This document shows positions 1-42,977 of a stretch of DNA of 42,977 nucleotides, piece by piece. Made by a program: the position numbers and the translations under genes. Origin of the DNA: Geminocystis sp. GBBB08 (GTDB lineage: Bacteria > Cyanobacteriota > Cyanobacteriia > Cyanobacteriales > Cyanobacteriaceae); NCBI RefSeq assembly GCF_016743215.1, contig NZ_VRZC01000012.1, positions 1 through 42,977 on the forward strand, in the 5' to 3' direction. The notes beneath the pieces are model-generated. The model made no database searches and was not told the DNA's origin. It saw nothing but the letters and a program-made list of their open reading frames with translations. Numbering within the stretch: position 1 is the stretch's first letter; each line of letters begins with the position of its first letter.

Positions 1-125
1 GAGGTAATATTAAATGCGGATAGAGACTTACAAATGTTGTTGGTTTCATTCTCAGCCACTAATCTACCTTTATGAAATTTTTATTAGTTATTCATTAATG
101 TTTTTTATGTAATACTAATGAATAT

Positions 126-1316
126 TTAATTAGCACGATACCAAACTTTTTGAATTTCGTTGATCACATCTGAATTAGGGCTAGAATTAATGGTAATTGA
201 TGGGTTGATTTCAACTCCGGGTATGTTTTGATTCCAAGGGGTGTTTGCTAAAGATTTTAACTCTAAATTAATGATCGGACGAAAACCATATTCAGCGAAA
301 ATTGTTTGTTGTTCATTTGCTGTTAAAAAATCCAGAAATTTTCTGGCAGATTTTGCTTCAGATTTACTCACATTTTTCTTAACAATTGCTCCTGTCACTG
401 TCGTCTCAATAGTAGGATTAGGATAATAAATTTGATAGGTTTGTGTTTGGCTATCTCTGACTTGTAACCAACGAGATAAAGCTATACTTTCATAAACTGT
501 AGCAACATCGGCATCATTTTTTCCTCTAGCGATGAATTCTTGTAGTAAAATATCGGTAGATCTTGGAGGTTGATAAATAGAGTTTTTTATAAGTTGAAAA
601 AGTTGCTCAATTTCTGGCTTATTAATATCATTAATAGTTAAATTATTTTGATTTAATAAACTTTTTGCCCATAAACTTAAGGTTAATTGACCACTATTTG
701 AACGAGTGGGATCTGTTGTGATAAAATCAAAACTACCCCATTCTTTTTTACCTCCTAATTTATCCCAATTTTTTGTCTGTAAAGCTGTTTTTAATTTTTG
801 CCAACTAAATTTATGATTAGGAAATAAAATGTTTCCTCTCTCTTCCCATGCAATGGCAACTAAGATAGTTTTGGCGATGGCTGTTGGGGTATCATAAAAA
901 ATATCAGTTTCTCCTTGGGCTTTTAGTTTAGTTTCTAATTCATTAATTAACTCATTATTAGCTGGAATTAAAATAGTAGATTGAAAATCATTTTTTTCTT
1001 CAATAAAATTAGTAACAATATCTTGAGAACCTTCAAACTTTAAGTTTAAATTAATCTGAGGATTTTCTTGCTCAAATTTTTTCTCTAGGGTTTCTAATAC
1101 GTCTTTTAATTCCGTACCACCAACAATAGTAATAGTAGTTTTTACGCCTAAAATAAGAGGTAAATAAGTTATACCTAAAGAAGCTATAATAATACCTATC
1201 GAAATCACTTTATTAACAGAATTTTTGTTGTTATTTTGATGATTATTAGCAACTATTTCTCCCGATGAAGAAGGTATTTTAAATATTGATAAAAATTTGT
1301 GTGTTAATCTATCCAT
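126..1316 (-). CDS. Periplasmic substrate-binding-fold protein, membrane-anchored
   Basis: A 396-residue protein. It has a polar N-terminal tail of about 35 residues, one hydrophobic segment at about residues 38-58, then an extracytoplasmic domain resembling bacterial extracellular solute-binding proteins. The ligand-type motif DPTRSNSGQ (about residue 200) and the C-terminal LDFLTANEQQ...GFRP pattern are typical of this fold. The same PTRSNSG motif occurs in the VWA lipoprotein at 2676-4382, so the two are probably paralogous in this domain. No permease or ATPase gene is adjacent, so a role in sensing or scaffolding is as likely as transport. It is on the same strand as 1929-4382 but separated from it by a restriction-modification remnant. 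The fold call is fairly firm; the ligand is unknown. Confidence 0.7.
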   Translation of the reverse strand: MDRLTHKFLSIFKIPSSSGEIVANNHQNNNKNSVNKVISIGIIIASLGITYLPLILGVKTTITIVGGTELKDVLETLEKKFEQENPQINLNLKFEGSQDIVTNFIEEKNDFQSTILIPANNELINELETKLKAQGETDIFYDTPTAIAKTILVAIAWEERGNILFPNHKFSWQKLKTALQTKNWDKLGGKKEWGSFDFITTDPTRSNSGQLTLSLWAKSLLNQNNLTINDINKPEIEQLFQLIKNSIYQPPRSTDILLQEFIARGKNDADVATVYESIALSRWLQVRDSQTQTYQIYYPNPTIETTVTGAIVKKNVSKSEAKSARKFLDFLTANEQQTIFAEYGFRPIINLELKSLANTPWNQNIPGVEINPSITINSSPNSDVINEIQKVWYRAN

Positions 1317-1481
1317 AACTTTTATAAAAAATAAACTTAACTACCTTATCTTTATTATACTTTTATTTCTTTTTCGTAGTTAATGGGTAAAATTAAAGTT
1401 ATTATGAATAATAGTTTCCTAACTATAAATAAAACAAGCTACTTTTATTAAAGATAACTTATTTTTCTATTTTTTTAAACT

Positions 1482-1911
1482 ATGATCACAAATTTAGATG
1501 TTCAAAATTATGTTAAATCTTTACAAGAAAACTTTTTTAGAAGTCAAGAAAGAACTAATTATCCACCTATTTGTTCATTTATTGAATCTTGGGCATTAGT
1601 TATTCGTAGCTTTGTTGAGGAAACGGGTATTTCTGCAGGTGTTCCCGATATAAGTGTTAGAGTTAATGATAATTTAGTCGGTTATATTGAAGCTAAAAAT
1701 ATTAATAAAAATATATATCAGTTAAATACTAAAGATAACTTACAAATTGATAAATATTGCAATTCTGTTATTATGGCTTTCCGAAAGAAAGAATACTATT
1801 TTAAGTAAAAAAGACATTGAATATTTTAAACAAGTTGTTTTTTCTCTTTCTCAAACAATAAAAATAATGAATGATATAGATAAAATATTGCCATCTTTTC
1901 CTTTTGTATAA
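1482..1911 (+). pseudogene. Remnant of a type IIG-like restriction-modification / N6-adenine methylase gene
   Basis: The first part (1482-1808) reads as the N-terminal domain of large fused restriction-methylase proteins. It includes a GVPDISVRV stretch and GYIEAKNINKN, a PD-(D/E)XK-like D...EAK core. It then ends prematurely. In the +1 frame from about 1771 to 1911 the sequence reads as the extreme C-terminus of the same kind of protein (KDIEYFKQVVFSLSQTI...MNDIDKILPSFPFV, then stop). Class I SAM-dependent DNA methyltransferases often end this way. The whole methylase core, normally many hundreds of residues, is missing, so this is an internal deletion plus frameshift and not a small intact gene. 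It lies on the opposite strand to the flanking binding-protein genes. Family recognition is by eye. Confidence 0.6.
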
Positions 1912-1928
1912 AATAAACGAGACTATTT

Positions 1929-2651
1929 TTAAACTAAATAAACATTTTCCTGTAGATTTGTTAATTCTTGAGTTAAGGCTTGTAAATCATTTAATTCCTG
2001 TGAATTAGTTAAATCTGCTGTGCGTAATTTATTCTGTAATTGTTGTAAAAGTCCGGCGGATTCAGTAATAATATTTGTCAAAGAAAATACTTGAGCTTCC
2101 CGTGCGGATTGACCTTCTTTTGCTAAATTAATATTACGCATTAAACTTAACTCAATTTGCTGTATTTTTTGTAAAGCAACACCAGCAGTCGATTTTTTTT
2201 TCTTTTTGATTTCTTTTAACTTATTCTCTAATTCTTCTACTGATAATAAGGAATCTCCTCCTGATAATTTATTACTTAAATCCTCTATTTTTTGTGGTAA
2301 TTCTAAAGTGCGATCGCAAGAATATTCAATAGTGGTTAATAATTCCATTTGCCATGAGTCATGTAATAATTTTTTCGCCTCTAATCGTAAATTTTCAGCT
2401 TTATTTACTAATAATTGTGCTTCTTTTTTGACTTGGTTTAATTCTATCTCTAAGGTTTTATTATCTAAATCAATTTTTCTATTATTTTGTAAGTTATTAT
2501 TGGCTAAAATTGTTGAACTAATAAATGCGATCGCCATAGTCGATAGTAAAATGATAACGTTAGTTAATTTAATAACTCTTACTCCTAAAAAGAAACAAAT
2601 ACCACTGATTAAAATTGCGAAAGGATAATTAAGAGGGTTAACTATTCTCAT
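1929..2651 (-). CDS. Membrane protein with coiled-coil domain, function unknown
   Basis: 240 residues. Two hydrophobic segments near the N-terminus (about residues 8-25 and 31-50) form a hairpin anchor. The rest is a Glu/Lys/Leu/Asn-rich, strongly helical region (about 55-235) with a KKKKK stretch near residue 150. It follows the VWA lipoprotein gene by 24 bp on the same strand. A GGGAG Shine-Dalgarno (2660-2664) sits 8 nt before the ATG, which supports both the start and co-transcription. The topology suggests a membrane-tethered rod that could partner with the binding-fold and VWA proteins around it. No known family was recognised. Confidence 0.6.
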   Translation of the reverse strand: MRIVNPLNYPFAILISGICFFLGVRVIKLTNVIILLSTMAIAFISSTILANNNLQNNRKIDLDNKTLEIELNQVKKEAQLLVNKAENLRLEAKKLLHDSWQMELLTTIEYSCDRTLELPQKIEDLSNKLSGGDSLLSVEELENKLKEIKKKKKSTAGVALQKIQQIELSLMRNINLAKEGQSAREAQVFSLTNIITESAGLLQQLQNKLRTADLTNSQELNDLQALTQELTNLQENVYLV

Positions 2652-2659
2652 ATTTAAAA

Positions 2660-2664
2660 CTCCC
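2660..2664 (-). promoter_or_regulatory. Shine-Dalgarno of the coiled-coil membrane protein gene
   Basis: GGGAG on the minus strand, 8 nt upstream of the ATG at 2651. It lies inside the 24-bp gap after the stop of the VWA lipoprotein gene and fixes the start of the downstream gene. Confidence 0.5.
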
Positions 2665-2675
2665 TATGATAATCA

Positions 2676-4382
2676 TTAAAATTCTACTTGCAAATCATTC
2701 ATTAACTTATCAATAGTGTCAGGATTACCTTGTCGATAATAACCACTATTTATTTTGGCAATTTCTTCTAAAACTTGAGCATTAAATTCTCCTTCTTTAC
2801 CATAACCTACCGTAAAAAAAGCAATTCTTTCATCACTATTAAAACCACTTTTTTTCAATTCGGCTTCTAATGTTTGTAAGGTTACTGTGCTATCAGAATC
2901 TTCTCCATCGGTGAGAATTAAAACTGCATTAATAGCGTCAGGTTTAAGATTTTTCCTCAGCCAATCCCGGGCAAATAAAGCACTATCATATAATTTTGTG
3001 CCGCCTCTTGCTTGTAAACTACTGATATATTGAATACCTTTATTTTTACCTTCAGGAGTGCCTTTTATCATTACGGGAGGATTAATTTCATCACTAAAAG
3101 TAATTAATACTATTTCTTCTTTTACTCCCAAATTTTGTACATAATGAAGTAAAGTATTTTGTACTGCTGACATTTTTTGCCCCCGCATTGAGCCTGAAAT
3201 ATCGACAACTACTGCCACTTGAGAAGGTTTTTTAGCGTAATCTTGCCAATTTTTAAGCATTGTTTCCACCACTTCGGGCTTGGGAGGGCGATAAGATTCA
3301 TAAGTGGCATTAGGATTAACTCCAAATTGAGCGTTAAATTTATTACCTAAAGGAATGCCTGAAATACCAGGGCGTAATCCCAACTCTGAGGCTAAGGTTT
3401 GCAATTCGGGAGTCAACATAAAATCTAAGACTTTTTGAGCGCCTTCTTTTTCTTCTTCTGACACCCAAGAGGCATTGGGTAAGATACCTCGAATATTAGA
3501 GCTAAAAGTTGCTTTGGGATATACTGCTTGATATTTGGTAGAATTTGCATCTCCTTGACTATTGGCACGAATAACTAAAGATTCATACACAGAACCTACA
3601 TTTGCCCAAAAAATGCCATTTTCTACCATCGAATTAGCTAAAGAAGCGGTAGAAACACCATAACGGGTGACTTTCTCTTGAATTGCTTTAACCTTGTCTT
3701 GATATTTTTTGACATCTTCTATAGTTAAGTCTTGAGAAGGTTTATTGGCAACGGAGGCAAATTGAGCTACTAATGTTTGCAATCCAGAGTTTGAGCGAGT
3801 GGGTGCAGTTTGCACAAAATAGATAGGTAGGGGTTGACTATTGGGATCTAATTCTTGATAATTATTATACTGAGCTAAACCTGTGTAAATATTAGAGGTT
3901 TTCTCAAGGGCAGGGGCTAAATCCTTCGTTGTCATAAACACCATCGGGCTGAAAACAATTAAAGGGGTATCGGTAATAGCCGGAATGTAGTTTTTACCCG
4001 GAAAAATCTTATCGATTTGATAAATTAATTGATTTTGATAAATTTCACCATCTACAGCAATTAAAGAAGGAAATTGAGCATCTTCCGCTAAAATTGTGCC
4101 ATTAGATAACTGTTGTGCTAGTGATACGACTTCATTAATAACATCTCCGCTTCCTTTAGCATCACAAGTCAAATAAAAAGATTTACCGCTACTGAGTTTA
4201 GGGTTAGTTGCATTAAGTTTTGTTGCAGTTTGTTGACAAAATTCCTCTAAGTCGCTTCCTACTAAAAATTTAATGGGAATACCTGAAGGTTGATTCTTAT
4301 TACTATCTGTTTGATTACATCCACCAATAATTAATAAAGGCGTGACGAGAAAAAGAAAAATTAATTTAAAATTTGAAACCAT
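2676..4382 (-). CDS. Lipoprotein with substrate-binding domain fused to a VWA domain
   Basis: 568 residues. The N-terminus is a lipoprotein signal peptide: a hydrophobic run followed by the lipobox LIIGGC, with Cys at about 22. Residues ~35-360 form a periplasmic-binding-like domain with APTRSNSG near 190 and a C-terminal pattern (LDFMLTPELQ...GLRPG) parallel to the 396-residue protein at 126-1316. Residues ~385-565 form a von Willebrand A domain with the metal-binding MIDAS start DISGS, a later threonine in ARGGTKL, and LTDGEDSD. The protein should sit outside the cytoplasmic membrane as a lipid-anchored, metal-dependent adhesion or assembly factor. It heads a short operon with 1929-2651. 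The fusion of ligand-binding and VWA domains is clear from sequence; the ligand and partner are not. Confidence 0.8.
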   Translation of the reverse strand: MVSNFKLIFLFLVTPLLIIGGCNQTDSNKNQPSGIPIKFLVGSDLEEFCQQTATKLNATNPKLSSGKSFYLTCDAKGSGDVINEVVSLAQQLSNGTILAEDAQFPSLIAVDGEIYQNQLIYQIDKIFPGKNYIPAITDTPLIVFSPMVFMTTKDLAPALEKTSNIYTGLAQYNNYQELDPNSQPLPIYFVQTAPTRSNSGLQTLVAQFASVANKPSQDLTIEDVKKYQDKVKAIQEKVTRYGVSTASLANSMVENGIFWANVGSVYESLVIRANSQGDANSTKYQAVYPKATFSSNIRGILPNASWVSEEEKEGAQKVLDFMLTPELQTLASELGLRPGISGIPLGNKFNAQFGVNPNATYESYRPPKPEVVETMLKNWQDYAKKPSQVAVVVDISGSMRGQKMSAVQNTLLHYVQNLGVKEEIVLITFSDEINPPVMIKGTPEGKNKGIQYISSLQARGGTKLYDSALFARDWLRKNLKPDAINAVLILTDGEDSDSTVTLQTLEAELKKSGFNSDERIAFFTVGYGKEGEFNAQVLEEIAKINSGYYRQGNPDTIDKLMNDLQVEF

Positions 4383-4489
4383 AAATAAAAGTTAGATTTC
4401 TTTTGTTATAAAAATCATAACTAATTTATTTATGATTAAAGTTAAAGAATAATTAAATTAATAATTAAAAATTTGAGCCATAAGAGACT

Positions 4490-4587
4490 AAGTAAGTAAG
4501 CAAAATTAATCTATGCCCTTTGTTTTTCTTAAATCTATGATAACAAGAGGTTTAAACCCCCCTCCTATATACAATTAATTTTGCTTA
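4490..4587. repeat. MITE-like palindromic element, copy A
   Basis: About 97 bp with a perfect 13-bp terminal inverted repeat (AAGCAAAATTAAT at 4498-4510 against ATTAATTTTGCTT at 4574-4586) and an internal palindromic GGTTTAAACC. A second copy in reverse orientation lies at 18996-19115 and shares an exact 21-nt end (4564-4584 here). The right end abuts the stop codon of the 436-residue gene. There is no coding capacity, so any movement would need a transposase from elsewhere. Confidence 0.65.
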
Positions 4588-4588
4588 G

Positions 4589-5899
4589 CTAAATCTTGGC
4601 ATAAATTCGGCGAAGAAAAGACATATCTAAATTGCCGAAATTGACACTAAAAGCGACATTGACTTTTTCTAAACTTCTGACTAACCATGCTGCACCATCT
4701 TTGGTAAAAGATTCATAGTGATTAAATAAAATCGAAAATCTTTTTTCTAAATATGGTTTCACTTTACTACAGGCTAAGGTTAATTTTAATAATAAGCCAA
4801 TGGTTTTAGTCGTTCCCATATTACTAATCATATCCATAAAGACTAAATGACTAGGATTTTGAGGGCTATCAACAATTAAATAGTTAAATAATTGACTATA
4901 GGTACGCATTTTTAAAAATTCATCGGGTTTTTTATAGTTATATTTGGGATACATTTCTTGTAATTTGGCATATAACCTTTTGTTAAAACTTTGTTTACCA
5001 TATTTTCCGTCGATAGATTGCACTACATACTCATATAAATCATCTTTGAATAATTGATAATTGCGCACATCATTAGTATGGGTTAAAAAACTACGGGATA
5101 AGTCTTGATAAGAATGACCATTTTCTACTGTACCAACATAATGTCTTAAACTTTTTCCTAAATCTCGATCGCTTAATAGAGTAGGATTATCTATAGGTCG
5201 AATTATGCGATCGCCATTTAATTCTTCCATTTTTTGTCGTCCGTTTTGTGCTACTCTGATTTGATAGGTTACGAATTTAGAGAGCTTAGACTCAAATTGT
5301 TTTTCTAATTCTGTTTTAACTTTAGAAACGGTTTGTTGTTGTTCTGTACTACTATCAGCACCTAAAAGACAATGATCATAAAGATAAGGATAGCGAGTAA
5401 TTAAATTACCTACTTTTTCTTCTTTTTTAGGGCTAGTTTTTTTCTGTTGAGTCTGAGTTAGAATCGTGACTAGCCGTTGGAGTTGTTTGTAGTAATCTGA
5501 ATGTAAAAATTCTCTTACTAATTGACTCATACGATTAGCATAAGACTTGTTATAACTTCTATTCATTCCTGAAGGAATTAAATCAAATAATTGTACTAAC
5601 TCAACTACATAAGCCTGAGTTTTTGAGCTTAGTTGCCATCGGTTAACTAAAATATGACAACAACGATTTAAAATTGGGGGAAATATTTCGGAAGCATCAT
5701 GATTAGCTATAATTTTAGCTAATACTTTTATCACTTTAGGATTATCATAATTTCTAGCCTGAATAAATAAATACCGAAATCTATCTAACACTTGCTCTGG
5801 TGACTGGGTTTTAACACATTCTAGCAAGTGATCATAAACAAACTGTTCATAGGCAGTAATGTCATGGTTATGATGTTCTGATAGAGAGGGACTATTCAC
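4589..5899 (-). CDS. Conserved-looking hypothetical protein, 436 aa
   Basis: A soluble, helix-rich protein with no signal peptide or membrane segment and no motif I can assign. Residues ~25-240 contain many short amphipathic helices, with a Lys-rich low-complexity stretch near 150-165. The C-terminal ~150 residues (PDEFLKMRTYSQLFNYLIV..., then LEKRFSILFNHYES) look compactly folded. The start is GTG (5897-5899); the ATG at 5907-5909 is out of frame. It diverges from murF across 157 bp. The gene ends exactly where MITE copy A begins. Coding is supported by length and normal composition; the function is unknown. Confidence 0.6.
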   Translation of the reverse strand: MNSPSLSEHHNHDITAYEQFVYDHLLECVKTQSPEQVLDRFRYLFIQARNYDNPKVIKVLAKIIANHDASEIFPPILNRCCHILVNRWQLSSKTQAYVVELVQLFDLIPSGMNRSYNKSYANRMSQLVREFLHSDYYKQLQRLVTILTQTQQKKTSPKKEEKVGNLITRYPYLYDHCLLGADSSTEQQQTVSKVKTELEKQFESKLSKFVTYQIRVAQNGRQKMEELNGDRIIRPIDNPTLLSDRDLGKSLRHYVGTVENGHSYQDLSRSFLTHTNDVRNYQLFKDDLYEYVVQSIDGKYGKQSFNKRLYAKLQEMYPKYNYKKPDEFLKMRTYSQLFNYLIVDSPQNPSHLVFMDMISNMGTTKTIGLLLKLTLACSKVKPYLEKRFSILFNHYESFTKDGAAWLVRSLEKVNVAFSVNFGNLDMSFLRRIYAKI

Positions 5900-6056
5900 G
5901 GCTTTTCATGGTATAGTATATTTTGGTTTATTGTTTCCTTATTTTCTATTTTAAAGGAATTGTAAAGAGTTGTTCTCAGTTTAATTACCTAAATTTTACT
6001 ATCAATAGTTTGTTTTACCATCAGCTAAATTACTGAATTTTTATTGTTATTTTTTT

Positions 6057-7412
6057 ATGAAAGTTTTTGCGAATCTCCAATCTATCCGTGAAATTACTGA
6101 TACAAATGGCAATGATTTTCTAGGGGATATTCTTAATCAAGAATGTAGTGGTATTAATACGGATACTCGTACTCTTAAATCAGGAGAAATTTTTTTAGCT
6201 TTAGAGGGTGAAAATTTTAATGGCCATAACTTTCTGAATCAGGCAATACAAGTTGGGGCGATTGCTTTAATAACTCAAGAAAACTATCCCCGTTTAGAGT
6301 CAATAAAAATACCTGAATTTAAAGTAAAAAATACTCTTCAAGCCTATCAAAATATAGCCCATTGGTGGAGAGAAAAGCTAGATATACCTATCATTGGAGT
6401 TACTGGTTCAGTTGGTAAAACTACGACTAAAGAATTAATTACGGCGGTGTTAAATACTCAAGGAAAAGTCTTAAAAACAGAGGCTAATTATAAAAATGAA
6501 ATTGGTGTTCCTAAGACTCTTTTAGAAATAGATAAAAGTCATGATTTTGCTGTCATTGAAATGGCGATGAGAGGAAAGGGAGAAATTGCTTTATTAACGG
6601 AAATTGTCAACCCAAATATAGGGATAATTACTAATGTAGGAACGGCACATATTGGCAGATTAGGTTCACGGGAAGCTATCGCAAAAGCTAAATGTGAATT
6701 ATTAGAAAAGATGAATAATTCTGGGGTAGCAATTCTCAATGGTGATAATGATTTATTAATCAAAACTGCTGCGGATATTTGGCACGGTGAAACTATTACT
6801 TATGGTTTAAAATCAGGTAATTTATTGGGTGAATTGGTAGATTCTCATACTCTCAAAGTTGATAACAAATTGTATCCTTTACCTTTACTTGGTGAACATA
6901 ATGCTCTTAATTATTTAGGGGCGATCGCCACTGCTAAAGTCTTAGGTATTGATTTGAGTATTTTAGAGTCAGGAATTGAAGTTATTTTACCTAAAGGAAG
7001 GGCTAAATGTTATCAATTAGCTAATGATATAGAGGTATTAGACGAAACCTATAACGCAGGTTTAGAATCGATGATTGCGGCGTTACATTTATTGAAACAA
7101 ACTGAAGGTAAACGTCATATAGCAGTTTTAGGTACGATGAAAGAATTAGGCGAGTATGGTTTTAAACTTCATCAACAGGTAGGAGAAACAGTAAAAACTT
7201 TGAATCTTAATCTGTTATTAATTTTAGCTGATGAAGATGTAACAAAAGCCATGGCTGAAGGTGCTCAAGGTATCTCCACCGAAATTTATACCACTCATCA
7301 AGATTTATTACACCGTTTACAAGAAATAGTTATACCCGGCGATCGCATTTTATTTAAGGCTTCTAATTCAGTGGGATTAAGTAAAGTTGTTGAACAATTT
7401 TGTAGTCTATAG
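6057..7412 (+). CDS. murF: UDP-N-acetylmuramoyl-tripeptide--D-alanyl-D-alanine ligase
   Basis: 451 residues, the normal length for MurF, which adds D-Ala-D-Ala to UDP-MurNAc-tripeptide in cytoplasmic peptidoglycan precursor synthesis. Seen in sequence: an N-terminal substrate domain with TDTRTLKSGEIFLAL; the Mur ligase ATP loop GVTGSVGKTTTKEL (about 114-127); the central ligase region with EMAMRGKGEI and ITNVGTAHIGRLGS; and the C-terminal domain with LDETYNAG and LGTMKELGEYG, diagnostic for MurF over MurC/D/E. It is monocistronic, divergent from the 436-residue gene and convergent with the giant kinase gene. The ATG start is followed at once by a conserved-looking N-terminus. Confidence 0.95.
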   Translation: MKVFANLQSIREITDTNGNDFLGDILNQECSGINTDTRTLKSGEIFLALEGENFNGHNFLNQAIQVGAIALITQENYPRLESIKIPEFKVKNTLQAYQNIAHWWREKLDIPIIGVTGSVGKTTTKELITAVLNTQGKVLKTEANYKNEIGVPKTLLEIDKSHDFAVIEMAMRGKGEIALLTEIVNPNIGIITNVGTAHIGRLGSREAIAKAKCELLEKMNNSGVAILNGDNDLLIKTAADIWHGETITYGLKSGNLLGELVDSHTLKVDNKLYPLPLLGEHNALNYLGAIATAKVLGIDLSILESGIEVILPKGRAKCYQLANDIEVLDETYNAGLESMIAALHLLKQTEGKRHIAVLGTMKELGEYGFKLHQQVGETVKTLNLNLLLILADEDVTKAMAEGAQGISTEIYTTHQDLLHRLQEIVIPGDRILFKASNSVGLSKVVEQFCSL

Positions 7413-7454
7413 CTAATTATCTCAAACCAATATCTTGAACATTGGGGATACTTT

Positions 7455-7535
7455 TATCATTAAACAAACTACAGTTTTAAGTAGGTGTTTGTTAGGTTGC
7501 ACTTCGTTTAACGACAACCTACTCGTTATTTTTCT
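7455..7535. repeat. Palindromic repeat / possible bidirectional terminator between murF and the kinase gene
   Basis: Inverted motifs GTAGGT and ACCTAC, with a nested TAGGTTG...CAACCTA, bracket a TTCGTTTAACGA core. This resembles the widespread cyanobacterial intergenic palindrome of the type GTAGGTTG...AACGAAACC. It lies between two convergent genes, where a hairpin could stop transcription from both sides. The right part overlaps the 3' end of the kinase gene. Confidence 0.4.
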
Positions 7536-10500
7536 GTTTTAAAATCACTAAAGTTATATCATCAAATATTTTTTGATTACCTATAAATTCTCTTACATTA
7601 TTAATGATTTTTTCTTGAATTTCTTGAGCAGATTTGTGACGATTCTGTAAGGCTATTTGACATAAATTATCTAACCCATATTGTTGTTGATTAAGATTCT
7701 CAGCTTCGGTAATACCATCGCTATATAAAATTACTAAATCTTCAGGATTCAATTTAATTTTTATTTCGTTAATAAAATGGGCTATTTCACTTTCTAAACC
7801 GAGAGGAAAACCTAAATCAAGAGTATCTATTTTTTCTATGTTTCCATCAGCACGAATAAGAATTATTTCTTCATGTTGTCCACTAATTTTAAGTATATTA
7901 TTAGTATAATCTAACACGGTTAAGGTCATATTTTTATCAGATCCCATTCGTTGTAAATTATCATATAAAGTTTGATTTAAAATGTCTAAAAATCGCACAG
8001 CATCGGTTTCATTAGTCTTTTGTAAAGTGCGGATTGCTGTTTGTGCCATTAACATTAAAACTCCACTTTCTAAACCATGGCCGGTAACGTCTCCAATGGT
8101 TATTTTAACTCCACTTTCACTTTTTAAAACATCATAATAATCGCCGCCTACTTCTTCAACTGCTGACATATATCCGGCTATATCTAATTCGGAAATAGCT
8201 TCTAATTCTTCAGATTTAGGTAAAACCATTTCTTGCAATTTTTTGGCAACATTTAACTCTGCACTTAATCTTAAATTTTCAATTTTCAATTTTTCATTTA
8301 AAGTAATAATTTCTTGATTTGCACTAGCTAATTGGGCGGTTCTTTCCTTGACTTTATCTTCTAAAGTTTGGTATAATATAGCATTTTCAATGGCGATAGA
8401 TGCTTGTCCTGATAAGAGTTTTATTACTTCTAATCTATCTTCGGTAAAAGCTGATGTAGTAAGGTTATTTTCTAGGTAAACAATTCCTATTAATTTACCT
8501 TGATTTAGTAAAGGAGTACATAAAATTGATTTAGGTTTTTTGGCGATAATATAAGAATCATTAATAAAATTTCCTTGAGAATTAGCATCATTTAAAACAA
8601 GATCTTCTTTGACTCTAGCGACGTAATTAATGAGGGTGACAGGTAATTTATTTTCCATGGGTAAAGATTGTAAAGCAGTAATATTGTCATTATCCATAAA
8701 TCCTTCGGCTTCAATTAATAATTGATGATTATTTTCTAAGATTAAATAACCTAATTGTGCCCCCGCATTTTGAATAATAATTTTCATCAGAGAAACTAAC
8801 AATTTTTCTAATACTATTTCCCCTGAAATTGCTTGACTAGCTTTCATTACTGTTGCTATATCTAAGTTAGAATGAGAATCAGAAGCTGTTGCGTTGGTTG
8901 TAATTGTACGATGTGATTTTTTGCTGTGAGTTGCCAAAAATTGGGGATATTCTTTTTCTAAATGTTTAACTTTTGTTATCGCCCCCCAACGCAAATAACA
9001 ATAATGTGCTTCTACTAAATATACATTAGCTATTTTTTCTTTTCCCCAATGGAGGTAAAATTTACCCGCTAATTCATTGGCTAAGGCTTCTTCATTGAGA
9101 TATTCATATTCTTTGGCACAGGCGATGGCACTATCATATAATTCTATACATTGGAGTTTATCCCCCAAAATGCGAGTTTTTTCTGCTTCTACTAAATACC
9201 ATTTATGTAAATAATTCATCGGTGCATTATCAGCCCACATTTTGAGCCGATTTTGCAAATTTTCAATTTGTTGCTGATGATATTGCTTTTCGCTATCAGA
9301 AGCAATTTCTAGGGCTAATAAGTGAGTTAAAGCGGCAAAAAAAACAAATTGAGGTAAAGGATTGTGTCCACAAATACTATAAATATACTTTTTACCTTCT
9401 AATACATCTTCCATTGCTTCAGAAATATAACCAAATAAATAGTGAAGGTAGAGTTTACTATAGTAATGAATACTTAAACCGAGTAAATTATTCGTTTGAG
9501 TAAAGAATAAAAGTGCTTGTTTCTCATGATAAATCTCTCCATCAAGATTCCATGGGGTTTGTGAATCTCTTAAATTAGTTACAGTTTGTAAATTAGCAAG
9601 GGTATATTGTCTAGTTCCCTCTGCTTTAATAGAATTAGTAAATTCGATCGCCCTTTTAAAATCCGTTTCTAATTGGCTTAATTCTTTTCCCGCCGCTTTT
9701 TCTAAACGTAAGATGTTAGTGAAAGCATAACCTGCAAATTCCAAATCACCATATTCTATACCACTTTTATAGGCATCTTTTAGGGGAGGGATACAATCGT
9801 TATGATGTTTTTTCCATAGGGTGACAAGAGCATGAACATTATTTAAAATAATAGCTCGACATCGTTGATTATTTTGTTTTTCTAATAAATTGGTGGCAAC
9901 CATTCCATATTGATAGCCTCGAGAGAATTGATCTACACCCGGACTACATAAAATTAAAGCATAACAAGCATAAGAATTAGGAGTTTCATCGCTATGCCCA
10001 TATTTCAAAGAAATTAAAACCCCTTGACAACTAATTAACGGAAATAAATTAGGATTACAAAAATAGCTTAAAGGAGTCATACGAGTTAAAATGCGCATTG
10101 CTGATAACATTGCTTTATCTGTCATTTTTGGCAAATCAATTAATTCTTGTAAGGAATAATGATCAAGTTGAGTTTGAGTTCGTTCTTGCCAAGCTATAAT
10201 AATATTTTCGTCAGAATTTTCTGGCAATTCAATTCCTAATAATTGTAAACAAAATAAACCTAATTTAATGCCATCTAAAAATCGATTCATGACTGAATAA
10301 GCCTGAAGTTTGGTTTCATAAACACCAATTTTATCTAAGAGATTATTACTATTATTAATTACACTCTCTCCTAAAGTTTCCATCTGAGAAAAATCTCCTT
10401 TTAAATAACTAACTTCTGTGGCTTCTAAATATAAAGCTAAAGTTAAATCATATTCAGTTTGCCAACTATTTTGAGGAAGCAATTCTATTCCTATGTTTAA

Positions 10501-12798
10501 ATATTCCATAGCAGCAATATGGGCGATGGATTTTTTGGCTTTTTGCCCAGCAATCAAATTTAATTGTGCTAATTGATTTTTTTGATTTTGTTCAGTAATT
10601 AATTCTCTACTTAAATTAAAATGTTCTACAATATCAAATATTTTTTCATCTCGCTCTTTTTCTGAATAATTTTCTAGCAATATTTGTCCAATTTTTAGAT
10701 GAAAAGCCGATTTTTCCTTTTCTGAAATTAAGGAATAAGCCGCTTGTTGAATTCGATCATGAATAAACTTATATTGAGGTAAAATATAATCTGTTTTTAT
10801 TAAAGCTAAATCAACCTCTTCTCTACTCTCTAAAAAAGTTACTAAACCCTCGGCTACCGCAAATTCTAAAATATCAACAGTTTTCGTCAAAGATTGATTA
10901 ATAATTACCCCTAAAACTTGCACATTAAATTGATTACCAATACAAGATGCTATTTTTAATAATTCTTGTGTATCTTGTGGTAATTTTTGAATAATAGTTG
11001 TCATAAATTCAACAACGTTATCAGTAAATCCTCGCTCTTTAATTTGGCTTAAATCCCATCGCCAACGAAGATATTGATAATCAAATTGTAAAAATTTTTC
11101 TGTATAAATAGATTTAAGAAATTGATTAACAAAAAAAGGATTTCCACCAGTTTTAATCTCTACTAATTCTGCTAAATCTTGAACTTCTGTGAAAGGATAA
11201 TTAATAGAATCTCCTATTAATTGAGCAATATCAGATAAATTTAAAGGAGAAAGAAAAACTTGATTAATAATAGCTCCTGTTTTAGCGATTTCATCTAAAG
11301 TTAACATTAAAGGATGGGATAAAAAAACCTCATTATCTCGATAAGCACCAATGACAAATAAACCTGATAAATTTTGTGTGATTAACATTTGTAATAATTT
11401 CAAAGAAGCATTATCAGCCCACTGTAAATCATCTAAAAATATGACTAAAGGATGTTGAGGTTGCGTAAAAACGTTGATAAATTTTTGAAAAACTAAATTA
11501 AAACGATTTTGTGCTTCTATTGCCCCTAATTCAATTAAATCTGGTTGTTTGCCAATAATTAATTCTATTTCAGGAATAACTTCTGCAATAACTTTACCAT
11601 TTATACCTAATACAGCTAATAATTTATCTTGCCATTGTTTAAGTTTATTTTCTGTTTCTGTTAACAATTGTTTGATTAATCCTCGAAAAGCATTTACTAT
11701 GGCACTATAGGGAATATTTCGCTGAAATTGATCAAATTTACCACTAAGAAAATAACCTTTTTTTGCTGAAATTGGTTTATAAATTTCTTTAACTAGTGCA
11801 GTTTTTCCAATACCTGAATATCCGCCAATTAACATCAATTCAGCACCATTTACTCCCTCAAAAGCCTTTAATAAAATTTCGATTTCTGTCTCCCTACCAT
11901 ATAATTTTTGGGAAATTTGAAACTTATCAGAAATATCATGAGTAGCCAATTCAAAATCTTCTATTTTTCCCGTAGTCTGTAATCTCTGTAAACAATTTTC
12001 TAAATCGGCTTTTAAACCCCATGCACTTTGATAACGATCTTCCACATTTTTGGCCATTAATTTCATGATAATATTAGAAATAATTGGCGGAATTAAAGAA
12101 TTTATTGCGGTAGGAAATAAAGGAAGTTTAGCAATATGACAATGCACTAATTCTAAATCATCTTCAGTATTAAAAGGCAACTTTCCTGTGAACATTTCAT
12201 AAAAAGTAACCCCTAAAGAATAAAAATCAGTACGATAATCGATACTGCAATTCATTCTCCCTGTTTGTTCAGGAGAAATATATGCTAAAGTTCCTTCTAA
12301 GATATTAGGACTTTTAAAAGTAGGATTTTCTCTAGTTAATTTTGTGGAAATACCGAAATCAATTATTTTTACTTCTTCTGTTTCTAGATTAATAACAATA
12401 TTAGAAGGATTGATGTCTTTATGAATAATATTTGTCTTGTGAATTTGCCCTAAACTGGCAGTAACTTTAATGGCAATTGATAGTAACTTTTCTAAATTAA
12501 ATGACTGTTTTTCTGCTAAGTTTTTCCATGATTTACCACCAAAATCTTCTAAAACAATTAATAAACTATTCTGATATTTTTCTAAACTATAGGCTTTAAT
12601 TACACCATCAATATTAAGAGAATTAGTTAATTGATATTCTTGACGATAACGAATCAATTCATTAGGGGTAGGATAGTCTTGTTTTAAAACTTTTAAAATT
12701 ACTTTTTTTTGATCAATTTTACCAACAGCATTATAAACTTCTGAGTTGACACTGTCATAAATCTTACTTATTATTTGGTAATCAGGTAAATTGATCAT
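7519..12798 (-). CDS. Giant Ser/Thr kinase - AAA ATPase - GAF - PP2C (SpoIIE-type) phosphatase
   Basis: 1759 residues. Domains in order: (1) Hanks-type kinase at ~1-270, with a VAIK-type lysine in VILKVLK, catalytic loop HKDINPSN (~125), DFG (~147) and SPEQ; (2) AAA_16-type ATPase at ~290-560, with Walker A GGYSGIGKT (~327) and Walker B VIFLDDLQWAD (~455); (3) a long alpha-helical, TPR-like region at ~600-1280; (4) GAF sensor at ~1310-1460; (5) a short coiled coil at ~1465-1515; (6) PP2C/SpoIIE phosphatase at ~1530-1755, with metal-binding motifs GGDYYD, IGDVTGHG, YSDGITEAE and FDDIT. All catalytic residues I looked for are present. Kinase-ATPase-GAF proteins (PknK/HstK type) are common in cyanobacteria, where the C-terminus is more usually a histidine kinase or GGDEF domain. 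As the last gene of the GGDEF-HATPase-STAS operon it probably supplies the phosphatase, and perhaps an upstream kinase input, for the STAS protein. Confidence 0.9.
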   Translation of the reverse strand: MINLPDYQIISKIYDSVNSEVYNAVGKIDQKKVILKVLKQDYPTPNELIRYRQEYQLTNSLNIDGVIKAYSLEKYQNSLLIVLEDFGGKSWKNLAEKQSFNLEKLLSIAIKVTASLGQIHKTNIIHKDINPSNIVINLETEEVKIIDFGISTKLTRENPTFKSPNILEGTLAYISPEQTGRMNCSIDYRTDFYSLGVTFYEMFTGKLPFNTEDDLELVHCHIAKLPLFPTAINSLIPPIISNIIMKLMAKNVEDRYQSAWGLKADLENCLQRLQTTGKIEDFELATHDISDKFQISQKLYGRETEIEILLKAFEGVNGAELMLIGGYSGIGKTALVKEIYKPISAKKGYFLSGKFDQFQRNIPYSAIVNAFRGLIKQLLTETENKLKQWQDKLLAVLGINGKVIAEVIPEIELIIGKQPDLIELGAIEAQNRFNLVFQKFINVFTQPQHPLVIFLDDLQWADNASLKLLQMLITQNLSGLFVIGAYRDNEVFLSHPLMLTLDEIAKTGAIINQVFLSPLNLSDIAQLIGDSINYPFTEVQDLAELVEIKTGGNPFFVNQFLKSIYTEKFLQFDYQYLRWRWDLSQIKERGFTDNVVEFMTTIIQKLPQDTQELLKIASCIGNQFNVQVLGVIINQSLTKTVDILEFAVAEGLVTFLESREEVDLALIKTDYILPQYKFIHDRIQQAAYSLISEKEKSAFHLKIGQILLENYSEKERDEKIFDIVEHFNLSRELITEQNQKNQLAQLNLIAGQKAKKSIAHIAAMEYLNIGIELLPQNSWQTEYDLTLALYLEATEVSYLKGDFSQMETLGESVINNSNNLLDKIGVYETKLQAYSVMNRFLDGIKLGLFCLQLLGIELPENSDENIIIAWQERTQTQLDHYSLQELIDLPKMTDKAMLSAMRILTRMTPLSYFCNPNLFPLISCQGVLISLKYGHSDETPNSYACYALILCSPGVDQFSRGYQYGMVATNLLEKQNNQRCRAIILNNVHALVTLWKKHHNDCIPPLKDAYKSGIEYGDLEFAGYAFTNILRLEKAAGKELSQLETDFKRAIEFTNSIKAEGTRQYTLANLQTVTNLRDSQTPWNLDGEIYHEKQALLFFTQTNNLLGLSIHYYSKLYLHYLFGYISEAMEDVLEGKKYIYSICGHNPLPQFVFFAALTHLLALEIASDSEKQYHQQQIENLQNRLKMWADNAPMNYLHKWYLVEAEKTRILGDKLQCIELYDSAIACAKEYEYLNEEALANELAGKFYLHWGKEKIANVYLVEAHYCYLRWGAITKVKHLEKEYPQFLATHSKKSHRTITTNATASDSHSNLDIATVMKASQAISGEIVLEKLLVSLMKIIIQNAGAQLGYLILENNHQLLIEAEGFMDNDNITALQSLPMENKLPVTLINYVARVKEDLVLNDANSQGNFINDSYIIAKKPKSILCTPLLNQGKLIGIVYLENNLTTSAFTEDRLEVIKLLSGQASIAIENAILYQTLEDKVKERTAQLASANQEIITLNEKLKIENLRLSAELNVAKKLQEMVLPKSEELEAISELDIAGYMSAVEEVGGDYYDVLKSESGVKITIGDVTGHGLESGVLMLMAQTAIRTLQKTNETDAVRFLDILNQTLYDNLQRMGSDKNMTLTVLDYTNNILKISGQHEEIILIRADGNIEKIDTLDLGFPLGLESEIAHFINEIKIKLNPEDLVILYSDGITEAENLNQQQYGLDNLCQIALQNRHKSAQEIQEKIINNVREFIGNQKIFDDITLVILKQKNNE

Positions 12799-12851
12799 TA
12801 TTAAATTGTATTTATTTTATTAATAAGAATATAAAATTTTATAATCAATAA

Positions 12852-13196
12852 CTAAACTATTTCTAACACAAGACTAGGCATTAATCTTTGTAAATTTTTG
12901 AGAGATTTACTTTGCCAAGGAATTTTTTGTGAACCCATAATGATTAAATTAATTTTTTGTTGATTCCGCACTTTAATTACAAATTTTGAGAACATACTTA
13001 TACCTGAACTATTGAGAAAATCTAAAGAGGTTAAGTCTAAAATTAACGGAGAATTTGCTTCTTGAAGTCCTTGATCTAAGATTTCTAAAATAGGTTCATA
13101 TTCTTTCATGCCATTGAGTCTTAAAGAACCATTAAATTTAACAGTATTTTCAGACGGAATAAAGTCAACTAAAAAATTTTCATTTTCAACTTTCAT
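12852..13196 (-). CDS. STAS-domain protein, anti-sigma-factor-antagonist-like (SiaC/SpoIIAA type)
   Basis: 114 residues forming one STAS domain. The core DLTSLDFLNSSGISMFSKF (about 55-73) is the classic LDLSxVxFiDSSG region, where a Ser/Thr is phosphorylated by the partner kinase. Two serines (NSSG) are candidates. Its neighbours are a HATPase-fold kinase upstream (27-bp gap) and a PP2C phosphatase downstream (53-bp gap), the usual writer and eraser of STAS phosphorylation. By analogy with SiaC of Pseudomonas, the unphosphorylated form could bind and activate the diguanylate cyclase of the same operon. The domain is certain; the partner is inferred. Confidence 0.8.
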   Translation of the reverse strand: MKVENENFLVDFIPSENTVKFNGSLRLNGMKEYEPILEILDQGLQEANSPLILDLTSLDFLNSSGISMFSKFVIKVRNQQKINLIIMGSQKIPWQSKSLKNLQRLMPSLVLEIV

Positions 13197-13222
13197 GCAA
13201 ATTTTTCCTCATTTTTTACCAA

Positions 13223-13810
13223 CTAAATTTCTAATTCAACCATTGTAACAACAACAAAATTTTCCTCCCCATTATTCTTGATCGACTGAAATTTCCATGC
13301 TAATTTAGCTTTATAATCAACAAGTATAGTAAGAAGACCTAACCCTGAAGAATCAGCAAATTCCTTTTCTGCATTTTGTTCTAATCGTTCAAAATATAAT
13401 TCTTGAGGATCATTATTGAGTAATTCTTCAACAAAATTTTGATAGGCTTCATAGAGACTTTGAGTAACATTATTAGTTAACCATAAAGTAATTTTATCTA
13501 CATCTAAATTTAAACGAATACTGATAGAATAATCAATATTGTCGTTATTAAATTTAATGGCATTTTCTAATAACTCATTAGCGATATAACTAACGGTACT
13601 TTTTATTTCATCTCGCCTACTATAATTTTCATTATCTCCCAGGGTTTTAGGTAAAAAGGTTCTAAAATAATCCCCTAAAAAATCCGCTGATAAACCATTA
13701 TTTCCCCATCTTTCTTTTAAGGATAAAGAGGAAGGGGAAAAAGATAATTGTAAATATTCAGTACTTTTTTCTGTTTCAATTTCTCTAAAATTACCATATA
13801 TATTGTTCAT
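13223..13810 (-). CDS. HATPase-fold regulatory kinase, RsbW/SiaB-like
   Basis: 195 residues. The N-box is visible as NELLENAIKFN (about 78-88) and a G2-type ATP-lid motif as SSGLGL (about 153-158), the minimal features of GHKL ATP-binding serine kinases and anti-sigma factors. There are no membrane segments or His-phosphotransfer domain. It starts 5 bp after the stop of the GGDEF gene, so the two are almost certainly co-transcribed and perhaps translationally coupled. In the SiaABCD scheme this is the SiaB position, the kinase that phosphorylates the STAS protein. Synechocystis has similar small paired regulators (slr1658/slr1659, from memory). Kinase activity is inferred. Confidence 0.75.
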   Translation of the reverse strand: MNNIYGNFREIETEKSTEYLQLSFSPSSLSLKERWGNNGLSADFLGDYFRTFLPKTLGDNENYSRRDEIKSTVSYIANELLENAIKFNNDNIDYSISIRLNLDVDKITLWLTNNVTQSLYEAYQNFVEELLNNDPQELYFERLEQNAEKEFADSSGLGLLTILVDYKAKLAWKFQSIKNNGEENFVVVTMVELEI

Positions 13811-13815
13811 ATTAA

Positions 13816-14694
13816 TTAATTCATTATTTGGGCAACAATTTGATTTCTACCTTGACTTTTAGCAATATACATTAATTTATCAGCATAATCGATAAATTCT
13901 TCAGGCTGAATATTAGACGAAGGAATGACTGAGGTAATACCACCGCTAATAGTAATATAAGAACTAACTAAAGATCTTGAATGTTCAATTCTAAATTCCG
14001 CTAATTTTTCTTGAGTTTTTCTCGCAGTTTTAACGGCATTTTCCAGATTTTTATTTGGTAAAATAACAGCAAATTCTTCTCCTCCATACCGGCAAACTAT
14101 ACCATTAATAGGCGTAAATTCTTCATTAATAATATTGGCTACACTTTTGATGCAATCATCGCCTTTAGGATGTCCATAAAAATCATTATACTGTTTAAAA
14201 TAATCAATATCAAAAAATAATATAGTTAAATAATTACCTGTTTTTTCATGAATTTTCCATTGTTTATGTAAATTAAAATCAAAGCCACCACGGTTACAAA
14301 TTTTAGTTAAATAATCTTTCATTACTGATTGATTAATTTCACTAATTTTTTCAAGCCATTGATTATCAATAATATCTCCATGCTCTGTTAAAATATTGAT
14401 CAGTAATTCTAAATCATCTCGTTGTTGTGATACTAGTTCTAGTAAATGTTGAAGTTTAATTTCTGCTTTTTTTCGTTGCTCTATTTCGTGCCTTAATTTT
14501 TTATTTGTTTCTTCTAATAATTCTTCTATGGTATCACCATGTTCTGCTGTAGTTAATAAAGCTATTTGTAAATCATGATTTTCTTGTTGTAAAATTGTTA
14601 TATCTTGTAAAAGACGCTCAATTTCTAATCGTAATTGTTGTTCTGAATAATCATCAATTGAGTCGTTAATAAATTTACTCATAAATTTGCTCAT
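13816..14694 (-). CDS. Diguanylate cyclase with N-terminal coiled coil (SiaD-like)
   Basis: 292 residues. Residues ~18-110 are a long heptad-rich coiled coil with no membrane segment. Residues ~125-290 are a GGDEF domain with DYLTKICNRGGFD, FFDIDYFKQYND and the active-site loop RYGGEEFAV (about 202-210), so c-di-GMP synthesis is expected. The I-site RxxD that normally precedes this loop is replaced by PING, so canonical product inhibition is probably absent. It is the first gene of the operon. ATG is taken at 14694, but the in-frame ATG four codons later has GAGGGG about 12 nt upstream and may be the real start. Cyclases built as coiled coil plus GGDEF (SiaD) are switched on by binding a STAS-like partner, which is encoded two genes downstream. 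Confidence 0.85.
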   Translation of the reverse strand: MSKFMSKFINDSIDDYSEQQLRLEIERLLQDITILQQENHDLQIALLTTAEHGDTIEELLEETNKKLRHEIEQRKKAEIKLQHLLELVSQQRDDLELLINILTEHGDIIDNQWLEKISEINQSVMKDYLTKICNRGGFDFNLHKQWKIHEKTGNYLTILFFDIDYFKQYNDFYGHPKGDDCIKSVANIINEEFTPINGIVCRYGGEEFAVILPNKNLENAVKTARKTQEKLAEFRIEHSRSLVSSYITISGGITSVIPSSNIQPEEFIDYADKLMYIAKSQGRNQIVAQIMN

Positions 14695-15218
14695 CCCCTC
14701 TGTTAAATATATTATACCCGTCTGTTTAGAATTGGCAAAAAAATTTTTGTTTTAAGGTTAGATACGTTATAAGTATTCCAGTATATAGTAAAAATTACTA
14801 AAAATCTCTTACTTAGATCTTGCATCTCTATCATCAATTCTCGATGAGGATAGGGAAAAGGGAAGAGGGAAGAGGGAAGAGGGAAAAGTAATCAGAATTG
14901 ATTTTAAAACTCCTAAAATTGATTTTTCCCGTTTTGTTTTATTGGTATTATTGTACTGGTGCAAGATCTGAGTCTTAACTTTTGCTTATCCCCTCATGAC
15001 ATTACTTTTTCGGCAAAGCTCTAATTAGGGAGATTTAAAAATCAAAGTAAAAATAAAAAAGACATCGACTATATTTGGCTTTTCGGAGGGTTGAAACCCT
15101 TACTACGAGCCTTCGGAAAAATCTATTTGGTAGAAGTCTAAAACTTACAATGAGCATATAATATATTTGTACAAAAAAGATAAATCTCTTACTAAGAAAC
15201 AATTTTTAAAATTTTATC
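14695..15218. other. Intergenic region with MITE-like hairpin and purine repeats, no gene seen
   Basis: 524 bp between the signalling operon and the TerF-like gene, both on the minus strand. It holds the nested inverted repeat described at 14815-14969 and a second small palindrome near 15090 (GGGTTGAAACCC) flanked by CTTTTCGGA and TTCGGAAAA. No ORF, tRNA or clear promoter was recognised. The operon promoter should lie at its left end, where an AT-rich TATTATAC-like stretch is present around 14710. Confidence 0.6.
14815..14969. repeat. MITE-like element with nested inverted repeats and GGGAAGA tandem repeats
   Basis: Outer arms AGATCTTGCA (14815-14824) and TGCAAGATCT (14960-14969) form a perfect 10-bp inverted repeat. 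Inner arms ATCAATTCT (14833-14841) and AGAATTGAT (14894-14902) form a perfect 9-bp repeat. Between the inner arms lies a purine tract with at least three GGGAAGA-type heptamers (about 14853-14886). The size and structure fit a non-autonomous MITE into which a short tandem repeat has expanded. Confidence 0.5.
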
Positions 15219-16496
15219 TTAAGATTTCGGGGTGGGAAAATGTTTTAACCACTTGGGAAATTCCTTCAGTAATCTTTTATATAATTCTTCATCTGTAACT
15301 TTTTTAAAATCATCAATAGCGAAGAAATTGGCATTATCAATAGTTCTACCTTTAAGACTATCTAATCTTTCTAAAACTCCATAGTTTGAACCGCCTAAAC
15401 CCACAAATTGCCAAAATATAGGATATTTAGAGGCATCAATAAGAATCTTTGCTATTTCCTTTTCACGACAAATACCACCGTCTGAAATAAAAATAATAAA
15501 TGCCGGAATATCTGTATTTTTATAATAGTTAACAACATCTTCCATCACTGGAGGTTCATTATTAGCTATTCCTAAATCTTGAATAATTCCTGAAAAAAGT
15601 GTACTCCAAAAACCCCCTTTTGGTTTTGTTAAAGAATTAATATATCCGGTAATATTATCAATATTGATATTATCTAATTGACGATATTTATCTGCGTAAG
15701 CCCATGATTCTAATTCTTCATTATCATCAAAACGAATAGCTAATGCCATAATTCTTTCTAATACGGCTTGTACATTTCCACTACTATATTGAAAACTCAT
15801 CGAGCCTGATGCGTCTAAAACAAAAGCGACTCTAGCCATAGTATTATTAAGATTACTTTTCTTTAGCTGAATATCAACTTTTTTGACTAGATTTATGAGT
15901 TGAGGAGCTTTCTTTTCTAATCTTTTTTCTAGGGATATTTTAGGCTCTGATTTGATAATTATAATATCCTCTAGTTTAGTTCCATACTGCTCTAATAATG
16001 AACTTAAACCATTTTTGAATCCTTGACTTATAATTCCTAAACGCCATACTTGTTTTAAATAAATTTCAGCAATAATTAATGCTTTTTCTTCCTGAAAGTC
16101 TTTTCCCCAAAAATTATATTCTGCTACAGTTTTACCTTGATTATTAATAATTTTAAAAGAATTATTTTCTAATTCAGAAATTGAAATATGTTGCTCAATA
16201 GTTAAACTAAATACAAGTTTAGTAATACTAGGAGGTAAAGTAGATAAATTAATCTTAAAAGTTCTATTTCCTTTAATATTATTGTTAATATTTTCAAGAG
16301 ATTTACAAGGTGAAGATAACTGATTATCAGAAATAAAATATTCTTGAGCAAACAGTTTATTTTCAGCATTAACTCCAAAGCAATTTATCTCAATTTTAAT
16401 ATTTTTATGAATATTTGTCTCAATAACAATAACAAATTCATCAGTTAAGGCTAACTGAGATAATTGAACTTTTTGTCCTTTGATTAATGATTGCAT
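15219..16496 (-). CDS. TerD-domain plus VWA protein (TerF-like, tellurite/stress family)
   Basis: 425 residues. Residues ~1-185 resemble a TerD-type domain (opening LIKGQKVQLSQLA, then beta-rich, with AEYNFWGKDFQEEKALIIAEIYLKQ and a G-rich helix LGIISQGFKNGL), the calcium-binding fold of tellurite and chemical-stress proteins. Residues ~215-420 are a VWA domain of the TerF class, with MIDAS DASGSMSF, a Thr-rich loop and FISDGGIC. No signal peptide is seen, so it is probably cytoplasmic. No other ter genes are adjacent, so it is an orphan here. The name reflects domain order; a role in tellurite resistance is not implied. Confidence 0.8.
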   Translation of the reverse strand: MQSLIKGQKVQLSQLALTDEFVIVIETNIHKNIKIEINCFGVNAENKLFAQEYFISDNQLSSPCKSLENINNNIKGNRTFKINLSTLPPSITKLVFSLTIEQHISISELENNSFKIINNQGKTVAEYNFWGKDFQEEKALIIAEIYLKQVWRLGIISQGFKNGLSSLLEQYGTKLEDIIIIKSEPKISLEKRLEKKAPQLINLVKKVDIQLKKSNLNNTMARVAFVLDASGSMSFQYSSGNVQAVLERIMALAIRFDDNEELESWAYADKYRQLDNINIDNITGYINSLTKPKGGFWSTLFSGIIQDLGIANNEPPVMEDVVNYYKNTDIPAFIIFISDGGICREKEIAKILIDASKYPIFWQFVGLGGSNYGVLERLDSLKGRTIDNANFFAIDDFKKVTDEELYKRLLKEFPKWLKHFPTPKS

Positions 16497-16850
16497 CTTA
16501 AAAATTTGGTTAAGGTTAATATTAAGTTATTCGTAGGTTTCTTTTTTCCTTATCTATTTATCAGTCTCACTTTGTCAATTTATGCAGTTGTTGATGAAAA
16601 TTTTAGATTTTTTTTAGATTTGTCAACAGAAATCAGGAATTATTTTTTATAGCAGTCGCCATGATGCTATTGACATTATTAACAAAGGGTTTAAACCTCT
16701 GCCTAAAGGATTCAAATATCCTAACTAACGTGTCAATTGTTATATTATTAAGTACAACAATAAAAACTATTAAAAAAATACAAAAACAATAATCCTCTAA
16801 ATCGTTATAATCATAATTTGCACTGCAATTATTTCACATTTTTTTATTTT
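16497..16850. other. Intergenic region upstream of nrdB
   Basis: 354 bp between the divergently transcribed TerF-like gene and nrdB. It contains a GGGTTTAAACC palindrome near 16690 similar to the centre of MITE copy A, a small ATAGCA...TGCTAT hairpin (about 16651-16672) and a TATAAT at 16806-16811 that could be a -10 box for nrdB, although no good -35 box precedes it. No NrdR-box-like pair was recognised by eye. Confidence 0.4.
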
Positions 16851-18809
16851 ATGGTAGCTACATTTAACGGAAGTAACCAAAGAATGCCTCTTACTCCTAT
16901 TTTTAATCCGGGAGGTGATGATCGCATTGAGAATCGGACGATCTGGTTCGGAAATACGACAAACTTAATGCAACTCAATGATGTTCGCTATTCATGGGCC
17001 ATCGGATTGTATCAGCAAATGAGAGAAAATTTTTGGATTAACTAGGTAGTCCAGTTTAAATCCCTTGAAAACGGTGAAACTCTTTTTAATAGACAATACC
17101 GTGCCAAGCTGTTACAAATGACAGAAGGTGTAGAGACTAAAACTGATTCTAATTTAAAGCTACCAACGTGTAGTTAAAAAAAATGAAACTCACAAAAGAA
17201 ACTAGAAATCTTATTCTAGCAATGGCTATTGGTGACGGTAATATTAACAATGGTTGTCTTTTTATAGTTCATTGTGAAAAACAAAAGCAATATTTGGATT
17301 GGAAACATGAACTAATCAAAAATATTAGTGGGAAAATTTCTCGCTTTATAAATAATGGCTATGTTGCTTATAGATTTAATACAAAAAGATTAACTTTTCT
17401 TAAGCAAATAAAACCATATTTGTATAAGCAGGAAAAAATAACTCCAAAAATTCTGAATAGAATTGGAGTAATTGGATTGGCAATTTGGTATATGGATGAT
17501 GGTTCTTTGATTAAAAAAAAAAGAAATGGAAAAATCCATGCCTATGAGTTGGTTTTATCTACTTACTTTAATTCAGAAGAAAAAGCTAATGAAATAATTG
17601 ATTGGTTCAAAACCAAGCTAAATATAAATTTCACTGTTAAAAGGAATAAAGGTAAATTTAGTATTCGTTGTGGTACTTCAGAAAGTCGAAAATTTATCCA
17701 ACTTATCAAGCCATATGTTGAAAAAGTTGGATGTTTTGATTATAAAATTGATATTAATTTAGAATCAGGCTGATTAAATATCAGTAGAGTAGGCAGTAAG
17801 CGATGGACTGTCGAAGCGGGGGACTCCTTTATACCAGTAAAGGATGATGATATAGTCCGATCCATAAGGTGACTTATGGCAGCTTGAACAAAGCGAGTTA
17901 GGAGTAGCGATCTTAACTGAACAGAAATGACCTCAAAAACTAGATATAACACAAGATGTAACTGATTATTGGAATTTAACCAATGATGAGCGTCGTGCCT
18001 TTGAAGGAATTTTATCTTATTTAACCTTTTTAGACTCCGTTCAAACTTGCAATATTCCTCACTTAAAAAGTGCCATTACTGCCCCTGAAATTAGTCTTTG
18101 TATGGCGGAACAAATATCTCAGGAGGGGATGCACAATCACGCTTATCAATATATGATTGAGACGATTATTCCTAGTGATAAAAGAGACAAAGTTTATGAT
18201 TTTTGGCGGACTGATAAAGTTTTATCTGCTAGATGTGAATTTATTGCTGGTTTCTATCAAAAATATATTGATAATCCCACCAAAGAAAATTATTTTATTG
18301 CCCTTTTAAGTGATTATTTATTAGAAGGTTTATACTTTTATAATGGCTTTATTTATTTTTATAATTTAGCTGCTAGAATGTTAATGCCGGGTTCTGCTGA
18401 TATATTTAAAATGATTAATCGTGATGAATTAAGTCATGTGAGATTATATCAAAAATTAATTCCTGAAGCGATGCAAACTTTTGATTATTCTTTAGAATAT
18501 ATTTATGAAATGTTTAATACTGCTGTAGAGCATGAATGTAAATGGACAAATCATATTGTCGGCAATAACATCTTAGGTATCACTGAATCTAGCACTGAGC
18601 GTTATACTAAATACCTTGCTAATACTCGTTTACGGGCGATCGGTTTAGATCCTCTTTATACAGGTGCCCAGTATAGCAAAAGTCCTTACACTCATCTCGA
18701 AAAATTTTCTGATACCAAGAAAGAAGGTAATACTAAAGCCAATTTTTTTGAAGCCAGTGTCACCAGTTATATGATGTCGTCGGGAGTTTCTGGATGGGAT
18801 GAAATTTAG
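16851..18809 (+). CDS. nrdB: Class I ribonucleotide reductase small subunit (R2), split by a group I intron
   Basis: Exon 1 is 16851-17038 and exon 2 is 17930-18809. Joined, they give 355 residues reading FWI-PQKLD across the junction without interruption. The protein supplies the tyrosyl radical for deoxyribonucleotide synthesis. All diiron ligands are present: D98 (FLDSVQ), E128 and H131 (EGMH), E195 (LLEGLYF), E229 and H232 (DELSH). The radical tyrosine is Y135 in HNHAY. Continuing from exon 1 into the intron gives a stop two codons later, so splicing is needed for a full-length product. ATG 16851 is preferred over the upstream in-frame TTG at 16818 because MVATFNG looks like the conserved N-terminus. 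The large subunit is not in the window. Confidence 0.93.
17039..17929 (+). ncRNA. Group I self-splicing intron in nrdB
   Basis: 891 bp. The 5' exon ends in U and pairs as UUGGAU with an internal guide GUCCAG at 17049-17054, giving the P1 helix with the required U-G wobble at the splice site. The intron ends in G (17929). AGGU at 17044-17047 can pair with the first four bases of exon 2 (ACCU), forming P10. Core elements: AGAGACUA at 17132-17139 with GACUA (17135-17139) pairing to UAGUC (17853-17857) as P7; a perfect P8-like hairpin CCUUUA/UAAAGG (17826-17843); and a 7-bp P9-like hairpin closed by a GUGA tetraloop (17862-17879). A LAGLIDADG endonuclease ORF lies between the two P7 strands. The helices were matched by eye and the subgroup was not assigned. 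Confidence 0.88.
17183..17773 (+). CDS. Intron-encoded LAGLIDADG homing endonuclease
   Basis: 196 residues with two LAGLIDADG-type motifs: LILAMAIGDG (about 10-19, catalytic D18) and LAIWYMDDG (about 99-107). Two motifs in one chain suggest a monomeric enzyme that cuts an intronless nrdB allele at the insertion site and so spreads the intron. The protein is basic, as expected for DNA binding. It is free-standing inside the intron, not fused to exon 1, and no strong Shine-Dalgarno precedes its ATG. The ORF is complete with both catalytic acidic residues, so it may still be active. Some enzymes of this family also act as maturases for their intron. Confidence 0.88.
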   Translation: MKLTKETRNLILAMAIGDGNINNGCLFIVHCEKQKQYLDWKHELIKNISGKISRFINNGYVAYRFNTKRLTFLKQIKPYLYKQEKITPKILNRIGVIGLAIWYMDDGSLIKKKRNGKIHAYELVLSTYFNSEEKANEIIDWFKTKLNINFTVKRNKGKFSIRCGTSESRKFIQLIKPYVEKVGCFDYKIDINLESG

Positions 18810-18824
18810 CTTCACGAAATTAAC

Positions 18825-18925
18825 AGACATCTCCGTAAAATATTTATATAGGCGACTAGGGGCAGTTGGGTATTATGCCCGTACAGGGCTTTAGCCCTTC
18901 TGAATGAGAATTATCGGAGATGCCT
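18825..18925. repeat. MITE-like palindromic element downstream of nrdB
   Basis: Terminal inverted repeat CATCTCCG (18828-18835) / CGGAGATG (18915-18922), extended with mismatches to about 14 bp. It encloses two further hairpins: GGGCA...TGCCC (18860-18880) and AGGGC-TTTA-GCCCT (18885-18898). Starting about 15 bp after the nrdB stop, it could also act as a transcript 3'-end structure, but no U-tract follows. Confidence 0.5.
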
Positions 18926-18995
18926 AATAAACAATTAAGAATAAATGTGCTTTAATTTGGGGAAAACTCAAAGTTATCTTTAAATGAGTACTCAT

Positions 18996-19115
18996 GCAAA
19001 ATTAATTGTATATAGGCAAGGCAAGGGGCTCCTATCCCCTTGTTACCCTTTGTTACCCCTTGTGACTATGGATTTGAGAAAAGGAAAATCCACAATTAAT
19101 TTAGCTTACTTACTT
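18996..19115. repeat. MITE-like palindromic element, copy B
   Basis: The left end (18996-19016) is an exact 21-nt reverse-complement match to 4564-4584. The right end (19094-19115) matches the other end of copy A at about 20 of 22 positions. The interior also aligns (CTTGTGACTATGGATTTGAG against CTTGTTATCATAGATTTAAG), so the two are copies of one family in opposite orientation. The centre here carries repeats of CCCCTTGTTACC type. Confidence 0.65.
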
Positions 19116-19501
19116 AACGTTCGTTGTAAGCCTTGAACTTCGGTTTGAGGTGAGTTAATAGTAATGAGCAATAAAAATATGATTTAACCTTTGAGAATGA
19201 AACAGTTTTGGGGAGTTTAATTTAAGATTGCTGATTTTCTGTATAATAGAACACATTTATTATTTTTACCCAAACTCTAATTAAATCAAGAATCAGGCAA
19301 GGAGTCAAAAAAAAGTTTTACAAAACTTAAATCTATGCTCTATGATTATGGAAGGTTAACTTTACTATTATGCCGTAACTAATCCGAGTTAGACAAGGTT
19401 GACTATTCGCAAATAGACTATTTTACTCATAAAAGTCCCAAAATTTGCTGACCTTTACACGTTATTCTGTATAATTTTAAGTCCCTAATATTATTAATTA
19501 A

Positions 19502-20482
<981 letters not shown>

Positions 20483-20499
20483 TGAGGAATGAAGAATTA

Positions 20500-20572
20500 G
20501 GAATTAGGAATTAGGAATTAGGAATTAAATCTGCAACCTAAAACCTGCAACCTAAAACCTGCAACCTAAAAC
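20500..20572. repeat. Tandem repeats: GGAATTA heptamers, then a 14-bp unit x3
   Basis: Four tandem GGAATTA heptamers (20500-20527) are followed by three exact copies of a 14-bp unit CTGCAACCTAAAAC (20531-20572). They lie just after the sigma factor stop and resemble the short tandemly repeated repetitive (STRR) sequences known from cyanobacteria. Confidence 0.85.
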
Positions 20573-20632
20573 CAGATTGTTATTTGTTCACTATTCACTG
20601 ATAATTATTTACTGTAATTAAAAATAAAAAAG

Positions 20633-21727
20633 ATGCAAGATAAATTAATGTTGATGATTCCTGGTCCTACACCTGTACCAGAGAGAGTGTTATTAGCTAT
20701 GGCAAAACACCCTATGGGGCATCGTAGCGGTGATTTTAGTAAAATTATCGGCGAATTAAACGAGAATTTAAAATGGTTACATCAAACAAAAAATGAAGTT
20801 TTGACTTTATGTGCATCAGGTACTGGAGCGATGGAAGCGGGTATAATCAATTTCTTAAGTGCTGGTGATCAAGTTTTAGTGGGAAATAATGGTAAATTTG
20901 GTGAAAGATGGGCGATTTTGAGTCGTGCTTTTGGTTTAGAGGTAGAAGAAGTTACTGCCCAATGGGGTAAACAACTCAATCCTGAAGATTTTAGGGCTAA
21001 ATTAGAAGCGGATACACAGAAAAAAATCAAAGCCGTAATTATCACTCATTCTGAGACTTCCACAGGGGTTTTAAATGATTTAGAAACCATCAATAAACAC
21101 GTTAAAGCTCATGGTGAAGCCCTTATTATTGTTGATGCTGTCACCAGTTTAGGAGCAGTAAATGTGCCGATGGATGAATGGGGTTTAGATGTGGTTGCTT
21201 CTGGTTCACAAAAAGGCTACATGATTCCTCCCGGATTAGGTTTTGTGGCGGTGAGTGAGAAAGCATGGGAAGCCTACAAAACAGCAACTTTACCTAAATT
21301 TTACTTAGATTTAGCACCTTATAAGAAAGCCAACGCTAAAAATAGCTCCCCTTTTACTCCCCCCATTAATTTGATGTTTGCGTTACAAGCATCCTTACAA
21401 ATGATGCAAGAAGAAGGCTTACAAAATATATTCGATCGCCATAAACTCTTAACTAAAATTACCCGTGAAGGTGTTAAAGCGTTAGGTTTACCTTTATTTG
21501 CCAGTGATGAAGCAGCGGCGTTAGCTATCACAGCAGTAATACCAGACAAACATGATGCGGAAGCAATTCGCTCAACCATGCGTAAAAGATTTGATATTGC
21601 CTTAGCCGGAGGACAAGATCATCTCAGTGGTAAAATTTTCCGTATGGGTCATTTAGGTTTTGTATCGGAAAGAGATGTTTTCAGTGCTTTAGCTGCATTA
21701 AAAGAAACTTTAGCACAATTAAGCTAG
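20633..21727 (+). CDS. Class V aminotransferase, alanine/serine-glyoxylate aminotransferase family
   Basis: 364 residues, a PLP-dependent enzyme of fold type I. Features: an N-terminal IPGPTPVPERVL and GHRSGDF typical of alanine-glyoxylate aminotransferases; a cofactor-binding ASGTGAMEA; a VDAVTSLG Asp region; and the PLP lysine in ASGSQKGYMIPPG (about 194). The likely role is transamination of glyoxylate to glycine in photorespiration, which fits the glycolate dehydrogenase subunit glcD at 29102 in the same window. Cyanobacterial members have also been annotated as the 42-kDa subunit of a soluble hydrogenase; the sequence supports an aminotransferase. A strong terminator follows. Confidence 0.88.
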   Translation: MQDKLMLMIPGPTPVPERVLLAMAKHPMGHRSGDFSKIIGELNENLKWLHQTKNEVLTLCASGTGAMEAGIINFLSAGDQVLVGNNGKFGERWAILSRAFGLEVEEVTAQWGKQLNPEDFRAKLEADTQKKIKAVIITHSETSTGVLNDLETINKHVKAHGEALIIVDAVTSLGAVNVPMDEWGLDVVASGSQKGYMIPPGLGFVAVSEKAWEAYKTATLPKFYLDLAPYKKANAKNSSPFTPPINLMFALQASLQMMQEEGLQNIFDRHKLLTKITREGVKALGLPLFASDEAAALAITAVIPDKHDAEAIRSTMRKRFDIALAGGQDHLSGKIFRMGHLGFVSERDVFSALAALKETLAQLS

Positions 21728-21788
21728 ATATTAATTAGGAATAATAAATTAGGAATTAATTATAGGACAAGACTTGTATTAATTTTGG

Positions 21789-21848
21789 AGAGGTTTATTA
21801 GTAGATTTGTTTTTCAACTTATCTAATCGCAAACCTCTGCTTTTTTTT
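21789..21848 (+). terminator. Rho-independent terminator after the aminotransferase gene
   Basis: An 8-bp stem AGAGGTTT (21789-21796) / AAACCTCT (21831-21838), with a smaller inner AGAT/ATCT stem, is followed by GC and eight T residues (21841-21848). It lies between convergent genes, so transcripts from the left end here. There is no U-tract on the other strand for glpX. Confidence 0.75.
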
Positions 21849-21887
21849 AGAGAGATTTAAGTTAACTTCTTAATTTTGGGGAATTAA

Positions 21888-22928
21888 CTATTTTAATTGA
21901 ATAGTTTTGGGTTTATCGAACATATGAATAGTATCCACAAAACGAGCAGTGCTAGACTGAGTAGAAATAACTAAACTTTGTGTTCTCGCACCACCATGAA
22001 AGAAGCGTACACCTTCCATTAAAGTACCGGGGGTAATACCACAAGCCGCAAATAACACTGTTTCACCAGAAGCTAGTTCTTCAGTCTCATAAACTTTGTC
22101 GGGATTATTAATACCCATACTGCGTAAACGCTCAAGATTACTTTCTTTGCTTTCGCCGATTAAACCAGTTTGTACTATTTCAGGATCATAGATTAATTGT
22201 CCTTGGAAATGTCCACCTAAACAGCGCATTGCCGCAGCGGAAATAACTCCTTCAGGGGCAGCACCAATACCCATCAAAGCATGAATATTACTACCAGAGA
22301 AGGCACAAGAAATAGCAGCAGAAACGTCTCCATCACTGATTAAACGGACTCTTGCACCTGCTTGACGGATTTCTTTGACTAAGTCATTATGACGTGAACG
22401 ATCCATAACGACAACTACTAATTCTTCAATACTACGATTCATACACTCAGCAATAATTTTGAGGTTTTCTGTAGCTGATTTGTTAATATCAACATGACCT
22501 TTAGCGGCAGGAGGTGCAGCCAATTTTTTCATGTAGAAGTCAGGTGCAGCAAATAATCCGCCTTTTTCAGAAATAGCTAATACTGCCATTGAACCATTTT
22601 GACCATATGCTACAAGGTTAGTACCTTCGCAAGGATCTACCGCAATATCAATTTCTATTAATTCATTAATATTACAAAAATTAGCAGCATCAGGTTTGGT
22701 ACAGATACCTACTTCTTCTCCAATATAAAGCATGGGAGCATCATCTCTTTCTCCCTCACCGATGACGATTCTACCACGCATATTAATTTTATTCATTCTT
22801 TCCCGCATAGCTTCTACAGCTACTTCATCGGCAATATTTTTTTCGCCTTTTCCCATCCATTTTGCCGAAGCGATCGCCGCTTGTTCTACCACTTCAATAA
22901 TCTCTAAACCGAGTGTTGTCTCTAACAT
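21888..22928 (-). CDS. glpX: Class II fructose-1,6-bisphosphatase / sedoheptulose-1,7-bisphosphatase
   Basis: 346 residues, the length of the cyanobacterial dual-function F/SBPase of the Calvin cycle. Motifs: [12 protein letters not shown] (about 58-69) and VDPCEGTNL (about 97-105) are the metal and phosphate-binding signatures of the lithium-sensitive GlpX phosphatase superfamily; [14 protein letters not shown] and [12 protein letters not shown] are GlpX-specific. The enzyme hydrolyses C1 phosphate from FBP and SBP in the cytoplasm, regenerating RuBP. The start is fixed by a GGAGG Shine-Dalgarno 6 nt upstream. It is monocistronic and convergent with the aminotransferase. The regulator cannot be read from the sequence. 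Confidence 0.95.
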
Positions 22929-22934
22929 TTATAT

Positions 22935-22939
22935 CCTCC
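22935..22939 (-). promoter_or_regulatory. Strong Shine-Dalgarno of glpX
   Basis: Perfect GGAGG on the minus strand, 6 nt from the ATG at 22928. It is one of the best ribosome-binding sites in a window where most genes have weak ones, consistent with high expression of a Calvin-cycle enzyme. Confidence 0.7.
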
Positions 22940-23057
22940 AAAGATATGTAATTAATTTTATTGGTATCTAAATTAATAAAAAGTCGTTAAGGAAAAGTGT
23001 ATCAGAGTCAGGGATCATTTTTGAATCTAACTTATATTTGAGGTGAAATTTTGAAGT

Positions 23058-23365
23058 TGCACTTTGTTTAAACCAATTCAAACGGCGATCGCTTTTAAAA
23101 AAAAAACTACAGAATTAATTCAGAAACTCAACATTCTTTTTATTCCTAATAAATGAATACCGACAACACCCGACACATTAGGATTATTAGGGAAAATTGC
23201 ACAAACAACTTGTTTAATAGAAGTTTACCGTAATCATGTTCAAGCCGAGCAGATTATGGATTGTATTGGCAAATTAATTAGTGTAAAAAACAATCTTTTA
23301 AAAAACAAAAAAAAGACATCGCTTTATGGATTATAACCCCTAGAGATGGTAAAAAAAGCTGTTAA
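23058..23365 (+). pseudogene. Decayed gene of unknown family
   Basis: One frame reads as protein-like sequence through an in-frame TGA (23154-23156) and on to the A-tract at 23307-23314, where the frame shifts and continues as DIALWIITPRDG before a stop at 23363. Recognisable pieces are PIQTAIAFK, TLGLLGKIAQTTCLIEVYR and QIMDCIGKLISVKN. The LWIITP ending resembles cyanobacterial proteins with an LWILTP motif that I recall but cannot name. One stop plus one frameshift make a functional product unlikely. No start codon was recognised; the left edge is approximate. Confidence 0.45.
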
Positions 23366-23523
23366 TCCCCAAAACTAAGACTAAATATCTTCATACTGCG
23401 ATCGAACCCTCCCACAATCGATCACTAAAAGTGGTGCTACGCGATCGAACTCCCTATTATCCAGTCATTGCGAGGCACGAAGCAATCTTAACATCAATAC
23501 CCTAATATCTTCTAATCTCACTG

Positions 23524-23817
23524 ATGGATTATCGGATAAATGAACGTTTTGATCAAGTAGAGAATCGTTTTAACCAAGTAAAGAATCGCTTTAACCAAGT
23601 GGAAACTCGTTTTAATCAAATAGATGAAAAGATAACTGAGCTAAGAATTAATCAAACAGAAGTACAAACTCGGTTAAATGACTGGAAACCTTCCATAGAT
23701 AAAACTGCTGACTTATCGGAAAAAATAGGAGAGTTAAGAAATTGGAAACAGATTGCAATCGTACTTTTAACGGGTTTTATTACTTCAGTATTTTGGATTT
23801 TCCGAGATAAAATTTAA
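23524..23817 (+). CDS. Small tail-anchored coiled-coil protein with 7-residue repeats
   Basis: 97 residues. Residues ~7-38 consist of a seven-residue unit of type RFNQVEN repeated about four times, encoded by 21-bp direct repeats (23551-23634). A hydrophobic segment (about 76-92) just before the C-terminal RDKI forms a tail anchor. The repeat is in register with a coiled coil, so a membrane-attached rod or oligomer is likely. It lies 126 bp upstream of mfd on the same strand. Small proteins of this plan are frequent near cyanobacterial genes; the function is unknown. Confidence 0.55.
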   Translation: MDYRINERFDQVENRFNQVKNRFNQVETRFNQIDEKITELRINQTEVQTRLNDWKPSIDKTADLSEKIGELRNWKQIAIVLLTGFITSVFWIFRDKI

Positions 23818-23943
23818 CTCTCCTCATCCTGCCATTGCGAGGTATGAAGCAATCCCCAAGCATGATCAAACTCCCCATGAATCCACAATGAAAGTGAGAT
23901 ATAATCAGAATTCATAATAGCATTTCTAAACTTAAGCTTCTTT

Positions 23944-26900
23944 ATGTTCAATTCTGTTATTCGATTAATCGCCAAATCTCCTTTAACTACAGAATTAATC
24001 CAGAGACTTAACACCAGTCAAAAGCTGAATTTACAAGGCGTTGCTCGATTACCCAAGGGCTTAGTTACTTCAGCCATTGCCCAAGAAGAAAAGAAAAACT
24101 TACTTGTAGTTTGTGCTACCCTAGAAGAAGCAGCTCGTTGGATGGCGAATATTGAAGTTATGGGTTGGAAACGAGTTTTGTTTTATCCAACCTCTGAAGC
24201 AACACCTTATGAGCCTTTTAATAGCGAATCTGAGATGGTTTGGGGGCAGATGCAGACCCTTTCAAGTCTAATTAATCGAGATGTTACAAGTTCACCCCTT
24301 GCCGTCGTCACCACAGAAAAAGCCTTACAACCTCATTTACCACCTTTATCAGTGTTTGCAGACTATTGCTTAAACTTGGACAAGGGGATGACTTTTGAGA
24401 GTAAAGGGATAGATTTAACCTTAGCAAAAATGGGCTATGAAAGGGTTAATTTAGTAGAAATTGAAGGACAATGGAGTAGAAGGGGAGATTTAATCGATAT
24501 TTTCCCCGTTTCAGCCGAATTACCCGTCAGATTAGAATTTTTCGGAGATGAATTAGAGTCTATCAGAGAATTTGATCCTGTATCCCAACGAAGTTTAGAT
24601 AAAATTGAAGAGTTAACTTTGACTCCTAGCACATGGATTAGTATAATTAGTCATAATTTGCCTAGCTTAGAAATTATTAAACCATATATTAGCACTTTAG
24701 AGCAAGAAAATTTAGAAAATAGTATTTATCCCGAAGGTATGACTCGGTTTTTGGGGTTGGCTTTTAATGGTAAAAAAGGTCAAGTTGCCTCAATTTTAGA
24801 CTATTTTCCTAATAATACGATAGTGGCTATTGACGAGTTAGAACAGTGTCAAGCCCATAGCCATATTTGGGTAGAACAAGCCGCCGAAAAATGGCAATTA
24901 ATGAATGAATTAGCTCAAAAAATTCCTCCTAACCTCCTTTCCGAAGCGGGGAATAATTTAGAAGAAAAAAACACAGTGAAAGGAATGTCTTGCCTGTCAA
25001 TAGATTTAGCAAAAACAAAAATTCATCGAGATTTTCAGGCATCTTTAGAGTTAATTAAATATCCACAAATTCATTTGTCAGAAATAGCTTTAGAAATTCA
25101 CGAAAACCCAACTCCTACTATTAATTTATCCTCTCGCCTTTTACCAGTATCTCCTCATCAATTTGCGAAATTGGCAGAAATATTAAGGGGTAAAAAAGAG
25201 ATTTATAATACTATTAATTTAAGTAAGTATAATAAATGGTTAATTTCGGCTCAACCTTCTCGATCAGTTGCCCTATTACAAGAACATGATTGCCCGGCCC
25301 AATTTATGGCAAATCCTCTTGATTTTGGTATGATTGAAAAACTCCATCGTCAAAATATTTCTACTGCTTTAAAATACTCAGGACAAGCAGAATTAGAAGG
25401 GTTTATTTTACCTACTTTTCGCATTGCTGTTGTTACAGATAAAGAGTTTTTTGGACAACATAATTTAGCTAGTCCTACTTATATCAGAAAACGTCGTCAA
25501 GCGGCATCAAAACAAGTAGATTTAAACAAGTTAAGAGCTAATGATTTTATTGTTCATAAATATCACGGAATAGGAAAGTTTTTAGAGTTAGAAATTTATG
25601 AAAGTCGAGAGTATTTAGTTATTAAATATAGTGATGGCTTATTAAGAGTTCCAGCGGATAGTTTAGAATTAGTATCACGCTATAGACATACAGGAGAAGC
25701 TCCACCTCCATTAAATAAAATGTCTGGCAGAGAGTGGGAAAATGTCAAAAATAAAGTGAGAAAATCTCTCAAAAAATTAGCGATCGACTTAGTTAAATTA
25801 TATGCAAACAGAGCGGAGTTAAAAGGCTATTCTTGTCCTGAAGATACCCCTTGGCAATTAGAGTTAGAAGACTCTTTTCCCTATCAACCAACTTCTGATC
25901 AATTAAAGGCAATTCAGGATGTAAAAAAAGATTTAGAAAGCGATCGACCTATGGATAGATTAGTTTGTGGTGACGTAGGTTTTGGTAAAACGGAGGTAGC
26001 AATTAGAGCAATTTTTAAGATGGTAACAGCAGGTAATAAACAAGTAGTTTTTATCGCCCCAACAACAATTTTATCTCAACAACATTATCATACTCTATTA
26101 GAAAGATTTGCACCTTATCCTATTAATATCGGTTTATTAAATCGCTTCCGCACAGAGTCTGAAAAAAAAGAAATTATCCAAAAATTAGCTACGGGAGAAT
26201 TAGATATTGTTGTCGGTACTCAAGGAGTTTTAAATGGCAAAATTAAGTATAAAGATTTAGGGTTACTAGTGGTAGATGAAGAGCAAAGATTTGGAGTTAA
26301 TCAAAAAGAGAAAATTAAGGCAATGAAAAGCACTATTGATGTTTTAACTCTCAGTGCAACTCCTATTCCTCGTACTCTTTATATGTCCATTTCTGGTGTG
26401 CGAGAAATGAGTTTAATTAACACTCCTCCTCCGAGTCGTCGCCCTATCAAAACTCATATTATGCCTTTTAATCAGGCAGTGATTCGTACAGCTATTCGGA
26501 ATGAATTAGACAGAGGAGGACAAATTTTTTACGTTTTACCTCGTATCGAAGGTATGGAACAAATTATTAATAGACTTCAGTCTATGATTCCTAGTTTAAG
26601 CATAGCCATTGCTCATGGACAAATGCCACAAGGTGAATTAGAGGCGACAATGTTAGGTTTCAATAATGGTGATGCAGATTTATTAATATGTACGACTATC
26701 ATTGAGTCGGGCTTAGATATTCCTAGGGTTAACACCATCATTGTGGAAGATGCCCAAAAATTTGGATTAGCCCAATTATATCAGCTTAGGGGGAGAGTAG
26801 GACGTTCTGGTATTCAAGCTCATGCTTGGTTATTGTATCCCGAAAACGAAATTTTATCCGATGTGGCTCGAAAAAGATTACGAGCGTTACAGGAGTTTTC

Positions 26901-27513
26901 TCAACTGGGTTCAGGTTATCATTTAGCTATGCGCGATATGGAAATTCGTGGAGTGGGTAGTCTGCTTGGTGCAGAGCAATCGGGGCAAATGGAGGCTATC
27001 GGTTTTGAGATGTATTCTGAGTTGTTAAAAGAAGCCATTAACGAAATTCAAGGGCAGGAAATTCCTACGGTGGAAGAGTGTCAAATCGATTTAACCCTCA
27101 CTGCTTTAATCCCTAATCGTTATATTCCTGATTTAGAGCAAAAAATGGATGCTTACCGTGCGATCGCAACTGTCTCTAGTCATCGAGAAATTAAGGAAAT
27201 TGAAGATGACTGGAAAGATAGATATGGCGAAATTCCTGAACCAGCGAAACAATTATTAAAGGTAGCCGAATTAAAATTAAAAGCAAAATCTATCGGTTTT
27301 TCACGCATCAAACTTGAAGGTAAACAAAATCTAATTCTTGAAACACCAATGCAAGAACCTGCTTGGTTATTATTCAATGAAAAATTGCCACCTCATTTAC
27401 GCAATCGCTTTCTTTACGCTAAAAATAAGGTAATTGTGAGAGGTTTAGGAGCGATGAAAGCTAGTCAACAATTAGACAGTCTAAATAGTTGGTTTAGTTA
27501 TCTTGTTGAATAA
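23944..27513 (+). CDS. mfd: Transcription-repair coupling factor
   Basis: 1189 residues, the expected length of Mfd. The protein removes RNA polymerase stalled at lesions and recruits UvrA. The N-terminal UvrB-like region is at ~1-480 ([23 protein letters not shown]). The RNAP-binding CarD-like module is at ~520-600 ([17 protein letters not shown]). The RecG-like helicase is at ~630-1000, with Walker [12 protein letters not shown] (about 677), DEEQRFGV (about 778), [11 protein letters not shown] and [14 protein letters not shown] domain forms the C-terminus (~1040-1150). All helicase motifs are intact. The first codons share a 24-of-27-base match with the decayed gene at 23106-23132. Confidence 0.96.
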
Positions 27514-27753
27514 TGTTCTTAACCGTTAGTTCTAAAAGTTAAATAGAATCTAATACTGTTGTTAATTTTTATAATCAGCGATCGCCAAATTTAAAGTTAA
27601 GATTTGAGTTAATAAATCCTTATTGTCATCAAAATTATAAGCCATCATAACTAACGGATCTAAGTGTTGATGAAAAATTCATCATTAGAAATAAAATAAT
27701 AGTTAAAGATTTATAATATCTTGTTAACTTATTATTTATTGTTAATTATATAT

Positions 27754-29034
27754 ATGTCTGATTTACATATTATTGCTCAACAAACTCAAATTGCGGCCCG
27801 GGAATTATCAATATTATCTGAGACGGCGAGAAATGAAGCCTTAGAAGCCATCGCCTCTGCCCTTGAAAAACATCAAAATGAGATTATTACAGCTAATCAA
27901 GCCGATCTTAATGCCTCTGAAGGGATAATTTCTAATGCCCTCTATGCCCGTTTAAAATTAGGCGAATCTAAGTTAAAAAGTGCGATCGCAGGTGTCACAG
28001 ATGTGGCAAAATTAGCTGATCCTATTGGTATGGTATCCTTAAAAAGAGAGTTAGATGAGGGTTTAATCTTACATCGAATTAGTTGCCCTTTAGGTGTTTT
28101 AGGGGTAATTTTTGAAGCACGCCCCGATGCTTTAATTCAGATTACCAGTTTAGCCATTAAATCAGGTAACGGCGTTATTTTAAAAGGGGGAAAAGAAGCC
28201 TTACAAACTTGTACAACTTTAGTTAAAATTATTCAAGAAACCCTCAAAAAAACAGCAGTTAACCCTAATGCGATACAACTGTTAACTACCAGAGAAGAAA
28301 TTAAGGGATTGTTGGCATTGGATGAGTATGTAGATTTGATTATACCCCGAGGCTCTAATGAATTTGTCCGTTATGTACAAGATAACACCAAAATACCTGT
28401 TTTAGGTCATGCAGATGGTATCTGTCACTTATTTATTGACTCTGACGCTGATTTATCCCAAGCAGTTGATATTACTGTTGACGCAAAAACTCAATATCCT
28501 GCCGCCTGTAATGCTATAGAAACTTTATTAGTTCACAAGGCGATCGCCAATAAATTTTTACCAACGATAGCTCAAGCCTTGACAAAAAAAGGTGTTGAGT
28601 TAAGAGGAGATGAAGACACCCAAAAAATTATCAACTGTAAAACGGCAACGGAAGAAGATTGGCACACAGAATACAGTGATTTGATTTTAGCAATTAAAAT
28701 TGTTCACGATTTAAGAGAGGCGATCGAACATATTAACTATTATGGCTCAAAACATACCGATGCTATCGTCACTAATAATCAAAGCAATGCAGAAATTTTC
28801 ATGAATAAAGTAGATTCAGCAGGAGTATATCATAATTGTTCTACCCGTTTCGCCGATGGTTTTCGTTATGGTTTTGGGGCTGAAGTAGGTATAAGTACTC
28901 AAAAAATGCCTCCCAGAGGCCCTGTGGGGTTAGAAGGACTTGTTACCTACAAGTATAAATTAATGGGAAATGGACAAATTGCGTCAACCTATACGGGGAA
29001 TAATCCTAAACATTTTACTCACCGAAATTTATAA
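27754..29034 (+). CDS. proA: Gamma-glutamyl phosphate reductase
   Basis: 426 residues from the ATG at 27754. A TTG 33 bp upstream would extend the frame, but that extension is an AT-rich leader unlike the family. The enzyme is an aldehyde-dehydrogenase-fold protein that reduces gamma-glutamyl phosphate to glutamate semialdehyde in proline synthesis. Seen: [40 protein letters not shown], the catalytic Cys in [13 protein letters not shown] (about 252), and the C-terminal [12 protein letters not shown]...RGPVGLEGL. The next gene, glcD, is 67 bp downstream on the same strand across an AT-rich TTAATTATTAATTATTAA run. proB is not in the window. Confidence 0.95.
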
Positions 29035-29101
29035 ATAATAGTGATTGAGGATTACGATAGTTTATTGTTTATTGTTAATTATTAATTATTAATTATTTAC
29101 C

Positions 29102-30568
29102 ATGTTTTCAACCAGTATCCCTAATAAATGGCAACCTATTATCAAAGAATTAGAAGTAATATTAGGTAAAAATGGCATAATCAAACGTAAAGACGAACTT
29201 TTAACCTACGAATGTGATGGTTTAACCCAATATCGTCAACGCCCAGCATTAGTAACATTACCGAAAACTACCGAAGAAGTAGCCGAAATTGTCAAAATAT
29301 GTAATAAATACGAAATAAAATGGGTTGCTAGAGGTGCTGGTACAGGTTTATCAGGTGGGGCGTTACCCGTAGAAGATTGCTTGTTAATCGTTACCGCTAG
29401 AATGCGTCAAATTTTGGATGTTGACTATAATAATCAAAGAATTGTGGTGCAACCCGGTATTATTAATAATTGGGTAACACAGGCAGTTAATGGTGCAGGA
29501 TTTTATTATGCACCTGATCCTTCTAGTCAAATAATATGTTCTATTGGTGGTAATGTAGCCGAAAATTCTGGAGGTGTACACTGTTTAAAATATGGTACAA
29601 CTACTAATCACGTTTTAGGCTTAACTATAGTCACTGCCGAAGGTGATATATTGAAAATAGGGGGTAAAGTGCCAGAAATGCCCGGATTTGACTTAACAGG
29701 CTTATTTGTAGGCTCAGAAGGCACTCTAGGTATTGCAACGGAGATTACCTTAAAAATTCTCAAAACTCCTGATGCTATCTGTGTTGTTTTAGCAGATTTT
29801 AAGAGTATTGAAGAAGCAGGAAGTGCTGTAGCCGAGATTATTAGTGCTGGGATTATTCCGGCAGGTATGGAGATAATGGACAATTTTAGTATCAATGCGG
29901 TAGAAGATGTTGTCGCTACTAATTGTTATCCAAGGGATGCCCAAGCCATTTTATTGGTAGAATTAGACGGTTTACAGGTAGAGGTTGATACTAACAAGAA
30001 AAAAGTAGATGCTATTTGTCGGGCTTGTGGTGCAAGAAATGTTACTTCAGCTTCTGATGTGCCTACTCGTTTAAAATTGTGGAAAGGAAGAAAGGCAGCT
30101 TTTGCGGCTATGGGTAAAATTAGTCCCGATTATTTTGTACAAGATGGAGTCGTACCTCGATCAAAATTATCTCAAGTGTTAGGGGAAATAAATGCTTTAG
30201 GTGAACAATTTGGCTATCGTATTGCTAACGTTTTTCATGCGGGAGATGGTAACTTACATCCTCTGATTTTATATGATAATGCCGTTGAGGGCTCTTTTGC
30301 AAAAGTAGAAGAATTAGGGGGAGAAATTCTTAAGTTATGTGTGAGAGTAGGAGGTAGTATTTCAGGAGAGCATGGTATTGGTAGTGATAAAAAATGTTAT
30401 ATGAGTGATATGTTTACGGAAACTGATTTAGAAACCATGCAATATGTGAGAAGCAGTTTTAACCCTAAAGGCTTGGCAAATCCTGATAAAATTTTCCCTA
30501 CCCCTCGCACTTGTGGGGAGGCGGCAAATGCAAAACAAGTAGAATATAAAAACATACAGGCATTTTAG
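29102..30568 (+). CDS. glcD: Glycolate oxidase/dehydrogenase FAD subunit
   Basis: 488 residues. An N-terminal FAD-binding type 4 (PCMH) domain carries ARGAGTGLSGGALP (about 78-91), DPSSQIICSIGGNVAENSGG and FVGSEGTLGIATEI. The C-terminal FAD-oxidase domain carries FHAGDGNLHP (about 378), SISGEHGIGSDK and the DPDKIFP-type ending (NPDKIFP). This is the GlcD pattern, the flavin subunit oxidising glycolate to glyoxylate in photorespiration. D-lactate dehydrogenases of the same family cannot be wholly excluded by eye. glcE and glcF are not adjacent. The stop codon runs directly into AATCAGG tandem repeats. Confidence 0.9.
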   Translation: MFSTSIPNKWQPIIKELEVILGKNGIIKRKDELLTYECDGLTQYRQRPALVTLPKTTEEVAEIVKICNKYEIKWVARGAGTGLSGGALPVEDCLLIVTARMRQILDVDYNNQRIVVQPGIINNWVTQAVNGAGFYYAPDPSSQIICSIGGNVAENSGGVHCLKYGTTTNHVLGLTIVTAEGDILKIGGKVPEMPGFDLTGLFVGSEGTLGIATEITLKILKTPDAICVVLADFKSIEEAGSAVAEIISAGIIPAGMEIMDNFSINAVEDVVATNCYPRDAQAILLVELDGLQVEVDTNKKKVDAICRACGARNVTSASDVPTRLKLWKGRKAAFAAMGKISPDYFVQDGVVPRSKLSQVLGEINALGEQFGYRIANVFHAGDGNLHPLILYDNAVEGSFAKVEELGGEILKLCVRVGGSISGEHGIGSDKKCYMSDMFTETDLETMQYVRSSFNPKGLANPDKIFPTPRTCGEAANAKQVEYKNIQAF

Positions 30569-30576
30569 GAATTTAG

Positions 30577-30604
30577 AATCAGGAATCAGGAATCAGGAAT
30601 CAGG
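30577..30604. repeat. AATCAGG heptamer tandem repeat (x4)
   Basis: Four exact tandem copies of AATCAGG start 9 bp after the glcD stop and merge into the left arm of the inverted repeat at 30603-30636. A related TTCTAAATTCCTCA repeat lies at the other arm (about 31771-31800). Confidence 0.85.
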
Positions 30605-30636
30605 AATGAGAAATTACCAGCAGGATGCCTGTTTTA
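30603..30636 (+). repeat. Left arm of a 34-bp inverted repeat flanking the 303-aa gene
   Basis: Matches the reverse complement of 31734-31767 at 33 of 34 positions; the core is AATTACCAGCAGGATGCC. The similarity continues outward into GAATTTAGAAT-type repeats on both sides. The arms lie about 1.1 kb apart and enclose one complete gene. Confidence 0.8.
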
Positions 30637-30661
30637 CTACTATTAACTATTAACTATTCTT

Positions 30662-31573
30662 ATGATAGAAATTCCTATCGCTTTATTATCGTTTATCTTT
30701 GCTAAGATTAATAAATTTTTGATCGGTAATTTATATACTATCTACCTTAGTTTAAACCAAAAAAAATCAAAACAGTGGCGAGTTATTGATAATGAATTAG
30801 TATCTTCTAACCTCAATTTAGGAGTATTAATGACAAAAGCTCCTCGTTGGAATACCCATGCTATTATTGGTACATTAGGGCCTTTTTCTGTGAATAATTC
30901 CTTGACAATTGACTTAAAATCTGCTAATAATTCTTGTCAATCTTGGATCGCAATTTTTTATAATTTTCCTAAGTATGAAACGATAACTACCATTGAGTCT
31001 AATCAAGTTAATTCCCAAGATGATTGGCATTCAATAAAGTTAAAAAAAGGAAAATATTCCATCGGTTTGAGGTATTATAATTATGATCAAAAATTAGTCT
31101 TACCAGCTATCAAAGTTGACGGAGAAAATTTTACTTCAACCTTAGAAATACCTAGTAATAGTAATAATTTTTATAATTATTTAATCAACCGTAAAAACTT
31201 TTATTTTTTATTCCTTCACTATTATATTTATACGATTTTTAAGTATAGAAAATACCTACCAGAATCTTTTATCAAAAATGAGTTTTTACCTGTTGGTGCT
31301 ACCGATACTAAATTTTACTATGATTGTTTAGAGAAAGGGGAATTATTAAAGATAAATGTAGATGAATTTACCTTAAAAAATTATGATATTTATGTAACTA
31401 TTTATGATAGGTGTAGCTTACCAGTTAGTTGGTTTCAAATGACTAAACTTGAAGAAAAAAGTACCCCGTTAACAAATAAAGGATACTATTTAATTAGGGT
31501 GCGTCGCAATGAGAATTTAGAGAATAAATTTGCTGATTTAAACATTAATTTACAGCAGTTTTCAAATTACTAA
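30662..31573 (+). CDS. Hypothetical protein, 303 aa, between inverted repeats
   Basis: A complete ORF starting ATG at 30662. The N-terminus has a hydrophobic segment (about 3-30, IPIALLSFIFAKI...LIGNLYTIYLSL). Two beta-rich parts follow (about 40-160 and 215-300), separated by a very aromatic stretch rich in Tyr and Phe (about 170-205, FLFLHYYIYTIFKY), possibly a second membrane or interfacial segment. No catalytic motif was recognised. It is convergent with the olefin synthase gene, whose stop is 208 bp away. It could be an accessory membrane protein for hydrocarbon metabolism, but only position suggests that. Confidence 0.65.
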   Translation: MIEIPIALLSFIFAKINKFLIGNLYTIYLSLNQKKSKQWRVIDNELVSSNLNLGVLMTKAPRWNTHAIIGTLGPFSVNNSLTIDLKSANNSCQSWIAIFYNFPKYETITTIESNQVNSQDDWHSIKLKKGKYSIGLRYYNYDQKLVLPAIKVDGENFTSTLEIPSNSNNFYNYLINRKNFYFLFLHYYIYTIFKYRKYLPESFIKNEFLPVGATDTKFYYDCLEKGELLKINVDEFTLKNYDIYVTIYDRCSLPVSWFQMTKLEEKSTPLTNKGYYLIRVRRNENLENKFADLNINLQQFSNY

Positions 31574-31733
31574 ACCACATTTTTTTAATTATGTAATAAT
31601 CCTATGGGAGTTGTCAGATTTAAAGAGGTGTTAGCTATCAGCTTTCAGTGGTCAGCTTTAAGGTATAGTAAGATTTACAGATTTATTTTTTAATCTTTAA
31701 TTCTTCACAAATGATTTAGGATTGCTATAGTTG

Positions 31734-31767
31734 TAAAATAGGCATCCTGCTGGTAATTTCTCATTCC
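31734..31767 (-). repeat. Right arm of the 34-bp inverted repeat
   Basis: Reverse-complement partner of 30603-30636 (33 of 34). Two copies of a 14-bp unit CCTCATTCTAAATT-like follow immediately. The second of these contains the stop codon and last residues of the olefin synthase gene, transcribed from the other strand. Confidence 0.8.
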
Positions 31768-31781
31768 TCATTCTAAATTCC

Positions 31782-34700
31782 TCATTCTAAATTCCTAATT
31801 ATTTCCGCTAAATTAATTGGTTTTTCTAAGGGTAAATTATGTCCTCCTTCAATAGTAAATATATCAGCTTGAGGCATTGCTAATTTTTGTGCCTCTAAAT
31901 CTTCCTGACGATTAAAATTACTGCGATCGCCATATATAATGGTTAAAGGTATATTGATTTGTGATAGTAACTGTAAATATTGTGCTCGATGAATGCTATT
32001 AACGATACCAGCGCGAGTAGTTAAAAGGGGTGCATAGGAGAAAGTAACTCCATTGATTACAGCACGAGTAGTACGTTTGGCTAAATTGAAAGCGAAGTCG
32101 AAGGTTAAATCAGGGTTGGCGGTTTGCAGACGTTTAGCAACGGTTTCCACATCGGGGAAAATCGGCAAAGAAGGAGGTGATAATAGATAGTCTAATTGAC
32201 TGGTGATATTGCTTAAATCTTGATAGTTATTGTTTTCTACAGGTAAAACTGGCTCTACTAATACTAAATTACTAACTTTCGGCGATCGCATATTAGTGAA
32301 AACGGCGGTAATAATTGAGCCGAAAGAATGTCCTACTAATGTAAAAGGTTTGTCAGTTAATTTAGTGGTTAAAGAGTCTAAATCGGCAACAAAATCTAGT
32401 AAATTATAAGAGCAACCTTGACTAAGATGATCAGATTTTCCATGACCTCGTAAATCAGGAGCGATGATATAATAATTTTGTTTAGCAAGAGATTGAGCAA
32501 CTTTTTCCCAAGCATAACCTTGTTCTAAGATACCATGTATTAGGACGATGGGGGGATTTGCGGGATTTCCCCATAGACAAACACAGAGATTTAACCCTCC
32601 GACATTGATAAATTCTTCTGTCATTTTTACCGTTGTTGCTTCGTGAGGTAGTTGATAGTTAAAAGATTTTGCCAGATTGACAGTGATAGGATGAAGAAAA
32701 ATAGGCAACTGAATTTTACGCCAATGATTAGCTAATTTAGGATCAATGTGACTGCGGGTGTTAAAATTAGGATCACCTACTGACATAGATTTACTACGCA
32801 CACCATCTGTCATTCTGTCACCCTCGTAAGGATTTAAGACTGATTCAGAAAAAGGCACTTCTAAAAAGTCACACATTTCCTGCATAATTTTTTCCGGTTG
32901 TGTCACTAAGTCTTCATAAAAAACTTGATAGATTTTAGATGGGTTTAATCCACGAGTAAAATCGAGAATGTTTTGATTGGTTTGATGCCAAATAGACTCA
33001 CCAATTTCGTAGGGGTTGCCGTCACTTAACCCTAGTAATTTATCCATGCGTAAACGGGAAAAAGATTCTACCACTGAATAAGGATGACGAATTAAATGTA
33101 TATATTTTGCTTGGGAAAACATTTTTTCACTATGGTAAAGAATTTCTTTTGCCATGCCATAGGTAGGAGACTTATCTACCAAAAGACGATTACCGCTTAA
33201 TTGTTGCAAAATTTTATATAACTCAGAGATAGATAAATTTTCCTTCACCCATTGATTAACTAAATCTTCACTTTCTTGGGCACAAATTCCTTTTAAATCC
33301 ATAATAGTACGAATTAATCCCTCTCCGAGATGAGAAGTCTCTAATTGTTTTTGTCTTTCCTGCATATTCACAAAAGGTAATAAATGCAATTCTGGAGGAG
33401 AGACTAAATTCCCATGCCCTGCTAACATGACTCTTAAGAGAGTTGATCCAGAGCGCGGACTTGATAAAATAAAAGCAATAGGCTTTGGATTAATAGTCGA
33501 TAGTGGATAGTTAATAGTAGATAGTGAAGGATTAGCAACAGAAAATGACTTATTTTCCGCTTCGAGTTTCCCTGTCTTTCTATCTTCAAGTCTTTTTGTC
33601 TTTGAGTCTTCTTGTTTTTGAGTCTCTTTGCCTTCGAGTCTTCCTATTTCTAAAAGGTGAGTTGAAGAAAATTCCTCACTTAAATAACTAGCTAATACTG
33701 AAATTCGAGGGCGCTGATAAAATTCACGAGGGTATAATATCAATTGTAAGTCAGTTTTTAGGTAGTTAATTGTTTCCATTATCATCAAAGAATCCATACC
33801 TAAATCTAAAAGACTTTCATCAGGATTAATTTCCTTCGGGTTGAGATGTAAAATATTGGCAATCGCTTTTGTGAGATAATCAACTAATAAAATCTCTCTT
33901 TCGTTATTATCAGCTTGAGTTAATTCTGTAAAGAGATTGTTAACGCCTTGATTAGTGAAAGTTTTGTCATCAAAATCAGCGACAATTTCTTTTAAGTAAG
34001 GATAAGTCAATAAATTAGGGAATTTTTGGGCTAATTTTTGCCAATTAATCTTCATTACTCCCCATTGCCATGAAGAAGAGTTAATCAAGTCTCCTAATAA
34101 GTTTATCCCTTCATGGACATTAATTAAGTCAATGCCGTCAGCAGAAAGAGAATGTTGTTTTAATTCTGTCATACCAACATCAAAGGCACCCCAATTTATT
34201 GTTAAAGCAGGAAGATTTAAACGATGACGATAACTAGCAAAACTATCTAAATAACCATTTGCCGCACCATAATTACTTTGTCCTGCTGAACCTAACAAAG
34301 AAGCGACAGAAGAAAACATCACAAAAAAGTCTAAGGATAAATCAAGAGAAAGGAGATGTAAATTCCATGCGCCTTGAATTTTTCCTGCCATAACTGAAGA
34401 TAACTTTTCGGCAGTAAGAGTAGTTAAGATTCCATCAGCTAAAACTCCGGCGCTGTGAATGATACCTTTGAGAGGCGGGAAAAATGAGGAAGAAATTTGT
34501 TGAAAAATTCCTCTTAAATTTTCTAAGTTTGAGACATCAACATTAGCCACCAAAATTTTTATTCCTTGTTTCTGCCAAGAATCTAATTGCCGTTGAATGG
34601 TTATGGATGGTTGACGACGAGATATTAAGATTAAATTTTTTGCCCCTTGACTAATTAACCAACGGGCGCATTGAATACCTAGGGCACCTAATCCACCAGT

Positions 34701-37700
34701 AATTAAATAACTTGATTCATTATTAATAGAAACTTGAGGGGATTTTTCTCTTAGAGTATAAGATTCTTGAGGATTTCTGATCTTAGGTATGATGTTATAT
34801 GAATATCTTTGCGTCTTTGCGTCTTTGCGAGAAATAATCATATCTTGATTAAGCAACCCCAGTTGTTGATTATCAACAGGAGAAAATTGTTTTTGCAAAC
34901 GAGGATAGTAAATATTTTCTTCTCGAATGGCACTCATATTTTCAAGGTTATCATTATCGTCATTAATTTTTGTTAATAATAACGATAACTGAAAAGAATT
35001 TTCCTGATTATCAATGTCAATTATACCCCCCCAATATTCGGGATGCTCAAGGTTGATAACTTTTCCTATTCCCCATAAACTACCACCTTGAGGATTTATT
35101 TCTTCATCGGTAGTAACTAATTGAGAGTTTTGAGTCACTAACCAAATTTTACTTTTATATGCAGTCATTACCAAACTTTGTAGTAAATAGATGACGGGAA
35201 GACAGCCTAAAAAATTAGTTTCCTCTAAATCTAAAGTTGCTGTTGGCGTTAATGTAGATAAACCCCAAAAATAAATTATTTTGTCGATAGGTTGCTCAAT
35301 ATTTTGCCATAAATTTTGATAATCTTGAGGATTACTCGGATTTAACCAATAATTGTTACCTTCTTGTTTATATTCTTTTTCCCGATAGACTAAATAAACT
35401 TGATTTCCTTGAAAGATTAATTGACTAGCTAACGTTTCTTCTTGAGATGATTTGTTAGCGAAAATTAAGTAACTATATTTAGTGTGATTATTAACGTCTA
35501 ACTTTTCTGCTTTTAACCAATGAAGTTTATACAACCCATCGAAAGATAATTTTTGATTGTCTTCCTTGTTATCTTCATTATCTCCTAACCAATAACGCTG
35601 ATTTTGCCAAGGATAATTTGGTAGTTGTACTTTTTTTAATTGAGGATAATCTTGATAAAAACTTACCCAATTAATTTTAATGTTTAAAGTGTATAACTCG
35701 GCTAAACTTGTCAGTAAATTTTGCCAGTCTGATGCCTTATTCCTCAAACTAGGTAAATAAATATTGTCGTCATTATTTAAAGAATGTTTTGCCATACCTA
35801 AGAGGATAGGCTTCGCCCCAATTTCTAATAAGACTTGATAATTTTCCTGTTGTAGATATGCCAAACTTTGATTAAATCTCACAGGTTTTATGATATGCTC
35901 AACCCAATATTGTGCCGTAGCAATTTCTTGTTGATTAACATTCCCCGTGACATTAGAAATAATAGGCAACTTTGGTAACTTATAGTCAACAGTAAGGGCG
36001 ATTTCTCTAAATTCAGCTAAGATTGACTCCATCAAAAAAGAATGAAACCCGTGGGATACGGTTAATTTTTTCGTCTTGATATTATTTTTTCTTGCTTCAT
36101 TTTCAATAACATCTAAGATTTGCTGATAACCAGAGATGACTATATTATTATCACCATTGATAACAGAAATTTCAACTTGATCATTAAACTTGTCAATTAA
36201 TTGATTAACTTTTTCTTCATTAGTCAATAAACATAACATTCCACCATCAAGGGGTAACTTTTGAATTAATTTTCCTCGATAAGCAATTAACTTTAAAGCG
36301 TCTTCTAAACTAAAAATTTCAGCTATCGTTGCCGCCACATATTCTCCTACACTATGCCCCATAACTATAGCCGGTTTTATGCCCCATGTTAACCACAATT
36401 TTGCTAAGGCATATTCAATGACAAATAAAGCTGGTTGAGTATAAATTGTCTGATTTAATAAGTTTTCATTTTCGCCATCAAATAAAATTTCTGTTATTGG
36501 TTTGTCTAGATAGTTATTTAAAATTTGCTCACAATAATCGATGGTATTTTTAAAAGTCGGGGAAGTTTGATATAACTCATAGCCCATTTTACTATACTGT
36601 GATCCTTGCCCGGTAAATAAAAAAGCAATTTGTTGATTATAGTTAACTATCCTATTTTGACGGTGTTTTAACTGCGAAAAAATTTCTTCTCGATTCTTAC
36701 CTACTAATGCTAACTTATATTGAAAACTCGATCTCCCAACATTAGCAGTAAAACAAATATCAGCAAAATTAACCTCAGATTTTTCTTGTAAATAAGATTG
36801 ATAACGAATAATTAAATCATCTAAAGCTGTCTCACTTTGTGCCGATAATGTCAGAATATGATAACTCGGATTAATAGTTGAAAATTGAGAGTTGAGAGTT
36901 GATAATGAGGAATTAGCAAAAGAAAATGACTGACTTTCGTCTCCTGATTTTTGTTTATTACCATCTCCTTTTTCTTTTTTCCTGTCTGTTGACGATAGAA
37001 GAGAATTAGTTTCACCTTCATTTTTGTTAACAACTTCTTTTTTTTCTTCTCCTTTTGTATTCACCCATTGTAAGGAGGGATTAAAGGAAGTTTGTCTTTT
37101 GTCTTGATTATCAAGGGGGATTAAGGGAGGTAATTTATCACCAATAATAACATGAGCATTTGTCCCTCCAAAACCAAATGAGCTTATTCCTGCATAACGA
37201 GGTTGAGTGGAAGATTCCCAAGAAATAGATTTTGTGGCGATTTTAACTCGACTTTTGTCTAAATTAATATAAGGATTAAGTTTAGTAAAATTAATCGTAG
37301 GAGGGATAATATTATGTTTTAATGCCAAAACTGTCTTTATTAATCCTGCTATTCCGGCGGCCGCTTCTAAATGTCCGATGTTTGTTTTTGCAGAACCTAC
37401 ATAAGTAAAAAATTCCTGCCCACCACTAGAGTATAATAACTCACTGAGGGAATTAAGTTCAATCGGATCGCCTAATGCTGTACCAGTGCCATGAGCTTCG
37501 ATATAATTAATTTTATCAGCATTAATCCCTGAATTTTGCCATGCCGATTGTATCACTTTTTGTTGTGCTTTTCCCGACGGTGCAGTTAATCCATTACTTC
37601 GCCCGTCTTGATTAATCGCCGAACCATAAATCACTGCTAATATATTATCATCATTGGCGATCGCCTGAGCAAGAGGTTTCAAAATAATAACACCACAACC

Positions 37701-40544
37701 TTCTCCTCTAACATAACCATCAGCATCAGCAGAGAAAGTTTTACACTTGCCATTTTCTGCCATCATCCCCGCCTTTTGAAAAGTTTCGGTTAATTCAGGA
37801 GAGAGAATAAGATTGACACCACCGACAATGGCTTGACTACACTCACAATTTTTCAAACTATTAACTGCTAAATGTACCGCAACCAGAGAAGATGAACAAG
37901 CCGTATCGAAACTTAAAGAAGGACCAAGTAAATTATAGTTATAAGATATTCTATTAGCGGAAATAGAAGCCGCATTACCAGTGCCGGTATAAACGTTTAC
38001 ATCCCAACCATTTTTCACTTGTAACTGAGCATAATCCGAACTACTGATACCGATAAAAACTCCAGTATCACTACCAGATAAACTTTCCACAGTGATGTTA
38101 GCATTTTCTAAGGCTTCATGGGTTACTTGTAGTAATATTCTTTGTTGCGGATCAATATTTACAGCTTCTCTAGGGGATATTTCAAAAAAAAGAGGATCGA
38201 ATTGGTCATAATTATTAATATAACCACCAAGATAGGGCAAGTTTTGACGATTACTTTGGCTAATAGCATCCTTCCCTTGAGATAATAGTTGCCAATATTC
38301 CTCACAATTATTGGCTTTGGGAAAACGACAAGCCATGCCAATAATAGCAATTTTGGTTTCATTTAAGGAAAATTGACTCTGACTATTATTAATAGGGGTA
38401 ACGGTAGTTTTTTCCTCCGCTAAATATTCTGATAATTGGGCAATATTAGGATAATCATAGGCAAGAGTAGGAGATAAACGAGAATCTAACCAATCTTCCA
38501 ATTCTGCTGTTAATCTTACAACTTGCACGGAATCCAAACCATAATTAATAAAAGGTTGATAGATGTCAATTTGTTGAGGTTTAACCCCAATGCGTTGCGC
38601 GATATTTTCCTTTAACCAATTTTGAATAGTTAACCGTTGAGAGTTGAAACTTGAGAATTGGTAGTTAATTTTCTCCTCATTTCCTTCTCTCCTTATCTCG
38701 TTATCTTCTTTTCTTCTTATCTCCCCATTTCCTATTTCTGTCATTTCTTCATCACCGAGTCTTTTCGTTTCCTCTGGTGATAGCTGATGATTAATATCCC
38801 AGTGGGCGACAACTTGTAAAGTGTTATCTAAAAATCCCTGACGACAAGCATAACGGGCAATTTTGCCACTAGAAGTTTTGGGAATACTGCCAGTTTTTAA
38901 CAAGACAATACTATAGACTTGCAACTCATGATTTTCGGCGATAATTTGACGAATTTTTGCAAAAATCTCCTGCTTTAAACTAGCATCTTGGTTGATTTTG
39001 GTCAAAAAAGTGCGCTTAATTTCAAAAATTACTACTAATTGCTCTTCATCATTAACATCAATGGCAAAAGCCGCACCACTTTCAGAGTTAATACCTCTAT
39101 GGCAACTAGCGACACTTTCTTCTATATCTTGAGGATAATGATTTCTACCTCGAATGATAATTAAATCCTTGAGTCTTCCTGTCACAAATAACTCTCCCTC
39201 ACTCAAAAAACCTAAATCTCCTGTGCGTAAAAAAGTGCCTTTTCCTTCCTTGGTATAAGCCTGAAAAGTATTTTTAGTAGCTTCTTCTCTCTGCCAATAA
39301 CCCTGAGTGACACTCGCACCCTTTACCCAAATTTCTCCTACTTCATTCTCTAAACATTCTTCTAAACTATCAGGATTGACAATCAAACACTGCAAATCTT
39401 GAGCAATTTTACCACTACTAACCAATACTTGACTATCAGGGGAATTTTCCTCCACAACAGTGATGGTATTTTTAGTTAATGCTTCTGCTGACAAGGTTTT
39501 GATAACCGGAGGGTGATTTTTTTCTGCCCCCGAAACAATTAAGGTAGTCTCTGCCATGCCGTAACAAGGGTAAAAAGCCTCCCGTTTAAAGCCACAATCG
39601 GCGAAATATTGGCTAAATTTGGCAATAGTCTCCGCCCTTACGGGCTCTGCACCACTAAACGCCAAATTCCAACTGCTTAAGTCTAAATCCGCCTTTTGTT
39701 TTTCGGTAACAGAATTGACACACATTTCATAAGCAAAATTTGGACCGCCCGTAGTAGTTATTCTATACTTAGAAATAGCTCTCAGCCAACGAATAGGCCG
39801 TTGTAAGAAGCTCACGGGGGGGATCATAATGGTGGTGATGGCAGAATAAATTGGCTGTAAAATACCCCCGATTAAGCCCATATCATGATAAGGGGGAAGC
39901 CATGAGCAACCAATACTTGTATTATCATTTTCAAAACAACTGCTAATTAAATGAGAATTGTGAATCAAGTTACCATGACTTACCATAACTCCTTTAGGCG
40001 TACCGGTCGAACCACTGGTATATTGTAAAAAAGCGAGATTATCTTCTTGAATATAAGGGGATTGTTGCCAATGGTGTTCTAATTCTAGGGGAATATTATC
40101 TGTCGGGATACAAGTAATATTGCTATTTTTAGTTAATTTTTGTTCAATTTTTTGCTTTAAAGATTCTGTAGTGAGGGCAAAAACTGCACCGGCATCCTTA
40201 ATAATAGTCTCTAAACGAGTAAAAGATCGATTTTGACGGGGAGGATAGGCAGGGGTTGCGATGATTCCAGCATATAAACACCCTAAAAAAGCCGTAATAA
40301 ATTCTAAACCGGGTTGATACAATAATAATGCCCTTTCCCCTTCCCCTTTGTTACCTAATAAATTAGTGGCAACCTTAGAAAGATTATGGGCGATGGCTTT
40401 TGCTTGATTATCTAATTGTTGATAGGTTAAACTTTCTGTCTGTGCTTCACCGTCGCCTAAGAAAGTAAATATAACCTTGTCAGGTTGTGAAAGCGCGCGT
40501 TCTTGAAGTAGATTAACGAAGTTAGAATGTTTAACGTATCCCAT
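31782..40544 (-). CDS. ols: Modular olefin synthase: FAAL-ACP-KS-AT-KR-ACP-ST-TE
   Basis: About 2920 residues from ATG 40544 (MGYVKHSNFV; the frame stays open to 40613 but that part looks non-coding). Domains, numbered from this start: fatty acyl-AMP ligase ~5-600 (TSGSTGTPKG ~180, SFLQRPIRWL, LRTGDLGFL); ACP1 with GLDSVQ (~670); ketosynthase with Cys ~882 in DTACSSS plus EAHGTGT and NIGHLEAAAG; acyltransferase with GHSVGEY (~1397); ketoreductase with TGGLGALG (~1951); ACP2 with GMDSLM (~2251); PAPS sulfotransferase with SPRSGSTLL (~2361); alpha/beta hydrolase thioesterase with GHSFGS (~2740) and GGHN. This is the domain order of cyanobacterial Ols, which extends a fatty acid by two carbons, then sulfates and decarboxylates it to a terminal alkene. 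Three linkers carry low-complexity, heptamer-repeat-encoded inserts. The C-terminal residues RNLE and the stop lie in a dispersed repeat. Confidence 0.92.
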   Translation of the reverse strand: MGYVKHSNFVNLLQERALSQPDKVIFTFLGDGEAQTESLTYQQLDNQAKAIAHNLSKVATNLLGNKGEGERALLLYQPGLEFITAFLGCLYAGIIATPAYPPRQNRSFTRLETIIKDAGAVFALTTESLKQKIEQKLTKNSNITCIPTDNIPLELEHHWQQSPYIQEDNLAFLQYTSGSTGTPKGVMVSHGNLIHNSHLISSCFENDNTSIGCSWLPPYHDMGLIGGILQPIYSAITTIMIPPVSFLQRPIRWLRAISKYRITTTGGPNFAYEMCVNSVTEKQKADLDLSSWNLAFSGAEPVRAETIAKFSQYFADCGFKREAFYPCYGMAETTLIVSGAEKNHPPVIKTLSAEALTKNTITVVEENSPDSQVLVSSGKIAQDLQCLIVNPDSLEECLENEVGEIWVKGASVTQGYWQREEATKNTFQAYTKEGKGTFLRTGDLGFLSEGELFVTGRLKDLIIIRGRNHYPQDIEESVASCHRGINSESGAAFAIDVNDEEQLVVIFEIKRTFLTKINQDASLKQEIFAKIRQIIAENHELQVYSIVLLKTGSIPKTSSGKIARYACRQGFLDNTLQVVAHWDINHQLSPEETKRLGDEEMTEIGNGEIRRKEDNEIRREGNEEKINYQFSSFNSQRLTIQNWLKENIAQRIGVKPQQIDIYQPFINYGLDSVQVVRLTAELEDWLDSRLSPTLAYDYPNIAQLSEYLAEEKTTVTPINNSQSQFSLNETKIAIIGMACRFPKANNCEEYWQLLSQGKDAISQSNRQNLPYLGGYINNYDQFDPLFFEISPREAVNIDPQQRILLQVTHEALENANITVESLSGSDTGVFIGISSSDYAQLQVKNGWDVNVYTGTGNAASISANRISYNYNLLGPSLSFDTACSSSLVAVHLAVNSLKNCECSQAIVGGVNLILSPELTETFQKAGMMAENGKCKTFSADADGYVRGEGCGVIILKPLAQAIANDDNILAVIYGSAINQDGRSNGLTAPSGKAQQKVIQSAWQNSGINADKINYIEAHGTGTALGDPIELNSLSELLYSSGGQEFFTYVGSAKTNIGHLEAAAGIAGLIKTVLALKHNIIPPTINFTKLNPYINLDKSRVKIATKSISWESSTQPRYAGISSFGFGGTNAHVIIGDKLPPLIPLDNQDKRQTSFNPSLQWVNTKGEEKKEVVNKNEGETNSLLSSTDRKKEKGDGNKQKSGDESQSFSFANSSLSTLNSQFSTINPSYHILTLSAQSETALDDLIIRYQSYLQEKSEVNFADICFTANVGRSSFQYKLALVGKNREEIFSQLKHRQNRIVNYNQQIAFLFTGQGSQYSKMGYELYQTSPTFKNTIDYCEQILNNYLDKPITEILFDGENENLLNQTIYTQPALFVIEYALAKLWLTWGIKPAIVMGHSVGEYVAATIAEIFSLEDALKLIAYRGKLIQKLPLDGGMLCLLTNEEKVNQLIDKFNDQVEISVINGDNNIVISGYQQILDVIENEARKNNIKTKKLTVSHGFHSFLMESILAEFREIALTVDYKLPKLPIISNVTGNVNQQEIATAQYWVEHIIKPVRFNQSLAYLQQENYQVLLEIGAKPILLGMAKHSLNNDDNIYLPSLRNKASDWQNLLTSLAELYTLNIKINWVSFYQDYPQLKKVQLPNYPWQNQRYWLGDNEDNKEDNQKLSFDGLYKLHWLKAEKLDVNNHTKYSYLIFANKSSQEETLASQLIFQGNQVYLVYREKEYKQEGNNYWLNPSNPQDYQNLWQNIEQPIDKIIYFWGLSTLTPTATLDLEETNFLGCLPVIYLLQSLVMTAYKSKIWLVTQNSQLVTTDEEINPQGGSLWGIGKVINLEHPEYWGGIIDIDNQENSFQLSLLLTKINDDNDNLENMSAIREENIYYPRLQKQFSPVDNQQLGLLNQDMIISRKDAKTQRYSYNIIPKIRNPQESYTLREKSPQVSINNESSYLITGGLGALGIQCARWLISQGAKNLILISRRQPSITIQRQLDSWQKQGIKILVANVDVSNLENLRGIFQQISSSFFPPLKGIIHSAGVLADGILTTLTAEKLSSVMAGKIQGAWNLHLLSLDLSLDFFVMFSSVASLLGSAGQSNYGAANGYLDSFASYRHRLNLPALTINWGAFDVGMTELKQHSLSADGIDLINVHEGINLLGDLINSSSWQWGVMKINWQKLAQKFPNLLTYPYLKEIVADFDDKTFTNQGVNNLFTELTQADNNEREILLVDYLTKAIANILHLNPKEINPDESLLDLGMDSLMIMETINYLKTDLQLILYPREFYQRPRISVLASYLSEEFSSTHLLEIGRLEGKETQKQEDSKTKRLEDRKTGKLEAENKSFSVANPSLSTINYPLSTINPKPIAFILSSPRSGSTLLRVMLAGHGNLVSPPELHLLPFVNMQERQKQLETSHLGEGLIRTIMDLKGICAQESEDLVNQWVKENLSISELYKILQQLSGNRLLVDKSPTYGMAKEILYHSEKMFSQAKYIHLIRHPYSVVESFSRLRMDKLLGLSDGNPYEIGESIWHQTNQNILDFTRGLNPSKIYQVFYEDLVTQPEKIMQEMCDFLEVPFSESVLNPYEGDRMTDGVRSKSMSVGDPNFNTRSHIDPKLANHWRKIQLPIFLHPITVNLAKSFNYQLPHEATTVKMTEEFINVGGLNLCVCLWGNPANPPIVLIHGILEQGYAWEKVAQSLAKQNYYIIAPDLRGHGKSDHLSQGCSYNLLDFVADLDSLTTKLTDKPFTLVGHSFGSIITAVFTNMRSPKVSNLVLVEPVLPVENNNYQDLSNITSQLDYLLSPPSLPIFPDVETVAKRLQTANPDLTFDFAFNLAKRTTRAVINGVTFSYAPLLTTRAGIVNSIHRAQYLQLLSQINIPLTIIYGDRSNFNRQEDLEAQKLAMPQADIFTIEGGHNLPLEKPINLAEIIRNLE
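33491..33525. repeat. Five NNATAGT heptamers inside the olefin synthase ACP2-ST linker
   Basis: On the plus strand: TAATAGT, CGATAGT, GGATAGT, TAATAGT, AGATAGT in unbroken tandem. They encode part of the linker read as PSLSTINYPLSTINP. The adjacent ~130 bp (to about 33655) is also repetitive (GTCTTTGAGTCTTCTTG type) and encodes a Lys/Glu/Asp/Thr-rich stretch. Confidence 0.85.
36872..36906. repeat. Five heptamers inside the olefin synthase KS-AT linker
   Basis: On the plus strand: TAATAGT, TGAAAAT, TGAGAGT, TGAGAGT, TGATAAT. They encode the linker piece SSLSTLNSQFSTINP, nearly the same peptide as in the ACP2-ST linker. Both are followed on the plus strand by a similar GAAAATGACT segment. Confidence 0.8.
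38630..38671. repeat. Six TTNNNNN heptamers inside the olefin synthase ACP1 linker
   Basis: On the plus strand: TTAACCG, TTGAGAG, TTGAAAC, TTGAGAA, TTGGTAG, TTAATTT in tandem. They encode the NYQFSSFNSQRLTI part of the FAAL-ACP1 linker, next to a charged repeat (EIRRKEDNEIRREGNEEK). Confidence 0.75.
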
Positions 40545-40613
40545 GTATATCGAATTAACGTAATTATTAAGTATCTTTCTAATTATTAAACAATCGTTAA
40601 CAATTAACAACAA

Positions 40614-40971
40614 TCAATCTTACTATTTTAGCAGATTTAAGCAGTAAGGTTGATGTTACCTTAGTTAGAGATAAAATTATTATTAAAGGTAGCACATTTG
40701 AGAAGAAGGATTAGGAGTAATTCTATTTAGTTTATTGGTTAAGCTAATAAAGTAATTTCATTGATTGAATATTTGTCTATAAAATTATAAGCCCTTTGTC
40801 ATAACAGATAAATAGTTGATTAGGACGTTTTGAGATTCCTTTCTATGCTCGGAATGACAACTATAGATTTTGAGAATGTCTTAACTAACCCGTTTATTGC
40901 TATACCTATTACCTATTACCTAATTACCTATTACCTATTACTTATTATTTATTATTTATCAACATATTATA
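40614..40971. other. Intergenic region between dnaN and the olefin synthase gene
   Basis: About 360 bp (428 bp to the preferred ols start). No ORF was recognised. The left part should hold the ols promoter. Near 40840 a TTCC...CTCGGAATGAC fragment resembles a common cyanobacterial dispersed palindrome. From about 40908 to 40960 there are tandem CTATTAC/CTATTAC-type heptamers grading into TTATTATTTATTATTTA, just after the dnaN stop. Confidence 0.5.
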
Positions 40972-42141
40972 TCAATCCCTAATTTGGACAGGCATAATGA
41001 GATAGGTCATTTGTAAACCGCTTAATGGAGTAAGAATAACTGGTTGAGTTGCACCATTAAAATGAAAAGTAATCTCATTAGCCGACAAAGCCTTTAACCC
41101 CTCCATCAAATATTTAATATTAAAACCAATCTCAAAAGCACCATCTCCATAAATCTCTACAGAAAAAGACTCTTTCGCATTACCTAATTCTTTAGCCTCC
41201 ACCGATAAAATGACTTGATTATTATCAGGATCTAACTTAAACTTAACCAGATTATTCTTTTGATCCGCAAAAACAGAAACTCGTTCTAAACCCTCAATAA
41301 CCCGTTTGCGATCGACAATCATCTTTCGTTCAAACTTAGTCGGTATCAACTGATTATAATTAGGATAACCACCTTCTAATTTTCGACTCGTCAAATGTTG
41401 ATTACCCAATTCAAACACAAGTTGACCGTTATCAACATACAACGCCACAGCTTCATTTTCTTTTCCTGAAGATAACATCTTCTCTAGTTCCCTCAAAGCA
41501 CGGGAGGGAATAGTAAGACTAAAATTCTGCTCATCACTAACCCCAGTCTCTGTATCTTCATCAGAACTTTCCTCAGTAGTTTTTACTACTGCTAATCGAT
41601 GTCCGTCCGTAGCGGCAAATTCAAGAATATTCAAATGACGAGTAAGATGTACCCCTGTCAAAACCTGTTTAGTTTCATCGGTACTAGCAGAAAATAATGT
41701 ACCCTTTAAACCCTCAATTAAAGCACTGATAGGCAATAAAAAAGATTCTTTTTTCTCAATAGTAGGCAATTCTGGAAACTCATCACCACTAACACCACGC
41801 AGTTGAAATTTACCCGATAAAGAATCGATAGCAACTAAAGGGTTATCTTCAAGATCTTCTTCGTCGTAAGATAAACTAACCTCACCATCAGGTAAACGAG
41901 AGATTATATCATTTAAAAACTTTGAAGGTAAAGTAATCATCCCAGATTCTTCTACCTCAGCAGAAAAACTAGAACGAATACCTAAACTTAAATCAAAACC
42001 AGTAAGAGTGACACAATTTTTAGCCTTATCAGCTACCAACAAAACATTACTTAAAATCGGATGAGTCGGACGACTTGGCACAGAACGACTAACTAACGAT
42101 AAATTATTCTTAAGATCAACTTGAGAGCAAACAATTTTCAC
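40972..42141 (-). CDS. dnaN: DNA polymerase III sliding clamp (beta subunit)
   Basis: 389 residues forming three repeated clamp domains. Typical features: MKIVCSQVDLKNNLSLVSRSVPSRPTHPILSNVLL at the start of domain 1 (only partly quoted in key positions: PTHPIL, LTGFDLSLGI); ATDGHRLAV (about 185); NQLIPTKFER; and a C-terminal VILTPLS...YLIMPVQI containing the MP-type end of the peptide-binding cleft. It forms the ring that tethers replicative polymerase to DNA. The start codon is GTG (42139-42141) with AGGA 8 nt upstream. The C-terminal family ending IMPVQIR is followed by Asp and stop. No dnaA is nearby. Confidence 0.95.
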   Translation of the reverse strand: MKIVCSQVDLKNNLSLVSRSVPSRPTHPILSNVLLVADKAKNCVTLTGFDLSLGIRSSFSAEVEESGMITLPSKFLNDIISRLPDGEVSLSYDEEDLEDNPLVAIDSLSGKFQLRGVSGDEFPELPTIEKKESFLLPISALIEGLKGTLFSASTDETKQVLTGVHLTRHLNILEFAATDGHRLAVVKTTEESSDEDTETGVSDEQNFSLTIPSRALRELEKMLSSGKENEAVALYVDNGQLVFELGNQHLTSRKLEGGYPNYNQLIPTKFERKMIVDRKRVIEGLERVSVFADQKNNLVKFKLDPDNNQVILSVEAKELGNAKESFSVEIYGDGAFEIGFNIKYLMEGLKALSANEITFHFNGATQPVILTPLSGLQMTYLIMPVQIRD

Positions 42142-42149
42142 GACAATTT

Positions 42150-42153
42150 TCCT
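42150..42153 (-). promoter_or_regulatory. Shine-Dalgarno supporting the GTG start of dnaN
   Basis: AGGA on the minus strand, 8 nt from the GTG. No in-frame ATG lies nearby upstream, and the translated N-terminus from this GTG is the conserved MKIV beginning of the clamp. Confidence 0.5.
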
Positions 42154-42228
42154 ATATCTTATTTATGATTTTTAGTTCTATTGTACTAAATATTTGTTTT
42201 TTTTCAGCACAGAATAACTAGAATAACT

Positions 42229-42260
42229 TAACAATTAACAATTAACAATTAACAATTAAC
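42229..42260. repeat. AACAATT heptamer tandem repeat
   Basis: About four and a half tandem AACAATT units lie between dnaN and larB, in a 289-bp intergenic gap that otherwise shows only AT-rich sequence and a GCTGATAGC...GCTAATAGC near-repeat around 42360-42390. Confidence 0.85.
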
Positions 42261-42430
42261 TATAGCAATCTGAAATAGGTTGTGGTAAATTAAATAGTAG
42301 TTAATAAACTATTAACTCAATAACACTACTAAGCTAAAAATTTGATTTTTGGTCATTGAAGCTGATAGCCTACTGCTAATAGCTACCCTCATCAAAATAA
42401 AAATACTATGAGGCAACCCCTATTTAATAA

Positions 42431-42977
42431 ATGAGCGATCGCCAATCCCTAGAAATACTATTATCAGCCATCGCAGAGGGGAAAATATCCCCCCAAGAGG
42501 GTATCAAAAAACTGAAATATCTTGATTTTGAGCCTATAGGAGATTTTGCCAAAATTGATCATCATCGACAACTACGCACTGGTTTTCCTGAAGTAATCTG
42601 GAGTCAAGGAAAAACCCCAGAACAAATGATCCAAATTATCCCCGTGATGCAAGAAAAAGCATCTATCGTCATGGCTACCAGATTAGAACCTGAAATAGCA
42701 CAAGTATTACAAGAAAACATTCCAGATTTGCGATACTATCCTATGGCAAAAATTGCCGCTATTGGGCAAAATTCTCTTAAATATAAGGGTAAAATTACCA
42801 TCGTTACTGCGGGTACGGCTGACTTACCCGTAGCGGAAGAATCAGCGATTACCGCTCAATTATGCGGTTTTGAAGTAGAAAGATTATGGGATGTAGGAGT
42901 GGCTGGAATTCATCGATTGTTAAGTCATCGTCATTTAATTGCTGAAGCTGATGTGCTAATTGTGGTAGCTGGAATGG
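42431..42977 (+). CDS. larB: Nickel pincer cofactor biosynthesis protein LarB (5' part)
   Basis: 182 codons are present before the window ends; the full protein is usually about 250 residues. The start is ATGAGCGATCGC, with HIP1 at the first codons. A small N-terminal domain (EILLSAIAEGKISPQEGIKKL, about 7-27, key positions only) leads to FAKIDHHRQLRTGFPEVIWSQ-like residues, then the PurE-like carboxylase domain with VTAGTADLPVAEESA and GVAGIHRLL. LarB carboxylates and hydrolyses nicotinic acid adenine dinucleotide in making the Ni-pincer cofactor of lactate racemase. In cyanobacteria it is often annotated as a circadian-phase modifier or AIR-carboxylase-like protein. Truncated only by the window edge. 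Confidence 0.9.
   Translation, partial: MSDRQSLEILLSAIAEGKISPQEGIKKLKYLDFEPIGDFAKIDHHRQLRTGFPEVIWSQGKTPEQMIQIIPVMQEKASIVMATRLEPEIAQVLQENIPDLRYYPMAKIAAIGQNSLKYKGKITIVTAGTADLPVAEESAITAQLCGFEVERLWDVGVAGIHRLLSHRHLIAEADVLIVVAGM

Follow-up and report, generated by a model that had tools for sequence, protein, structure and literature searches.

A repeated stalk motif found with slr1659-type STAS proteins and a proposed partner-switching control of a diguanylate cyclase in Geminocystis

Partner switches are known mostly for the release of sigma factors, and the activation of a diguanylate cyclase by a STAS-fold protein that binds its stalk has, to our knowledge, been solved structurally for SiaABCD only. 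In Geminocystis sp. GBBB08, genes for a GGDEF protein, a HATPase, a STAS protein and a giant kinase–AAA–GAF–PP2C protein lie side by side on a 42,977-nucleotide stretch of contig NZ_VRZC01000012.1 that was analyzed as a whole (the window). This locus raises the question of whether the four products form a partner switch aimed at the cyclase and, if so, through which part of the cyclase the switch would act.

The four-gene operon and its products

A sequence-only reading had described the genes as a tight operon on one strand, and this was borne out: the minus strand carries all four ORFs, separated by gaps of 5, 26 and 53 bases (Table 1). Promoter-like sites occurred here at chance level (44 vs 46.2 in shuffled sequences), and a terminator scan gave no match.

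Table 1. Features of the operon and its upstream flank (positions are those of the window)
Feature	Position	Strand	Basis
Giant sensor-phosphatase, 1759 aa	7519..12798	-	Pfam and catalytic motifs in ten homologues
SpoIIE/PP2C phosphatase domain, aa 1561-1754	7537..8118	-	Pfam; catalytic motifs
GAF domain, aa 1330-1470	8389..8811	-	Pfam
AAA_16 ATPase domain, aa 298-475	11374..11907	-	Pfam; catalytic motifs
Protein kinase domain, aa 17-257	12028..12750	-	Pfam Pkinase; catalytic motifs
slr1659-family STAS protein, type A, 114 aa	12852..13196	-	NCBIfam NF047705; Pfam STAS, 26.7 bits
Predicted phosphosite triplet N62-S63-S64, S63 aligned with SiaC T68	13005..13013	-	Alignment
HATPase of the slr1658 family, 195 aa, candidate STAS kinase	13223..13810	-	NCBIfam NF052618, 237.8 bits
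GGDEF diguanylate cyclase, 292 aa, helical stalk at the N-terminus	13816..14694	-	Pfam GGDEF, 150 bits
Predicted continuous helical stalk, aa 18-124	14323..14643	-	AlphaFold2 model, mean pLDDT 89
Copy 2 of the stalk motif (aa 94-107), DLELLINILTEHGD, candidate STAS docking site	14374..14415	-	Profile A3
Copy 1 of the stalk motif (aa 41-54), DLQIALLTTAEHGD, candidate STAS docking site	14533..14574	-	Profile A3
Promoter-like TTGCCA-N16-TATAAT, directly upstream of the operon	14711..14738	-	11/12 matches; weak evidence

Pfam domains confirmed that the phosphatase is the C-terminus of a kinase–ATPase–GAF protein, with a long middle region between the AAA_16 and GAF domains. The catalytic motifs of this giant protein are intact and conserved across ten homologues: HKDxNxxN and DFG of the kinase, Walker A and B, and the four acidic motifs of the PP2C domain, whose metal-binding acidic residues are complete and whose first metal-binding motif, VGGDYYDV, begins at residue 1550. 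The sequence-only reading knew of no described system with this fusion. It is not private to this genome and a unique fusion was ruled out, as relatives with the same domains adjoin HATPase–STAS genes in nine other genomes; two Oscillatoria genomes carry the whole four-gene set. The front end of the giant is also that of the Ser/Thr kinase–AAA–GAF–histidine kinase hybrids of cyanobacteria and other bacteria, from which it differs in having a PP2C phosphatase in place of the C-terminal histidine kinase. Proteins that combine GAF and histidine kinase parts have been described as “dual kinases”, and PP2C joined to a Ser/Thr kinase has been reported in Pseudomonas, where the phosphatase is N-terminal (PMC1262709). 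Across loci, the sensors attached to the phosphatase differ and include a response regulator, Cache–HAMP, a hybrid kinase and an ammonium transporter–PAS protein.

A failure of the four genes to co-occur in relatives, which would have counted against the circuit, was looked for, and neighborhoods with GGDEF, HATPase, STAS and PP2C were instead found to recur. The cyclase–HATPase–STAS–phosphatase order (D-B-C-A in Sia lettering) is present as first read. It was rejected as an unusual or distinctive feature, since one other locus has the same order, Oscillatoria has A-B-C-D, and the order varies.

The HATPase scored above the cut-offs of the slr1658 family NF052618 (237.8 vs 200 bits) and the superfamily NF047703 (215.4 vs 100 bits); its only Pfam match was to DUF6272 and was sub-threshold (23.6 bits; cut-off, 26.6). 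Its predicted fold is that of the partner-switch kinases, with Z scores of 14.4 for UsfX, 13.6 for SiaB and 12.9 for SpoIIAB and with RsbW also close. The N-box (E79/N83) is intact, as expected of a GHKL kinase of the SpoIIAB/RsbW/SiaB fold, and residues E79, E82, N83, N113, S155 and G158 are invariant. At the usual DxGxG box, Asn (N113) apparently stands in for the Asp. The STAS protein belongs to the slr1659 superfamily NF047705 (148.2 bits; cut-off, 100) and is of type A by the sequence “GSLRLNG...NLQRLMP”; type B proteins form a clade with a support of 1.0. Its N62-S63-S64-G65 is invariant (N62-S63-S64 in 40 STAS sequences) and the triplet aligns with N67-T68-S69 of SiaC (sequence LNTSS), which puts a conserved Ser/Thr where helix 2 begins, as in partner-switch substrates.

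Slr1658 of Synechocystis 6803 has an iron-starvation-recovery phenotype and its mutant constitutively overexpresses Pgr5, according to Zer et al. (2018) as cited in PMC7555055. The loci examined here exclude the Synechocystis slr1658/slr1659 locus itself. No link of slr1658/slr1659 to a docking motif, GGDEF proteins or other outputs was found in the literature searched, which excluded subscription papers, so an earlier report is possible.

Relation to SiaABCD

The four products had been read as Sia-type proteins, and SiaABCD of Pseudomonas aeruginosa does combine the same four activities in one operon. Nevertheless, all four fell below the cut-offs of the Sia families: the HATPase for SiaB (NF038262; 21 vs 85 bits), the STAS protein for SiaC (PF09345; 20.2 vs the gathering cut-off of 24.5 bits, with no match in a search of its own genome, an uninformative control), the GGDEF protein for SiaD (NF038266; 109 vs 290 bits) and the giant for SiaA (NF038263; 44.8 vs 700 bits). 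Filing the operon as SiaABCD was thus ruled out, and the HATPase and the STAS protein stay in families of their own. The systems also differ in the phosphatase, which in Sia is a membrane sensor and here the end of the kinase–AAA–GAF protein. They are alike in the phosphosite triplet, NTS in SiaC and NSS here, and the fold of SiaB is near that of the HATPase over 155 residues. In the HsbA–HsbD and BgrV–BgrR pairs, too, a STAS protein reportedly acts on a diguanylate cyclase (PMC8457831); these proteins are of different families. What stood of the earlier claim is a partner switch aimed at a diguanylate cyclase, a circuit supported by the HATPase fold, the STAS phosphosite triplet and two copies of a motif in the cyclase stalk; the Sia identity did not.

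A repeated motif in the cyclase stalk

The GGEEF catalytic motif of the cyclase is intact and conserved in A2, and no RxxD inhibitory site was present at the usual place, which reads “TPIN”. The GGDEF assignment held, and the coiled coil proposed with it is corrected here to a predicted single helix that carries two specific copies of the motif DLxxxLxTTxEHGD, 53 residues apart. Copies 1 and 2 matched profile A3 with 57.7 bits (E = 4.3e-15) and 27.5 bits (E = 1.1e-5), respectively, in a search of the protein's own genome. The sequence-only reading had missed this motif, the most informative part of the operon.

The cyclase shares a layout with SiaD, in which the GGDEF domain is likewise borne by a helical stalk that has its motif twice; the copies are spaced by 32 in SiaD and by 53 here, both equal to 4 mod 7. 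In SiaD, the sites S50/Q54 and S82/Q86 bind SiaC, and SiaC activates SiaD through this stalk binding (PMC8457831); we saw the sites again in two SiaD sequences. The motifs themselves are unrelated in sequence (EHGD here, RISDRYQ in SiaD), with no detectable similarity, and the isolated stalk gave no match to the SiaD model. With no such match and with a different motif in true SiaD sequences, direct homology of the two stalks was rejected and the likeness is kept as an analogy.

Motif copies were 25, 39, 46, 53, 60 or 67 residues apart, and 44 of 46 spacings equaled 4 mod 7, as did 20 of 25 out-of-sample spacings (32 and 74 among them). A spacing of 54 in three Beggiatoa-order proteins counts against this rule, and a spacing of 64 in two Oscillatoria proteins, with one copy degenerate, is a further exception. 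Because any motif tied to the register of an unbroken coiled coil should show heptad-locked spacing, the rule speaks for a continuous stalk rather than for binding. The small Synechocystis protein ssr3402 gave a 13-bit match to the stalk; the literature found for it is a proteomics study.

The motif occurs in three bacterial phyla essentially only in genomes with an slr1659-type STAS protein. Among 386 genomes of the cyanobacterial phylum, strong matches were found in 42; all 42 belong to the 53 genomes that carry slr1659, and the 333 that lack it gave none (Fisher p = 2.5e-46, ignoring relatedness; the genomes are not independent). Motif presence tracked type A STAS within cyanobacterial families; 42 of 46 genomes with type A STAS had the motif, a search of the other four giving no match, and it was absent from all seven type-B-only genomes. 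The profile had been built from STAS neighbors, which makes the linked cyanobacterial part of this association partly circular. This does not apply to the unlinked and out-of-phylum matches: a motif protein, often a GGDEF protein, was encoded outside the STAS neighborhood in at least 10 genomes, and the cyanobacterial profile, never trained on the other two phyla, found the motif in 3/3 acidobacteriotal genomes with slr1659 vs 0/244 without (p = 4e-7) and in 27/33 Beggiatoa-order genomes with slr1659 vs 0/9 without (p = 1.1e-5), the search of the remaining six STAS genomes of that order giving no match. Of the 86 motif proteins in the fetched loci, 84 were encoded within 2.5 kb of a STAS gene and 84 shared a strand with one. 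Their outputs included 33 GGDEF proteins, 22 class III cyclases and 16 histidine kinases; the latter two classes set the slr1659 system apart from SiaABCD. What is new is the output side, a repeated stalk motif shared by signaling enzymes.

Proposed docking of STAS on the stalk and its alternatives

The operon is probably a partner-switching module that controls its diguanylate cyclase by docking on the stalk motif. In the proposed circuit, the slr1658-type HATPase would phosphorylate the slr1659-type STAS protein on S63, and the PP2C end of the giant would strip this phosphate once a signal engages the kinase, AAA or GAF parts. By analogy with SiaC on SiaD, the unphosphorylated STAS protein may then dock on the two motifs of a parallel stalk and hold the two cyclase domains as an active dimer, and the phosphorylated form would release the stalk. 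If the motif is transferable, the same sensor-phosphatase/HATPase/STAS core could drive any class III cyclase, histidine kinase or GGDEF protein that bears it. We lean towards this wider reading, in which DLxxxLxTTxEHGD would serve slr1659-type STAS proteins as a general docking code. In cyanobacteria, acidobacteria and Beggiatoa-type bacteria alike, one switch would connect interchangeable sensor-phosphatases to heptad-phased, repeated stalk sites on c-di-GMP cyclases, histidine kinases and class III cyclases, far-encoded enzymes included. If so, the Sia mechanism would be one instance, with a different motif, of a wider principle in which a short, repeated motif on a helix wires c-di-GMP, cAMP or cGMP outputs and phosphorelays to one switch. 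The little-understood slr1658/slr1659 families would gain a mechanism, genome-wide searches a sequence rule for finding targets, unlinked ones too, and synthetic second-messenger circuits a portable, orthogonal control element.

The direction of control could be the reverse, with the unphosphorylated (or phosphorylated) STAS protein keeping the output enzyme off. The sequence does not fix the sign, the outputs are of several kinds, and a histidine kinase need not answer dimer locking in the way of a cyclase. Activity as a dimer, however, is common to GGDEF and class III cyclases, and SiaC turns SiaD on by comparable binding to its stalk (PMC8457831), so that we regard a reversed sign as unlikely.

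Docking of the HATPase kinase, or of a HATPase–STAS complex, rather than of STAS alone is a distinctly unlikely reading. The HATPase and the STAS protein are nearly always found together and their division into types runs in parallel, so co-occurrence alone cannot separate them as partners of the motif. In at least eight fetched loci, however, a STAS protein and a motif protein were paired with no HATPase match in the neighborhood, which favors STAS as the partner, and the stalk binder in SiaABCD is SiaC (PMC8457831).

STAS docking on the stalk was also weighed against a classic anti-sigma switch, in which the HATPase sequesters a sigma factor, the STAS protein relieves it and the neighboring GGDEF protein has a separate job. 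The HATPase fold is as close to UsfX, SpoIIAB and RsbW as to SiaB, and a sigma-70-like factor is encoded at 19526-20482, about 4.8-5 kb away. This gene is nevertheless on the other strand, the operon itself contains no sigma factor, and the recurring partners of slr1659 in three phyla, unlinked ones included, are motif-bearing second-messenger enzymes and kinases, which makes such a switch very unlikely.

Lastly, a generic coiled-coil dimerization element linked to slr1659 through shared ancestry is highly improbable: the motif does lie on a predicted helix and partial 22-bit matches were found in three slr1659-negative cyanobacterial genomes, but these were false positives from one orthologous ordinary kinase coil without EHGD and the only such matches among 333 genomes, although coiled coils are common, whereas the true motif follows type A STAS inside cyanobacterial families and its association repeats in two phyla outside the training of the profile.

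Composition and family membership of the operon

Four minus-strand ORFs encoding a GGDEF protein, a HATPase, a STAS protein and a 1759-residue phosphatase (the giant) were confirmed, with intergenic gaps of 5, 26 and 53 bases. Pfam searches assigned a GGDEF domain, a STAS domain and, within the giant, kinase, AAA_16, GAF and SpoIIE/PP2C domains, while the HATPase and the STAS protein matched the NCBIfam slr1658_cyano (237.8 bits; cut-off, 200) and slr1659 superfamily (148.2 bits; cut-off, 100) models, respectively. The one-strand, four-gene operon of the sequence-only reading was thus borne out. The Geminocystis genome (4.1 Mb) contains a single over-cut-off copy each of the HATPase and STAS gene types. 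The likeness to SiaABCD proposed in the same reading holds for the way the operon would work but not for family membership, since the NCBIfam SiaA, SiaB and SiaD models all scored far below their cut-offs against the operon proteins and the Pfam SiaC model fell below its cut-off against the STAS protein. The HATPase–STAS core is instead that of the slr1658/slr1659 families, for which PMC7555055 cites one reported phenotype, concerning iron-starvation recovery and Pgr5; no mechanism for them was found in the literature searched.

Features of the window
Feature	Coordinates	Strand	Remarks
GGDEF protein	13816-14694	-	two stalk motif copies
HATPase	13223-13810	-	slr1658 family
STAS protein	12852-13196	-	slr1659 family
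Giant	7519-12798	-	kinase-AAA-GAF-PP2C
TerD plus TerF-like vWA protein	15219-16496	-	524 bases directly upstream of the operon, same strand
Ribonucleotide reductase small-chain gene, split	16850-18809	+	exon 1 ends near 17042, exon 2 from near 17931
Group I intron match, RF00028	17653-17879		33.7 bits, below gathering
Group I intron match, RF00028	17068-17141		21.5 bits, below gathering
LAGLIDADG endonuclease ORF	17183-17773		inside the intron
Type I polyketide synthase, 2943 residues	31782-40613	-	AMP-binding, KS-AT-KR, sulfotransferase, alpha/beta hydrolase

In the giant, the kinase HKDINPSN and DFG motifs, Walker A and Walker B, and all four acidic PP2C motifs are intact; ten homologues of the giant conserve them. 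The GGDEF protein carries GGEEF and lacks an RxxD inhibitory site in the usual position, and the HATPase retains the N-box residues E79 and N83. The AlphaFold model of the HATPase (pLDDT 90) was closest in fold to UsfX (Z 14.4), followed by SiaB (Z 13.6 over 155/170 residues), SpoIIAB (12.9) and RsbW (11.7). In the STAS protein, the triplet N62-S63-S64, invariant in 40 sequences, aligns with N67-T68-S69 of SiaC; the corresponding stretch is YLNTSS in a SiaC encoded beside a genuine SiaD, and in P. aeruginosa the phosphopeptide containing T68 is LLYLNTSSIK (PMC7647112).

A stalk motif that accompanies slr1659

The N-terminus of the GGDEF protein, a predicted helical stalk, was found again in other proteins adjoining slr1659 genes, namely class III cyclases, histidine kinases and PAS or HAMP proteins. 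Their common element is D-L-x3-L-x-T-T-x-E-H-G-D, present in one to three copies each, with D15, L16, L20 and H26 invariant in a 32-sequence alignment; in the window protein, a single helix is predicted for residues 18-124, and the copies on it span residues 41-54 and 94-107. Among the loci fetched around slr1659 matches (77 from cyanobacterial-phylum genomes and 80 from named genomes), 84 of 86 motif proteins were encoded within 2.5 kb of a STAS gene and 84 of 86 on its strand, and their output domains were GGDEF (33/86), class III cyclase (22/86) and histidine kinase (16/86). Several others are encoded at a distance from the STAS gene, among them stalk-GGDEF proteins at L146, L148, L150, L151, L153 and L155-L157.

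Searching one set of 386 genomes of the phylum for both the motif profile and slr1659 gave strong motif matches (E below 1e-9) in 42 genomes, every one among the 53 with over-cut-off slr1659 (Fisher p 2.5e-46, a statistic that ignores relatedness). Only three of the 333 genomes lacking slr1659 gave partial matches (22 bits each), which were rejected as one orthologous kinase coil without EHGD. The association recurred out of sample with this profile, trained solely on cyanobacteria. Among 247 genomes of Acidobacteriota, slr1659 exceeded the cut-off in three and the motif occurred in those three and no other (Fisher p 4e-7), one match being weak (23 bits) and sharing a contig with the STAS gene of that genome. 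The 42 Beggiatoa-order genomes included 33 with slr1659 and 27 with the motif, all inside the 33 (Fisher p 1.1e-5).

The STAS proteins split into type A, which includes that of the window, and type B, a clade with support 1.0. The motif was present in 42 of 46 genomes with type A and in none of the seven with type B only. Three type B operons (L054, L066 and L067) encode a giant phosphatase, a HATPase, a STAS protein and a class III cyclase carrying a motif variant (YETLVEIITQHST); type B may therefore use a related code. Distant HATPase–STAS pairs in non-cyanobacterial classes of the phylum (L106 and L107) are followed by GGDEF proteins of 560-567 residues with no detectable EHGD motif, and these systems may use a third motif.

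Motif spacing and a proposed docking mechanism

Neighbouring copies in one protein were 25, 39, 46, 53, 60 or 67 residues apart, a spacing of 4 mod 7 in 44 of 46 pairs; out of sample, this held in 20 of 25, adding 32 and 74, with 54 as a recurrent exception. This phase lock speaks for an unbroken stalk whose sites are equivalent rather than for binding as such, because it is expected whenever a motif keeps to the register of an uninterrupted coiled coil. SiaC binds SiaD at two sites (S50/Q54 and S82/Q86) 32 residues apart, and the active dimer comprises two stalks held by four SiaC molecules (PMC8457831). The 32 spacing was also present in two SiaD sequences we inspected; the SiaD motif, RISDRYQ, does not resemble the stalk motif in sequence.

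As the most likely mechanism, we propose that the HATPase would phosphorylate the STAS protein at S63 and that the PP2C end of the giant would remove this phosphate upon a signal sensed by its kinase-AAA-GAF front; unphosphorylated STAS would bind both stalk motifs and activate the cyclase. The motif could alternatively dock the HATPase, but the STAS protein is favoured as partner because at least eight loci encode STAS and a motif protein with no HATPase match nearby.

Variable partners and other features

In the fetched loci, the HATPase–STAS core was constant, whereas the type and position of phosphatase and output varied; phosphatases were fused to a response regulator, Cache-HAMP, a hybrid histidine kinase, an ammonium transporter-PAS or the kinase-AAA-GAF front end. 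The giant fused phosphatase, the headline of the sequence-only reading, is the less novel half of the finding; the new elements are the proposed docking code and the variety of outputs. This type of phosphatase occurs near HATPase–STAS in nine other loci (L036, L054, L066, L067, L179, L183, L189, L198 and L209). Oscillatoria princeps RMCB-10 (L183) and Oscillatoria sp. PCC 10802 (L189) combine giant, HATPase, STAS and stalk-GGDEF, and L069 has the window's gene order (GGDEF, HATPase, STAS, phosphatase) but a Cache-type phosphatase. A HATPase plus STAS tree placed the window, with modest support (0.79), among loci where stalk-GGDEF mostly precedes HATPase–STAS.

At L039:6218-8791, where the domains were read, HATPase–STAS adjoins a fusion of an ammonium transporter with PAS and PP2C, and likewise in the Phormidium/Geitlerinema-type relatives of this locus (L040, L042 and L043). 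Since these genomes encode a stalk-motif GGDEF elsewhere (L146, L148, L155 and L156), the arrangement suggests ammonium-controlled c-di-GMP. Mastigocoleus and Rivularia loci (L212, L213 and L219) encode motif proteins of 108-113 residues without an enzyme domain, located between HATPase–STAS and a second module (PP2C plus a fused HATPase–STAS protein); these could be adaptors.

Elsewhere in the window, a group I intron interrupts the ribonucleotide reductase gene, and the polyketide synthase has a layout that we take to be that of an olefin synthase, the 1-alkene maker of some cyanobacteria.

Follow-up and report, generated by a model that had tools for sequence, protein, structure and literature searches.

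The sole gene found for the R2 subunit of ribonucleotide reductase in Geminocystis sp. GBBB08, nrdB, is interrupted at codon 63 by what is very probably a mobile group I intron of the IA type, which splices and homes, in which a LAGLIDADG endonuclease gene replaced an HNH gene, and whose lineage is shared by many cyanobacteria of the order and at least one phage. The gene lies in a stretch of 42,977 nucleotides, called here the window. Its parts, in window positions, are as follows.

16851–17038, forward strand: nrdB exon 1, codons 1–62 and two bases of codon 63 (joined translation; tblastn against other NrdB)
17930–18809, forward strand: nrdB exon 2, remainder of codon 63 through the stop (joined translation; tblastn against other NrdB)
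17039–17929, forward strand: group I intron of 891 nt, beginning after the exon U and ending with G (split RF00028 match; 14-sequence alignment with covariation)
17033–17054, forward strand: P1, exon UUGGAU (17033–17038) with guide GUCCAG (17049–17054), U.G at the splice site (covariation)
17040–17045, forward strand: in-frame stop (AAC TAG) close to the intron start (translation)
17044–17047, forward strand: P10 5' strand AGGU, partner of ACCU in exon 2 at 17930–17933 (89% of cells paired)
Within 17061–17129, forward strand: P3 5' strand (17061–17067) and P4 (17071–17076/17097–17102) (hand-built helices, covariation)
Within 17061–17129, forward strand: shrunken P5 (17081–17083/17091–17093) and P6/P6a (17103–17129) (hand-built helices, covariation)
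17133–17138, forward strand: P7 5' strand (unchanged across 14 relatives)
17143–17768, forward strand: P7.1-like closing stem, CTGATTCTAATTTAA with TTAATTTAGAATCAG, 14 of 15 positions complementary (inverted repeat, duplex)
17183–17773, forward strand: gene for an I-SceI-like LAGLIDADG homing endonuclease of 196 aa (PF03161, phrog_11023, fold match)
Within 17792–17858, forward strand: P7.2 (17792–17797/17807–17812) and P3 3' strand (17817–17823) (hand-built helices, covariation)
Within 17792–17858, forward strand: P8 (17825–17844) and P7 3' strand (17854–17858) (hand-built helices, covariation)
17862–17918, forward strand: P9 with a GUGA tetraloop, P9.1 and P9.2 (hand-built helices, covariation)

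The coding sequence is split after 188 nucleotides, within a codon (AT|A), and joining the exons in frame yields 355 amino acids followed by a stop. The joined protein reaches 343 bits against the NCBIfam R2 equivalog (cut-off 310), while its residues 10–347 align with solved R2 chains (E = 1e-81). D98, E128, H131, E195, E229 and H232, together with the radical tyrosine, Tyr135, are all there, as assigned by motif spacing. Seven metal and radical residues restored by exon joining, a single gene and an NrdA partner mark the protein as a class Ia R2. The exons are 95% identical to those of congeners at the amino-acid level (tblastn). The coordinates given in the initial annotation for the exons and for an 891-bp insert at 17039–17929 match ours exactly, and its claim that the two halves restore a complete R2 of 355 residues, with iron ligands and radical tyrosine, is borne out by the joined translation, NCBIfam and the solved chains. 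The sigma factor encoded next to nrdB exceeds the cut-offs of both SigD and Sig70-cyanoRpoD, which marks the host as cyanobacterial.

How much the cell depends on this gene can be read from the genome, a draft in 325 contigs with an estimated completeness of 99.9%. A second intact nrdB, named in the initial annotation as evidence that would count against the intron reading, was looked for there and not found: the genome holds one PF00268 (R2) gene, the split nrdB itself. NrdA is encoded once, on contig C271, with an N-terminal region resembling an ATP cone. A search of the genome with the class II model found no class II reductase, its sole result being a weak cross-match to the NrdA gene. With one PF00268 gene, one large subunit and no class II enzyme found, split nrdB is probably essential for the cell and, as it is the sole R2 found for this photosynthetic organism, DNA synthesis should need splicing.

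The group I fold of the insert, comprising P1, P3 to P9.2 and P10, is confirmed. An Rfam search of the whole window returned no RF00028 match at the gathering score (50 bits), which is a database threshold and not a biological defining feature of group I introns. A focused search recovered the model in two parts, 17068–17141 (21.1 bits, from P4 to the P7 5' strand) and 17653–17879 (33.7 bits, as far as P9), split by the endonuclease ORF; seven sister introns at codon 63 (L069, L070, L071, L073, L074, L075 and L084) do reach the gathering score. The covariance-model check proposed with the initial annotation thus places parts of RF00028 to either side of the ORF, each below gathering, and this split match, together with the covariation described below, upholds its description of 891 bp with group I features.

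Covariation was scored on the window intron and 13 cyanobacterial introns at codon 63, with large loops removed, a sequence-only alignment and helices assigned by hand. The window intron forms 71 of 71 pairs in all core helices, including the P3–P7 pseudoknot, P4, P6 and P8. Over the 14 sequences 97.5% of cells are paired, a percentage partly expected because the structure was derived from the same sequences, so that more weight attaches to double changes: 25 pairs differ at both positions, and double-change cells number 90, against 26 in shuffles (none of 500 shuffles as high). Pairing falls to 35–43% when partners are slid. Covariation is seen in P3, P4, P6a and P8, and in three pairs of P7.2; P7 is invariant. 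Even P1 covaries with the exon, an A-U pair becoming G-C in three relatives (exon A to G, guide U to C). At the boundaries, U17038 pairs with G17049 in P1, as a U.G that is kept in all 14 sequences, and G17929 ends the intron. Reading through from exon 1 gives W-I-N-stop, and the 13 codon-63 introns tested all stop within a few codons. Members of subgroup IA have extra helices, P7.1 and P7.2, between the P7 5' strand and the P3 3' strand; here P7.2 is supported by covariation and a P7.1-like stem by the inverted repeat.

The ORF carried by the intron lies between the two P7 strands, in the loop of the 15-base stem whose 3' strand overlaps its final codons. It matches LAGLIDADG_2 (PF03161, E = 8.5e-25) and phrog_11023 (E = 4e-23), and has two motifs in one chain, GDG (17–19) and MDDG (104–107), both invariant in a 26-sequence alignment. 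The AlphaFold model of the 196-residue protein (pLDDT 94.8) has as its best solved matches I-SceI (Z 18.5) and I-WcaI (Z 18.1), far above all others. These share the same single-chain, two-motif fold over 183–187 residues and are matched in sequence by phmmer, but they are about 22–24% identical to the window enzyme. The latter is encoded within the nrdB intron of a bacterium, whereas the homing target of I-SceI is mitochondrial rRNA. Sequence and model together support an I-SceI-like LAGLIDADG homing endonuclease, predicted to cleave DNA, and the domain match, invariant motifs and fold bear out the two-motif LAGLIDADG ORF noted in the initial annotation.

The intron is not an isolated case. 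Among 291 genomes searched in the order – a sample of that one order – NrdB was found in 137, at least 17 of which, the window's included, have the codon-63 intron; carriers are related, so that these counts are not independent events. A further 16 nrdB genes of cyanobacteria, and one of a phage, have inserts with identical boundaries. This recurrence, together with covariation above the shuffled and slid controls, confirms that the insert is not due to chance. Within the genus of the window, the intron is present in G133 whereas codon 63 is empty in G083, G117 and G172. The cores are 73–87% identical to that of the window, G133 being the closest of the 13 compared (87%). Nearly all carriers have A as the opening base of exon 2 (TGGAT|A or TGGGT|A; L258 is the one exception), whereas just 2 of the 41 cyanobacterial sites scored that lack the intron do. 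The base takes part in P10, so that the bias would reflect either selection for that helix or co-conversion. The exact core pattern, sought outside the order, matched only members of the order, a weak negative given a strict pattern and a thin sample.

Where other codon-63 introns encode an endonuclease, it is an HNH protein placed in the P5 loop (phrog_2255, E = 3e-30); several have no ORF, and the copy of the congener G133 keeps a broken HNH remnant. The HNH-bearing introns, in other cyanobacteria and in a phage, share site and boundaries with the window intron and differ in having HNH in P5, not LAGLIDADG after P7. In the window intron the P5 loop measures 8 nt, and an insert of 644 nt follows P7. 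Because it combines this shrunken P5 with a virus-type LAGLIDADG gene elsewhere, while its relatives have HNH in P5, the endonuclease was probably swapped within one intron lineage. The simplest history is that this lineage lost an HNH gene and gained a LAGLIDADG gene, an order of events that we infer from present states in 17 genomes.

As for the source of the new gene, the protein of a codon-227 nrdB intron in G190 is 45% identical to the window endonuclease, and otherwise the closest sampled relatives are viral: 80 IMG/VR loci, with up to 44% identity (viral relatives in the 26-sequence alignment: 34–45%). Several of the viral genes are housed in group I introns, and there too the gene follows the P7 5' strand at the equivalent point. 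NrdB was not matched near any of the 80 viral loci, so these introns sit in other genes. A maximum-likelihood tree groups the window endonuclease with three viral proteins (98/95), its exact sister being unsure, as its branch is long (0.51), that of its neighbour L112 longer, and the tree tool warns on long branches. The tree gives moderate support for an origin in a virus-associated family. Two other sources were considered and rejected: chromosomal cyanobacterial LAGLIDADG genes, which form a separate clade, and the G190 codon-227 intron as direct donor, whose gene nests in a different viral clade (100/100). No plasmid relatives of the window endonuclease gene were found.

A direct connection to phages comes from the HNH-bearing sister of this intron, and concerns that sister, not the LAGLIDADG-bearing window copy. 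The codon-63 core pattern matched one viral contig, L264 (IMGVR_UViG_3300016263_001390), with this feature:

6275–8000 of L264, reverse strand: nrdB with the codon-63 intron and an HNH gene (core pattern search)

There the genes beside nrdB match PHROGs for head decoration, virion structure and tail fibres. Over 798 nt the intron shares 97.6% identity with its counterpart in the cyanobacterium G261, against only 73.8% for exon 2, a discrepancy that points to recent movement of the intron between a cyanobacterium and a phage, the simplest direction being from the former to the latter. Some 60 phage contigs have related NrdB and, apart from L264, all those reaching codon 63 are uninterrupted there. 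L264 is unlikely to be a chimera, since its exon 2 reaches 88.8% identity with sibling phages and its neighbouring virion genes are common to about 40 of them. A near-identical intron in L264 and G261, and its absence from dozens of related phages, name a specific candidate vector lineage. Around this contig lies a large uncultured phage lineage (L270–L328) with cyanobacterial-type NrdB, mostly 71–80% identical to the window protein; among the isolated phage records found, none exceeds 45% identity to NrdB of L264 itself. In another phage nrdB, L327 (IMGVR_UViG_3300034094_000170, 4490–4744), a group I intron occurs at codon 227 (96.2 bits), about 70–75% identical to cyanobacterial introns at that codon.

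The following course of events would account for these features. Guanosine would attack after U17038, aided by P1; exon 1 would then attack after G17929, exon 2 being held in register by P10, and the R2 message would be restored. In unspliced RNA, the early in-frame stop would halt translation ahead of the intron core. The I-SceI-like endonuclease would cut intronless nrdB alleles, into which the intron would be copied. The usual HNH gene of P5 would have gone, with a virus-associated LAGLIDADG gene now filling the P7.1 loop. Splicing in vivo, DNA cleavage and homing of the window intron are what we infer from this architecture.

Other explanations must be weighed against this mobile, splicing intron. 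That the insert is degenerate and does not splice, nrdB being a pseudogene and dNTPs being made in another way, would fit with RF00028 scores below gathering and with a genome in 325 draft contigs. It is nevertheless highly improbable: the core helices are all intact, the exons are undamaged and close to those of congeners, the endonuclease ORF is open with invariant catalytic motifs, and the genome shows neither another nrdB nor a class II enzyme that could take over. The LAGLIDADG protein might instead, or in addition, be a maturase, a splicing cofactor, as some members of the family are, with bI3 and the bifunctional I-AniI among the structural matches. This we hold to be quite improbable, as I-SceI stands well above the bI3 maturase (Z 10.9), both acidic motifs of the catalytic type are invariant and sister introns with near-identical cores have no LAGLIDADG protein.

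A different history, rather than a different function, would be replacement of the whole intron: the ancestral HNH-type intron lost, then a different one, bearing LAGLIDADG, inserted at the same site. A donor of similar core does exist, since the phage introns L086 and L092 have a GGTGTAGAGACT core and related LAGLIDADG genes after P7. Yet the closest core is that of G133, with its HNH remnant, and the site-specific P1 guide and P10 are both kept, a double match that would be surprising in an independent intron; replacement is accordingly improbable. Exchange of the endonuclease within a resident intron remains our preferred account. We add, as a rather doubtful extension of it, that the codon-63 intron might be a parasite of both cyanobacteria and phages, re-armed by a viral LAGLIDADG gene, whose occupancy of the site protects in competition between phage and host or among phages: with the endonuclease target disrupted by the insertion, an intron-bearing host nrdB, the sole R2 gene of the cell, would be shielded from cutting by phage-borne endonucleases.

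Among phages, group I introns in genes of ribonucleotide reductase are a familiar finding, and there are reports of them from Bacillus and from cyanobacteria (PMC3984707, PMC1995217, PMC3653736). In T4 nrdB, with I-TevIII, and in Twort nrdE, a group IA intron likewise carries a homing endonuclease in a class I gene. T4 nrdB is, like the window gene, that of the small subunit, but its intron encodes an HNH and not a LAGLIDADG enzyme, and both the T4 and Twort introns are phage-borne while that of the window is on a bacterial chromosome. The T4 nrdB intron was rejected as an ortholog by site, since T4 exon 1 is unbroken past codon 63, to about codon 172. The RIR intron of Nostoc punctiforme is likewise of group I and lies in the ribonucleotide reductase gene of a cyanobacterium (Meng 2007, cited in PMC1995217 and PMC3984707), and carries, by the title of that work, an insertion-sequence element. 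Cyanobacterial cases are filed there under nrdE or RIR, not nrdB (PMC1995217, PMC3984707). Endonucleases of phrog_11023, the PHROG family of the window enzyme, are found in introns of phage genes other than nrdB; a published survey places one in an intron of the DNA polymerase gene of a Bastillevirinae phage (PMC11878797).

What is already known, then, is the presence of group I introns in cyanobacterial ribonucleotide reductase genes; what seems to be new is the site, for which we found no description in the literature (not in itself proof of novelty), and the endonuclease variant. To call the intron unusual, as the initial annotation did, was therefore an overstatement, given this published record and at least 17 carriers among 137 genomes; the probable endonuclease exchange and the phage connection are points beyond it. 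A 2014 review found little evidence for interspecies horizontal movement of bacterial group I introns, and suggested phages as vectors (PMC3984707). The window copy, as a likely exchange of endonuclease class within one intron lineage at one site, lends itself to tests of how introns become re-armed.

More generally, nrdB is an intron hotspot in the order, with about nine sites and up to four introns per gene. Insertions occur in about 40 genomes, near codons 44, 63, 74, 79, 110, 134, 177, 203 and 227; those at 63, 134, 203 and 227 are assigned by Rfam to group I and those at 44, 74 and 177 to group II, while those at 79 and 110 carry no Rfam class assignment here. G126 and G190 have four introns each. 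Group I and group II introns are mixed in L082 (G126), L075 (G190), L084 (G105), L081 and L083, the group I members with HNH, GIY-YIG or LAGLIDADG ORFs and the group II members with reverse transcriptase ORFs. Elsewhere in the genome of the window, two weak RF00028 matches were noted on contigs C110 (18916–19277, L002, 20.2 bits) and C136 (4145–4355, L003, 16.6 bits); a search for tRNA genes at the two loci found none. Finally, nrdB of G239 (L261) gave overlapping tblastn parts (12–206 against 185–319), which looks like a frameshift or rearrangement and not an intron.

Follow-up and report, generated by a model that had tools for sequence, protein, structure and literature searches.

Families of 7- and 8-bp tandem repeats that multiply between cyanobacterial genes very likely also enter the interdomain linkers of the olefin synthase gene ols, and those of NRPS and PKS genes, where they are filtered by reading frame, stop codons and hydrophilicity and are quickly replaced. 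The ols gene analyzed here lies in a 42,977-bp stretch of DNA (hereafter the window) from the genome denoted G000; G008 and G010 are its congeners (genus g1), and G001 is in another genus (g2). The strongest evidence for colonization is provided by G008 and by a survey of Ols loci, not by the window itself.

Repeat arrays in the linkers of the window ols gene

Judged from its sequence, the ols gene of the window appears to be an intact olefin synthase gene, and by Pfam its product has the FAAL-ACP-KS-AT-KR-ACP-ST-TE order of Ols type I PKSs (Table 1). Its start codon is TTG, and the conserved MGYVKHSNF is the likelier start. In a structure model, aa 1163-1248 of the KS-AT linker have pLDDT values under 50 and hardly any secondary structure; this segment is flanked by confident domains and is predicted to be disordered. 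Between G008 and G010 the Ols domains show a dN/dS of about 0.1, and the folded domains are under purifying selection in this pair.

The initial annotation had reported in-frame period-7 repeats in three Ols linkers. When the whole 8.8-kb gene was scanned for period-7 self-similarity, the three highest-ranking positions were 33491-33525, 36871-36905 and 38626-38660, encoding approximately aa 2363-2375, 1236-1248 and 648-662, and each sits between folded domains. Period-7 matches in the third amounted to 21/35 (those in the first two, 21/28 each, are in Table 1). The observed periodicity was reached, in the same order, by 0/2000, 1/2000 and 6% of synonymous-codon shuffles, and by 0/60, 0/60 and 7/60 of whole-gene codon shuffles. 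The ACP2-ST and KS-AT heptamer arrays, both of them degenerate, are secure; taken alone, the stretch before ACP1 is marginal. Charged stretches had also been described as adjoining the arrays, and this understates two of them, which are period-8 repeats as well, strong upstream of ACP1 and weak in the ACP2-ST linker.

Table 1. Coordinates of ols, its domains and its repeat arrays in the window (nucleotide positions unless marked aa).
Feature	Position	Strand	Location or product	Evidence
ols	31782-40613	(-)	type I PKS olefin synthase, 2943 aa, FAAL-ACP1-KS-AT-(KR-like)-KR-ACP2-ST-TE	Pfam and orthologue alignment (G010/G008/G001)
FAAL/AMP-binding	aa 36-602		Ols	Pfam
ACP1	aa 666-731		Ols	Pfam
KS	aa 754-1169		Ols	Pfam
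KS-AT linker domain	aa 1252-1315		Ols	Pfam
AT	aa 1331-1636		Ols	Pfam
KR-like region	aa 1716-1873		Ols	Pfam
KR	aa 1968-2144		Ols	Pfam
ACP2	aa 2243-2317		Ols	Pfam
ST	aa 2378-2590		Ols	Pfam
TE	aa 2687-2932		Ols	Pfam
Degenerate heptamer array ACTATTA/ACTATCC/ACTATCG	33491-33525	(-)	ACP2-ST linker, peptide SLSTINYPLSTIN	21/28 at period 7, synonymous-shuffle p<0.0005; TRF
Heptamer array CAACTCT	36872-36906	(-)	KS-AT linker, peptide SLSTLNSQFSTIN	21/28 at period 7, p=0.0005
Weak heptamer stretch	38630-38671	(-)	before ACP1, peptide INYQFSSFNSQRLT	period-7 rank 3 in gene; synonymous-shuffle p=0.06
Purine-rich octamer array	38672-38733	(-)	FAAL-ACP1 linker, charged peptide EIGNGEIRRKEDNEIRREGNEE	39/54 at period 8, 0 shuffles reach; TRF
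Degenerate octamer stretch	33574-33643	(-)	ACP2-ST linker, charged peptide	35/62 at period 8, synonymous-shuffle p=0.011
Perfect octamer CGCAAAGA x3	34806-34829	(-)	linker before KR, peptide RKDAKTQR	TRF, period scan
Heptamer/14-mer array	31754-31800	(+)	spans ols stop codon, encodes last Ols residues	TRF
71-bp stretch, probable intragenic copy	36868-36938	(-)		80% identical to 33487-33557

The ACP2/ST and KS/AT linkers were said to encode nearly the same peptide, and indeed they read ANPSLSTINYPLSTINP and ANSSLSTLNSQFSTINP, their DNA sharing 71 bp at 80% identity. This match has an E value of 8.5e-12, while the next genomic match (1.5e-5) is limited to the heptamers. As a whole-genome search found no comparable third copy of the 71-bp stretch, one of the two was probably copied from the other within ols.

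Other arrays of the gene differ in how far they are represented elsewhere. The KR-linker octamer array occurs in seven exact copies in the whole window genome; there were none in the two g2 genomes searched, and in the alignment the array is missing from this linker of the G008 and G010 Ols. The 14-mers of the array across the stop codon had 76 matches in a 0.43-Mb sample of their own genome. The likeness of the linker repeats to the intergenic heptamers, which the initial annotation had asserted, holds for the period and not for the exact KS/AT unit: CAACTCT forms no other array in the 4.1-Mb genome, so that it was rejected as an amplified genomic family, the array being private to ols. GGCATCCTGCTGGTAATTTC, found beside the heptamers, was likewise rejected as a genome-wide element, a 0.44-Mb sample having only the two window copies.

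Heptamer arrays in the genomes

Array densities in coding and noncoding DNA were estimated from 0.40-0.44-Mb samples per genome with genes called by a simple ORF rule, which makes some of the assignments approximate. Noncoding DNA of the g1 genomes had 1156 (G000), 1094 (G008) and 337 (G010) heptamer arrays per Mb, versus 64 in G001, and coding DNA of the same samples had 0-6 per Mb, with a Markov null of 0. In 0.44 Mb of G000, 84 arrays were noncoding and two coding; as with STRRs and heptameric SSRs, these are tandem arrays of several 7-bp units, found at numerous places in the genome and mainly between genes, the linker arrays being the exception. Of the strong 7/8-mer arrays in the sampled coding DNA of G000, most reside in ols.

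Other repeats were seen in the window. Positions 30566-30630 and 31738-31805 form an inverted heptamer-rich pair with a common GAATGAGAAATTACCAGCAGGATGCCT, which flanks the gene at 30662-31573 and has no further copy in the sampled 0.44 Mb. A noncoding 21-bp tandem repeat (CGTTTTAACCAAGTAGAGAAT x3.8) is found at 23545-23624, upstream of the 1189-aa ORF at 23944, and a heptamer array (8267-8299) lies within a 1759-aa ORF (7519-12798), in a K/E/N-rich region (KLKIENLRL).

Repeats in the linkers of congeners and of other Ols

The Ols of G008 and G010 align well with that of the window in the domains, and the linkers differ. In G008 the KS/AT linker contains GGAGAAT x7 followed by a CTATTCA array, the octamer GACAGGAA precedes ACP1 and the octamer TCCCCCTC is found in ACP2/ST; arrays there can be perfect and as long as 50 bp. 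In G010 a single weak stretch of heptamers precedes ACP1, and no linker arrays were found in the four sister-genus (g2) Ols scored, one of them partial. GGAGAAT x3 had 274 overlapping matches in the G008 genome and none in G000, G010, G001 and G004, and the G008 octamer AAGACAGG had 70 matches in the G008 sample versus 0-1 in those of its relatives; hence at least two G008 linkers hold repeats that were amplified in G008 only.

To survey the family, we used an alignment query that retrieved 80 named loci from GTDB genomes; with the family members and the window these made 86 distinct loci, a non-independent set in which split Ols and related ST-TE PKSs are also present. At a score of at least 13 and a period of 7 or 8, the linkers (103 kb) contained 43 arrays and the folded domains (468 kb) three, that is 0.417 versus 0.006 per kb (binomial p=9e-29), and the other ORFs at these loci, taken as a control, contained four arrays in 487 kb (0.008/kb). 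Periods 7/14 and 8/16 account for most of the excess. At this threshold some three quarters of the 86 loci lacked a linker array. Among the others, filamentous cyanobacterium ESFC-1 (L209) has a single linker in which several different heptamers together span about 150 bp, Symploca SIO2C1 (L207) has six arrays, and Prochloraceae MO_167.B51 (L189) is another example. On a tree of 82 loci, 21 of them positive, array presence changed state at least 18 times, and it was associated with repeat density in the flanking DNA (Fisher p=2e-5; median p=0.03 for independent pairs). Linkers with arrays were clearly longer only at KS/AT (p=0.018). Similar heptamer peptides, NPKSKIQNPKLD and KPKSKIQNPELD, were also seen in two distant lineages (L187 and L242) at the same AT-internal site, about 145 aa into the domain.

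In seven genomes picked for their array-bearing Ols, ORFs of at least 800 aa in NRPS regions had 15 arrays in 263 kb (0.057/kb), with recurrent positions in KS-AT linkers and right ahead of YKTGD, an adenylation motif. In L291, L292, L298 and L303 it is heptamer arrays that immediately precede the YKTGD of the NRPS adenylation domain, at what is probably a site of insertion on the surface. In Xenococcus sp. MO_188.B8 a palindromic element, GTAGGGGCGAAGGGCNATTCGCCC, is present in two linkers of the Ols (L179:4970-5077 and L179:9845-9988) and in dozens of copies across the genome. Given these NRPS arrays and palindromic elements, neither ols nor heptamers are special, and megasynthase linkers and surface loops look like general landing sites. 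That repeats colonize tolerant linkers, as initially proposed, thus gains support beyond the original claim from the survey, the G008-private units and the NRPS genes.

Turnover between sister species

Pairs of loci whose domains are 87-92% identical carry different repeats at the same linker. In L203 and L207 the ACP2/ST linkers have TTNNKQQ-type and PIPNSQF-type repeats, respectively, while a TTNNQQP-type array before ACP1 is common to both and differs in length; linkers also differ within each of the pairs L180/L186, L181/L184 and G010/G008. Such differences between sisters at one and the same linker speak strongly against selection for a fixed sequence there. Linkers conserved among distant Ols, which the initial annotation would have taken as a sign of selection on the peptide, were absent, and those of sister species already differ.

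This turnover bears on the idea that a specific function of the linker peptides is under selection, the DNA periodicity being a by-product. Such an idea would account for the nearly identical peptides of two window linkers and for the strong hydrophilicity of linker peptides, but it is improbable, being largely refuted by the unrelated linker peptides of the sisters. Moreover, synonymous shuffles fell short of the periodicity seen in the first two window arrays, and other Ols manage with KS/AT linkers as short as 13-17 aa, so that only composition is kept, not sequence. The Ols of Picosynechococcus sp. PCC 7117 (L195), for example, resembles that of the window in domain order and in its ST-TE end, whereas it has no array and a KS/AT linker of 17 aa, compared with 91 aa in the window.

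Reading frame and hydrophilicity of linker arrays

Wherever a linker with an array lies inside a continuous protein, the reading frame is kept (33 of 33); the single exception, L216, concerns the ACP1/KS junction, at which many of these Ols are divided between two genes. As units of 7 and 8 bp are not divisible by 3, such arrays can tolerate net changes only in steps of 21 or 24 bp. The initial annotation had ascribed changes in linker length to slippage, which would apply only with this restriction, since a single-unit step would break the frame; sisters differ mostly by replacement with another repeat family. The same indivisibility, together with the length and perfection that arrays can attain (50 bp in G008), would suit contingency switches, with Ols going off and on by phase variation whenever an array gains or loses a unit. 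We consider this a shade less probable still than the specific function, as none of the 33 linkers is out of frame and the domain-internal frame breaks that we found (L075, L194, L222) are not at arrays.

The peptides encoded by linker arrays had a mean Kyte-Doolittle value of -1.55, compared with 0.07 when every open frame of the intergenic arrays was taken (p=8e-11), and where the antisense was also open the sense strand was the more hydrophilic in 29/33. Selection appears to act on the chemistry of the peptides and not on their sequence.

The ols genes of two sister-genus genomes look damaged: the G004 Ols has a frameshift in the FAAL (L075:3124-3133), and in G003 the N-terminal half of the Ols was not found at the locus (L078), which has a long octamer array further upstream (L078:9188-9368). 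These would fit an ols decaying to a pseudogene and accumulating repeats, but neither carries linker arrays, while the array-bearing g1 genes are intact and dN/dS is low between G008 and G010, so that decay is very improbable. Chance low complexity in an AT-rich gene (GC 33%), to which the third array (p=0.06) would lend itself, is the least credible, being already refuted by the shuffles for the first two arrays and by the excess at particular periods in the survey.

Discussion

The reading that we favor, invasion of linkers by intergenic repeat families, retains part of the initial interpretation. Arrays would enter a linker through template switching to, or recombination with, copies at other sites, and would survive there if the frame is kept, the strand read has no stops and the peptide is hydrophilic. 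They might then grow and shrink by slippage in net steps of 21 or 24 bp, probably at little cost to catalysis, for which linker arrays would be near-neutral. The linkers of each lineage would thus tend to be occupied by repeats that its own genome has amplified and be replaced fast, with varying length, as the domains stay under purifying selection.

A broader proposition, which we put forward tentatively and hold at slightly less than even, is that the repeat families current in the host genome, and not selection on linker sequence, largely set the sequence and length of megasynthase linkers (Ols, NRPS, PKS) through continual invasion, filtering by frame and hydrophilicity, and replacement. 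If so, repeat content supplies new linkers in megasynthase evolution. Ols provides a concrete, repeated and species-resolved case of intergenic repeats turned into protein sequence with a visible filter of frame, stops and hydrophilicity. It also offers those who engineer PKS/NRPS a naturally occurring collection of linkers that are apparently tolerated, and a warning that the sequence of a megasynthase linker may mirror the repeats of the genome and not function.

Our literature searches, which covered subscription journals only partly, found no paper on tandem repeats in Ols, PKS or NRPS linkers. Cyanobacterial heptamer repeats are known to be mainly intergenic and depleted in genes (PMC4692102; PMC4679880), examples being GGGGA(C/T)T in Nostoc PCC 7120 (PMC4692102) and the TAACTGA repeats (PMC4679880). 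The arrays studied here are like these STRRs and heptameric SSRs in their 7-bp unit, their many dispersed and mostly intergenic arrays, their depletion in coding DNA and their differences between species; unlike them, the Ols arrays lie in frame in megasynthase linkers, recur at the same linkers across many lineages and show, in the strand that is read, a bias towards hydrophilic peptides. Simple-sequence contingency loci share units not divisible by 3 within an ORF, whereas the Ols arrays are mid-gene and always in frame among the genomes examined. Rickettsia palindromic elements are 'selfish' in-frame coding insertions that lie in unstructured protein segments (PMC2996958); the Ols arrays, too, are genomic repeats inserted in frame in unstructured segments, but those of the window are simple 7/8-bp tandem units and not palindromes of fixed length.
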